Source of the DNA: Candidatus Bathyarchaeota archaeon
GTDB taxonomy: Archaea > Thermoproteota > Bathyarchaeia > Bathyarchaeales > Bathycorpusculaceae
Direction of reading: 5' to 3'
DNA length: 36,902 nt
Assembly (NCBI GenBank): GCA_026014545.1
Contig: JAOZIH010000011.1
Span: 1 to 36,902, forward strand
The translations under genes and the position numbers were made by a program. How positions within the stretch are numbered: position 1 is the first letter of the stretch; every line of letters begins with the position of its first letter. The notes under the pieces were generated by a model, which saw only the letters and a list, made by a program, of their open reading frames with translations, had not been told where the DNA came from and ran no database searches. This document shows, one piece after another, positions 1 to 36,902 of this stretch.

Positions 1-2
1 TT

Positions 3-770
3 GTCTTCTGCCAGAAAGGCATTGACGACATGGTTCAGCACTTCTTGGCTAAAGAGGGCATAATGGCTGCTAGACGCATTAAGGAGTCTGACATGGAGAA
101 GCTGGCGCGTGCAACCGGCGGACGCATTGTTTCCGACCTGGAGGACTTGTCTGCAAAGGATCTTGGTCAAGCAGGTTTAGTTGAAGAGCGTAAAATCGGC
201 GAGGACAAGCTGATCTTCGTTGAGAAATGCAAGGATCCGCATTCAGTGGCTATTCTCCTGCGTGCAGGGCTGGAGCGGATGGTGGACGAGGCTGAAAGAG
301 CAATGACTGACGCTCTCTCAGTGGTTTCCGATGTTATCGAAAACAGCAAAATCGTTGCTGGCGGCGGCGCAATCGAAGTTGAAATTGCAAAAGAACTACG
401 CAGCTATGCACCAAAAGTCGGCGGTAGAGAGCAGCTTGCCATAGAAGCTTTCGCAGAGGCTGTTGAAGTGATACCAAAGACGCTGGCGGAAAACGCAGGA
501 TTAGAGCCAATAGACATAATCGTGGAACTCCGCGCGGCTCATGAGAAGGAAGATGGCAAATACAAGGGCATCAACGTTTTCACTGGTAAACTTCAAGACA
601 GCTTTGCGAACGGCGTTATTGAACCGGCAGTGGTTAAAGAGCAAGCTATTAAATCAGCCGCTGAATCAGCAGCCATGATATTACGCATAGACGATGTCAT
701 CGCTGCCTCAAAACCAAAAGAGGGCCCAGGTGGAAAGACGCCGCCAGGCGGTCCTGAAGGCGAAGAATAA
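3..770 (+). CDS. Thermosome (group II chaperonin) subunit, C-terminal part
   Basis: The window opens inside this gene; the open frame enters at base 3 and ends at a TAA. About 255 residues remain of a family usually near 545. The visible part holds a VFCQKGIDD segment, the apical and intermediate regions, the [15 protein letters not shown] segment typical of the second equatorial half, and the closing [10 protein letters not shown] stretch. The tail is Gly/Pro/Glu rich ([15 protein letters not shown]) in place of the usual GGM repeats. Thermosomes are cytosolic ATP-dependent double-ring folding machines, often built from two or three paralogues; which paralogue this is cannot be told. A T-rich stretch follows the stop. 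The family call is secure. Confidence 0.95.
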
Positions 771-774
771 ACAT

Positions 775-800
775 CCATTTTTTCTTTATCTTCCTAAATA
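775..800 (+). terminator. T-rich 3' end after the thermosome gene
   Basis: A run of six T followed by more T-rich sequence lies a few bases after the stop codon. Archaeal RNA polymerase commonly terminates on such oligo-T tracts without a hairpin. No stem is visible, so this rests on composition and position only. Confidence 0.35.
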
Positions 801-898
801 ATCGTTTTTAATTGCCTGTTTCAGCGTGCAGCGTAACATCTTGCCTGACTTGTGAACTGCGCTGTCTTTTCTTGCAAGGTGGTTTCTGCTGCCATGGC

Positions 899-954
899 CG
901 CGGGATAGACCCTCCTATAGGTTTCTGCAATGAACCACTAATAGCCGCCAAATA
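899..954 (-). repeat. Dispersed intergenic repeat, copy 1
   Basis: Read on the minus strand, this 56-nt stretch matches 23209..23263 on the plus strand except for one extra G and a few differences near the 3' end. It begins TATTTGGCGGCTATTAGTG, continues TTCATTGCAGAAACCTATAG, and ends in a small GGG/CCC hairpin. It sits between the convergent thermosome and DNA ligase genes, so it lies downstream of both. No coding potential is evident. Confidence 0.7.
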
Positions 955-1030
955 GGTTTGTCAAATTTGTCAGCCCTTAGACGCCACGCTTACAGTAATA
1001 GTCGCATAAAAGGGCGATTAGGCAATAGGT

Positions 1031-2725
1031 CTATTCGGTTTTGTATTTGCCCTTTTTAGCAAACTGTTGCTCATAAATGTGCTTGATTTTCTCGATTGTG
1101 TCTGCCTCTTCTGCTGTTTTGTCTTCTCTTATGCGGCTTATGCGTGCAAACCTAAGTGCCATGCCTGACTTGTATTTCGGGCTTTTCTGAATCTCGTTAT
1201 AGGTAACTTCAACTACGATGCGGGGAAGCACAAACACGCGATTGCGTTCCTCATGCACAGCCAGCGCTTTAAGTCGCTTGGTCATCTCAGCCATTTCTGC
1301 GTCAGTTAAACCCTTAAATGTCTTGCCTACGTTCAGAAACTCGCCAGTAACAGCATCCCGCGCAGCCAGATAATAATCAGAGAGCCATTCATGGCGACGC
1401 CCATAGCCGTATTCTGCGGCTGTTATCACCAAATCCAGCGGCTCCAGCACCGGCTTAATTTTGAACCAGCGCTTTCCGCGTGCTCCAGGCGTGTAAGGGC
1501 TGTCAAGCTTTTTCGCCATTAAACCCTCGTGTCCAGAGTCTATGGCTTCCTTCAAAAACGCCTCTGCTTCCTCCTTTCTGTCAGTGATAACTTGCTTAGT
1601 TAACGGTATTCCCCCTGCGTTTTCGGCTAATATCCTCCTGCGCTGCACGTACGGAAGGGAGATGAGGCTCTCCCCGTTAAGATAGAGCATATCAAACAAG
1701 TAAAGCGCCACAGGAATTTCTTCGGCAGTATCCTGTACTTCGCGAATTCGCTTAAATCTGCGCATCAAATGCTGAAACGGAATAGGACGGCCGCCATGGT
1801 CTACGGCTATAACTTCGCCCTCGAGTATAGCCTCGCTCGCGTTAACATTAGCCTTTACAGCTTTAACAACCTCGGGGAGACTACGCGTTACGTCGGTAAG
1901 CCTGCGGCTGAAAACACGCACGTCGCCGCCTCGCTTATGAATCTGAACCCGAGCGCCATCATATTTGTACTCAAATGCTGTTTTGCCGCCGTGCTGCGCC
2001 AGCACTTCAGCAACATCGTCGGCACTCTGCGCAAGCATTAGCTTCACAGGCCTAAAAACCTGAAAACCCAGCTGCTCCAATTGCGCCTTGCCGCCGACCT
2101 TTGCCATGGCAGCTACCTCAGCTATGTCGCCCAGCGTCATGCTTGCTTTCTGTACTGCTGCAAGCGGCACATTAAAAGCCAGTGCAACCGCCTGCTCCAT
2201 CAGACCTTCATGCATGCCAGTGCGCATTTCACCAATGAAAATCTTCACTAAATACTTAACTTCTACAGGTGATGCTTGGCTTAAAAGCGTCGTTATCAAT
2301 CGCTCTTTCTTTTCTCTCGAGCCTGCACCCGTAGCGCTGGCTATGGCGTCCAGTAATCGCCTAACTTCGAGAATAGTCAATGTCTCATCCTGCAGCAGCG
2401 TTTGCCTTTGCACGTTGGTTTTCTCGAAGAGTGCTTTCGCTGCGGCGCCAACATCGCCTGTATGTGCGAAAGCCTCGTGAAAAACGCTCCAGTCTACATC
2501 GGTTATTCGCTGAAGAACGCCGCTTAGAGTTGTCCAGCTTACATCTAGGGTTTTCTGGCTCCATTTCGGGAAAGCTCGCCCAAGAATCAAGGAAACGGCT
2601 GGCTCCACGTCCTCAGCGTCCAAGCTTTTCAAAAAGTCAGCGGCTATGGCTATTATTTCAAGTCGCTTTTTAGTAGCCTCTACCTTTTCGAGGAAGACTG
2701 CTAAAGACTTGAAAAGCGTGGCCAT
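1031..2725 (-). CDS. lig: ATP-dependent DNA ligase
   Basis: This enzyme seals DNA nicks through a lysine-AMP intermediate in replication and repair. The nucleotidyltransferase motif I, KYDGAR, is present with the adenylated lysine at about residue 254. Downstream are EGEVIA, the LFDMLYLNG and EGLMAKK motifs, and a C-terminal OB-fold region with WFKIKP. The N-terminal 200 residues match the DNA-binding domain of archaeal/eukaryotic ligase I. I chose the ATG at 2725 (564 aa, MATLFKSL...) because GAGGCAGAGG lies just upstream; an earlier in-frame ATG at 2746 adds seven residues but has no ribosome site. The stop is TAG. The gene converges on the thermosome gene. Confidence 0.95.
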   Translation of the reverse strand: MATLFKSLAVFLEKVEATKKRLEIIAIAADFLKSLDAEDVEPAVSLILGRAFPKWSQKTLDVSWTTLSGVLQRITDVDWSVFHEAFAHTGDVGAAAKALFEKTNVQRQTLLQDETLTILEVRRLLDAIASATGAGSREKKERLITTLLSQASPVEVKYLVKIFIGEMRTGMHEGLMEQAVALAFNVPLAAVQKASMTLGDIAEVAAMAKVGGKAQLEQLGFQVFRPVKLMLAQSADDVAEVLAQHGGKTAFEYKYDGARVQIHKRGGDVRVFSRRLTDVTRSLPEVVKAVKANVNASEAILEGEVIAVDHGGRPIPFQHLMRRFKRIREVQDTAEEIPVALYLFDMLYLNGESLISLPYVQRRRILAENAGGIPLTKQVITDRKEEAEAFLKEAIDSGHEGLMAKKLDSPYTPGARGKRWFKIKPVLEPLDLVITAAEYGYGRRHEWLSDYYLAARDAVTGEFLNVGKTFKGLTDAEMAEMTKRLKALAVHEERNRVFVLPRIVVEVTYNEIQKSPKYKSGMALRFARISRIREDKTAEEADTIEKIKHIYEQQFAKKGKYKTE

Positions 2726-2831
2726 AACCCTCTGCCTCAAAACCATGCTGCTAAATGGGCTAAGCTATTACTTAGCGATTTCAAAGTAAAAAAGGTGAAC
2801 GGTGGATGCTGCTAAGAAACGCGAAAAACTT

Positions 2832-3206
2832 TTAGAAGGTACTTTCTAGCTTTGTTTTAACCTCTTTAATCCGCTTATCCAGTTCTTCAACTTTCGCCGT
2901 GTTTCCTAGGGCTTTATAGCAGTCTCTTGCAAAGTCTAAAGCGCTCAAGCCGAAGCGATCATATCCCTTCTCAAAAGAAAGCTCAGCAGACTGCATAAAA
3001 TGCTCTGCGGCTTTCTCATACTCTTTCAAGCCGAAGCCGCACTCGCCAGCCTTGTAAAGCATAGTGGTAGCGTCAAAGAAGTTCTGCTTCTTCCGGTAAA
3101 GCTCTGCGGTTTTCAAGAAAAGCTCACGTGCCTCCGTAAACTTACCAGCGTCCAAGAGGTTATTTGCGTCCTTGTGCATCTTAACTGGATCTTCTTTTTC
3201 ACTCAT
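2832..3206 (-). CDS. Small TPR/alpha-SNAP-like helical repeat protein
   Basis: A 124-residue hydrophilic protein built almost entirely of amphipathic helix pairs with TPR-like spacing (AGKFTEARELFLKTAELYR, then EYEKAAEHFMQSAELSFEKG, then ALDFARDCYKALG). Such repeats mediate protein-protein contacts; the partner is unknown. The pattern resembles archaeal SNAP-like TPR proteins. I start at the ATG at 3206; a TTG three codons upstream is possible. It lies 105 bp below the ligase start, on the same strand, and is transcribed divergently from the threonine-synthase-like gene. There is no signal peptide or membrane segment. The fold is fairly sure and the function is not known. Confidence 0.8.
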   Translation of the reverse strand: MSEKEDPVKMHKDANNLLDAGKFTEARELFLKTAELYRKKQNFFDATTMLYKAGECGFGLKEYEKAAEHFMQSAELSFEKGYDRFGLSALDFARDCYKALGNTAKVEELDKRIKEVKTKLESTF

Positions 3207-3291
3207 GACATTCAACTCTTACGGCTATATCAAACAATGAGCCCCAATTTAGAGTTTCCTCTTTCCCGTGGTCTTAAAAGGAGAAAATGGC

Positions 3292-3302
3292 AAATATATA
3301 AC
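3292..3302 (+). promoter_or_regulatory. TATA box of the threonine-synthase-like gene
   Basis: AAATATATAAC is centred about 42 bp before the GTG start, so transcription would begin near 3322, just ahead of the AGGAGA ribosome site at 3324-3329. This gives a very short 5' leader and supports the GTG at 3339 as the start. Confidence 0.55.
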
Positions 3303-3338
3303 ACAAAAGCATGTGTGCCTCTTAGGAGACGGCATGAA

Positions 3339-4736
3339 GTGCTTAAGTGCATTCGATGCGGCGCAGAATTCCCGACCTACCCCTTAAGAAGTAACTGCGA
3401 AAAATGCGGGGGAATATTAGAGTACACTGGAGACGCCGTTAAAATTGCGGGAGTACAATTTTCTGGCTCTATGGGCTTCTGGAGATATAAGCCGCTGCTT
3501 CCATCTGTCCATAACACTGTAAGTTTAGGTGAGGGCGGAACACCCTTACACAAAGCTGAAAGATTAGCAAAGAATCTCCGTTTGAGAGAGCTTTACTTGA
3601 AAGATGAAACACGCAACCCTACCAATTCGTATAGAGACCGTGCTGCTGCCCTTCTGACATCTAATGCACTTGACAAAAAATTTGACACGTTGATATGCGC
3701 CTCAAATGGGAATATGGGCGCCTCATTGGCTGCTTACTCAGCGAAAGCAGGGTTAATCTGCCATGTTATTGTTCCAGAAATAGTTGATATGGGAAAGCTA
3801 GCACAAATGATTGCCTATGACGCGATCATCGAAAAATCCGGTGAAATTCTCGATGACGCAATACGCAGGGCCGTGGCTATGGCGGAGGAAACAGGCTGGT
3901 ACCAAGCCACAGCGGAATTGAACCCGCTTGTAATCGAAGCACAGAAAACGATTTCTTATGAAATCTGCGAGCAGTTCGGTGTTCCAGAATGGGTTTTAGT
4001 GCCCATGGGAAGCGGTGGCACAATTTATTCTATCTGGAAAGGCTTCAAAGAGCTAAAGCAATTGGGCATCGTTAATTTGTCTCCAAAAATTGTAGGCGTT
4101 CAACCGGAAGGATGCGCCGCCATAGTCGATGCGTTGGCTAAAGGCGCTTCAGAATCCGCGAAAATCCAGAAACCATCCACGCGGGCGCTCGCCGTTCTAG
4201 TGGCGAAGCCCTTGCAGAGCGAATTAGCTATAAAGGCAATCAAGGAATCAGATGGCTTGGCTTTAAAAGTTTCAGACTCTGAGATCCTAAGCGCAGAGCT
4301 GCAGATAGCTAAGACAGAAGGTGTTTTCGCTGAACCTGCAAGCGCTGCAACAATCGCTGCACTAAAAAAATTGGCCGAGGCGGAGAAAATCTCTGGGGAT
4401 AGCAGTGTCGTGTGTCTTATTACGGGTAGTGGACTTAAAGCAACTGATGTACTGCAAGCGCTTACTAAGAAGCAGAAGACCGCTGTTATAGGCTTAGAAA
4501 TAAGCACGAAAGAAAAAATCCTCAGGATTCTCAGCCAAAAAGACAGTTACGGTTATGATTTGTGGAAAAGCTTGGGGAAAACTATGACTCGCGCTGCTAT
4601 CTACCAGCATTTGAATGAGTTGACAGAGAGGGGATTGATTGTGGCTTACGAGAAGAGCGGGCGACGGTTCTTTCGTATATCGGAGCGTGGAAGGAAGGCT
4701 CTTGCGGCTATTGATGACTTAAAACTTTTAATTTAG
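3339..4736 (+). CDS. Threonine-synthase-like PLP-fold protein fused to a C-terminal winged helix
   Basis: A 465-residue protein. Residues 1-40 form a CxxC...CxxC zinc ribbon (CIRCGAEF, CEKCGG), as in archaeal threonine synthases. Residues about 60-385 are a fold-type II PLP domain: NPTNSYRDR, SNGNMGASLAAYSA, the phosphate loop GSGGTIYS and a final ITGSGLK. Threonine synthase converts O-phosphohomoserine to threonine, but the residue expected to be the PLP lysine (NPTGSFKDR in the family) is Arg99 here, codon AGA. Residues about 386-465 form a PadR-like winged helix (EKILRILSQKDSYGYDLWKS, then RAAIYQHLNELTERGL). The start is GTG with AGGAGA nine bases upstream; the open frame extends to 3000 but overlaps the TPR gene and looks non-coding there. 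It may be an active ThrC, a divergent paralogue, or a PLP-sensing regulator. Confidence 0.85.
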   Translation: MLKCIRCGAEFPTYPLRSNCEKCGGILEYTGDAVKIAGVQFSGSMGFWRYKPLLPSVHNTVSLGEGGTPLHKAERLAKNLRLRELYLKDETRNPTNSYRDRAAALLTSNALDKKFDTLICASNGNMGASLAAYSAKAGLICHVIVPEIVDMGKLAQMIAYDAIIEKSGEILDDAIRRAVAMAEETGWYQATAELNPLVIEAQKTISYEICEQFGVPEWVLVPMGSGGTIYSIWKGFKELKQLGIVNLSPKIVGVQPEGCAAIVDALAKGASESAKIQKPSTRALAVLVAKPLQSELAIKAIKESDGLALKVSDSEILSAELQIAKTEGVFAEPASAATIAALKKLAEAEKISGDSSVVCLITGSGLKATDVLQALTKKQKTAVIGLEISTKEKILRILSQKDSYGYDLWKSLGKTMTRAAIYQHLNELTERGLIVAYEKSGRRFFRISERGRKALAAIDDLKLLI

Positions 4737-4750
4737 GCGGCAAAAGTTTA

Positions 4751-4774
4751 ATAGTATAGTTATAACTATACTAT
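4751..4774. promoter_or_regulatory. Perfect 24-bp palindrome, candidate operator
   Basis: The half-site ATAGTATAGTTA is followed at once by its exact reverse complement. The palindrome lies 14 bp after the stop of the winged-helix fusion and 14 bp before the ATG of the ECF S component. Its centre is about 26 bp upstream of that ATG, where a TATA box would sit for leaderless transcription, so a bound dimer would block TBP/TFB. No T-run follows, which argues against a terminator. Confidence 0.6.
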
Positions 4775-4788
4775 GCCGGTGTGCTTAC

Positions 4789-5322
4789 ATGAACAAGCAA
4801 GCCGCCTTACGTACGCCTCTTAAAATAGCCCTATCCGCAGTTCTCGGCGCACTTGCCGCTGCCGTAACAATTTCATTCGTAATACCCATACCCGCAACAA
4901 GCGGCTACTTCAACCTTGGCGAAGCAATAGTCTACATATCAGCGCTCATCTTCGGACCTTTCGTGGGCACCTTTACAGGAGCCAGCATAGCAATAGCAGA
5001 CATTCTTGTTCCCGGAGCAGCCCAGTTTGCCCCTGGCACGCTGCCGATCAAAGGTCTCGAAGGAGCTATCGTCGGCATTCTGTTCAAAAAGCTACATAAG
5101 CACATCGCGAACACTGGTTTATGTGCCTCCATTTCTGTCGTGGTCGGCGGTTTAGAAATGATAGCAGGCTACTTCATCTACGAACAACTATTTCTTAGCT
5201 ATCCAATGGAAGCCGCCTTAGTGGAGGTCCCGTTTAATATTGTGCAAATGGTTATTGGCTTGATCATAGCAGTGCCAGTGATGTTCATGGTTCAGCGTGT
5301 TTTCCCACAACTTAAAAGCTAG
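4789..5322 (+). CDS. ECF transporter S component (substrate-binding membrane protein)
   Basis: A 177-residue protein with about six hydrophobic segments and almost no soluble domain. The FNLGEAIVYISALIFGPFVG segment, followed by a GAS..IADIL loop, is typical of S components of energy-coupling factor importers, which bind a vitamin or cofactor precursor and work with EcfA/EcfT. No EcfA or EcfT gene is in the window, so a shared (group II) energizing module is likely. The substrate cannot be read from sequence. The ATG follows a GGTG at spacing eight. The gene is preceded by the palindrome and followed after 29 bp by the HypE-like gene, with which it probably forms an operon. Confidence 0.8.
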   Translation: MNKQAALRTPLKIALSAVLGALAAAVTISFVIPIPATSGYFNLGEAIVYISALIFGPFVGTFTGASIAIADILVPGAAQFAPGTLPIKGLEGAIVGILFKKLHKHIANTGLCASISVVVGGLEMIAGYFIYEQLFLSYPMEAALVEVPFNIVQMVIGLIIAVPVMFMVQRVFPQLKS

Positions 5323-5351
5323 ACCTGCACCATTCTAGCAAGTGAGCTAAA

Positions 5352-6359
5352 ATGAAGCTTCCACCCGGCAAAATCCCCGTTGACATTCTGAAAGAAGTTG
5401 TTTTCAAAAACTTAGGCGCAACCCGCAAAGAAGTCATCATAGGCCCCGCCGCTGGAATCGATGGCGCAGTCTTAGACATAGGCGATAAATCACTGATAGC
5501 CTCAATGGACCCAATCACCGGCGCAGTGGAGCGCATAGGCTGGCTAGCCGTCAACGTGAACGCTAATGACGTAGCCACTTTCGGCGTTGACCCCGCCTTT
5601 CTATTCTCATGTATGCTGCTGCCAGAAAACGCGGACAAAGCGCTCGTTGAAGCCATAAGCAGCCAGATGAACGCGGCTGCAAAAGACCTCGGCATCGCCA
5701 TAGTAGGCGGACACTGCGAATCCACACCAAGCTTAACAAACCCTATAGTTGTAGGCTGCATAATTGGCTTAACAGCGAAAGGCTGCTATGTCACCGCAGG
5801 AGGCGCAAAAGCCGACGACAAGCTCATATTAACGAAAAGCGCGGGAATAGAAGGCACTGCTATACTCGCCACTGACAGAGAGCCTATGCTCAAGAAAGCC
5901 ATGGACGCGCAGATGCTTCAGGCGGCAAAGAGCTTCTACAACCAAATAAGCGTGGTAAAAGACGCGTTAATCGCCTATCGGACAGGCGGCGTCCACGCCA
6001 TGCATGATCCAACCGAGGGCGGCGTAGCAGGCGGCATCCACGAGATGGCAGATGCCTCAAATCTAGGCGTAAAAATCTTCAGAGAAGCAGTTCCAGTTCA
6101 ACCTGAGACAGCGCGAATCTGCGGCATCTTCCAGATTGACCCGCTGCAGTTAATCAGCTCAGGCGCGCTGCTCATTGCCGCAGAACCAGAAAGCGCCGAC
6201 GCAATAATCTGCAGCCTAAAGCGCGAGCAGATTCCAGCCGCAGTCATTGGCGAATTCACAGAAAACACGCGACAAAGAGTGCTCATAAAGGAAGACGGCG
6301 TGGCGGAGGCGCTACCGCGGCCGTTATCAGATCATCTTTGGGTTGCGTTGAGGCGTTAA
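5352..6359 (+). CDS. AIR-synthase/HypE-like protein lacking the PRIC tail
   Basis: A 335-residue member of the PurM/HypE/ThiL/SelD fold family. HypE-like motifs include GIDGAVLDIGD, SMDPITGAVERIGWLAVNVN (HypE has DPITG...IGWLAVHVNAND), NANDVATFGVDP, IVGGHCE and HDPTEGGVAGGIHEMA. HypE makes the thiocyanate group of [NiFe]-hydrogenase from a C-terminal PRIC cysteine; this protein ends in ...HLWVALRR and has no such cysteine, so it should not do that chemistry. It may be an ATP-dependent phosphotransferase of unknown substrate, perhaps tied to the cofactor imported by the preceding S component (inference). Its last 33 bp overlap the 3' end of the convergent glycosyltransferase gene. Confidence 0.85.
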   Translation: MKLPPGKIPVDILKEVVFKNLGATRKEVIIGPAAGIDGAVLDIGDKSLIASMDPITGAVERIGWLAVNVNANDVATFGVDPAFLFSCMLLPENADKALVEAISSQMNAAAKDLGIAIVGGHCESTPSLTNPIVVGCIIGLTAKGCYVTAGGAKADDKLILTKSAGIEGTAILATDREPMLKKAMDAQMLQAAKSFYNQISVVKDALIAYRTGGVHAMHDPTEGGVAGGIHEMADASNLGVKIFREAVPVQPETARICGIFQIDPLQLISSGALLIAAEPESADAIICSLKREQIPAAVIGEFTENTRQRVLIKEDGVAEALPRPLSDHLWVALRR

Positions 6360-7106
6360 GAGATTTCTGGCGCCGTGGATGGAAAGCTGTAGAAACCACT
6401 GGATCATAAAAATCGGGTAATAAAAGATGTAAGAGTACAGATGCGAATAAAGCACGCCGCATCTAAAGTCCACAATAGCCTGCGAGACGCCATTCTGCAG
6501 GCTCCAGTTCGCTGGGGGTTTGAAATGCAAACAGAAAATGTCGTCGCCAACCACTATTTTGTAACCTTTCGCTTTTATCCAATTGATTATGTATGCGTCT
6601 TCGTAAGCATGCAACTGCTCAGGAATATGGATGTCCTCTACAGCCTCGCGACGAATAAGTGTATCATGCATCCCGCCTCTTAGACTAAAACATTGCCTGG
6701 CGACAAGGCTCTGCAACTTTAAAATGCGTTTATCTTTCATGTTAGGGATAACGTCGATGTTTACGCCCCAGACTGCGCCGACGTCGGCGGCTAAATGTCG
6801 CTCAGCATTTCTGAACCAGCTTCTGCTGAGGATTACATCGCTATCGACAAACATGAACCAGTCGGTGGTAATCTGCCGCAGTCCTTTTTCTCTTGCACGT
6901 GCTCTTGAGCCTTCCACGGCTATAACCTTAACATTCCCATATTTCTTGTTGAATTCTTCGACAATTTTCAGGGTGCGGTCAGTTGAAAAACCATCCACTA
7001 CTATCAAGTTCTTTACAGGCACATTTCGATAAACAGATGCCAAGCACCTATCAAGCAAGTGCTCGCTGTTCTTCGTAAGCACCACAACATCTATCGACTG
7101 CACCAT
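6327..7106 (-). CDS. Family 2 glycosyltransferase, paralogue A
   Basis: A 259-residue GT-A fold enzyme. The N-terminus has the nucleotide-sugar fold (VVVLTKNSEHLLDRCLASVY, DGFSTDRT) and a VDSDV DxD-type metal motif near residue 94. A hydrophobic C-terminal segment (YSYIFYYPIFMIQWFLQL) could attach it to the membrane. It probably transfers a sugar in surface glycan or protein glycosylation. It is a clear paralogue of the gene at 7220..7960, with which it shares a 54-nt stretch differing at one base. The two lie in tandem 113 bp apart. Its end overlaps the HypE-like gene by 33 bp. Confidence 0.88.
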   Translation of the reverse strand: MVQSIDVVVLTKNSEHLLDRCLASVYRNVPVKNLIVVDGFSTDRTLKIVEEFNKKYGNVKVIAVEGSRARAREKGLRQITTDWFMFVDSDVILSRSWFRNAERHLAADVGAVWGVNIDVIPNMKDKRILKLQSLVARQCFSLRGGMHDTLIRREAVEDIHIPEQLHAYEDAYIINWIKAKGYKIVVGDDIFCLHFKPPANWSLQNGVSQAIVDFRCGVLYSHLYSYIFYYPIFMIQWFLQLSIHGARNLLTPQRNPKMI

Positions 7107-7219
7107 TGTACCACTTCATGCTTCTTCTTTTGAAAGTCCACTTGATAAACGGTAATGTATGAAGCCAATTAGAAAATAAGAGTTTACCCAGATTCATCCT
7201 AAAACAGGCAGCGGAAACG

Positions 7220-7960
7220 CTACCTGCGCCGTTGGTTCTTCCTTTTGATAAAAAGTTGATAAAGCGAATATGCAGTGTAAAAGCCGTATGCAAGTGTTAA
7301 TTTAGCCAGCAAAGTTAGTTTACCAGCGCTGATTGCATCGGATATTATGCTTAAGCTTCCGCGAAGAGTCCAGACGCTTTCAGGGCGATAATGAATGCAG
7401 AAGGGATCATAACATGCAACCAGCTTGTAGCCTTTCCGCGTTATCCAATCCTTAATGTAAGCATCCTCGAAAACATGAAGATTCTTTGGGATTTCTATGT
7501 CTCTAACCGCTTCTGTGCGGATAAGCGTATCATGTGTTCCGCCCCTGATGTCAAATATTTTCCGTGTTATCCATAAAAACAGCTTAAGAATCATGGAGCT
7601 TTTGATGGTAGACCAAACTTCGATACCCCAGACTGCGCCGACGTCGGCGGCTAAATGTCGCTCAGCCTTTCTGAACCAGTCTTCGCTTAGAACTACATCA
7701 CTGTCAACGAACATGAACCATTCTGTTTCCACGTGGCTTATGCCCTTCTGCCTTGCTGTGGCGCGATTTCCCTTGTCTTGAAGCAGCAGGACGTTTCCAT
7801 GCTTACTATGAAACTCCTGTAGTATATCCAATGTTTCATCAGTTGAGTATCCATCAATAATGATTAGGCGGTTGACTGGAACATTGCGATAAACAGATTC
7901 AAGGCATTCTCTAAGCATTCTTTCGCTATTTTTTGTAATTACTACCACATCAACAAGCAT
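7220..7960 (-). CDS. Family 2 glycosyltransferase, paralogue B
   Basis: A 246-residue GT2 enzyme with the same architecture as its downstream neighbour: VVVITKNSERMLRECLESVY, DGYSTDET, VDSDVVLSEDWF, then RGGTHDTLIRTEAV and EDAYIKDW. The acceptor-side half and the C-terminus differ more than the N-terminus, suggesting different acceptors. The tail has one moderately hydrophobic segment followed by a basic KRKNQRRR end. The donor sugar is unknown. The gene is divergent from the radical SAM gene at 8194 and is probably the first of the two-gene GT unit. Confidence 0.88.
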   Translation of the reverse strand: MLVDVVVITKNSERMLRECLESVYRNVPVNRLIIIDGYSTDETLDILQEFHSKHGNVLLLQDKGNRATARQKGISHVETEWFMFVDSDVVLSEDWFRKAERHLAADVGAVWGIEVWSTIKSSMILKLFLWITRKIFDIRGGTHDTLIRTEAVRDIEIPKNLHVFEDAYIKDWITRKGYKLVACYDPFCIHYRPESVWTLRGSLSIISDAISAGKLTLLAKLTLAYGFYTAYSLYQLFIKRKNQRRR

Positions 7961-8125
7961 ATTCTCTATTCAATGTCCATCGCCTAATTAAGATTCATGG
8001 CAAAAAGCATGGAGCCAAAGCGTAAACCCGAGTTATCCGCATTCAACCGGCAGCAGCTAAACTCAAAAGAGGATAATGCTGCTCCTTTGCCGTTTCATTT
8101 AAATTTACCAAATTTGCCCTTATGA

Positions 8126-8135
8126 CTTATATAAG
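8126..8135 (+). promoter_or_regulatory. TATA box of the radical SAM gene
   Basis: CTTATATAAG, itself a palindrome, lies about 63 bp before the ATG at 8194. Expected transcription start is near 8156, giving a leader of about 35-40 nt. It is the clearest TATA element in the divergent intergenic region 7961-8193. Confidence 0.5.
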
Positions 8136-8193
8136 TGGAAACTAGGACTATTAACCCAGACAACAAGTACATGCACGGTGCTTATAGTTGAAT

Positions 8194-9225
8194 ATGCGTT
8201 TACAAAAGGCTTCTAGAATCGCAATTAGCGCACTTACACCAAATAGACCTCATCATGCGCAGTGGATGATTACGCGTAAATGCAATTATCACTGCAGAGG
8301 CTGCAACGTCTGGAACGAACAAGCCCATGAGGAATTAACAGCCGAGGAGATAAAACGCGGAATGGACATACTAAAGAGCCTCGGCATCGTGGAGCTTGTA
8401 ATCTCAGGCGGAGACCCACTTTTAAGAGATGATGCCGCTGAAATAATCGACTACGCTTCGAAGCTTTTTGTAACCACAGTATATGACAACGGGAGCATGG
8501 CAGCGAAGAAAATTGAGGCTCTGCGAAACGTAGATTTCGTGGCAATTTCAATAGACAGCTTAGACGAGGCAAAAAATGACTACATAAAAGGCGTTCCAGG
8601 CTCATGGAGAAGAGCCATGGAAACCGTCGAAGCGCTGCATAAAGCGGGAATAAAAGTAAGCGTTACGCCTACAATTTCACAGTTAAACCTTTACGAAATC
8701 TTGGACATCACAAATTACTTCACCCATAAAGGGATCCCAGTTTGGTATTGCCTCTACTCCTATGATGCAAGTGAAGATAAAAAGCAACTTTTCAGAATTG
8801 GCAAAGCAAATGACGAGTTCATTATACGAGATAATCAGGCAATGGTAAAGCTCTGCGACTCTCTTATGGAGATGAAAAAAAAGAATAATAGAATTCTAAT
8901 GACAGACGAACTATTGAAGACGCTTAGAACACTATTTTCCGAAGGCAAAAGAACATGGCGCTGCCGCGCGCTTCGGAACTTTTTAGTCATAGACCATCTG
9001 GGCAGAATCGCCGGCTGTCATGTCCACAATTTTGCTGGCTCACTATTTGATTTGCCTAGACTGTGGAACAGCCAAAAATTCAAAACGCTACGTGAAATTT
9101 ACATTAAATGCACGCAATGCTCTTACTTATGCTACATCTTCTATTCGATTCACGGGAGCCCCTATGGTCATCTCATGTTAGCTAAGGATCAATGGAAAAA
9201 TGCAAAGCTGCTTTTAGAAAAATAG
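8194..9225 (+). CDS. Radical SAM protein, SPASM-like C-terminus
   Basis: A 343-residue radical SAM enzyme. The [4Fe-4S]/SAM site is CNYHCRGC (CxxxCxxC) around residue 30, followed by ISGGDPLLRDD, the usual GGEP-like SAM-binding motif. The C-terminal part carries further cysteines (WRCRALRN, AGCHVH, CTQCSYLC) in a SPASM-like arrangement that could hold an auxiliary cluster. Its position among glycosyltransferases suggests modification of a glycan, lipid or peptide of the envelope (inference); the substrate is unknown. The start is taken at the ATG at 8194; a TTG two codons earlier is in frame. It converges on the small membrane gene at 9229 with 3 bp between stops. Confidence 0.87.
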   Translation: MRLQKASRIAISALTPNRPHHAQWMITRKCNYHCRGCNVWNEQAHEELTAEEIKRGMDILKSLGIVELVISGGDPLLRDDAAEIIDYASKLFVTTVYDNGSMAAKKIEALRNVDFVAISIDSLDEAKNDYIKGVPGSWRRAMETVEALHKAGIKVSVTPTISQLNLYEILDITNYFTHKGIPVWYCLYSYDASEDKKQLFRIGKANDEFIIRDNQAMVKLCDSLMEMKKKNNRILMTDELLKTLRTLFSEGKRTWRCRALRNFLVIDHLGRIAGCHVHNFAGSLFDLPRLWNSQKFKTLREIYIKCTQCSYLCYIFYSIHGSPYGHLMLAKDQWKNAKLLLEK

Positions 9226-9228
9226 TTG

Positions 9229-9495
9229 CTAAACATCCAAATTTGGTAATGCTTCAAGCGCCTTTGCTAGGGAGTGCATTATTGAAGCGTCAATTTTCTG
9301 CTCTTTCTCAAGGTCTCCAATTCGAATGTGATACATCAAATATGCATTTACTACAGGCGTGTTTTCCATTATCAGACGTGGACCCGTGTCTCGTGGTTTT
9401 TTCAGCTCGATAAATGCGGGTAGAAATGTGATGAAAATTAGAAGCGGTATTGCCACGCTGAATAAGACTAAAGTCTGAGTCAGATTCAGAATCAT
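9229..9495 (-). CDS. Small single-span membrane protein next to the processive GT2
   Basis: An 88-residue protein: one strong N-terminal transmembrane helix (VLFSVAIPLLIFITFLPAF) and a soluble tail of about 55 residues. The last 27 residues resemble the whole of the 34-residue microprotein encoded at 15666..15770: E.EQK.D..I...LA and a final LPNL are shared. It starts 23 bp after the stop of the GT2 gene on the same strand, so it is probably the last gene of that operon and may be an accessory subunit. No known family is recognised. Confidence 0.6.
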   Translation of the reverse strand: MILNLTQTLVLFSVAIPLLIFITFLPAFIELKKPRDTGPRLIMENTPVVNAYLMYHIRIGDLEKEQKIDASIMHSLAKALEALPNLDV

Positions 9496-9518
9496 GGCAA
9501 TCTTTTGAGCAATATTGC

Positions 9519-10801
9519 TTAATTTCCAATATAACGCTTTTCGTCGCCTAAGTGATGCGTTTTAGCCCAGCAGACATGTTTTTTCCCAAGGATTTTAGCA
9601 GCAAGAAGATCCCAAAATGCCTTTGTACATATAAAAGTATTATACAAGTACAAGAAAAGTAGCAGAGGAATCAGCCACTGAATCCGCGTTCTGCCATCTA
9701 GATAAGCTCCTATTCCAACCTCAAAGAATGGTGCAAAATTTCCTACAAAGCTATAGAAAGATAGTGGCACTAAAATCCAGAGTGCCACAACCAATTGGGA
9801 AGGTTCAAGAAGAATAAGCAATGTGCCTGCACAAAATGATATAAGCGTTATAATGGGCATAAAATACACATGTAGAAGAAGAATGCCGTCAATTTTTTCT
9901 TTCAAACTTAATTTTTTGCTTTTTAATACGCGGAGCACATTTTTGAAGCAGACTTGCATGTGCCCTTGTGCCCATCTGTGCCTCTGTCGCCAGTACGCCC
10001 TCCAGTCAGCAAATGCCTCCTCATAGCATTCCGCGTCAGCTACATAGCGAACCTTAAAGCCAGCGAGATAAACTTGAAACGTCAAGTCCGTATCTTCAGC
10101 CAACATTGCTTCGTCAAAGCCGCCTAGCGCTTCTATAATCCTCCGTCTGAAGCCTCCCACGGTACCGCCGAATTGTGGTATGAGACCTAGTGCGACGCGG
10201 GCTTCTTGGTCGATTCGGTAGCCGCCGATTCGCTCTAACGTGACCAAGCGAGTTACAAGGCTTTGCGCTTCGTTCAAGACAACTGGGCGTCCCTGCACGG
10301 CGCCAACCTCAGGGTCGGCAAACTCCTTAACGAGTTTCTTCACGCTGTCTTTTGGGGGTAATAATCTGCATCGAAGCAGAGCACAATTTCGCCTGTTGCG
10401 TGCTTTAAGCCGAAATTCAAAGCGGAAGCTTTCCCTCTGCCGCCATCCTCTTTACCTCGATGCAGCACAGTAATGTGCTTGCAGCGTTTGGAATATTCTT
10501 CAGCGATTTGTCCAGTGCGGTCAGATGATGCGTCATCAATGACTATTATTTGGAGCTTATCCTGCGGATAAGCTAACTCGGTCATTCGTTGCAGCAGTCG
10601 TTCTATAACGTTTTCTTCATTGTGCGCTGGGATCAGTATCGAAACGGTTGGTTCATAGTTCAAGATTGCAGCGAGCGCGTCGGTTCGGTGTTTTTTGATT
10701 TTTCTTAAAACGGTTAGTGTGAAAATGTAATGTCTAACAAGATACGCAGTTATGAGTGCCGCTGTGAGCAAAAAGATAGCTTTCAAGAATTCGGTGATCA
10801 A
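9519..10801 (-). pseudogene. Processive-type membrane GT2, one frameshift
   Basis: Two overlapping open frames (10340..10801 and 9519..10343) together encode one protein of about 427 residues. Its parts in order are an N-terminal membrane helix, the GT-A domain (IDDASSDRTGQIAEEYSKRC, LCFDADYYP), then AEDTDLTFQ and the QRHRW motif of processive synthases, and about four C-terminal membrane helices. This resembles poly-N-acetylglucosamine or cellulose synthase-like enzymes that polymerise and export a glycan. The frame breaks after DADYYP at a run of five G on the plus strand (10354-10358); one more base restores YYPPKDSVKKL. The TTG start overlaps the TGA stop of the upstream membrane gene, so the two are translationally coupled. 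It could be a sequence error or a recent inactivation. Confidence 0.8.
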
Positions 10802-11183
10802 GCTTTCACCGCTTCGCGCATATTTTCAGGCGTGAAAAAGGATAGGCTTACTGACCAGAAGGATATGATCCACATGAAATTGAAGATGGGCTGCAGCAAT
10901 GCGTAAAAAGCGGTGAATATTTCTCCGAAAAACTCGGTGCCAGTGGCGGCGAAAGGTTTAGGGAAAAGTTCCAAGCCAAGCCTATAATGTTGCCTAAGGC
11001 GAGCATGCTCATCTTTCTACTGAGCGATCCATTCAATTGGAAAGTGAGGGAGAGAAAAAGTAAATTGAAAATCAAAAGAGCAATTGTGGATTCTATGTTA
11101 ATGAAGCGGAGAGAAGCTATCAAGCATAGCGCGATTACTTCCAAAAATAAAGCTGTGACTATGTGCGTACTTCTAAATTTCAT
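10798..11183 (-). pseudogene. Small four-helix membrane protein, one frameshift
   Basis: The ATG at 11183 follows a strong AAGGAGG ribosome site. The first ~72 codons encode three hydrophobic segments ending ...IIGLAWNF. The frame then leaves at a run of four A on the plus strand (10964-10967). Adding one base gives a continuous C-terminus: FFPKPFAATGTEFFGEIFTA, FYALLQPIFNFMWIISFW and a closing FFTPENMREAVKA, 128 residues in all. That stop (TGA) overlaps the TTG start of the GT2 gene, which argues that the shifted frame is the true ancestral one. It is probably a membrane partner of the glycan synthase; no family is recognised. As deposited, the unshifted frame stops at 10848. Confidence 0.7.
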
Positions 11184-11315
11184 TTTCCCCGCCCTCCTTG
11201 TTGCATGATATGCGGTTTGTAAAGGTTGTTCCCAAAAGTTAATTCTATAGAGGGATATTCGGTTTTAAAATTTACGTATTCCTGTGTTTAAATTGGAAGA
11301 ACCACTAGAGCTTGC

Positions 11316-11924
11316 CTATGGATTTTCAGTTTTGAGAATAATATTATCCATAACCATGCAGAGAACTTGAAAAACTTCGCTTGCATCTAAGTTGTCGGTG
11401 TCCAAAATTAGGTGGAACGGCTCGAAATCTTCGCCCAGCCTAAAACCGTATAGTTTCTCGTATATCGCTTTTGTTGTTGCCTCTTTCTCCCTCAGCACTT
11501 GCCGTGCCTCTTCGACGGAGATCCTGTCTCTTTTGGCGATTCTCCACGCCCGTTTTTCTTCAGAAGCAGCCAGCCATATCTTGAAGCCAGTTTTAAGCAG
11601 CCAAGGCATAGCCCAACTGTCTAAAATAACGTTCCCTTGCTGCGCGTACTGCAAGAGTTTCTCGTCCACGGTCTTGTCAAATTGCGGGTTGCTTTCCCGT
11701 TTCTTTAAAAAGCTGAGGCCTTCAGGGCTCTCCCACCAGCCGCGGGTGGACGGATTGTATCCTTCGTCTTTCGCTAACTCCTTCAGTGCATCTCCGCCTG
11801 AATAATAGCGCAGCCCGTATTTCTGCGCGAGCTTCTTGGCCAAGGTGCTTTTTCCAGTTCCAGCCATACCTGAAATGCAAACCACAATTTTTTTCTCAGT
11901 GGTGGTTTTCCCGTTTCTGCTCAT
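11316..11924 (-). CDS. cmk: Archaeal-type cytidylate kinase
   Basis: A 202-residue P-loop kinase. Walker A is GMAGTGKST near residue 19; the core has the CMK-like YYSGGDALKELA segment, a lid-like RDRISVEEARQVLREKE region and a closing LILDTDNLDASEV strand-helix. It phosphorylates CMP/dCMP to the diphosphate in pyrimidine salvage. In archaea this gene sits in the secY ribosomal-protein cluster after DUF106, as it does here, which supports the call over other small P-loop kinases. The DUF106 gene ends 26 bp upstream on the same strand. Confidence 0.85.
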   Translation of the reverse strand: MSRNGKTTTEKKIVVCISGMAGTGKSTLAKKLAQKYGLRYYSGGDALKELAKDEGYNPSTRGWWESPEGLSFLKKRESNPQFDKTVDEKLLQYAQQGNVILDSWAMPWLLKTGFKIWLAASEEKRAWRIAKRDRISVEEARQVLREKEATTKAIYEKLYGFRLGEDFEPFHLILDTDNLDASEVFQVLCMVMDNIILKTENP

Positions 11925-11950
11925 GGTGTCTGCTCAACCATGCATAGTGT

Positions 11951-12406
11951 TTATTCTATGGGCGTTATGCCTATTACGCGGGAGGCAAGAGTTCCGAAGA
12001 AGAAGGAGCATATCATGTACCAAATAAGAACTGGAATCCCGCCGAAGCCTGGAACATAAGCTACGGCGTTTCCTCCGTAAACTGGAATCAGGAAAACCCA
12101 CCAGATGATTACGTAGCTGAAGGAGATGGGAAGAAGAACTGTCTGAGGCTTCATCATTTTAGCCTGCATGTTTCTTATCTGCGATTCTCTCTTTTTCAGT
12201 TTCTCAATTTGCTTTGTGTCGTTAGCGCGCATGGCTTGCAGCAGCTGCGATTGATACTCAGCCGTTTCCCTTCTCATTGCCTTGTACTCTTCCCAGCCGC
12301 ACATGCGATTTATCAGCAATCGCTGGATTGTCATGTTAAGAAAGGAAACAGCAAATGCAATAATCATTACAATAATTGTGGCTAACGGAATATCTGTAAT
12401 GAGCAT
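11951..12406 (-). CDS. DUF106/EMC3-like (archaeal YidC-like, Ylp1) membrane protein
   Basis: A 151-residue protein with an N-terminal membrane helix (residues about 5-25), a charged coiled-coil hairpin (AEYQSQLLQAMRANDTKQIE...KKRESQIRNMQAKMMKP), and two further membrane helices (about 93-113 and 122-142). This is the layout of the archaeal DUF106 family, part of the Oxa1/YidC/EMC3 superfamily that helps insert membrane proteins. It usually lies next to secY, as its role would suggest. Here it is separated from secY by a 2.5-kb surface-protein gene but stays coupled to cmk. AAGAGA precedes the ATG. Confidence 0.87.
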   Translation of the reverse strand: MLITDIPLATIIVMIIAFAVSFLNMTIQRLLINRMCGWEEYKAMRRETAEYQSQLLQAMRANDTKQIEKLKKRESQIRNMQAKMMKPQTVLLPISFSYVIIWWVFLIPVYGGNAVAYVPGFGGIPVLIWYMICSFFFGTLASRVIGITPIE

Positions 12407-12923
12407 GATTCTCTTTTTCTCCTTGCGCTGAAACGCCCAGGGTCTTTTAGCCTATTTTTCTTTTCTTGTTAATAACCATTTTTGCTCCTGAAAACCGCAA
12501 ATCCTTCTTTTGGCTCTTAAAACAGAATAATTGTGCTATTCAAGAAATTTTGTTTCATAAAAAGTTGACATGGTACTTCGACTACGTAGGCGTCAACTAT
12601 GTAGCGGAGGGTTTACAGAGACTTCGAACAGGCCAAATAAAGGAGAAAAGGGAAACGCGGTTGCCGCAAAGCAAAACTGCTATTTGCTGCTTTCACGTCC
12701 GAAGCCTTCTCAGCCCCTCTATCACCATGTCTGGCAGCGTTGCATGCGCTGGGTTTGCTGGGGCTTTGGGTGCCAAACTAAAGGAGAGATATAGGAGAAG
12801 AGAAGAATGGCAATCTGCTGCTGCAGATAAGCCGTATTCCCAAAGCCCTCTCAGCCCTCCACGCTTGGACAGTCAAATAACCCAAAAAGGGGGGGAATTG
12901 AGTTTTGCGTGTTCTCAGCATAG
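12407..12923. other. 517-bp intergenic region with an imperfect tandem repeat
   Basis: The only structure seen is two diverged copies of a unit of about 110-120 nt, starting near 12631 and 12771. Each opens GCCAAA(C)TAAAGGAGA, runs through a purine-rich stretch and a CTGCT-rich stretch, and closes with GCC(T/C)TCTCAGCCC. In the second copy a strong ribosome-site-like AGGAG precedes a seven-codon frame MAICCCR; the first copy has TAICCF at the matching place. Longer plus-strand frames here have odd composition and no family signature, so I do not call a gene. It may be a decayed duplication. Confidence 0.45.
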
Positions 12924-15455
12924 TTATCGCTTCCTAGGTATCAGAAGTCCAACAAGGATAACAGCGGCGATTATGGCGACTGTGGAGATGGCGAAGTAGG
13001 TTTCGACTGGCGCTTGAGGCGCAGGCGTGGCTTCTGCGGTGGCAGCGGGCGCTTCACCAACTATTAGGGCGGTTTCAGCGGAAGAGCCATAGTAAGCTTT
13101 AGAGCCTGCAAATCGCGCGATGACAGTGTATTTGCCTGGTACTGGAGGAGTGAATGTGGCGCTGTAGAAGCCATTCGCGTCGCTTGTTGTTCTCGCTACC
13201 TCGTAGTAGTTACCATTGGGATCGAGCACTTCAATGATGACTTCAACGCCCTTTGCGTCTGCTGGCTTTTCAAACTGCTTATACACATAGAGCATCCAGT
13301 CACTCATGCTTTCGTCCGCCACAGCGGGCACGCCATTCGGGAAGCGTAGTTTTATGGCTGTGTCCTGTGTTCCTGGCGAAATGTCTGTCACTGTGCCCTT
13401 CACTAGGACTGCTTTGCCCAGTTCCACTTCTGTATCAGGCGCAGCAACCGTTACAGCCGTTGGTCCCTTGCCGATGGCGTATATGCGTTGGTCATATGTG
13501 TCCATGGTGGCGATTATGCTGTCTCCGATGACTGAGTTGCCGCCCCAGCGGGTGCCGCGGAACATGCCGTTAACACGCCAGACCACATCGCCTGTTTCAG
13601 CATCAAGACATATGTAGGGTCCGCCGCGTGGTAATGGTTGCTCAGCAGAATGCTCAACAGTTGTTACATAGACTTTGCCGTCGCTGATCAACGTTATCCA
13701 GCCCCACCAGTTATTGCCCGTAACCGGTTCACCATACTCATCGCTCATCGTATAGGTCCATAGTGTATCCCCTGTTTTAAGATCGTAGCAGTAGACTATG
13801 CCGCCTACGCCGACTGAGTATAGCTTGCCATAAGCGAAGTACCATGTGTGTTCAGCGTTGCCCCAGCCATAAGAGTCCAAGAAGTGCTCGGACTCGGTTT
13901 CCCACAGGTAGTCGCCTGTTTCTACGCTGAAGCCGTAGTGCTTGCGAAGCTCTTTAGACCAGACCGCGATTACTCCGCCTTCAACCTCATTTGAAGCGCC
14001 CACATAATGCAGCGTGTTGGAGCCCTCAAGCCACTCTGCAGGCGCAGCCCATGTCTTATCGAATAGCAAATAGGTGGATGCGGAAGTCTTGGTTAAGCCC
14101 TCAGTTTTTAGAGCCCAAACTCGAACTTGTGTTTGGTTGAAAAATACAGAGACCACCCTGTCGGAGTAGACCTTCAGTATCGGCGTGAAGAACGATGTTG
14201 AAGCAGTCAAACCAGCAGGTATTGACACGTTCCACGAGTAAGCTTGCGGAACACTTGCGTTAAATGTGCGTCCAGCAACAAATCTGCCCCAGCTTCCGAA
14301 GTCGCCGGCGCTTGTCAGCAGAGATTGACCAGCTGCGGTTGAGTTCCAAAGAGCCATCCAGCAATTAGCATAGTCAATTTGGTAAATCAGGATTTCACCG
14401 TAAGGACCGAAGACGCGCGTTCCTGAAGGCACATTTGTGAACGAGAAAACCCATTCGCCGTTGAATGGGTCATACGCGTTGTATGTGGTGCCGCTTACCG
14501 ACCAGAGGTATGTGTAAACGCCGTCATAGTTGAAGCTGTCAAAGTAGAAAATTTGCCCAAACGAGAGTGTAGTTGCGTTTCTGAACCATAGTTGCTCGCC
14601 AGTGTGTAAGTCAACTGCCACTATGCCTGTCTGAGGCGTCTGCGCGTCGCCGATATTGTAGTAGAGAATGCCGTTCAAAACCACCGAGTTCTGCCACTTG
14701 CCCTCATAGGCGTCTCCTGTTTCGGAGCCTGCGGGAATCTGTGATGTACCCCAGTAGTCGCCCGTTAAGCCGCCAGTGGTTAGCTGTTTCGCCCACAGCA
14801 CGTGAGCGGTTTCAGGCGCGTCGTTGTTATCTGAAAGCGAGTTGTCAGGCCGCGTCATCCAGTTTCCAGCTATTGAAGCCCATTCTCTTAGTTGCGAGTC
14901 TATAGGCCGAGACCAGTATTCTGTCGGCAGAGGATACGCTGGATATGTTGCCGTTGATTCTTCTTGCACGACGAGTTCTATTGTCTCGCTGGTGCTTGCT
15001 TTCATTATGGTGCCTGCGAGAAACATGGCGCCTCTTTCGTAGTCATAGTAGGTATATGGGTTTTCTTGCTCAGGGAAGTGTGCCGTCAACTTGTATGTGC
15101 CTATCTGGTCGGGAACATATACTATTGCGGTTCCGCCTGTTGAGTCTGTATTGTATGGTCCGAGAGTTTCAGTAGAGCCGTCAGGTTTAACAATTGTAAC
15201 CGTGAGATTTTGCCAACCATATTGGACGCTTCCTAGCTGCTGTGTGATTCCAAAGCGAATTAGGACTTGCTCGCCGACACCCACAGGATTCGGCGTTGCA
15301 TCAATGAAAGGATAGGTTTTCTGCGTTATCTGCGCATTCGCGCCCGGCATAGCGACCAAGGAGACAGCGAAAATTGAAGTTATAAGCAAAGCGATTACAG
15401 CTTTCGGCTTTTTCAAAGTTTCATCTGCAAGGAATGTGTTTCTCGGAATTTTCAT
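12924..15455 (-). CDS. Secreted, membrane-anchored PQQ-type beta-propeller protein 1
   Basis: An 843-residue surface protein. Residues 1-40 form a signal peptide (hydrophobic AVIALLITSIFAVSLVAM, likely cut after GANA). An Ig-like domain follows (NPVGVGEQVLIRFGI...TYKLTAHF). The middle is a propeller of PQQ-like repeats (VDLHTGEQLWF, VETGDYLWETES, YDLKTGDTLWTY, LDAETGDVVWRV). A second Ig-like domain (DPNGNYYEVARTTSDANGFY...GKYTVIARFAG), a TPAPQAPVE linker, one membrane helix and an RKR end complete it. I start at the ATG at 15455, after GGAGAATAAAGAGGG, rather than 15518. It is a close paralogue of 32075..34582. The ligand is unknown. Its place between secY and DUF106 is unusual. Confidence 0.88.
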   Translation of the reverse strand: MKIPRNTFLADETLKKPKAVIALLITSIFAVSLVAMPGANAQITQKTYPFIDATPNPVGVGEQVLIRFGITQQLGSVQYGWQNLTVTIVKPDGSTETLGPYNTDSTGGTAIVYVPDQIGTYKLTAHFPEQENPYTYYDYERGAMFLAGTIMKASTSETIELVVQEESTATYPAYPLPTEYWSRPIDSQLREWASIAGNWMTRPDNSLSDNNDAPETAHVLWAKQLTTGGLTGDYWGTSQIPAGSETGDAYEGKWQNSVVLNGILYYNIGDAQTPQTGIVAVDLHTGEQLWFRNATTLSFGQIFYFDSFNYDGVYTYLWSVSGTTYNAYDPFNGEWVFSFTNVPSGTRVFGPYGEILIYQIDYANCWMALWNSTAAGQSLLTSAGDFGSWGRFVAGRTFNASVPQAYSWNVSIPAGLTASTSFFTPILKVYSDRVVSVFFNQTQVRVWALKTEGLTKTSASTYLLFDKTWAAPAEWLEGSNTLHYVGASNEVEGGVIAVWSKELRKHYGFSVETGDYLWETESEHFLDSYGWGNAEHTWYFAYGKLYSVGVGGIVYCYDLKTGDTLWTYTMSDEYGEPVTGNNWWGWITLISDGKVYVTTVEHSAEQPLPRGGPYICLDAETGDVVWRVNGMFRGTRWGGNSVIGDSIIATMDTYDQRIYAIGKGPTAVTVAAPDTEVELGKAVLVKGTVTDISPGTQDTAIKLRFPNGVPAVADESMSDWMLYVYKQFEKPADAKGVEVIIEVLDPNGNYYEVARTTSDANGFYSATFTPPVPGKYTVIARFAGSKAYYGSSAETALIVGEAPAATAEATPAPQAPVETYFAISTVAIIAAVILVGLLIPRKR

Positions 15456-15665
15456 GCCCTCTTTATTCTCCTTTATTTTTTGCGAGAGCAACGTCTGCAT
15501 GATTGAGCTATAGTACATTTTTCAGAATCTTACCAGAATTATGTCCAAATTATACCAAAAAGGAAGCTGTGAACTTGAAAATCTTCTGGAGCCTCTTTGC
15601 GTATGTTAGCAAAAACAACTCTCAAAATAAACGCAGACCTTTAACAAAAAGTAAGGATTTGCGGC

Positions 15666-15770
15666 TTAATCCTCTAAATTAGGCAAAAATGCGATAACCT
15701 CAGCCAGCCGCACAACTATCTCGTAATCAAACTTTTGCTCTAGCTCTATGTTCATAAGTGGAAGTTCCAT
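15666..15770 (-). CDS. Candidate leaderless 34-residue microprotein
   Basis: A short frame starting MELPLMNIELEQKF and ending FLPNLED. Its C-terminal 27 residues align without gaps to the tail of the 88-residue membrane protein at 9229..9495, with 12 identities by eye (E, EQK, D, I, LA, LPNL). A TATA-like CTATAAAAG (15792-15800) is centred 26 bp upstream of the ATG at 15770, the distance expected for leaderless mRNA. An ATG four codons earlier is too close to that box. No transmembrane part is present. It could be a real small protein or a truncated relic of a larger gene. Confidence 0.4.
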   Translation of the reverse strand: MELPLMNIELEQKFDYEIVVRLAEVIAFLPNLED

Positions 15771-15791
15771 GACCGTATTCATTAGTGGAAT

Positions 15792-15834
15792 CTTTTATAG
15801 CGGTTCCTATAGCTCAAACTTCGAACTTCGAAGT
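15792..15834 (-). promoter_or_regulatory. TATA box and 17-nt palindrome upstream of the microgene
   Basis: CTATAAAAG on the minus strand (15792-15800) lies 17 bp below an almost perfect palindrome, ACTTCGAA-C-TTCGAAGT (15818-15834): eight-base arms around one central base. A palindrome just upstream of a TATA/BRE site is the usual place for an archaeal activator or repressor. The protein that would bind is unknown. Confidence 0.4.
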
Positions 15835-16040
15835 AACAAGGCCTTCTCCGCAGAAATTTTTGACATTTTTAATTAATTTTTAGTTATTTGATTATGCCAA
15901 AGTTGCCGTTTTAGAGTTTACGTGTATGGTAAAAACATGGAGAGTGCATCACTCCACGGTAATTTTCGAAGTTTTGCCACATAGCTGCTGAAGAATAAAA
16001 TAAAGGCGAATTAGGGTTCCGTAATTTATCTATCGTTTAT

Positions 16041-17438
16041 TTATTCGCCCAAGATTCTTCTGAATGCCGGGAACATCTCAGCTGCTCTCTCGCGCATTAA
16101 CAGCTCATAGTACTGATAGATTATGCCGACTGCCAGCAGTATACCTGTTCCTGAGCCGAAGACACCGAGGAAATCGGAAATTCCAGCGACTAGGCCTACA
16201 ACTATGCCGCCAAGAATCGTGACCACTGGAATATAACGTCTAAGGATGGATTCAACAGGTTTTTCTGACCGCCTGTAGCCGGGGATTTGCATTCCAGAGT
16301 CAACAAGCTGTTTCGCCACTCTTGACGGGCCGAGACCGCCGACTTCAAGCCAAATCAGCGAGAAGACCGCGCAGAAACTGACGAGAATAGCCAAGTAGAT
16401 GGCAGCGCGTATTGGGTCAGCTGCCACGTCATGCACGCTTTGAGGCGCCGTCACATAATAGGCTAAGCCGCTTATGGGCTGATTGTTGGTGGCGTTATAT
16501 TGGCCGAGAAAGTCGATTAAAATGTTCTGGCCGGGTGCTGGGCGTCCCTGCGTGCTCCAGATAAGCTGGGAGAAGAAGTACACGTTGGCGAAAAGCGCAG
16601 ACGCGAAGATGACTGGGAGGTTAGAGACGTAAAGTAGCTTAATTGGGTAGCGGCTGCGGAAGCCCTTGTAGCCCGCGTAAGTCAGTGGAAGCTCAACTCT
16701 GATGCCTTCCAAGTAAATTATCACAAGGAATGTCACTATCGTTGCAATGAACCCGATTAGTGAGGGATAAGCGCCCGCGCCTATCACCCAATCCACTAAT
16801 GTTTGGTTACCCCGCAGAAGCATGTCAAGTGAACCCACGAACAATCCTGTTCCAGGGTTAAACGTTTGCCAGAGGATGTTCTGGGCGACGCCGGCCATGA
16901 TGAAGAGGCTGATTCCGCTGCCGAGACCCCAGCCTTTTTGGATAAGCTCGTCCAGCAGCATCACGATTATTCCGGCGCCTAAAAGCTGCAGAAATATCAC
17001 GATGGTTGTCGGCCCGGAGAGTGCGCCGTACATGCCGCTGATTATGTACGCTGAGGCTTGAATGCCCGTTAGGAGAATTGAGAAGAATTTGCTTGCGGTC
17101 GTGAATAGGCCTCTGTCTTCAGGATTACTCATGTCACATTGGATAATGGCAGAGCCGACCAGCAGCTGCAGAATTAAGCCCGCGGTGACTATGGGGCCTA
17201 TGCCAAGCTCCATTAGGGTGCCGCGGTTTGAGGCGAAAATTACTCTTAGAGGCGCAAATTGTTCTTTGACGCCGGCGGGAATGCCGTAAAGCGAAATCTC
17301 TGACATGATTAAATAGACTATAAGGACCAGGGCGGTCCAGAAAATTTTCTCGTTGAAGCTTACTTTGCGTTCCGGCGCCTTTATTTCAGGCATCACTCTT
17401 CCGAGTGGTTTAAACAGGTTTAGGAATCTTCCCGCCAT
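16041..17438 (-). CDS. secY: Preprotein translocase subunit SecY
   Basis: A 465-residue protein with ten predicted membrane helices, the central pore subunit of the Sec translocon in the cytoplasmic membrane. Recognisable are the N-terminal PEIKAPERKVSFNEKIFWTA, the plug-region IGPIVTAGLILQLLVGSAII, and cytosolic loops YAGYKGFRSRYPIKLLYVSN and GMQIPGYRRSEKPVESILRR. Length fits archaeal SecY. AGGAG lies upstream of the ATG, 15 bp after rpl15, with which it is surely cotranscribed. In many archaea adk and DUF106 follow at once; here a PQQ surface-protein gene follows and no adk is present. Confidence 0.97.
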   Translation of the reverse strand: MAGRFLNLFKPLGRVMPEIKAPERKVSFNEKIFWTALVLIVYLIMSEISLYGIPAGVKEQFAPLRVIFASNRGTLMELGIGPIVTAGLILQLLVGSAIIQCDMSNPEDRGLFTTASKFFSILLTGIQASAYIISGMYGALSGPTTIVIFLQLLGAGIIVMLLDELIQKGWGLGSGISLFIMAGVAQNILWQTFNPGTGLFVGSLDMLLRGNQTLVDWVIGAGAYPSLIGFIATIVTFLVIIYLEGIRVELPLTYAGYKGFRSRYPIKLLYVSNLPVIFASALFANVYFFSQLIWSTQGRPAPGQNILIDFLGQYNATNNQPISGLAYYVTAPQSVHDVAADPIRAAIYLAILVSFCAVFSLIWLEVGGLGPSRVAKQLVDSGMQIPGYRRSEKPVESILRRYIPVVTILGGIVVGLVAGISDFLGVFGSGTGILLAVGIIYQYYELLMRERAAEMFPAFRRILGE

Positions 17439-17453
17439 CGGCTAATGTTACTC

Positions 17454-17897
17454 CTAGGATTCTTCAACCGTAGCAACTGCGGTTAAGACTTCGCCGCCAG
17501 CCTGCTTGATCTTTTCAGCGGCAGTTTTCGAGCATGAAGCCACGTTCACTATAAGGGCTTTTGAGATTTTGCCTGTGCCGAGAAGCTTAGTATAGCCCAG
17601 GCTTGTCAGGTCTATGTGTAGTTTGCCCTTTTCTTTTGCTGCTGGCATTTTTTGGGCGAGCTCTTCGAGTTCTTTGAGGTTTATGACGTTCTCTTTGCGT
17701 TTAAGGCTCTGCGGCGAAGTGAAGCCCTTTTTGCCGAAGTAATCAGGCTCATAAGTTACAACGTAGCTCCAGAGATGCTTGTGCCGCCCCACTTTCCTGT
17801 AGCCTTTTGAGCCGGCGTCTCTGTGCTGTCCTACTCTGCCGTAGCCGTGAGTGCGGGAACCACGCATTTTCCTAACTTTTCTAAGTTTGTGAGGCAT
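17454..17897 (-). CDS. rpl15: 50S ribosomal protein L15
   Basis: A 147-residue protein starting MPHKLRKVRKMRGSRTHGYG, the universal Lys/Arg/Gly-rich N-terminus of archaeal L15 that threads into 23S rRNA, then GRHKHLWSYVV and the YFGKKGF segment of the archaeal/eukaryotic form (L27a). The C-terminal IVNVASCSKTAAEKIKQAGG matches the L15/L18e fold. The ATG at 17897 begins one base after the stop of the Hsp20-like gene; a longer upstream frame would overlap that gene. It heads directly into secY, as in most archaea. Confidence 0.96.
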   Translation of the reverse strand: MPHKLRKVRKMRGSRTHGYGRVGQHRDAGSKGYRKVGRHKHLWSYVVTYEPDYFGKKGFTSPQSLKRKENVINLKELEELAQKMPAAKEKGKLHIDLTSLGYTKLLGTGKISKALIVNVASCSKTAAEKIKQAGGEVLTAVATVEES

Positions 17898-17898
17898 A

Positions 17899-18339
17899 TC
17901 AATCAGCTTTCTTGTTGATGGTTTCTTCCTTTTTAGCCTTTTTAAGCTTGATTTCAAGCACACCATTCTTATAGGTGGTGCGCATTAGGTTTGGAATCAC
18001 TACCTTCGGTAAATTTAAACTTTTGTAGTATCTTCGGTCTTTAGCCTTTGCAGAGAGCGTTATTTTGCGCTCTTTCACATTTATTTTCAGGCTTTCCTTA
18101 TTAAAGCCCGCGATGTCCGCGACTATGGTTATCCAGTTTTTCTCTTGGAAAATGTCGATAAGCGGCTTGGGAGCCTTCCATTTCCGCTTAGCATAATTCT
18201 GCGAGAGCCGGTAGCCCTCCGGGTAAGCGCTTCTTGCCGCCCATTTCGGTTCAACATGCAGAACTTCAGAACTGTCCACATTGCCTTTCAAGTCTAGCCA
18301 CTTCAAATGCTTTCTGCTTCTTCGCCACTTCGCGCTCAA
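17899..18339 (-). CDS. Hsp20/alpha-crystallin-like domain protein
   Basis: The C-terminal 75 residues form a CS/Hsp20-like beta sandwich: PLIDIFQEKNWITIVADIAG, FNKESLKINVKERKITLSAK, then VVIPNLMRTTYKNGVLEIKL. The GVLEIKL strand matches the GVL-containing signature of small heat-shock proteins, which hold unfolding proteins in solution. The C-terminal IXI motif is missing, so oligomerisation may differ. The start is uncertain: I chose the TTG at 18339 because GGGAG lies eight bases upstream and the residues above it look non-coding; an ATG at 18438 is also in frame. Its stop is one base from the rpl15 start, the place L30 normally holds. Confidence 0.75.
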   Translation of the reverse strand: MSAKWRRSRKHLKWLDLKGNVDSSEVLHVEPKWAARSAYPEGYRLSQNYAKRKWKAPKPLIDIFQEKNWITIVADIAGFNKESLKINVKERKITLSAKAKDRRYYKSLNLPKVVIPNLMRTTYKNGVLEIKLKKAKKEETINKKAD

Positions 18340-18671
18340 TTTCGGTCTCCCAGATAAAATGGCATCTCCACAGTAACTATAAAATGTATCGCATAAAACC
18401 CAGTAGAAAACAAGGTCGCGCGAGCACTGTTTCCACATAAATTTAGTTTTACAAGCACTTATTGGACATATTTTGTGTTGCAACGTATGCGCTTGGAAAA
18501 GACTATACCCTCATTATTTAAGGTATAAATGGCGCTCTGGGGAGCCGCTTTGCTATTTTCTGTGTTAGTTACCGAGCAGGGTTTTTACGAATGCATGGAT
18601 TTCTGCGGCTTTCTTGATGAAAACTCTTTTTAATTGCAGAAACAACTTATAGGTATCAGGGAAAGAAAATA
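18340..18671. other. Divergent intergenic region, Hsp20-rpl15-secY and kelch promoters
   Basis: This 332-bp region separates divergent genes. GGTATAAAT at 18522-18530 reads as ATTTATACC on the minus strand and could serve the Hsp20-rpl15-secY operon. On the plus strand CTTATAGGT near 18646 is centred about 23-26 bp before the kelch ATG, fitting leaderless transcription. A GCAGAAAC stretch at 18636-18643 faintly recalls the dispersed repeat. No further gene is seen. Confidence 0.45.
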
Positions 18672-20061
18672 ATGCGAAAAAGCGCTGCGCTGCTGCTTAT
18701 TCTCGCCTTTCTAACGGCCTCATGCCTGGCCGACGCTAAGCCCTCGCTGGCAGCCACGGCCGATGCGGCTGAGGACACCTGGACGGCGAAGGCGCCGATG
18801 CAGTAGGCAAGAGCAGGCCTAGGCGTAGTGGATGTGAACGGCAAAATCTACGCCATAGGCGGAAGCACCGCAAACGGAAGCGCCTACCCGCCAGACATAT
18901 TTGCCGGAGGCTTCGTAGGAACAAACGAGGTATACGACCCAGAAACGGACACGTGGAGCTACAGGACACCTATGCCCACGCCTAGGGCTTACTTCGCCAT
19001 AGCCGCCTACAAAAACAAGATTTACTGCATAGGAGGCGCCGCCGGCTTTTACATACTTGATAAAAGCACGGGGCTAGAGGGATTCTACGGATATGTCATG
19101 TCAGCAGCCAACGAAGTATACGACACAGTCACGGACACTTGGGAAACCAAAAGACCCCTGCCGTATGCTGGCGTGCATCTGCAAGCAAGCGTGGTAAACG
19201 GGAAAATCTACGTGGTAGGAGGCGGTTTCACCTATGTTTACGACCCGGAAAATAATTCATGGGAACTCAAAAAACAAGCGCCTCTGTCTCACCCATGGCC
19301 AGTTGTCTTAGATAACAGATTGGTTGTTACGGGTGAGGATTCATCAGAGCAGCAGGGGATTGCGATTTACGACGTGGAAAATGACAGCTGGAGCAGAGGC
19401 GCATCTTCACCGGCCGCACTGGCTTGGGGCGCGGCCGCAGCAACCACCGGCACCAAAGCCCCCAAAAAAAGTTTATGCCTTAGGGTTTATGGTTAGGGGA
19501 GTAGCCAACCAAGTCTATGATCCCGAGACAGACACTTGGACCACAGCTACTTTCATGCCTACAATCCGCTCGGACTTTGGCATCGCAGTTGTAAACGACG
19601 TCTTATACGTGATCGGAGGCTATGTTCATTCTACCCTCGGCATATCGCCGACCGCGGTGAACGAGCAGTACTTCCCCCTCGGCTACGGCGTCCCACCAAA
19701 AATCAAAATCATTTCCCCAGCAAACCAAGTATATAACGAGTCCAGCGTAGCCCTGGTTTTCGCTGTGGACAAGCCAGCCGCATGGATGGGCTACAGCCTT
19801 GATGGGCGAGACGTCGTGATGGTCGCGGGCAACATCACGCTGAGTGAGCTGCAGAATGGCGCGCATAACCTAACGGTGTACGCAACCGACCAGTACGGCA
19901 ATACGGGCGTTTCTGAAACTGTCTGCTTCCGCGTAGAAACCCCACAGCCCCTCCTAATACTGCTGATAGCAGTTGCTTCTGCGGTGGCAACCGCAGGCGT
20001 CATCACCTACGTGTTTCACTATCGTAAGAGGCGCAACCGTCAAGCCGCGCTAGAAGCCTAA
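18672..20061 (+). pseudogene. Kelch-repeat surface protein broken by a TAG and a frameshift
   Basis: From the ATG at 18672 the frame encodes a signal peptide (ALLLILAFLTASCLADA) and the first kelch strand, then an in-frame TAG at 18804-18806 (codon 45), where the repeat pattern suggests an ancestral Gln. Kelch repeats follow (NGKIYAIGGS, NEVYDPETDTWSYRTPMPTP, NKIYCIGGAAG, NGKIYVVGGG) up to a run of seven A at 19464-19470. One A fewer restores PKKVYALGF, NQVYDPETDTWTTATFMPT and VLYVIGGYV. The C-terminus is an Ig-like module (SPANQVYNESSVALVFAVDK, then SLDGRDVVM...NLTVYATDQYGNTGVSETV), a membrane helix and a basic tail. Intact it would be a roughly 460-residue anchored surface propeller. The last 4 bp overlap the convergent radical SAM gene. 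Confidence 0.8.
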
Positions 20062-21137
20062 TGCACAAAGCCTAATTTTTCAGCTAATTCAAGCGCTTTT
20101 CTCCGCTCAGCCTCAGTGAGCCGCCTGCGCAGTTCTGGAATCTCATGAGCACGCCACTCCGGCCGGTATTGGAACATAACGTTGACGCGCGCTGCCCCGC
20201 CCAAGTTCTCGGCTATCCAGTTCAAAATTGGCTTTGTACAGCACTCCAGATGGTTCGGCAGAACAAGCACGCGGATTAGCAACTCGCCGTGTCTTTTGGC
20301 TTCCAAATGATTGCGGGTGCAAACCTCCCAGTAGCCTGGTGCATCAGAAATCCTCGCCGCGCAATCCGCTGGTCCATACTTGAAGTCCAGCAGGTACACA
20401 TCAACGAAGCCAGCGAGGAGCATTGCGGTTTCCCTGCTGTAGTATGTGTTGGAGTTCCAGACAACGGGCACGTTAACTTTAACGTGCCGAAAGGTTTCCA
20501 GCCAATGCCTAAACCAGGGCGTAGGCTCGCCGCCCACGAGGTTTACGTTTCTGCAGCCGCGCAAGCGCAAACTTTCAACTTCCCGAGCCAACTCTTTGGG
20601 CGTGTACGTGGTTCCAGGCTCCATCCATTGGCTGATTGTCCAGTTTTGGCAGTGGCGGCAGCGTATGGTGCAGCCCATCGTGAAAATTGTCCCCGAGGGC
20701 ACAAGCTCGGGTTCTTCGCCTAAATGCTCAAAAATGCTGGAGACAACCATGACGTTGCCGCAGCCGCAGTAGCCCAGATTTCCCGCTGCCCTGTTAACTC
20801 TGCATCTGCGAGTGCAAAAATGGCAACGCTGAAGAATTCGGCTTGCAATTTCAATTTTAAGGTCAAAATACGACTTTTCAGGCGTGGGAATCTCGCGCAG
20901 GTCTCTGCCGCCGTCAACCTCCCGCTCAAATTTAGCGTACGCTTCGGTTCGCTTCTCATGCTCGCTCCAAAGCTTTTCCAGCGAGTCGCCTTTGTCGAAT
21001 TCTGCGGGAAGCTTCTGTGCTATGAGGAACTTGGCTGTTTTCTTGTTTTGCATGACGTCGAAGTATCTGGCTAAACTCTTCTTTGCGTGCTCGTCATTGA
21101 GTACGGCGACAGCGTCTGGTCTCAAAAGTTCCCACAT
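20058..21137 (-). CDS. PflX-like radical SAM protein
   Basis: A 359-residue radical SAM enzyme. About 100 N-terminal helical residues precede a cysteine cluster (CHFCTRRCRVNRAAGNLGYC) and the radical SAM site CTIRCRHC, then NLVGGEPTPW and LLDFKYGPADCA. The N-terminal CxxCxxxC...NR..G..G.C pattern is that of PflX proteins (homologues of pyruvate formate-lyase activase), a sister group of AmrS. Its substrate is unknown; no pyruvate formate-lyase or other glycyl-radical enzyme is in the window. It begins 34 bp after the AmrS gene on the same strand and is very likely cotranscribed with it. Confidence 0.85.
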   Translation of the reverse strand: MWELLRPDAVAVLNDEHAKKSLARYFDVMQNKKTAKFLIAQKLPAEFDKGDSLEKLWSEHEKRTEAYAKFEREVDGGRDLREIPTPEKSYFDLKIEIASRILQRCHFCTRRCRVNRAAGNLGYCGCGNVMVVSSIFEHLGEEPELVPSGTIFTMGCTIRCRHCQNWTISQWMEPGTTYTPKELAREVESLRLRGCRNVNLVGGEPTPWFRHWLETFRHVKVNVPVVWNSNTYYSRETAMLLAGFVDVYLLDFKYGPADCAARISDAPGYWEVCTRNHLEAKRHGELLIRVLVLPNHLECCTKPILNWIAENLGGAARVNVMFQYRPEWRAHEIPELRRRLTEAERRKALELAEKLGFVH

Positions 21138-21171
21138 GCTTATCTGCTAAAGAACAGTAGCGAAGGATGTA

Positions 21172-22227
21172 CTAAAACAGTGCGTAGGGAAAACGTGAAC
21201 CCGTCGGATGCAGCCGCCCCTTTATTGGAATCGCGTGTCCGCATACTGGGCAACGCATGTCCTTAGTTAGGTTCCACCGTGTAATCTCGAAGCTATACCG
21301 CTTAATTACGAGTTCATTGCAGTTTGGGCAGTAAGTGTTCTCCGCCGGATGCCCCGGAACATTGCCGAGGTACACGTAGTTTAGCCCAGCGTTTTTCGCG
21401 GTCATATACGCTTTCTCCATGGTCTCAACCGTTGTAGCAGGCGTCAGCGTCATTTTATAATCTGGATGGAAACGCAGCAGGTGGAAAGGCGTGTCTCGGC
21501 CCAGCACATCTTTAATCCATGTTGCCATCTCTTTTATCCTGTCCATTGAATCGCCAATTTTTGGAACCACCAAGTTTGTGATTTCGATGTGGACGCCGTT
21601 CCGCTTAAGCTCCTTTAGCGATTCATAGATTGGCTCAACAGTGGGAACCGCGGAGTAACTCTTGTAGAAGTCCGGGTCGCCGCCGCCCTTGAAATCAACC
21701 GTGGCCGCGTCCAAGTAAGGCGCAATCGTCTTCACAGCTTCAGGAGTCATATACCCGTTCGTTACGAAAGTGTTGAATAAACCGACTTGATGAGCAATTT
21801 TGGCGGTGTCATACGCGTACTCCATGAAAATCGTCGGCTCAGTATACGTGTAGCTTATCCCGTGGCAGTTCTGCTCTCCAGCTGCCTTCACGACCTCCGC
21901 AGGCGGGAAAAGCTTGCCTTCCACTTCACGTTCTTGGCTTATCATCCAATTGTCGCAGAATTGGCAGCGGAAGTTGCAGCCAGCCGCAGCGATGGACAAG
22001 ACTAACGCGCCGGGGTTGAAATGGGAAAGGGGCTTTTTCCCTATGGGGTCCACGGCGGCAGAAACCGCTTTCGCATAATTCAGCGAGTAAAGCGTGCCGC
22101 CCTCGTTTTTCCTGACTAAACAAAAGCCTGTTGCGCTATCGCTTATTAAGCATCGGCGCGCGCACAAGTGGCATTTTACCTTCTTATCCTTCTCCTTTTT
22201 GTAGAGCATAGCTTCATGAAGAGACAT
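21172..22227 (-). CDS. amrS: AmmeMemoRadiSam system radical SAM enzyme
   Basis: A 351-residue protein. It starts MSLHEAMLYKK, followed by CHLCARRC, the typical AmrS N-terminus, the radical SAM site CNFRCQFC, then GISYTYTEPTIFMEY, FVTNGYMTPEA, VDFKGG and HLLRFHPDYKM. The C-terminus has two CPxCxx pairs (CPNC, CPVCG), a probable zinc ribbon. AmrS is the radical SAM partner of AMMECR1 and MEMO1 proteins; the reaction of the system in archaea is not established. I start at the ATG at 22227; a GTG at 22236 is in frame. The gene leads an operon with the PflX-like gene and is divergent from the hydrolase gene. Confidence 0.93.
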   Translation of the reverse strand: MSLHEAMLYKKEKDKKVKCHLCARRCLISDSATGFCLVRKNEGGTLYSLNYAKAVSAAVDPIGKKPLSHFNPGALVLSIAAAGCNFRCQFCDNWMISQEREVEGKLFPPAEVVKAAGEQNCHGISYTYTEPTIFMEYAYDTAKIAHQVGLFNTFVTNGYMTPEAVKTIAPYLDAATVDFKGGGDPDFYKSYSAVPTVEPIYESLKELKRNGVHIEITNLVVPKIGDSMDRIKEMATWIKDVLGRDTPFHLLRFHPDYKMTLTPATTVETMEKAYMTAKNAGLNYVYLGNVPGHPAENTYCPNCNELVIKRYSFEITRWNLTKDMRCPVCGHAIPIKGRLHPTGSRFPYALF

Positions 22228-22319
22228 GTCACACACTTCCCGTTAAAACGCTTCTAGCATAAACATGCCTAATTATGTAGCTTATTTCTTAAAAACTGTT
22301 AGCTCATAAAATCGGCGTT

Positions 22320-22331
22320 TTTGGCGCCAAA
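22320..22331. promoter_or_regulatory. 12-bp GC-centred palindrome between divergent genes
   Basis: TTTGGCGCCAAA is a perfect palindrome in the 146-bp region between the AmrS operon and the alpha/beta hydrolase gene. It could be an operator acting on either promoter. Short palindromes arise by chance, so confidence is low. Confidence 0.3.
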
Positions 22332-22373
22332 GCGCATCCAAGATGTGCCAAGACTTATCTGCTCTGACGATAA

Positions 22374-23201
22374 ATGCTTATGGAGATTAGAATTATTATG
22401 GTTGAAAAAGGAGTTTTTAGCAACGGAGTTTCTTATGTCCGCTTCGGCGAAGGTAAACGGCCTCTTCTTGTCTTCAGCGGCGGACCGGGCAATACTCTTC
22501 CATCAGGCTTTATGATTCAAGTTTCAGGCCAATTTAAGCACTTGTCCAAGCATTATGTGGTTTACGTTTTGGCTCGTAAAACAGCGTTGCCTGAAGGCTA
22601 CACGACCCGAGATATGGCTGAAGACTACGCGGCAATAATCAAAGACGCGTTTGCTAGCGGACCAGTTGACGTGGTAGGCGAGTCCTACGGCGGCTTAATT
22701 GCACAGCACTTGGCTGCTGACCACCCTGAACTAATCCGACGCTTAGTCATAGCCTTGTCTGCCTACAGATTCAGCGAAGAAGGAAACGAGTTGGACATGA
22801 AATATGCCCGGCTGCTAAGTGAAGGCAAAAAGAGAGAGGCGCTCAAAACTATGTATCCTCTGATAGAGGGCGGAAGAATAACGAAGGCGTTTATGAAGTT
22901 CTTTATGGGTTACGTTGCGCCTCTCATGTGGAGCACACACGATAACCCGTCAGATTTGCTTGTGGAAGCAAACGCAGAAATGGCGCATAACTCCAAAAAC
23001 AGGCTTGCGGATATTAAGGCGCCTACGCTAGTGATTGGCGGCGACAAAGACTACTATTGCCCAGTGGAACGGCTCCGCGAAACAGCAGCCGGAATCCCAA
23101 ACGCAAAGCTTATTCTTTATAAAAGCAAAGGGCACATGAACACCATGGGAAAAAAGTTCGACGAAGACATCCTCGCTTTTTTGGCTGAGAAAAGCGACTA
23201 A
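22374..23201 (+). CDS. Alpha/beta hydrolase
   Basis: A protein of about 275 residues with the alpha/beta hydrolase core. The nucleophile elbow is GESYGG, Ser near residue 105; the oxyanion-side strand is LLVFSGGPGNT; the acid is probably in VIGGDKDYYCP; and the base is GHMNT near the end. The cap region between residues about 140 and 200 is helical. It may be an esterase, lactonase or peptidase; the sequence does not decide. Three in-frame ATGs (22374, 22380, 22398) are possible starts and none has a convincing ribosome site; MVEKGVF at 22398 has GGAG 12 bases upstream. It sits among the AmmeMemoRadiSam genes but no functional link is shown. Confidence 0.85.
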   Translation: MLMEIRIIMVEKGVFSNGVSYVRFGEGKRPLLVFSGGPGNTLPSGFMIQVSGQFKHLSKHYVVYVLARKTALPEGYTTRDMAEDYAAIIKDAFASGPVDVVGESYGGLIAQHLAADHPELIRRLVIALSAYRFSEEGNELDMKYARLLSEGKKREALKTMYPLIEGGRITKAFMKFFMGYVAPLMWSTHDNPSDLLVEANAEMAHNSKNRLADIKAPTLVIGGDKDYYCPVERLRETAAGIPNAKLILYKSKGHMNTMGKKFDEDILAFLAEKSD

Positions 23202-23208
23202 CTCGGCA

Positions 23209-23263
23209 TATTTGGCGGCTATTAGTGTTCATTGCAGAAACCTATAGAGGGGGTCTCCCCGCG
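23209..23263 (+). repeat. Dispersed intergenic repeat, copy 2
   Basis: A 55-nt copy of the element at 899..954, in the opposite orientation. The first 19 and a further 20 nt are identical, and the 3' part can form GGGG-TCT-CCCC where copy 1 forms GGG-TCTAT-CCC. Like copy 1 it lies between convergent genes (hydrolase and MEMO), starting 7 bp after the hydrolase stop. Confidence 0.7.
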
Positions 23264-23371
23264 TAGTACAAAACAAGATATTAAAATCAAGCGCGCTTGT
23301 CTTTTCGCAGAATCATGAATAGTGTCTTCAGATAAGCGAGTATGAACTGCGCTAAAGCATACGCGCTGAAG

Positions 23372-24223
23372 CTACTTTCTGAAGCATACAGCGGCATATC
23401 CGACTACGCTGGAGTAATCGCCTGTTATGTCGCCGCTGCTTTTGTAGCAAAGCAGCTTCGCTTCCTTGGCGCCTAACCCCTTCGCCGCAGTAATCACCGC
23501 GGCAATCGGCCCATAGCCGCACGCAGATACATCACGCGCCTCAACAATTGCGTAAAATTGCTGTGCATCCATGGCTTCCACAGCCTTAAGTGCCACCAAA
23601 TCTTTCGCTGCCGCGCTCTTTTGCGGCTCATAATGCGTCATGTCTGAGGAAGCAATAACTACGGCGTTTCGGCTGGCTAAAACTTCGGCAAGCGCCTGCC
23701 CAACCTCCATTGCAGAGGGCAAATCCTGCAGTTGGAAGCATATAGGCACAAACCTAAATTTTGAGCCATAAATGTACTGAAGAAAAGGAAGCTGAACCTC
23801 GATTGAATGCTCAAAACGATGCGCAAGCTCATCCACATCCACTAAACGCGCCTTCCGCACTATCTGGTCAGCTAATTCGCCGTCGATTTCAACATCGCCC
23901 AGCGGCGTGCGCCACATGCCCTCGTTCATCAAAGCCAAAGCGCTGCCATAGCCCGTGTGATTCGGACCTAAAATTACAATAGTGTCTGGCCTACCGTCTG
24001 AAGCTAATTCGTAATAGGCATGTGCCGCCACAGGGCCAGAGTACATGTAACCGGCATGTGGGCAGACAAGGCCAACTATTTTTCGTTGCCCTTTCTCGTT
24101 GACCGCTGGAAGCTTTTTTGGGCCTAACTCGTGAAGAAAGCAATCTCTGATCTGTGCTTTCAGCTCTTCGGCGTTCCCTTCATAGAACATACCTGCGACA
24201 CGAGGACGCCGAATCGCCGTCAT
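23372..24223 (-). CDS. amrB: AmmeMemoRadiSam system protein B (MEMO1 homologue)
   Basis: A 283-residue MEMO family protein, related in fold to extradiol dioxygenases. Conserved segments are RRPRVAGMFYEG, LVCPHAGYMYSGPVAAHAYY, ILGPNHTGYG, EHSIEVQLPFLQYIYG, SSDMTHYEP, CGYGPI and SGDITGDYSSVVGYA; the His residues in CPHAGY and PNHTG and the Cys of CGYGP are the family's metal-site-like residues. MEMO proteins pair with AMMECR1 and AmrS; eukaryotic MEMO1 has been linked to redox and copper/iron handling. The ATG at 24223 is four bases after the rpsB stop, so it is cotranscribed with eno and rpsB, a linkage common in archaea. The longer upstream frame would overlap rpsB. Confidence 0.94.
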   Translation of the reverse strand: MTAIRRPRVAGMFYEGNAEELKAQIRDCFLHELGPKKLPAVNEKGQRKIVGLVCPHAGYMYSGPVAAHAYYELASDGRPDTIVILGPNHTGYGSALALMNEGMWRTPLGDVEIDGELADQIVRKARLVDVDELAHRFEHSIEVQLPFLQYIYGSKFRFVPICFQLQDLPSAMEVGQALAEVLASRNAVVIASSDMTHYEPQKSAAAKDLVALKAVEAMDAQQFYAIVEARDVSACGYGPIAAVITAAKGLGAKEAKLLCYKSSGDITGDYSSVVGYAAVCFRK

Positions 24224-24227
24224 CGGC

Positions 24228-24938
24228 TCAGCTTTCTTCCTCCTCTTCCTTTGAAAGCTTTGCTTCGAAATCTTCAATGGTCGCCGCGGGATCCTTGTCC
24301 GCTGCTAACTCGCCTCTTTCACGCAGAACCTGCCGAGCAAGAAGCCAAAAGATAACCGCCAAGGCTCTTCTACCCTTATTATTTGTTGGAATAACAAAGT
24401 CTACTCCAGCAAACTCGTTGTCAGTGCTGCATAACGCCACCACTGGTATCCCCATCTTCGACGCTTCCTTAACAGCCTGCGCGTCTGCTCTCGGATCCGA
24501 AACCACGATAACTTCAGGGTCTATGCGGTTAGTATATAGCGGATTTGACAAGAGTCCAGGAATAAAACGGCCCACAATAGGCGTGGCACCGGTTAGCTCG
24601 CAGAATTTCTTCACAGGCTCATGTGCATAAAGCTTAGCAGCCGCCACCGCCACCTTTGCGGGCTCAATGCGTGCTAGGAATTTGGCGGCAATCCTTATGC
24701 GCTCATCTGTCTTTTTAACATCTAGGACAAATAACCCATCTGGTCTGACACGGTATATGAATTGTTCCATGTCTCTTGTCTTCATTCTTGTTCCAATATG
24801 TATTCCCGCTGACAGAAGGGTATCCCGCGGTAGCAAAAGCCCCTCCATCATCGGTTCTTCTTGTTCTTTTTCTTTTTCAGGTTTGACTTCAGGCGAATTT
24901 CCACTTAATTCTTCTGCTGACATCTCATTTTTCTCCAT
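24228..24938 (-). CDS. rpsB: 30S ribosomal protein S2
   Basis: A 236-residue protein. The core (LLSAGIHIGTRMKTRDMEQF, RPDGLFVLDVKKTDERIR, GRFIPGLLSNPL, DPRADAQAVKEASKMGIPVV, LCSTDNEFAGVDFVIPTNNK) is archaeal S2/Sa, a small-subunit protein needed for mRNA binding. An acidic N-terminal extension of about 30 residues, rich in Glu and Lys, and an acidic KEEEEES tail are present. Its ATG shares one base with the enolase TAA. It lies in the classic archaeal eno-rpsB-MEMO order. Confidence 0.96.
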   Translation of the reverse strand: MEKNEMSAEELSGNSPEVKPEKEKEQEEPMMEGLLLPRDTLLSAGIHIGTRMKTRDMEQFIYRVRPDGLFVLDVKKTDERIRIAAKFLARIEPAKVAVAAAKLYAHEPVKKFCELTGATPIVGRFIPGLLSNPLYTNRIDPEVIVVSDPRADAQAVKEASKMGIPVVALCSTDNEFAGVDFVIPTNNKGRRALAVIFWLLARQVLRERGELAADKDPAATIEDFEAKLSKEEEEES

Positions 24939-26191
24939 TAAAGTATTTTTAAATTAGCCATCTTGGCTTTATCACCTAAGAAATGCTCGATCCTTATTAA
25001 CTCATTTATCTTTGCAACACGTGCGCCTTCAATGACACCTGTTTTTATTATTGGACATCGGAACGCCACAGCCAAGTGAGCAATGTGCCAATCGCATGTG
25101 TCGCCAGAGCGATGCGACATCACTGTTGTGTAGCCATGCTTCTGCGCGGTTTCAATGGTCTCCAGCGCGTCAGTGAGCGTGCCAATCTGGTTAACCTTGA
25201 TTATAATGGCATTTGCCGCATTAAGCTTTATCCCATTTTGCAACCGTTCACTGTTTGTCGTAAATAAGTCATCGCCGCAAATTAGGCAGTCCTTAACCTT
25301 TCGGGTAAGCTCGGCAAAACTTTCAAAGTCCTCTTCATGAAATGGATCTTCAACATAAACAAGATGATACTTTTCTATTAGGTCTAAAATAAACTCAAGC
25401 TGCTCACTGCTATCCCGCTTTTTCCCTTCGCTTTCATAAACGTACTTATCTTCTTTTTCCTGCCATAAGGAAGACGCAGCAACGTCAAGGCCGAAGCCAC
25501 ACTCAAAATCAAGCTCGTTGCTTGCTTCCTCACATGCCTTAGCCATTATCTCCAGCGCGTCCACATTTCCAACATTAGCAATCCACGCGCCCTCAGAACT
25601 TATTCCACCGCTGAAAAGCTTATCCTTCTTTTTTAATGCATCTCCTATTTTTTTATGAATCTGGGCATTCGCCGCTGCAGCTTCAAGAAATGACTCCGCA
25701 CCATAAGGAAGTGCCAGATACTCCTGAATGTCTGGCGCTTTGCCACGCGCATGTGCGCCTCCGCTCATGCAGTTACCAAGCGGATAAGGAAGCTTGTTAG
25801 CAATGCTTCCACCTAAAAACTGGAACAAAAGCAGACTATGCGAATTCGCCGCTGCCTCCGCGCTGGCTAAAGATATGGCAAAAGCAGTGTTTCCGCCGAT
25901 GTTGCCAAAGTTTTCTGTGCCATCAATCTCATGGAGCATATTATCAATCTCTTCCTGAGAATCAGCGTTTAAACCCACAATTTCAGGCGCTATCAACTCA
26001 TCGACCTTCTTAAGCGCCTGGTCTACGCCGCCTTGCGGATAATAAAGCACTTCAGCGTTGCCACGGCTTTTCCCAGAAGGCGCAGAAACCCTGCCGAACC
26101 CTGAGGCGGTTATAACGTCAACTTCGATGGTTTCTTCTCCTCTACTATTGAAGATTTTCCGGGCGATTATATCTTCAATTGTTGACGACAC
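24938..26191 (-). CDS. eno: Enolase
   Basis: A 417-residue phosphopyruvate hydratase, interconverting 2-phosphoglycerate and phosphoenolpyruvate with Mg2+. Motifs are ARKIFNSRGEETIEVDV, DGTENFGNIGGNTAFAISLA, the metal ligands in VEDPFHEEDF and CGDDLF, the catalytic Lys in IIIKVNQIGT, and SHRSGDT near the C-terminus. The GTG at 26191 is preceded by GAGG at spacing eight and is my start; a TTG at 26206 would add five residues. It is the first gene of the eno-rpsB-amrB operon. Confidence 0.95.
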   Translation of the reverse strand: MSSTIEDIIARKIFNSRGEETIEVDVITASGFGRVSAPSGKSRGNAEVLYYPQGGVDQALKKVDELIAPEIVGLNADSQEEIDNMLHEIDGTENFGNIGGNTAFAISLASAEAAANSHSLLLFQFLGGSIANKLPYPLGNCMSGGAHARGKAPDIQEYLALPYGAESFLEAAAANAQIHKKIGDALKKKDKLFSGGISSEGAWIANVGNVDALEIMAKACEEASNELDFECGFGLDVAASSLWQEKEDKYVYESEGKKRDSSEQLEFILDLIEKYHLVYVEDPFHEEDFESFAELTRKVKDCLICGDDLFTTNSERLQNGIKLNAANAIIIKVNQIGTLTDALETIETAQKHGYTTVMSHRSGDTCDWHIAHLAVAFRCPIIKTGVIEGARVAKINELIRIEHFLGDKAKMANLKIL

Positions 26192-26406
26192 AGTTTTTAG
26201 CCTCAAGCGCTATACCTTTTATTTAGCCATTATTTACTCTTTCGGAAAAATGATGTTTAACTCCATGTTTAAAAAGAAGACGCGTCTCATAGGTAGATAG
26301 CGCTGGCAGAAACCGCTGTATAGATAAAATTTTGACGAAACTGGCTGAAGCTTTCTGAAAGTAAGGCATAGCTAAAAATAAATCTACACGCGTATTGTTT
26401 GATACT

Positions 26407-27546
26407 ATGCGTCTAATGCTTAGCTGCTCTGAACTCGGTTTAGGACACGTTTCTAGGCTTATACCGCTAGGGAAAAAACTAGAGGAAAATGGTCATGATT
26501 TATTCTTCTTCTCTGGAGGCAAAGCCTACGAACTGCTACGGAAAGAGTTCAAGCATGTTTATCCATGCACGCCTGTAGCATGGTATGAAAACGCAGCGGG
26601 CATAGTCACCTCGGCATCACTCATCAACATTCTGTTTCCTCTTCCCTACTTCAACTATGAAAAAGGCAAATTCGCGATTAAAAACTCCAGCGGCATGGAA
26701 ACAATCCACCGCTACTACGACCTTCGACGGCACATCAGAAAAATAAAGCCTGACCTGATAATCGCCGATGGCGATATACACGCGCTGCGCCTCGCGAGCA
26801 GATGGAATATTCGCTCAGTCTACATAACAAACGTGGTCAGACCAAGCTACAGCTTTTCCGCCGCGCTTAGCCCTGGAGAGCGAATAGTCGAACGCTACGT
26901 AAAGCAATGCACACAAATAATCATCCCCGACAATCCGCCGCCCTACACGATTAGCGAATGCAACATCGGCGATTTGGATAGCATAGGCATACGCAATAAA
27001 GTCGAGTTTGTAGGCAGCTTCCTCGACACAACTTACGCGTCTGGCGCAGAAGAGCATATATTCGTTCCCATAAGCGGGCCTTACGGAACACGCGCCAAAC
27101 TGATGCGCACCGTTTTGCCTATGCTTGCGCAGTTTGAAGCAAAAAGCATAATCAGCCTAGGAATGCCCGGTAAAAAAATCACAGTGAGAAAAGGCAAATG
27201 TGAAGTGCATACGTGGCTCTCCGTGCAGGAACGCCAAGAGTGCATGCGAAACGCTAGGCTGGTGGTCTTCAGCGGCGGGCATATGAGCTGCTTTGAAACC
27301 ATAAAATATGCGAAACCAAGCATTTGCATGCCAACGCAGCCTGAGCAAATGGGAAACGCGGCGAAACTTCAAAAACTACGCTGCTCAATAACGGCTAGGC
27401 GTGCGCCGGAGTTCAGGGCTGCCGTCCAAAAAATCGAAGACGAAAGACAAATCTTTAAGCGAAACGCCATGAGGCTCAACGAGTTTTCTACCAAGTTTAA
27501 TGGCCTAAAAAGAGCTGTTGAGCTTATTGAAAGCTTGAAAAGATAG
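26407..27546 (+). CDS. MurG-like family glycosyltransferase
   Basis: A 379-residue GT-B fold protein. It starts MRLMLSCSELGLGHVSRLIP, the glycine-rich acceptor loop of MurG-like enzymes, and has the C-terminal nucleotide-sugar site SGGHMSCFETIKYAKPSICM followed by PTQPEQMGNAAKL. Such proteins transfer GlcNAc-like sugars to lipid carriers or glycans, usually at the inner face of the membrane. Archaeal members of this family have no peptidoglycan role; surface-glycan or lipid glycosylation is likely (inference). The ATG at 26407 is preferred to the TTG at 26395. It is divergent from enolase and converges on the AMMECR1 gene 12 bp away. Confidence 0.85.
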   Translation: MRLMLSCSELGLGHVSRLIPLGKKLEENGHDLFFFSGGKAYELLRKEFKHVYPCTPVAWYENAAGIVTSASLINILFPLPYFNYEKGKFAIKNSSGMETIHRYYDLRRHIRKIKPDLIIADGDIHALRLASRWNIRSVYITNVVRPSYSFSAALSPGERIVERYVKQCTQIIIPDNPPPYTISECNIGDLDSIGIRNKVEFVGSFLDTTYASGAEEHIFVPISGPYGTRAKLMRTVLPMLAQFEAKSIISLGMPGKKITVRKGKCEVHTWLSVQERQECMRNARLVVFSGGHMSCFETIKYAKPSICMPTQPEQMGNAAKLQKLRCSITARRAPEFRAAVQKIEDERQIFKRNAMRLNEFSTKFNGLKRAVELIESLKR

Positions 27547-27558
27547 GCGTCAGCAGGT

Positions 27559-28185
27559 TTATTTTTTGCTTAGGCTCAAGCGTTTAACTTTGCCTTCAGG
27601 TGTTTCTTCCTCGAAAATGATTGCGCTGAACTTGTAGATGCGGGTGCCCTTTGTCAGCCAACTGTCAGGTGGAAGCCCAGCTTTGATGCAGCATTGGCAG
27701 AGAAATTCCTCTTCGCACCAGCCCCATTCAACAGGTACCTGCGGCAGCAGCAGCCCCTTAAAAAAGCCTTTCTCCACGATTAAACCGTCTTCGCCGACTT
27801 TGATTTTTGACACGTACTCTTCTGGATTTCTCACTTCCACCAGCTCGGGCGGCGTTAGCACGCTTACTTCGAAAACCACGCTGCCAAGCTCTTTTAGGGA
27901 AAGCGGATGAAAACGTGGGTCTCGCGTCGCCGCGCTTATGGCTGAGTCTATGACTGCTTCCACAAGCGGATTCGTCGGGTAAGGATAGCCTATGCAGCCA
28001 CGCAGACTTTTTTCGCCATCTTCCACGCTGTTTATCGTGACAAAAACGCCGCAGTGCTCGAACAGTTTCTTAGGTGCATCCGCCGGCGGTTTAATGGCTT
28101 TTCCTGTTTGCAGGTACTCTTTCACGGCTTTGCGTGCAAGCTGAACAAGAAAAGTGCCATCCTCTAAGCTTAGTTCGAAGGGCAA
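27559..28185 (-). CDS. amrA: AmmeMemoRadiSam system protein A (AMMECR1 domain)
   Basis: A 208-residue AMMECR1 protein. The family hallmark LRGCIG is present near residue 62 (SLRGCIGYPYPTNPL), with AATRDPRFHPL, FEVSVLTPPE, GEDGLIVEKGFFKGLLLPQV and EWGWCEEEFLCQCCIKAGLP. The biochemical role of AMMECR1 is unresolved; it is the A component of the AmmeMemoRadiSam system. The start is a TTG with GAGGGAG eight bases upstream. It is not in one operon with AmrB or AmrS but lies within 6 kb of both. Confidence 0.94.
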   Translation of the reverse strand: MPFELSLEDGTFLVQLARKAVKEYLQTGKAIKPPADAPKKLFEHCGVFVTINSVEDGEKSLRGCIGYPYPTNPLVEAVIDSAISAATRDPRFHPLSLKELGSVVFEVSVLTPPELVEVRNPEEYVSKIKVGEDGLIVEKGFFKGLLLPQVPVEWGWCEEEFLCQCCIKAGLPPDSWLTKGTRIYKFSAIIFEEETPEGKVKRLSLSKK

Positions 28186-28269
28186 ATTCAGTTCTCCCTC
28201 AAAATGGACAATACATATTCTTATGCGGGCTTAGAGGCTATATGGCTTTTTCTGCTAAAAATTTGCGGC

Positions 28270-28899
28270 TTAGAATTTTATTGATTCCTCTGTTATGCCA
28301 TCTTTAGTTATTATCAGGAAGTCTATGCCGTCGCCGCTCATAGAGTCTCGGCTTATAGCTGATTTTATGGCGCGAGTAACCAGAGCTTTTGCCTCTTCCA
28401 CGCTTAGCCCATCTTTGTAGCCTTCTTCCAGAACGCCCACAGCTATTTCTGTTCCAGAACCCACCACAGCATATTTATCAGGTATCAGCGAGCCCAGCAC
28501 GTCCAACACGTAAAGCGACGGGCCATCTTCATCTAAACCGCCCACAATTGTCTGCGTAATCAGTGGCGCGTAGCGGCGGTTGAAGAGTATAACAGACATG
28601 AGTTTAGCTGCGGCTTTCACAGAGATTTTTCTGCCCGTATCCATGCTAAACAGGTTAGCCTGTGCTTCCACTTCTCGCGCGAGAATTTGCATGTCGCCAA
28701 CTAGTCCTGCGCACGCTGCGCCTATTTGGTCGGTGATCTTGAAAACTTTTTTGACACCCTTGCTTACTACAAGGTAACCGTATGTTGCACGCTTTTCAGA
28801 GGCCAAGATGACGCCGTCTTTGCAGACAACACCGACTGTTGTTGCACCGGGAATCCAAACGTATCCTTGCTGTTGTGCTTGTGCGCCGTATCCTTCCAT
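28270..28899 (-). CDS. psmB: 20S proteasome beta subunit with Ala at the Thr1 position
   Basis: A 209-residue Ntn-hydrolase-fold protein. Around residue 18 archaeal beta subunits read G-TTTVG, cut before the first Thr, which is the nucleophile. Here the sequence is PGATTVGVVCKDG, so Ala19 falls at Thr1; Glu17 and Lys33 (mature numbering) are kept. The body (LASEKRATYGYLVVSKGVKK, CAGLVGDMQILAREVE, AVVGSGTEIAVGVLEEGY, SRDSMSGDGIDF) is otherwise normal and resembles the crenarchaeal paralogue with an ATAIG start. It may be a structural, non-catalytic subunit beside an active one elsewhere, or be cut before Thr20. GGTGA precedes the ATG. Confidence 0.92.
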   Translation of the reverse strand: MEGYGAQAQQQGYVWIPGATTVGVVCKDGVILASEKRATYGYLVVSKGVKKVFKITDQIGAACAGLVGDMQILAREVEAQANLFSMDTGRKISVKAAAKLMSVILFNRRYAPLITQTIVGGLDEDGPSLYVLDVLGSLIPDKYAVVGSGTEIAVGVLEEGYKDGLSVEEAKALVTRAIKSAISRDSMSGDGIDFLIITKDGITEESIKF

Positions 28900-28948
28900 A
28901 AGTTTTCACCTTTGCCGTTGATATACACATGCAAACCTATTAAGGTTA

Positions 28949-28957
28949 CTTATAAAC
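28949..28957 (-). promoter_or_regulatory. TATA box of the proteasome beta gene
   Basis: GTTTATAAG on the minus strand lies about 54 bp before the psmB ATG, so transcription should begin near 28927 with a leader of about 28 nt that carries the GGTGA ribosome site. Confidence 0.5.
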
Positions 28958-29049
28958 TGCTTCGAACATTCTTTTTCAGTTAGATACTTTTGGACTCTGG
29001 GGCTGAAAATTTAGCTTTATTAAGAATGCTGCTTGAAAGGTTCTTGTTG

Positions 29050-29208
29050 ATGGAAATGTCCGTTTCCAAACCTGTAAGGTGCCAAAAATGCGGGAAACCA
29101 GTGGGCTATATCACGGTGTTAGCAAAAGGTTTACTGCTTCCACAGCAGCCTCTTGAGAACGTTAAAATCGTCGCCATCTGCATGGAATGTTTTGAAAAGA
29201 GCAAGTAG
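29050..29208 (+). CDS. Small zinc-ribbon protein
   Basis: A 52-residue protein with two cysteine pairs, CQKCGKPVGY and ICMECFEKSK, that should bind one zinc ion. The start at 29050 (MEMSVSKPVRC) is favoured by AAAGG nine bases upstream; the open frame runs back to 28990. It ends nine bases before the alkyltransferase gene and is probably cotranscribed with it. Function unknown; proteins of this size often assist transcription or translation machinery, but nothing here shows it. Confidence 0.7.
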   Translation: MEMSVSKPVRCQKCGKPVGYITVLAKGLLLPQQPLENVKIVAICMECFEKSK

Positions 29209-29216
29209 CCGCCAAC

Positions 29217-29870
29217 ATGCAAGCAACAAAGCTTTTACAACAAAGCCACCTTCGATATATGCAGGGGCACAACAAAGTGATAGGCCTTTATGCCAAAAAT
29301 GTAGGCGGAGTTTGGTTTGGTGTTGCTTGTGATGAGCACCGCGTTTTCAGCACTTCTTTTGCTGACAGCGAACAAGATGCTTTAAGATGCTTATTGAGTG
29401 GTATACCTTTTAATGTTCCCTTCCAAGTTTTCCAAGCGCCTTCAGCCTTTGCCGAAAACGTTCTTGCAGCTATGAAGAATGTTTACGATGGAAACGGCAT
29501 ACCGCACGCCTTGTGCTTAGCCATGGAGCATTTACCTGAGTACACAAGGAAGGTGCTGGAGGCAACAAGCCTAATACCATTAGGCTACGTGTCTTCTTAC
29601 GGCGCAATCGCCCAAGCAGTCGGAGGCAGCCCAAGAGCTGTTGGCAACGTAATGGCCAAGAACCCCCTCGCGCCTATTATCCCATGCCACAGAGTCGTCA
29701 GCGCGGATTTCACCTTAGGCGGCTACGGCGGCGGCTCAGCAATGAAACTCGGCTTACTTAAACGCGAAAAACGCGGGTATACTTCGCCGTGGCGGATCAC
29801 CGCGTGTGGCATAAACTTGCAGGTTTTTCCCGTCGAGTTTGTGTTAAGAAAGCTTGAAAGAGCGCCTTGA
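29217..29870 (+). CDS. ogt: Methylated-DNA-protein-cysteine methyltransferase
   Basis: A 217-residue DNA repair protein that removes alkyl groups from O6-alkylguanine by suicide transfer to a cysteine. The active site PCHRVV has Cys157. The DNA-binding helix-turn-helix is in GYVSSYGAIAQAVGGSPRAV with the RAVGNVMAKNP arginine finger region, and LGGYGGG follows. The N-terminal domain (residues 1-95) is divergent. An unusual C-terminal extension of about 30 residues (RGYTSPWRITACGINLQVFP) follows the usual end. The start is uncertain between 29217 and an ATG at 29259. It converges on the helicase gene. Confidence 0.93.
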   Translation: MQATKLLQQSHLRYMQGHNKVIGLYAKNVGGVWFGVACDEHRVFSTSFADSEQDALRCLLSGIPFNVPFQVFQAPSAFAENVLAAMKNVYDGNGIPHALCLAMEHLPEYTRKVLEATSLIPLGYVSSYGAIAQAVGGSPRAVGNVMAKNPLAPIIPCHRVVSADFTLGGYGGGSAMKLGLLKREKRGYTSPWRITACGINLQVFPVEFVLRKLERAP

Positions 29871-29881
29871 TTAAGTGGTTT

Positions 29882-31042
29882 TTAGAAGAAGCTCTGTATG
29901 GGAGAATCCTCAGTAACGACCGCTGTTTTGATTTCTTCAATTTTAGTCTTAGTTAAAGCCTTTATCCTGTTGAAGTCTGCTAGTTCGCCGTAGCTTACCA
30001 GTGTTATGGCTGTGCCTTCTTCGCCTTTACGTGCAGTTCTTCCCACACGATGGAAGTAGACAGGCGCGTCCATTGGCACATCATAATTGATTATGTGCGT
30101 TATGCCATCTATGTCTAAACCTCTGGCTGCAACGTCGGTGGCTACGAGAAGACGCAATCTCCCACGTCGGAAATCATTGATCACGAAGTCTCTTTGCGAC
30201 TGCGTGAAGCCAGCATGCAACGCCTGCGCTTTGTAGCCCTTGCGGCTTAGCTGTTCTGAAAGTTTGCTTGCGCCGTGGCGTGTGCGACAGAAAATTATGG
30301 CTTTCCCCATGTGGTTTTCGCATAGTATTCGGCAGAGTGCATCAAACTTGGCATGCTGATTGACCATAGTGTAGTACTGTTTCATCTGCGTTAGCGCAAT
30401 CTCGTCTTTGCTTACCAGTATCTTCTCAGGATTCCTCAAGTATCTGTTGCAGGCGCTCATTACCGCCTCATCTATAGTAGCCGAGAATAGACAGGTCTGC
30501 CTTTCCCGCGGCGTTTTCGCAAGAATATACTTTATGTCATCGATGAAGCCCATGTCCAGCATTCTATCTGCTTCGTCAAGAACTGCCATCTTAACTGACG
30601 AGAGGTCTAGTACGCGCCTCTCAAGCAAATCGATTACGCGGCCTGGCGTACCCACAACAATTTGGACGCCGCCTGCGAGCTCGCGTATTTGCCTTCCAAT
30701 TGGTGCGCCGCCGTAAACTGGCAACACGCGCAAGCCAGTATATTTCGCAAAGCGCTTAATGTTCTCTGCAACCTGCACAGCAAGCTCGCGTGTAGGCACC
30801 AAAACTAAGCCCTGAACCTTTCGGATTTCTAGGTTTAACTTTTCAACCATGGGCACGCCGAATGCCGCGGTTTTACCCGTGCCCGTTTGTGCTTGCCCGA
30901 TGACGTCTTTGCCTTCGAGCAACGGCACTATTGCTTGAGCTTGAATTGGAAAAAGACTTTTGAACCCAAGCTCCTCAACACCCTTCAAGACCTCCAGGCT
31001 TATGGGTAAATCTTGGAATGTTTGTATTTTCATGTTACTCAT
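29882..31042 (-). CDS. DEAD-box RNA helicase
   Basis: A 386-residue ATP-dependent RNA helicase core. Motifs in order: TFQDLPIS..GF Q-motif region, AQTGTGKT (I), PTREL (Ia), TPGR (Ib), DEAD (II), SAT (III), IIFCRTRHGASKL (IV), ATDVAARGLDI (V) and HRVGRTARKG (VI). It has no C-terminal extension, like many archaeal RhlE/DeaD-type proteins that remodel RNA, often under cold conditions. The start at 31042 is set by AGGAG six bases upstream; the frame continues to 31183 but that stretch looks like leader. Its 5' leader of up to about 150 nt could be regulatory. Confidence 0.94.
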   Translation of the reverse strand: MSNMKIQTFQDLPISLEVLKGVEELGFKSLFPIQAQAIVPLLEGKDVIGQAQTGTGKTAAFGVPMVEKLNLEIRKVQGLVLVPTRELAVQVAENIKRFAKYTGLRVLPVYGGAPIGRQIRELAGGVQIVVGTPGRVIDLLERRVLDLSSVKMAVLDEADRMLDMGFIDDIKYILAKTPRERQTCLFSATIDEAVMSACNRYLRNPEKILVSKDEIALTQMKQYYTMVNQHAKFDALCRILCENHMGKAIIFCRTRHGASKLSEQLSRKGYKAQALHAGFTQSQRDFVINDFRRGRLRLLVATDVAARGLDIDGITHIINYDVPMDAPVYFHRVGRTARKGEEGTAITLVSYGELADFNRIKALTKTKIEEIKTAVVTEDSPIQSFF

Positions 31043-31286
31043 ATTTTTCTCCTGCCACAAAATTTTCTCATGACCTTTTCTAAAGCTTGCAAAAGCTTCG
31101 TTAATGACATGATTAATGTGACGTATCAACAGCCTTAACGCGCCTATAAAAAGGTTTAGTAAGCTTTCAACCAAAAGAATCACTATTAAAGCCTAATTAC
31201 CCAAACAACATAAAAGCGAATTAGCCAGCAGCGCGCTGAGGCGCTCTTGAGGAATTAAAGTCTGGAGAAATGCATGGCACGGAAAG

Positions 31287-31739
31287 CTATTGGACAGCAG
31301 CTTCTACCGGGATAACCTGGATTTCCACGTTTGCCTCTTTTTCAGGTAAGCCATAAGCTGAAGGCGACTTCGGCCTCGCCACAACAGCGGGTCTATCAAG
31401 CTGATGGGTGATAAAGAAATCAAAAAGCCTCTTTACCTCCGCTAAAGTGGCTTTTTCCTCTGTGCAGGGATTCCGCTCACTAACCAGCCGTTTAGGATAG
31501 TAGTATAGCGCAAAGTAATGTTCGCTGCCTGCTTTTTCCTCTTTTATTTCCATCCACGACATCTTTTCCCGCTCAAAGATCAGCTTCAGTTTGCCTGCAA
31601 GCGCCAAATCTGAATCCCTAAACACTTTCGAGCCATTGTGGTCCACGGCATATGCTATCGGCGTGCAGAAGTACGCGTCTCCCTTAACAGGCTGAACAAA
31701 GGTCACATCTCTTATCTGGCGCTTATTCTTACCAAACAT
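31287..31739 (-). CDS. Hypothetical soluble protein of 150 residues
   Basis: The protein starts MFGKNKRQIRDVTFV, is charged, and has no membrane segment or signal peptide. Two beta-rich stretches (GDAYFCTPIAYAVDHNGSKV and SEHYFALYYYPKRLVSER) precede a helix (EEKATLAEVKRLFDFFITHQ) and a Pro/Ala-rich tail. I recognise no family. The ATG at 31739 is preferred; a GTG three codons earlier (31748) is in frame. It is upstream of the helicase on the same strand, 244 bp from its start, and divergent from PQQ protein 2. Confidence 0.65.
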   Translation of the reverse strand: MFGKNKRQIRDVTFVQPVKGDAYFCTPIAYAVDHNGSKVFRDSDLALAGKLKLIFEREKMSWMEIKEEKAGSEHYFALYYYPKRLVSERNPCTEEKATLAEVKRLFDFFITHQLDRPAVVARPKSPSAYGLPEKEANVEIQVIPVEAAVQ

Positions 31740-32074
31740 TCCTACCACGATAATAAGCTAGCTGTAAGCTTCTTTTATGAGTTATTAACTCTAGTAATGA
31801 ATTCAGAATAAATAATAGCAACCGCCAAGGCCAAGCGCATTTCCTTACAAGTTTACGCTACTATTTTTCATCTGCACAGCCGCTTCATTTTGAATCAGCC
31901 AATTTTTGTAAACAAAACTATTTGCAAATGTTGATGATTAACGCTGTTCTCGTCATGTTCGCTTCAAGTAACGGGTCATTCGCCTTATTTTAGAAAATTT
32001 TAAATACAAATTAAAAACAAACGCTTCCTTGTACATCTTGATGGTGTACTAAAATTAGGGAGAATAGGAGAAAA
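31740..32074 (+). promoter_or_regulatory. Upstream region and promoter of PQQ protein 2
   Basis: This 335-bp AT-rich region has no gene. A promoter is visible near its end: GAAAATTTTAAATAC (31994-32006) gives a BRE/TATA pair, with transcription expected near 32030. The ribosome site GGGAGAATAGGAG is at 32058-32070, five bases before the ATG. A similar GGAG-rich leader precedes PQQ protein 1. Confidence 0.5.
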
Positions 32075-34582
32075 ATGACGCAAAATCATAAAGTAAGGTT
32101 AGCTATTGCTATCTCATGCCTTATGCTTGCTGCGCTTCTTGCAGCGCCAACATTCGCTCAAATGACAGCGCCCTCTACGATAAAAACCCATGCCGTTATC
32201 GATGCAGTTCCCAACCCCGCAGGAGTTGGCGAAGACGTTCTGATTCGTTTCGGCATCTTGATGCAGACGCCTAACGTGGCCTTTGGATATTCCGGTTTAA
32301 CATTAACAATTACCAAACCTGACGGTTCCACCGAGACACTTGGACCATACAAGACAGACTCAACAGGCGGAACCGCAATACTCTATAAGCCAACTCAAAC
32401 TGGCACATACAAGCTAAAAGTCAACTTCCCCCAGCAAGTTTGGACTTTCGGAGACTTCGTCAACCGTGAAGGCCTCTTCACAATTCTCAACGGTACAACA
32501 CTGCTGGCAAGCAGCGCTGAAATGGAACTCACAGTTCACGAGGAACCGTCAAAGCTTTATCCAGGTCATCCGTTGCCCACAGAGTATTGGGGCAGACCGA
32601 TTGACCCGCAGCTACGCGAGTGGGCCACAATCTCTGGCAACTGGATGGCGCGACCTGGCAATTCACTGGCACTCTATAATGATGATGCGCCTGAAACTGC
32701 CCACGTATTATGGGCGAAGCCTTTGACGACAGGCGGATTAACCGGCGGCTATTGGGGAGACGGTCAAGTGCCTGCCTCATCTGAAACAGGCGACGCGTAT
32801 GAAGGCAAATTCCCCAATGCAGTAATAATGAACGGAATCCTCTATTACACGAGAACCGATACCAGAATGGAAACGGCTCCAGCAATCATCGGCATAGATT
32901 TGCATACCGGCGAAGAAGTCTTCTTCAAGAATAATACCGCGTTAGCGTTCGGTCAAATTCTCTACTTCAACAGCTTCAACTACGATGGTGTATTCACATA
33001 TCTAGTTCAGACGGTTGGAACAACATACAACTTCTACGACCCGTTCACCGGCAACTGGCAATTCAGCTTCACAAACGTGCCTTCAGGAACACGCGTCTTC
33101 GGTCCAAGCGGCGAAATCCTCATCTACCAAATTGACTACACAAACGGCTGGATGGCCCTATGGAACTCAACCGCAGCGGGTCACTCGCACTTGGGCGCTA
33201 TGGGCCCGGACTACGGCAGCTGGGGCAACTCAGTTCACGGGAGAACAATAACCGCAAACGTGTCGAGAGCTTATTCATGGAACGTTTCAATACCTAAAGG
33301 ATTAACAGTCACAGTCAGCCCAATCAGTGGTGCATCAATAAAGATTTACAATGACGACCGAATAGTAGGCTTATTCTTTAACTGGACCACAGTGCGATGC
33401 TGGGCAATAAACCTGAAACCTGGAACAAGAGGCCAACTGATATTCGACAAGACGTGGACGCCACCAGCAGAATGGAATGAAGGCACCAACACGCTACACT
33501 ACGTAGGCGCAACCAATAATGTCGAAAAAGGCGTCATCGCAATCTGGAACAAAGAATTACGACGGCACTACGGCTTCAGTGTAGAAACAGGAAACTTCAT
33601 GTGGGAAACCGAGAGCGAGCATTGGCTTGACGCTTATGGTTGGGGTAATGCTGAGCACACATGGTACTTCGCCTACGGCAAACTCTACTCAGTCGGCGTA
33701 GGCGGCATATTGTACGCCTACGATGATCAAACAGGCCAGACTCTGTGGACATATGAACTAAGTGATGAATACGGTGAACCGGTAACTGGCAATAACTGGT
33801 GGGGCTGGATAACACTAATCGCTGACAAAAAAGTCTACGTAGGCCACCTCGAGCACAGTGCTGAGCAACCTCTGCCTCGTGGCGCGCCATTCGTATGCTT
33901 AGACGCTGATACGGGCGAGGAAATCTGGCGCGTTAACGGCATGTTCCGCGCAACCAGATGGGGTGGTAACGCTGTTATCGGCGACAGCATAATCGCAACG
34001 ATGGACACCTACGACCAGCGCGTATACGCCATTGGCAAGGGTCCAAGCAAAACCACTGTTGAGGCTTCGCCTGAAATCGCTGTGCATGGCAGCAAGGTGC
34101 TCGTGAAAGGCATGGTCACTGACATTTCACCTGGCACAAAAGATCCGATTTTGACAATGCGGTTCCCGAACGGTGTTCCCGCTGTGGCGGACGAGTCGAT
34201 GAGCGACTGGATGCTCTACGTGTACAAGCAATTCGAATGCCCGGCCAACGTGAAGGGTGTCGAAGTCATCGTTGAAGTCTTGGATCCCAACAACAATTAC
34301 TATGAAGTAGGCAGAACCACAACTGACGGAACAGGCTTCTACAAGCTAACGTTCACGCCGCCTGTTCCCGGAGAATACACCATAATAGCCCGCTTCGCCG
34401 GATCCAAAGCTTACTATGGCTCTTACGCTGAAACCGCCGTGTTCGTTGCGGAAGCGCCGCAACCCACTCCAGAGGCTACGCCTGCGCCTCAAGCGCCAGT
34501 CGAAACCTACTTCGCCATCTCAACCATAGCCATAATCGTGGCTATTGCGGTTGTCGGCGTCTTACTGCTGAGGAAAAAGTAG
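32075..34582 (+). CDS. Secreted, membrane-anchored PQQ-type beta-propeller protein 2
   Basis: An 835-residue paralogue of the protein at 12924..15455 with the same order of parts: signal peptide (LAIAISCLMLAALLAAPTFA), Ig-like domain (NPAGVGEDVLIRFGI), PQQ-like propeller repeats (IDLHTGEEVFF, VETGNFMWETES, YDDQTGQTLWTY, LDADTGEEIWRV), second Ig-like domain, TPAPQAPVE linker, one membrane helix and an RKK tail. Long blocks such as NAEHTWYFAYGKLYSVGVGG are identical in both proteins, and 44 nt near the 3' ends are identical at DNA level. Function is unknown; an abundant cell-surface or substrate-binding protein is plausible. It follows a clear promoter and a strong ribosome site. Confidence 0.88.
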   Translation: MTQNHKVRLAIAISCLMLAALLAAPTFAQMTAPSTIKTHAVIDAVPNPAGVGEDVLIRFGILMQTPNVAFGYSGLTLTITKPDGSTETLGPYKTDSTGGTAILYKPTQTGTYKLKVNFPQQVWTFGDFVNREGLFTILNGTTLLASSAEMELTVHEEPSKLYPGHPLPTEYWGRPIDPQLREWATISGNWMARPGNSLALYNDDAPETAHVLWAKPLTTGGLTGGYWGDGQVPASSETGDAYEGKFPNAVIMNGILYYTRTDTRMETAPAIIGIDLHTGEEVFFKNNTALAFGQILYFNSFNYDGVFTYLVQTVGTTYNFYDPFTGNWQFSFTNVPSGTRVFGPSGEILIYQIDYTNGWMALWNSTAAGHSHLGAMGPDYGSWGNSVHGRTITANVSRAYSWNVSIPKGLTVTVSPISGASIKIYNDDRIVGLFFNWTTVRCWAINLKPGTRGQLIFDKTWTPPAEWNEGTNTLHYVGATNNVEKGVIAIWNKELRRHYGFSVETGNFMWETESEHWLDAYGWGNAEHTWYFAYGKLYSVGVGGILYAYDDQTGQTLWTYELSDEYGEPVTGNNWWGWITLIADKKVYVGHLEHSAEQPLPRGAPFVCLDADTGEEIWRVNGMFRATRWGGNAVIGDSIIATMDTYDQRVYAIGKGPSKTTVEASPEIAVHGSKVLVKGMVTDISPGTKDPILTMRFPNGVPAVADESMSDWMLYVYKQFECPANVKGVEVIVEVLDPNNNYYEVGRTTTDGTGFYKLTFTPPVPGEYTIIARFAGSKAYYGSYAETAVFVAEAPQPTPEATPAPQAPVETYFAISTIAIIVAIAVVGVLLLRKK

Positions 34583-34606
34583 CAAGCATAACTCCGCCAT
34601 CTAATT

Positions 34607-34622
34607 CCCCTCTTTTCTTTCT
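34607..34622 (+). terminator. T-rich 3' end after PQQ protein 2
   Basis: CCCCTCTTTTCTTTCTT lies about 25 bp past the stop codon. There is no hairpin; it fits oligo-T dependent archaeal termination only by composition. Confidence 0.3.
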
Positions 34623-34739
34623 TGGAAAACACTTTTTCAATTTTGAATACAGGTTTAGCAAGCCTTTCTTTCTGTTTTAAGGGCAGTCTCGGCAAAAGCT
34701 CTTTTAGATTTGAATGTATTACTTAATGGTGATGCTGAA

Positions 34740-35636
34740 ATGAGGAAAGCAGCGTTAGTAAGCATCTTGTTGCTTGTCGTTTCGGCGTCAATAGGATTGG
34801 TTGCTTTTTATATGGTTGAAGCCAATTTTGTTCCCGGCATACCCTTCATCCGCATTGTTTCTCCAGCGAACAAGACTTACAACACAAACTTGATCCCGCT
34901 GAACTTCACAATTAGTACTTTTTTTGATTTCGGCAGAAGCCCCAGAATCGTTGAATATAGCCTTGACGGAAAAGAAAATGTTACGATAAGCACTGAGTAT
35001 CAAGGCTTGGATGAGAACTATTTTTCAACAGTAACAGGCTTCACGCAGTTGCCTGAACTGTCTGAGGGATCGCATACCATAACAGTTTATGCGACTTACC
35101 GTTTTCCCGACTATGGCGAGTATGCCACGTCAGATAGCAAAACAGTTACTTTCACGATAGATCTTGCTTCGCCCTATGTTACAGTTCTTTCGCCAGAAAA
35201 CTATGCTGAATATAACACAACAGGTGTTCCGTTGATTTTCACAGTTGATAAGCCCTTTTCAAGTCTGAGTTATCGTTTAGACGGCGCCGCCGACATTCCC
35301 ATAGATGGAAATACTACGTTAACTGGTTTACCCGTAGGATTTCATAAGCTCGTCGTTTACGCTACTAACGCACAAGGGGTTACGGGAATTTCTGAAACCA
35401 TTTCCTTCGAAATACTCGAAGAACCCATCGCGTCTTCACCTTCACCCTCACCTACGCCGACATCCTCACCAGAAACCACATCCATGATTACTCCATCAAT
35501 AAATCCAACACCAACTTCCTCCTCAGAGTCGCCGCCAGCAACAATAGCGATCTTCGCATTTGCAGTTTCAGCTGTTGCATGTTTAGGTCTGCTGGTTAGC
35601 CTCAAGAAACTTGCAAAGAATTGGAAACTTTTGTAG
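34740..35636 (+). CDS. Secreted Ig-like surface protein with C-terminal anchor
   Basis: A 298-residue protein. An N-terminal signal/anchor helix (ALVSILLLVVSASIGLVAFY) is followed by two Ig-like modules of the form SPxNxxYN...P(L)xFT...YSLDGxxNV...L.xGxHxxxVYAT. A low-complexity Ser/Pro/Thr linker comes next (SPSPSPTPTSSPETTS), then a membrane helix and a basic KKLAKNWKLL end. The same module forms the C-terminus of the kelch protein at 18672..20061. It is probably a surface display or adhesion protein; the ligand is unknown. I start at the ATG at 34740, with GGTGA ten bases upstream; a TTG at 34710 is in frame. Confidence 0.8.
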   Translation: MRKAALVSILLLVVSASIGLVAFYMVEANFVPGIPFIRIVSPANKTYNTNLIPLNFTISTFFDFGRSPRIVEYSLDGKENVTISTEYQGLDENYFSTVTGFTQLPELSEGSHTITVYATYRFPDYGEYATSDSKTVTFTIDLASPYVTVLSPENYAEYNTTGVPLIFTVDKPFSSLSYRLDGAADIPIDGNTTLTGLPVGFHKLVVYATNAQGVTGISETISFEILEEPIASSPSPSPTPTSSPETTSMITPSINPTPTSSSESPPATIAIFAFAVSAVACLGLLVSLKKLAKNWKLL

Positions 35637-35654
35637 GCGCATTTTTACTTAAAA

Positions 35655-35678
35655 GATGGGTGAAAAACTACCCATTTT
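35655..35678. terminator. Hairpin terminator between surface-protein gene and tRNA-Arg
   Basis: ATGGGT at 35656 pairs perfectly with ACCCAT at 35670 over an eight-base loop, and TTTT follows at once. On the opposite strand the same stem is followed by CTTTT. It lies between convergent genes, so it could end transcription of both. Confidence 0.5.
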
Positions 35679-35707
35679 CTGGCGCGATTTGAGCTCGGTG
35701 TGCGCTC

Positions 35708-35785
35708 TGGCGGGCGGGGTGGGATTTGAACCCACGACCCCCACCTTAGGAGGGTGATGCTCTATCCGTCCTGAGCTACCCGCCC
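35708..35785 (-). tRNA. tRNA-Arg(CCU), CCA encoded
   Basis: The cloverleaf folds on the minus strand: acceptor GGGCGGG with CCCGCCC, D-stem GCTC/GAGC, anticodon stem TCACC/GGTGG with loop CTCCTAA (anticodon CCT at 35748-35750), and T-arm GTGGG-TTCAAAT-CCCAC. Discriminator G is followed by an encoded CCA (35708-35710). There is no intron. It reads the AGG arginine codon, which is common in these genes. Confidence 0.95.
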
Positions 35786-35837
35786 ATAAGCGGCGAGAAA
35801 TATTTGGAGTCTTTAGATTTTAACTTGCCGCTTATGG
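35784..35837. repeat. 14-bp inverted repeat between the two tRNA genes
   Basis: CCATAAGCGGCGAG (35784-35797) and CTTGCCGCTTATGG (35824-35837) are inverted copies with one mismatch, separated by a 26-bp AT-rich spacer. The left arm overlaps the first two bases of tRNA-Arg. The spacer contains AAATATTT, a possible TATA for one of the divergent tRNA genes. Confidence 0.6.
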
Positions 35838-35883
35838 ATGCAAAAAACTTAAACGTGTTGAGCAGTGAAGTTTAGTGGCTGGT

Positions 35884-36004
35884 GCGGGGGTACCCGAGCC
35901 AGGTCTAAATAGGTGGCCAGATGTTGAAGCGCCTAGGATATGGGGGAGGACTTAAGATCCTCTGGCGTAGGCCTTCATGGGTTCGAATCCCATCCCCCGC
36001 ACCA
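35884..36004 (+). tRNA. tRNA-Leu(UAA) with an intron in the D-loop, CCA encoded
   Basis: Acceptor GCGGGGG pairs with CCCCCGC; the anticodon stem GAGGA/TCCTC holds loop CTTAAGA (anticodon TAA at 35953-35955); the long variable arm TGGCGTAGGCCTTC is typical of archaeal leucine tRNA; the T-arm is ATGGG-TTCGAAT-CCCAT; discriminator A and CCA follow. Without CCA the gene is 118 nt, about 33 too long. The surplus lies in the D-loop and is entered as an intron. Removing it gives a standard D-arm, CCCGAGCCAGGTCTAAGGGG, and an 85-nt tRNA. Confidence 0.92.
35909..35941 (+). other. Proposed 33-nt noncanonical tRNA intron in the D-loop
   Basis: A relaxed bulge-helix-bulge fits the ends: central helix GTCT (35903-35906) with GGAT (35936-35939), including two G-U pairs; bulge AAA (35907-35909) on one side and ATG (35940-35942) on the other; intron stem TAGGTG (35910-35915) with CGCCTA (35930-35935). 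Cutting after the second base of each bulge removes 35909-35941 and leaves a canonical leucine D-arm. The exact cut could differ by a base or two. Confidence 0.7.
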
Positions 36005-36148
36005 TGGTTGATGTTTTGTTGGTGGTTGTGTTCTGGTGTCTGATGGGTGTTGTCTCCTGTAATGTTTCATGTTTCGTAATATAGGTTAAATCTTAAAAGG
36101 AAGTTATGCGAATACTGGAATAAGGTTAAAGTGTGGTGTGAGTTGGTG

Positions 36149-36487
36149 ATGATGAAGAAGGTTGGAGACGAGGAGAAGGTTAAGCATATTCTTACTGACC
36201 CGCGGCTGTCGGCGATTAAGGCGATGCTGGAGAAGGACCATGCGATTGACTGTCTGCTGCTGCTGTATCTTAATCGCGGGAAGTGGAAGGAGGCTAAGGA
36301 TTTCATGCGGGAGAATAAGCTGACGTTGAGCGATGGCACTTTCCGTGCGCGGATGATTGAGATTGAGCAGCTTGGCTTGGCGAAGAGCGAGCGAATCGAC
36401 CCGCTGAAGAAGTACTATATGATTACAGAGTTCGGCGAGAAAGTAGCGGAGCTTCTTCTCGAATTCTTCGATAAAGTTGCCGTTTAG
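36149..36487 (+). CDS. Winged-helix DNA-binding protein
   Basis: A 112-residue protein starting MMKKVGDEEKV. After a leader helix, residues about 30-110 match a winged helix-turn-helix: DCLLLLYLNRGKWKEAKDFM, TFRARMIEIEQLGLAKSERI (recognition helix and turn into the wing) and KKYYMITEFGEKVAELLLEF. It is probably a transcriptional regulator of its own or a neighbouring gene; no ligand domain is present. Start codons at 36149 or 36152 are equally good; GTG codons upstream to 36131 are possible. Codon use is richer in AAG/GAG and GC than its neighbours, which could mean a different origin. Confidence 0.75.
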   Translation: MMKKVGDEEKVKHILTDPRLSAIKAMLEKDHAIDCLLLLYLNRGKWKEAKDFMRENKLTLSDGTFRARMIEIEQLGLAKSERIDPLKKYYMITEFGEKVAELLLEFFDKVAV

Positions 36488-36533
36488 GCTTCTTTTGTGT
36501 GTGCTTCGCCCTTTTTATGCTTTCTTTTTGGGT

Positions 36534-36879
36534 TTAGGTAGTTGTTTCTGCCATTAGTTTTTCAAGTAGGGGTTTTATTGTTGGCAAATCGGTTTTTACT
36601 GTGTCCCATAGTATTTTTCGGTCTACTCCAAAGTATTCGTGGATGAGTTTGTCGCGCATGCCCGCCATTCTTTTCCATGGGATTTTGTTGTGTTTCTTTT
36701 TGATGGCTGCGGGGATGTTTTTTGGCTGCTTCGCCTATGACTGCGAACTTTCTTATTGTTGCGTCTATTGTTTTGTTGTCTTTTGTGAATTCTTCGAATG
36801 TTCGCTCTTTTAGCTATTAGTCTATTCTTGTGATGGCTTCGAGGATTTCTTGGATGTAGATTTTGTGGTTGCGTTTCAA
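36534..36879 (-). pseudogene. Decayed HepT-like (DUF86/HEPN) toxin gene
   Basis: On the minus strand a TTG at 36879, after AAGGAGA, opens MKRNHKIYIQEILEAITRID, followed by two adjacent stops (36814-36819), then LKERTFEEFTKDNKTIDATI and RKFAVIGEAAK. A run of six T on the plus strand (36718-36723) then shifts the frame; one base fewer restores NIPAAIKKKHNKIPWKRMAG, MRDKLIHEYFGVDRKILWDT and a normal end. The RNase motif RxxxxHxY (RDKLIHEY) is intact. HepT toxins pair with MntA nucleotidyltransferase antitoxins, which would lie just beyond the right edge. Two stops plus a frameshift suggest real decay. Confidence 0.75.
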
Positions 36880-36902
36880 GCGTAGATGGTCTCCTTGAGT
36901 AT

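What the first reader, a model, noticed from the sequence alone, without database searches (positions are those of the whole stretch)
899..954. 55-nt dispersed repeat in two convergent intergenic regions, 22 kb apart (copy 1)
Copy 1 (minus strand) and copy 2 (23209..23263, plus strand) share blocks of 19 and 20 identical nt and both end in a short G/C hairpin whose stem is kept although its bases differ. Both lie in the 3' ends of convergent gene pairs. This suggests a small mobile element, a 3'-UTR element, or a family of structured RNAs. Shorter GCAGAAACC matches occur at 881-889 and 26306-26314.
Basis: seen in the sequence. Interest (0 to 1): 0.5.

Follow-up and report, generated by a model that had tools for sequence, protein, structure and literature searches.

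The report
Repeat marking archaeal chromosome shuffle points
A DNA repeat of about 50 letters, scattered some 50 times between the genes of a Bathyarchaeota archaeon, sits where its chromosome has been cut and re-joined compared with a close relative, so it looks like a recombination site that reshuffles blocks of genes.

Summary
The repeat is real: one of 53 copies in this Bathyarchaeota genome. A sequence model finds it in 27 of 251 genomes of the class, all in one family. Copies are intergenic, only mildly enriched between convergent genes, share no fold and match no Rfam family. The new result is that copies are synteny breakpoints. In two same-genus pairs, genes upstream of a copy match genes upstream of one copy in the relative, while genes downstream match genes downstream of a different copy: 14 of 16 copies with both sides matched (G001/G000) and 13 of 15 (G062/G014). 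Junctions holding a copy are broken in 15 of 18 mapped cases, against 3 of 66 other junctions with gaps of at least 100 bp. Both window copies are such breakpoints. In-register exchange between copies explains this. Misassembly is unlikely: in genus g14 partner copies share exact runs of only 9-24 nt. The enzyme is unknown: serine recombinases are absent and dif and attC hallmarks are missing. A single-contig relative gave only two usable comparisons, both unshuffled.

The parts
901..955 (-). Copy 1 of the repeat (element orientation 955 to 901). Upstream side faces the DNA ligase gene, downstream side faces the chaperonin gene.
   Evidence: Model match E 4.5e-16. Breakpoint against G001: its upstream side (window 1040-10138) continues in G001 C81 past the copy at 25832, where the other side is G000 C36:60051-73087.
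23207..23260 (+). Copy 2 of the repeat. Upstream side faces an alpha/beta hydrolase gene, downstream side faces a Memo-like gene.
   Evidence: Model match E 1.5e-16. Breakpoint against G001: its downstream side (window 23209-31815) is joined in G001 C46 at the copy at 11135 to G000 C36:47455-58457, which ends 1.3 kb short of the G000 copy C36:59784.
956..23206 (.). Gene block between the two copies; the copies are inverted to each other with their upstream sides facing inward, so exchange between them would invert this block (inference).
   Evidence: Orientation of the copies.
30..770 (+). Chaperonin (Cpn60_TCP1) gene end on the downstream side of copy 1
   Evidence: Pfam PF00118 E 4.5e-82. 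An 85% identical protein lies on the same side and strand of a copy in another genus (G002 C35:16647, locus L111).
1031..2746 (-). ATP-dependent DNA ligase gene on the upstream side of copy 1
   Evidence: Pfam PF01068 E 4.9e-60.
22374..23201 (+). Alpha/beta hydrolase gene on the upstream side of copy 2
   Evidence: Pfam PF00561 E 1e-15.
23372..24277 (-). Memo-like gene on the downstream side of copy 2
   Evidence: Pfam PF01875 E 1.9e-88.

Best explanation
The repeat is a dispersed family of short intergenic DNA sites at which copies recombine with one another in register. Exchange between two copies joins the upstream side of one to the downstream side of the other; between inverted copies that inverts the block between them, between direct copies it excises or inserts it. 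Over time this permutes gene blocks of about 25-30 kb while order inside blocks stays. SHOWN: the family, its intergenic place, breakpoints at copies, and conservation of side and strand across the breaks. INFERRED: that the exchange takes place inside the element, and that the element itself attracts it, most likely through an element-specific break or synapsis followed by exchange with, or copying from, another copy. The enzyme is not identified. The confidence given is for the full statement with an active element; for exchange at the copies by whatever means it is about 0.88.
For: Flank genes keep side and strand in 66 of 67 matches (G001/G000) and 83 of 85 (G062/G014); of copies with both sides matched, 14 of 16 and 13 of 15 join flanks of two different copies. 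Junctions with a copy broken 15 of 18, others 3 of 178; against other gaps of at least 100 bp 3 of 66, Fisher 4e-11; on the better sampled G000 contigs 10 of 13 against 3 of 159. Second genus: 12 of 14 against 0 of 39, Fisher 3e-10. Two G062 copies carry reciprocal flank combinations of two G014 copies. For an active element: core conserved across genera with 10 invariant bases TGCAGAAACC by construction of the own-genome set and still recognisable elsewhere; copies more evenly spaced than random in G000 (P 1e-4) and less clearly in G014 (P 0.03); orthologous copies no more alike than random cross-genome pairs, which hints at copying between sites (three pairs).
Against: No recombinase tracks the element in what I examined. 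No dif-like dyad and no attC boxes. Even spacing is absent in G062. In genus g19 the single-contig genome G163 gave 2 of 24 test copies matched on both sides, both unshuffled, 4 with one distant one-sided hit and 18 with none, so shuffling is not shown there. G063 has no copy though its congener G019 has 42, so the system is dispensable. Two of the three element-free breaks remain unexplained by the model.
Confidence: 0.5

Rival explanations
1. Passive homologous recombination: the element is an ordinary, perhaps selfish, intergenic repeat, and the cell's general recombination or annealing machinery uses its copies as portable homology. The element itself does nothing special.
For: Explains side and strand conservation and breakpoints equally well. 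G000 partner copies share exact runs of 12-53 nt, and some G062 pairs share up to 112 nt. No dedicated enzyme was found. Patchy presence within genera suits a dispensable repeat.
Against: The core is only about 50 nt and in g14 partner copies share 9-24 exact nt today, little for general recombination. Longer repeats exist, for example paralogous genes in the window 75-81% alike over several hundred nt, yet 15 of 18 sampled breaks are at copies. From memory, genomes with hundreds of REP repeats keep their gene order.
Confidence: 0.38
2. Assembly artefact: draft assemblies misjoin contigs at the repeat, so flanks appear swapped although real chromosomes are colinear.
For: G000, G001, G014 and G062 are drafts of 41, about 140, 110 and 50 contigs. 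A misjoin at a repeat would also keep side and strand. In G000 some copies share up to 109 nt with another copy, in G062 18 of 861 pairs share 40 nt or more. The only comparison with a single-contig genome showed two unshuffled copies.
Against: At the 13 shuffled G062 junctions the two G014 partner copies share only 9-24 exact nt. It would have to affect 27 of 31 junctions in two genus pairs.
Confidence: 0.07
3. Co-location without exchange: breaks and repeats both favour the same intergenic spots, or a mobile repeat inserts at fresh breaks.
For: Copies are intergenic and mildly enriched between convergent genes. At one place G001 has a degenerate copy where G000 has an unrelated 1.78-kb stretch and no copy.
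Against: Side and strand would then be random; they are kept in 66 of 67 and 83 of 85 matches. Other gaps of at least 100 bp are broken in only 3 of 66 cases.
Confidence: 0.05

Closest known systems
dif/pdif modules of Acinetobacter (XerC/D sites; PMC12907356, abstract and outline seen)
   Same: Gene modules bounded by repeated short sites change partners; occurs on chromosomes as well as plasmids according to that abstract.
   Different: Those sites are about 28 bp with two inverted arms and a 6-bp spacer (description of dif in PMC8371274 passages); this consensus has no such dyad, and blocks are about 25-30 kb of what look like ordinary chromosomal genes.
Integron attC sites and archaeal integrons (PMC9668308, passages seen)
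   Same: Repeated sites next to genes through which DNA is shuffled; archaeal attCs are more alike within than between genomes.
   Different: attC clusters are defined by spacing under 4 kb; here copies are on average 24-32 kb apart, the R boxes as I recall them are missing from the consensus, and the copies are not in cassette arrays.
Integrase-driven chromosomal inversions in Thermococcales (PMC8371274, passages seen)
   Same: Archaeal chromosomes inverted by recombination between separated identical segments, one route using a tyrosine recombinase.
   Different: That recombination needs long identical segments (as short as 104 bp) and no fixed site; here one conserved site of about 50 nt is used over and over.
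REP/BIME and other dispersed bacterial intergenic repeats (recalled; PMC2817692 seen only as a listing)
   Same: Short, intergenic, many copies, both orientations.
   Different: REPs are palindromic; this core has no conserved fold. REPs are not, to my knowledge, the main breakpoints of gene order.

Membership tests
Xer/dif-type site | Two 11-nt inverted arms around a 6-nt spacer | tested here: not met
   Best 6 of 11 pairs in both consensus sequences; 186 of 300 and 266 of 300 shuffles do as well. Consensus only, not each copy.
Xer/dif-type site | Single copy per chromosome | tested here: not met
   53 copies.
Integron attC | RYYYAAC / GTTRRRY boxes (recalled) | tested here: not met
   Absent on both strands of the two consensus sequences.
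[quoted passage not shown]
   Mean gaps 32, 27.5 and 24.5 kb in G000, G014 and G062; few gaps under 4 kb.
Serine-recombinase att site | A serine recombinase (PF00239) in the genome | tested here: not met
   0 matches in G000, G001, G002, G014, G019, G025 and G062; 5 of 40 family genomes have one.
Tyrosine-recombinase site | A tyrosine recombinase that tracks the site | tested here: inconclusive
   PF00589 in 36 of 40 family genomes. The recombinases compared are diverse; the family shared by G000, G001, G002, G019 and G025 also occurs in copy-free G007.
Structured RNA / Rfam family | Conserved secondary structure or an Rfam match | tested here: not met
   No consensus fold in 42 copies; no Rfam match on the element in the window or in 11 further loci.
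CRISPR repeat | Regular array with short spacers | tested here: not met
   Copies are kb to tens of kb apart apart from occasional close pairs.
MITE / transposable repeat | Empty sites and target-site duplications | tested here: inconclusive
   Inside colinear blocks 2 of 2 G000 copies have a G001 counterpart; one degenerate G001 copy sits where G000 has other DNA. No clean empty site seen; duplications not tested.
REP/RAYT system | Y1 transposase (RAYT) partner | not tested
   No search left for PF01797.

The most novel reading that the evidence does not exclude
A dedicated chromosome-shuffling system: a cellular or domesticated enzyme acts on about 50 conserved intergenic sites to exchange and invert chromosomal blocks, much as integrons shuffle cassettes but at the scale of a whole archaeal chromosome, and copying between sites keeps them alike.
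Probability: 0.35. Interest if true: 0.92.

Novelty: new variant of a known kind. Interest (0 to 1): 0.75.

Why it matters
What makes gene order change in archaea is an open question. Here one short conserved site accounts for 15 of the 18 breaks seen in a sample of two congeneric genomes and for all 12 seen in a partial sample of a second pair. That makes the cause of rearrangement testable, gives a DNA bait for a binding or cutting protein, and suggests that comparing the two sides of any dispersed repeat across drafts can reveal such sites. My searches found no report of this element or of such a system in Bathyarchaeota (open-licence PubMed Central papers only).

Tried and rejected
Structured RNA: no fold, no Rfam match on the element. 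3'-UTR or convergent-only element: 36 of 49 classifiable copies are not convergent and orientation is mixed. Integron attC and dif: not met. Virus-borne element: 0 exact matches to a 22-mer in viral contigs; divergent copies are not excluded. Serine recombinase: absent. Recombinase gene beside copies: I noted 8 tyrosine recombinase genes within about 1.3 kb of copies in G062, G014 and G000 (note, from the lists), but the six loci read had different genes in between, so dropped. Crossover mapping inside the element: not possible because copies change too much within genomes. Closed-genome test with G163: 31 of its 46 matches had flanks in hand, too little overlap. Even spacing as a rule: not in G062.

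Rows dropped and biases: 8 of 50 exact TGCAGAAACC hits were judged chance and left out of the alignment, so the core is invariant there by construction. Flanks were compared for 27 of 30 G001 matches, 62 of 67 G014 and 42 of 77 G062 matches (the rest weak or not fetched) and 26 of 29 G002 matches. The 20 G001 stretches were picked because they carry copies, and the G000 side held flanks of copies from contigs otherwise not fetched, which favours seeing breaks at copies; hence the restricted count. The G014 side was sampled around copies, so breaks elsewhere in that pair would mostly show as unmapped. Blastn gave some hits on the wrong side or strand, which I take as paralogs or overlapping flanks. 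Genes come from my own codon-usage caller, not a published gene finder.

Full report
1. THE OBSERVATION. In element orientation copy 1 is 955-901 on the minus strand and copy 2 is 23207-23260 on the plus strand. Both lie in convergent gaps, copy 1 between a chaperonin and a DNA ligase gene, copy 2 between an alpha/beta hydrolase and a Memo-like gene.

2. THE FAMILY. The genome has 50 exact TGCAGAAACC sites against 1 for the reversed control. By eye 42 of the 50 are the repeat and 8 are chance. A sequence-only model built from the 42 finds 53 copies in the 1.86-Mb genome, the weakest at E 3e-6. Consensus: CATATTTGGCG, two variable bases, TATTAG, a variable block, TTCATTGCAGAAACCTATAGAGGG, then a diffuse edge. 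A few copies are close pairs. The 24-mer TTCATTGCAGAAACCTATAGRGGG occurs in 21 stretches of the genome collection, all titled Candidatus Bathyarchaeota. In 60 relatives the model finds 30 copies in G001 (same genus), 29 in G002, 67 in G014, 42 in G019 and at least 92 in G025 (the number scored), 1-3 in seven others, two of these outside the family with weak scores, and none in the rest. At E 1e-7 it is in 27 of 251 genomes of the class, 9 of 106 genera, all in the window's own family. Presence is patchy within genera: G019 has 42, its congener G063 none. A 22-mer gave no match in viral contigs.

3. WHAT IT IS NOT. The 42 sequences share no fold (2 pairs, none changed on both sides), and Rfam has no match on the element. 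In genus g14 a tail with an inverted repeat of the kind TTGGCG/CGCCAA follows the core: 61 of 100 copies with a readable core passed my tail filter, with pairing kept in many but not all. Fifty of 53 own copies overlap no predicted ORF, although 87% of the sampled sequence is coding. Convergent gaps hold 13 of 49 classifiable copies, above their share (131 of 763 junctions), but most copies lie elsewhere.

4. BREAKPOINTS. I compared genes flanking copies between genomes in element orientation. G001 against G000: upstream flanks match upstream flanks and downstream match downstream, but usually of different G000 copies. Counted on proteins, 66 of 67 matches keep side and strand; of 16 G001 copies with both sides matched, 14 join flanks of two different G000 copies and 2 keep one. 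Two G062 copies carry the reciprocal flank combinations of two G014 copies. Between genera the association is weaker: same side and strand in 29 of 47 (G014/G000), 8 of 16 (G002/G000), 5 of 8 (G002/G001) and 6 of 13 (G014/G002), and no copy had both sides matched. In G002 a copy has the chaperonin gene on the same side and strand as window copy 1.

5. CONTROLS. In 20 G001 stretches (329 kb, chosen because they carry copies) mapped to the G000 sequence in hand, junctions with a copy were broken in 15 of 18 mapped cases and other junctions in 3 of 178; 4 and 131 were unmapped. Limited to G000 contigs C33 (whole), C34 and C36 (in part) and C37 (the window) the figures are 10 of 13 and 3 of 159, Fisher 1.6e-11, with 9 and 150 unmapped. 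Limited to gaps of at least 100 bp the control is 3 of 66, Fisher 4e-11. In G062/G014 it is 12 of 14 against 0 of 39, Fisher 3e-10, with 25 and 78 unmapped; there a break away from copies would mostly show as unmapped. One of the three element-free breaks lies where flanks of two G000 copies meet without a copy in G001; one lies in a 1.7-kb stretch that by eye ends in a tRNA-like sequence (not tested); one is unexplained. Of the three unbroken copies, one is a degenerate G001 copy where G000 has no copy but 1.78 kb of other DNA. Both window copies are breakpoints against G001: C81:25832 for copy 1 and C46:11135 for copy 2.

6. ARTEFACT? A misjoin at a repeat would also keep side and strand. 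But at the 13 shuffled G062 junctions the two G014 partner copies share exact runs of only 9-24 nt; over all G062 pairs the median is 19, though 18 of 861 share 40 nt or more. Joining at such short runs is not expected of an assembler (my knowledge). G000 partners share 12-53 nt, so single junctions there could be wrong. The test with a single-contig genome was weak: G163 is one contig of 2.73 Mb with 46 matches. Of 24 test copies from four congeners, 2 matched both sides and were unshuffled, 4 had one distant one-sided hit and 18 matched nothing. Shuffling in that genus is therefore not shown, and turnover of copies is possible.

7. MECHANISM. Shown: breaks at copies, in register, side and strand kept. 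Inferred: exchange inside the element. The enzyme is open. Serine recombinases are absent from seven copy-rich genomes. Tyrosine recombinases are common (36 of 40), and none of those I compared tracks the element. The consensus has no dif-like dyad and no attC boxes. Orthologous copies are no more alike than random cross-genome pairs (0.87, 0.80 and 0.89 for three pairs against means of 0.84 and 0.81), which hints at copying between sites; the signal is mild. That would fit break repair from another copy better than simple conservative exchange. Passive homologous recombination remains nearly as likely. Spacing is more even than random in G000, less so in G014 and not in G062.

8. KNOWN SYSTEMS. 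It works like dif modules or integron cassettes in that blocks change partners at repeated sites (PMC12907356 abstract and outline; PMC9668308 passages), and like integrase-driven inversions in Thermococcales (PMC8371274 passages). It fails the site definitions of dif and attC that I could test. I found no paper on it.

9. VERDICT. Whether the repeat drives the shuffling or only lends homology is the question to settle.

Noticed in passing
window 12924-15518 (-) and 32075-34582 (+): Two paralogous genes of 864 and 835 aa with PQQ/BamB-like matches form inverted repeats 75-81% alike over stretches of up to 461 nt.
   Followed up: no
window 6327-7106 (-) and 7220-7960 (-): Neighbouring family 2 glycosyltransferase genes sharing a 101-nt stretch at 86% identity.
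   Followed up: no
G014 C86:827-3282: Three tyrosine recombinase domains in a row within 2.5 kb.
   Followed up: no
L247 (G000 C33:451228-453006) against G001 C51:15882-16042: G000 has about 1.78 kb of unrelated DNA where G001 has a short gap with a degenerate copy of the repeat.
   Followed up: partly
G019 versus G063; genus g12 (G133, G142, G143, G146, G148, G154 versus copy-free members): Copy number runs from none to dozens inside single genera, a natural comparison for finding genes linked to the repeat.
   Followed up: no
L305:69-176 (-): A match to the tmRNA family below its gathering score (33.2 against 47 bits) in archaeal DNA; probably something else.
   Followed up: no
G014 and G062 copies: A tail with an inverted repeat of the kind TTGGCG-8 nt-CGCCAA follows the core; in several copies both arms change together (TTGACG/CGTCAA).
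   Followed up: partly

Follow-up and report, generated by a model that had tools for sequence, protein, structure and literature searches.

A threonine-synthase-like protein fused to a PadR-type winged helix, a probable regulator of vitamin B6 acquisition in Bathyarchaeia

The window analyzed here, a stretch of 36,902 nucleotides from a Candidatus Bathyarchaeota archaeon, encodes at positions 3339–4736 of its forward strand a threonine-synthase (ThrC)-like protein fused at its C-terminus to a PadR-type winged helix. We consider it probable that this protein is a PLP-sensing transcription repressor of vitamin B6 acquisition, built from a catalytically dead threonine synthase. Evidence for the putative regulon and the candidate DNA site comes from several independent sequence comparisons, and we infer that PLP is the ligand, that the protein binds DNA and represses, and the direction in which it responds.

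Architecture and distribution of the fusion protein

The reading frame is uninterrupted from a GTG start at 3339 to a stop at 4736 and encodes 465 amino acids; AGGAGA at 3324–3329 is a plausible ribosome-binding site. The initial annotation had read a zinc ribbon, a PLP-enzyme fold, and a C-terminal winged helix in this single frame, and all three are borne out. The zinc-ribbon cysteines (C4, C7, C20, and C23; positions 3348–3407) are unchanged in 26 of 26 aligned homologs, true ThrCs among them. A fold-type II PLP domain (PALP, PF00291) spans amino acids 61–363 (positions 3519–4427; E-value 1.4e-77), and the Pfam PadR model matches amino acids 394–456 above its gathering score (E-value 3.6e-9; 36.9 versus 27 bits). 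In a model predicted by AlphaFold2 from an alignment of 25 sequences (mean pLDDT 88), a ThrC-like body is followed by a disordered linker (amino acids 378–387) and a winged helix (amino acids 390–464; positions 4506–4730). The first-ranked Foldseek match of the whole fusion protein is Bacillus subtilis threonine synthase. The ThrC-type fold-type II PLP fold expected of a threonine synthase is thus present according to Pfam, AlphaFold2, and Foldseek. The C-terminal 82 amino acids, modeled separately, yielded a pLDDT of 91.6 and matched crystal structures of PadR proteins (TM-score about 0.78–0.83). The frame has no stop between the two domains, which the initial annotation had named as a finding that would refute the fusion. 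A sequencing error does not account for it either, since full-length homologs with 61–77% identity exist in dozens of independent genomes.

The initial annotation had proposed a search for this fusion in other archaeal genomes, and it does occur there. A profile of the C-terminal part, covering the junction and the winged helix, identified it in 82 of 300 Thermoproteota genomes (about a quarter; E-value ≤ 1.6e-22), and PadR-like proteins that stand alone were clearly set off from these hits. One further copy was found in a Lokiarchaeon (L018). In a quick maximum-likelihood tree, all fusions lie on one side of a branch and form two well-supported sets, which differ at the position of the catalytic lysine discussed below. 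One set has a hydrophobic residue or threonine there, and the other has arginine, with lysine-bearing copies nested inside it.

Loss of catalytic residues

The initial annotation did not mention that the lysine which forms the Schiff base with PLP is missing. Where ThrC has NPTGSFKDR as its PLP-lysine motif, the window protein has NPTNSYRDR, with Arg99 (codon AGA, positions 3633–3635) in place of the lysine. Within the window's subgroup, all Bathyarchaeia fusions that could be read at this position have arginine. Among 120 sampled fusions the residue is R in 57, L in 28, K in 16, I in 11, M in 3, T in 3, and V and A in one each, such that 104 have no Schiff-base lysine. Unfused ThrCs have lysine in 45 cases, with one undetermined.

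A second set of residues is lost as well. The window's genome encodes a separate, intact ThrC (L068), whose N205, S206, and R211 are aligned with A192, E193, and V198 of the fusion protein (positions 3912–3932). By their offset, we take this triad to be equivalent to the site in Thermus ThrC that holds the phosphate of O-phosphohomoserine. The triad is present in 30 of 30 true ThrCs and is broken in all aligned fusions, lysine-keeping ones included; its arginine occurs in none of 98 fusions in a thinned alignment. The PLP pocket, by contrast with these losses, is largely retained. Asn125, Gly224, Gly226, and Thr362, which are expected around PLP, are retained in nearly all fusions by alignment column counts. 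Judged by these residues, the fusion protein is not a threonine synthase, and it is most likely a catalytically dead enzyme in this archaeon and in many of its relatives. Because most of the pocket is kept and the catalytic residues are lost, the likeliest behavior of the protein is noncatalytic binding of PLP, of a PLP adduct, or of PMP.

The 16 lysine-keeping fusions (L126–L134, L108–L112, L114, and L018) come mainly from the Bathyarchaeia families f14 and f17, in addition to the Lokiarchaeon. They lack the substrate-phosphate arginine and form a natural contrast set for covalent versus non-covalent sensing of PLP.

Vitamin B6 genes and a candidate operator

Directly downstream of the fusion gene lies a gene (4789–5322, forward strand) for an ECF transporter S-component of the PdxU/HmpT family (PF07155; E-value 3.6e-26), a proposed binder of a B6 vitamer. 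Its only relative in the PDB by sequence is 4hzu, which we take to be HmpT from Lactobacillus brevis. The substrate of HmpT has been identified as pyridoxamine (PMC4860826), and PdxU and PdxU2/HmpT belong to PF07155/COG4720 (PMC9997740). Archaeal S-components are like HmpT in keeping the equivalents of the ligand residues E41 (E or D), Y120, N140, and Q143, and unlike it in having mostly lysine for H84 and mostly glutamate for Q87. Two of the six ligand residues of HmpT are thus changed in these S-components, and the vitamer may therefore differ. In the window's S-component the residue equivalent to H84 is K88; this change from histidine to lysine is seen, along with glutamate for Gln87, in 71 of 83 archaeal S-components.

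This association is widespread. A PF07155 gene lies within 1.5 kb of the fusion in 74 of 120 sampled copies, and pdxS, encoding PLP synthase, adjoins it in seven (six are transcribed away from the fusion out of a common intergenic region, and one lies in tandem; three families). Several sampled fusions have no recognized partner within 1.5 kb, and one (L013) has neither S-component nor palindrome beside it. PdxS itself is absent from the window's genome, which is 98% complete, by a search that was positive in 10 of 14 control genomes. The organism is therefore probably dependent on B6 uptake; its genome encodes EcfT-like proteins. PdxS occurs in 11 of 82 fusion carriers as compared to 132 of 218 other genomes, counts that ignore relatedness.

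The next gene, conserved downstream of the S-component, encodes a kinase-like protein of the AIR-synthase (AIRS) superfamily (5352–6359, forward strand) that is distinct from the ThiL-like, HypE-like, PurM-like, and PurL-like genes of the genome. No clear PdxK/ThiD-type kinase was found in the genome, in which the only matches were weak ones to NnrE/NnrD-like and PfkB-like proteins. The AIRS-superfamily protein is therefore a candidate for a vitamer kinase of a new type. Next come two paralogous family-2 glycosyltransferase genes in tandem (6327–7960, reverse strand), and such genes adjoin the B6 module in many Bathyarchaeia loci. Farther along the window is a radical SAM enzyme of the AmmeMemoRadiSam system (21172–22236, reverse strand; above the NCBIfam cut-off).

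The fusion gene and the S-component gene are separated by a palindrome, to which the initial annotation had drawn attention. It is real and perfect, 24 bp in length (ATAGTATAGTTATAACTATACTAT, 4751–4774; 22-bp core, 4752–4773), and we propose from sequence comparison that it is the operator for the fusion protein. It is conserved in relatives, with TAGTATAGTTNNAACTATACTA found again before the S-component gene at almost every Bathyarchaeia locus inspected. Where the 3′ end of the fusion gene is intact, the palindrome lies by the S-component at every Bathyarchaeia locus but one. Where an insertion parts the two genes (L002), the palindrome stays by the S-component, and S-component genes that are remote from the fusion or on another contig still carry it (L093, L095, L096, L097, L098, and L118). 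Within the window's genome the palindrome is unique at up to three mismatches, and a regulon extending beyond the S-component operon was rejected for this genome on that ground.

The link also holds between genomes. Among the genomes of the class listed with a site at no more than one mismatch, all 38 carry a group-A fusion, which 72 of 251 genomes have (Fisher 2.6e-25, phylogeny ignored). A site also occurs just upstream of pdxS, 3–18 bp before the frame, in five of five group-A genomes that have pdxS, and it is perfect in one of these (G228). We scored these sites with a position weight matrix trained only on S-component sites, preselected within three mismatches of the consensus. The pdxS sites scored 13–36, as compared to a 99th percentile of 3.2 across 928 other upstream regions, and 11 pdxS genes from genomes without a group-A fusion scored at background. 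Forty-four aligned operators are preceded by an A-rich stretch and then TTTAA or TTTAT, resembling BRE and TATA elements. In the window the corresponding box, AAAAGTTTAA (4742–4751, forward strand), abuts the palindrome and is the putative promoter. An operator directly against a TATA-like box is an arrangement typical of repressor sites in archaea.

A single universal palindrome for all fusions was rejected, as the hydrophobic-residue clade has other intergenic motifs. In L086, L087, L101, and L102, which belong to this clade, the intergenic region that separates the fusion from pdxS holds a different conserved element, CCATATATGGG...ATATAT, possibly a second type of operator.

Proposed regulation and relation to known proteins

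In the mechanism that we propose, the ThrC domain, having neither the Schiff-base lysine nor the residues that hold O-phosphohomoserine, would bind PLP, a PLP adduct, or PMP without catalysis, PLP being held without a lysine aldimine. The PadR-type winged helix, probably as a dimer, would contact TAGTATAGTTNNAACTATACTA. With the palindrome placed after the TATA-like box and ahead of the S-component gene, and in relatives also ahead of pdxS, bound protein would block the site of initiation. Plentiful PLP would thus switch off initiation of B6 uptake, and also of synthesis where pdxS exists, and scarcity of PLP would cause the protein to release the DNA. We propose PLP as the ligand on the basis of the conserved pocket and the logic of the regulon, and the sign of regulation on the basis of the position of the site.

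The initial annotation had suggested a regulator of threonine or vitamin genes. The vitamin part is upheld by the PF07155 and pdxS genes that neighbor the fusion or carry operators. Threonine regulation was rejected; among the neighbors, for which the specific search covered thrC, the only threonine gene seen is a divergent thrC in one Bathyarchaeia family, with no recognized operator between it and the fusion. In that family (f2; L089, L091, L098, L099, L107, L137, L138, L139, and L184), the thrC beside the fusion is intact, and the pair is perhaps a relic of duplication or under shared control.

The effector might instead be an amino acid, a PLP–amino acid adduct, or another phosphorylated small molecule occupying the old active site of a DNA-binding regulator of B6 genes. 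The pocket has indeed been remodeled, given the replacement of the lysine by arginine or hydrophobic residues and a changed asparagine loop (T138 to M, L, or H), and GabR and similar MocR proteins answer to PLP plus an amino acid (PMC5320631). Yet the genes in the regulon concern B6, whose natural signal is PLP, and the residues expected at the PLP ring and its N1 are retained. We consider such an effector unlikely.

Regulation of another vitamin, either thiamin/HMP or riboflavin, is improbable. Pfam labels PF07155 a riboflavin family, the gene after the S-component belongs to the ThiL (AIRS) superfamily, and a ThiD-type kinase is among those without a clear match in the genome. Against this, pdxS has an operator or a fusion beside it in several lineages, the regulator itself has the fold of a PLP enzyme, and a separate ThiL-like gene exists elsewhere in the genome.

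Very improbable, too, is an active enzyme, whether threonine synthase or another that uses PLP, to which a regulatory or moonlighting DNA-binding domain has been added. The window protein passes the NCBIfam thrC cut-off (214 versus 167 bits) and resembles the “threonine synthase” PRK05638, and the lysine is kept in the 16 fusions noted above. But the other 104 of the 120 have lost it, the substrate-phosphate residues are gone from all, and the genome has its own intact ThrC. TIGR00260 (thrC) accepts both the lysine-less window protein and L102, in which the lysine is leucine, and NF004170 (PRK05638) also scores lysine-less fusions as threonine synthase. The best PRK05638 matches in the phylum (G382 and G288) are the same fusion with arginine at the lysine position. 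It is likely, then, that the NCBI threonine synthase models PRK05638 and thrC misname a large family of probable regulators across Thermoproteota.

That the palindrome is an RNA element, namely a leader hairpin or a terminator of the fusion gene, is likewise very improbable: it can fold as a hairpin (z −2.1) and follows the fusion stop codon in most genomes, but it goes with the S-component or pdxS rather than with the fusion when these are apart, abuts a TATA-like box, has mostly A-C and other non-wobble mismatches at its asymmetric positions, and occurs with overlapping second copies, all of which is operator behavior and disfavors the RNA reading.

The preferred reading, a PLP-sensing repressor, invites comparison with bacterial PdxR, a MocR-type protein of the GntR family with an N-terminal GntR domain, a fold-type I aminotransferase domain, and regulons that hold pdxST, pdxK, and pdxU (PMC5320631). 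Genome context, the conserved operator, and the loss of catalytic residues give good support to the MocR-like logic suggested at the outset, in which a PLP-enzyme fold is tied to a winged helix. A regulon of B6 synthesis and transport is likewise indicated in sequence by operators at or adjacency to S-component and pdxS genes. However, the fusion has a fold-type II ThrC fold, a PadR-type domain at the C-terminus, usually no Schiff-base lysine, and an archaeal host, and the fold-type I aminotransferase with N-terminal GntR winged helix-turn-helix that defines MocR/PdxR is lacking. The family is therefore not a member of PdxR/MocR: it has another fold, its DNA-binding domain is of another family, and the two domains stand in the opposite order.

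To ThrC, including PRK05638, the fusion is similar in its fold, N-terminal zinc ribbon, and most of the PLP pocket, and dissimilar in the missing lysine and substrate-phosphate residues and the additional DNA-binding domain. It shares with PadR-family regulators the PadR-fold winged helix and a palindromic operator (here a candidate), but PadR proteins are usually stand-alone and small, whereas this winged helix is fused to an enzyme-derived sensor. No fusion family, fold-type II transcription factor, or archaeal B6 regulator of this kind was found in the open-licence literature, and one may be described elsewhere.

With somewhat less confidence than for the protein itself, we favor the view that it represents a class of archaeal factors in which a lysine-less fold-type II enzyme serves as a non-covalent PLP sensor of B6 uptake and synthesis, a class widespread in Thermoproteota, found in at least one Lokiarchaeon, convergent with PdxR, and named threonine synthase in databases. 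The misnaming affects threonine pathway calls in archaeal genomes. The findings also lend support to a role of PF07155 proteins in B6 transport in archaea, a point at which B6 biology has a recognized gap (PMC9997740). Regulation of B6 has so far been known in bacteria, from unrelated proteins. If our reading is true, Archaea, from which the best-known bacterial regulators of this kind, MocR/PdxR, are reported absent (PMC5320631), would have a dedicated B6 regulator, and a PLP enzyme of another fold would have been turned into a regulator through loss of its lysine.
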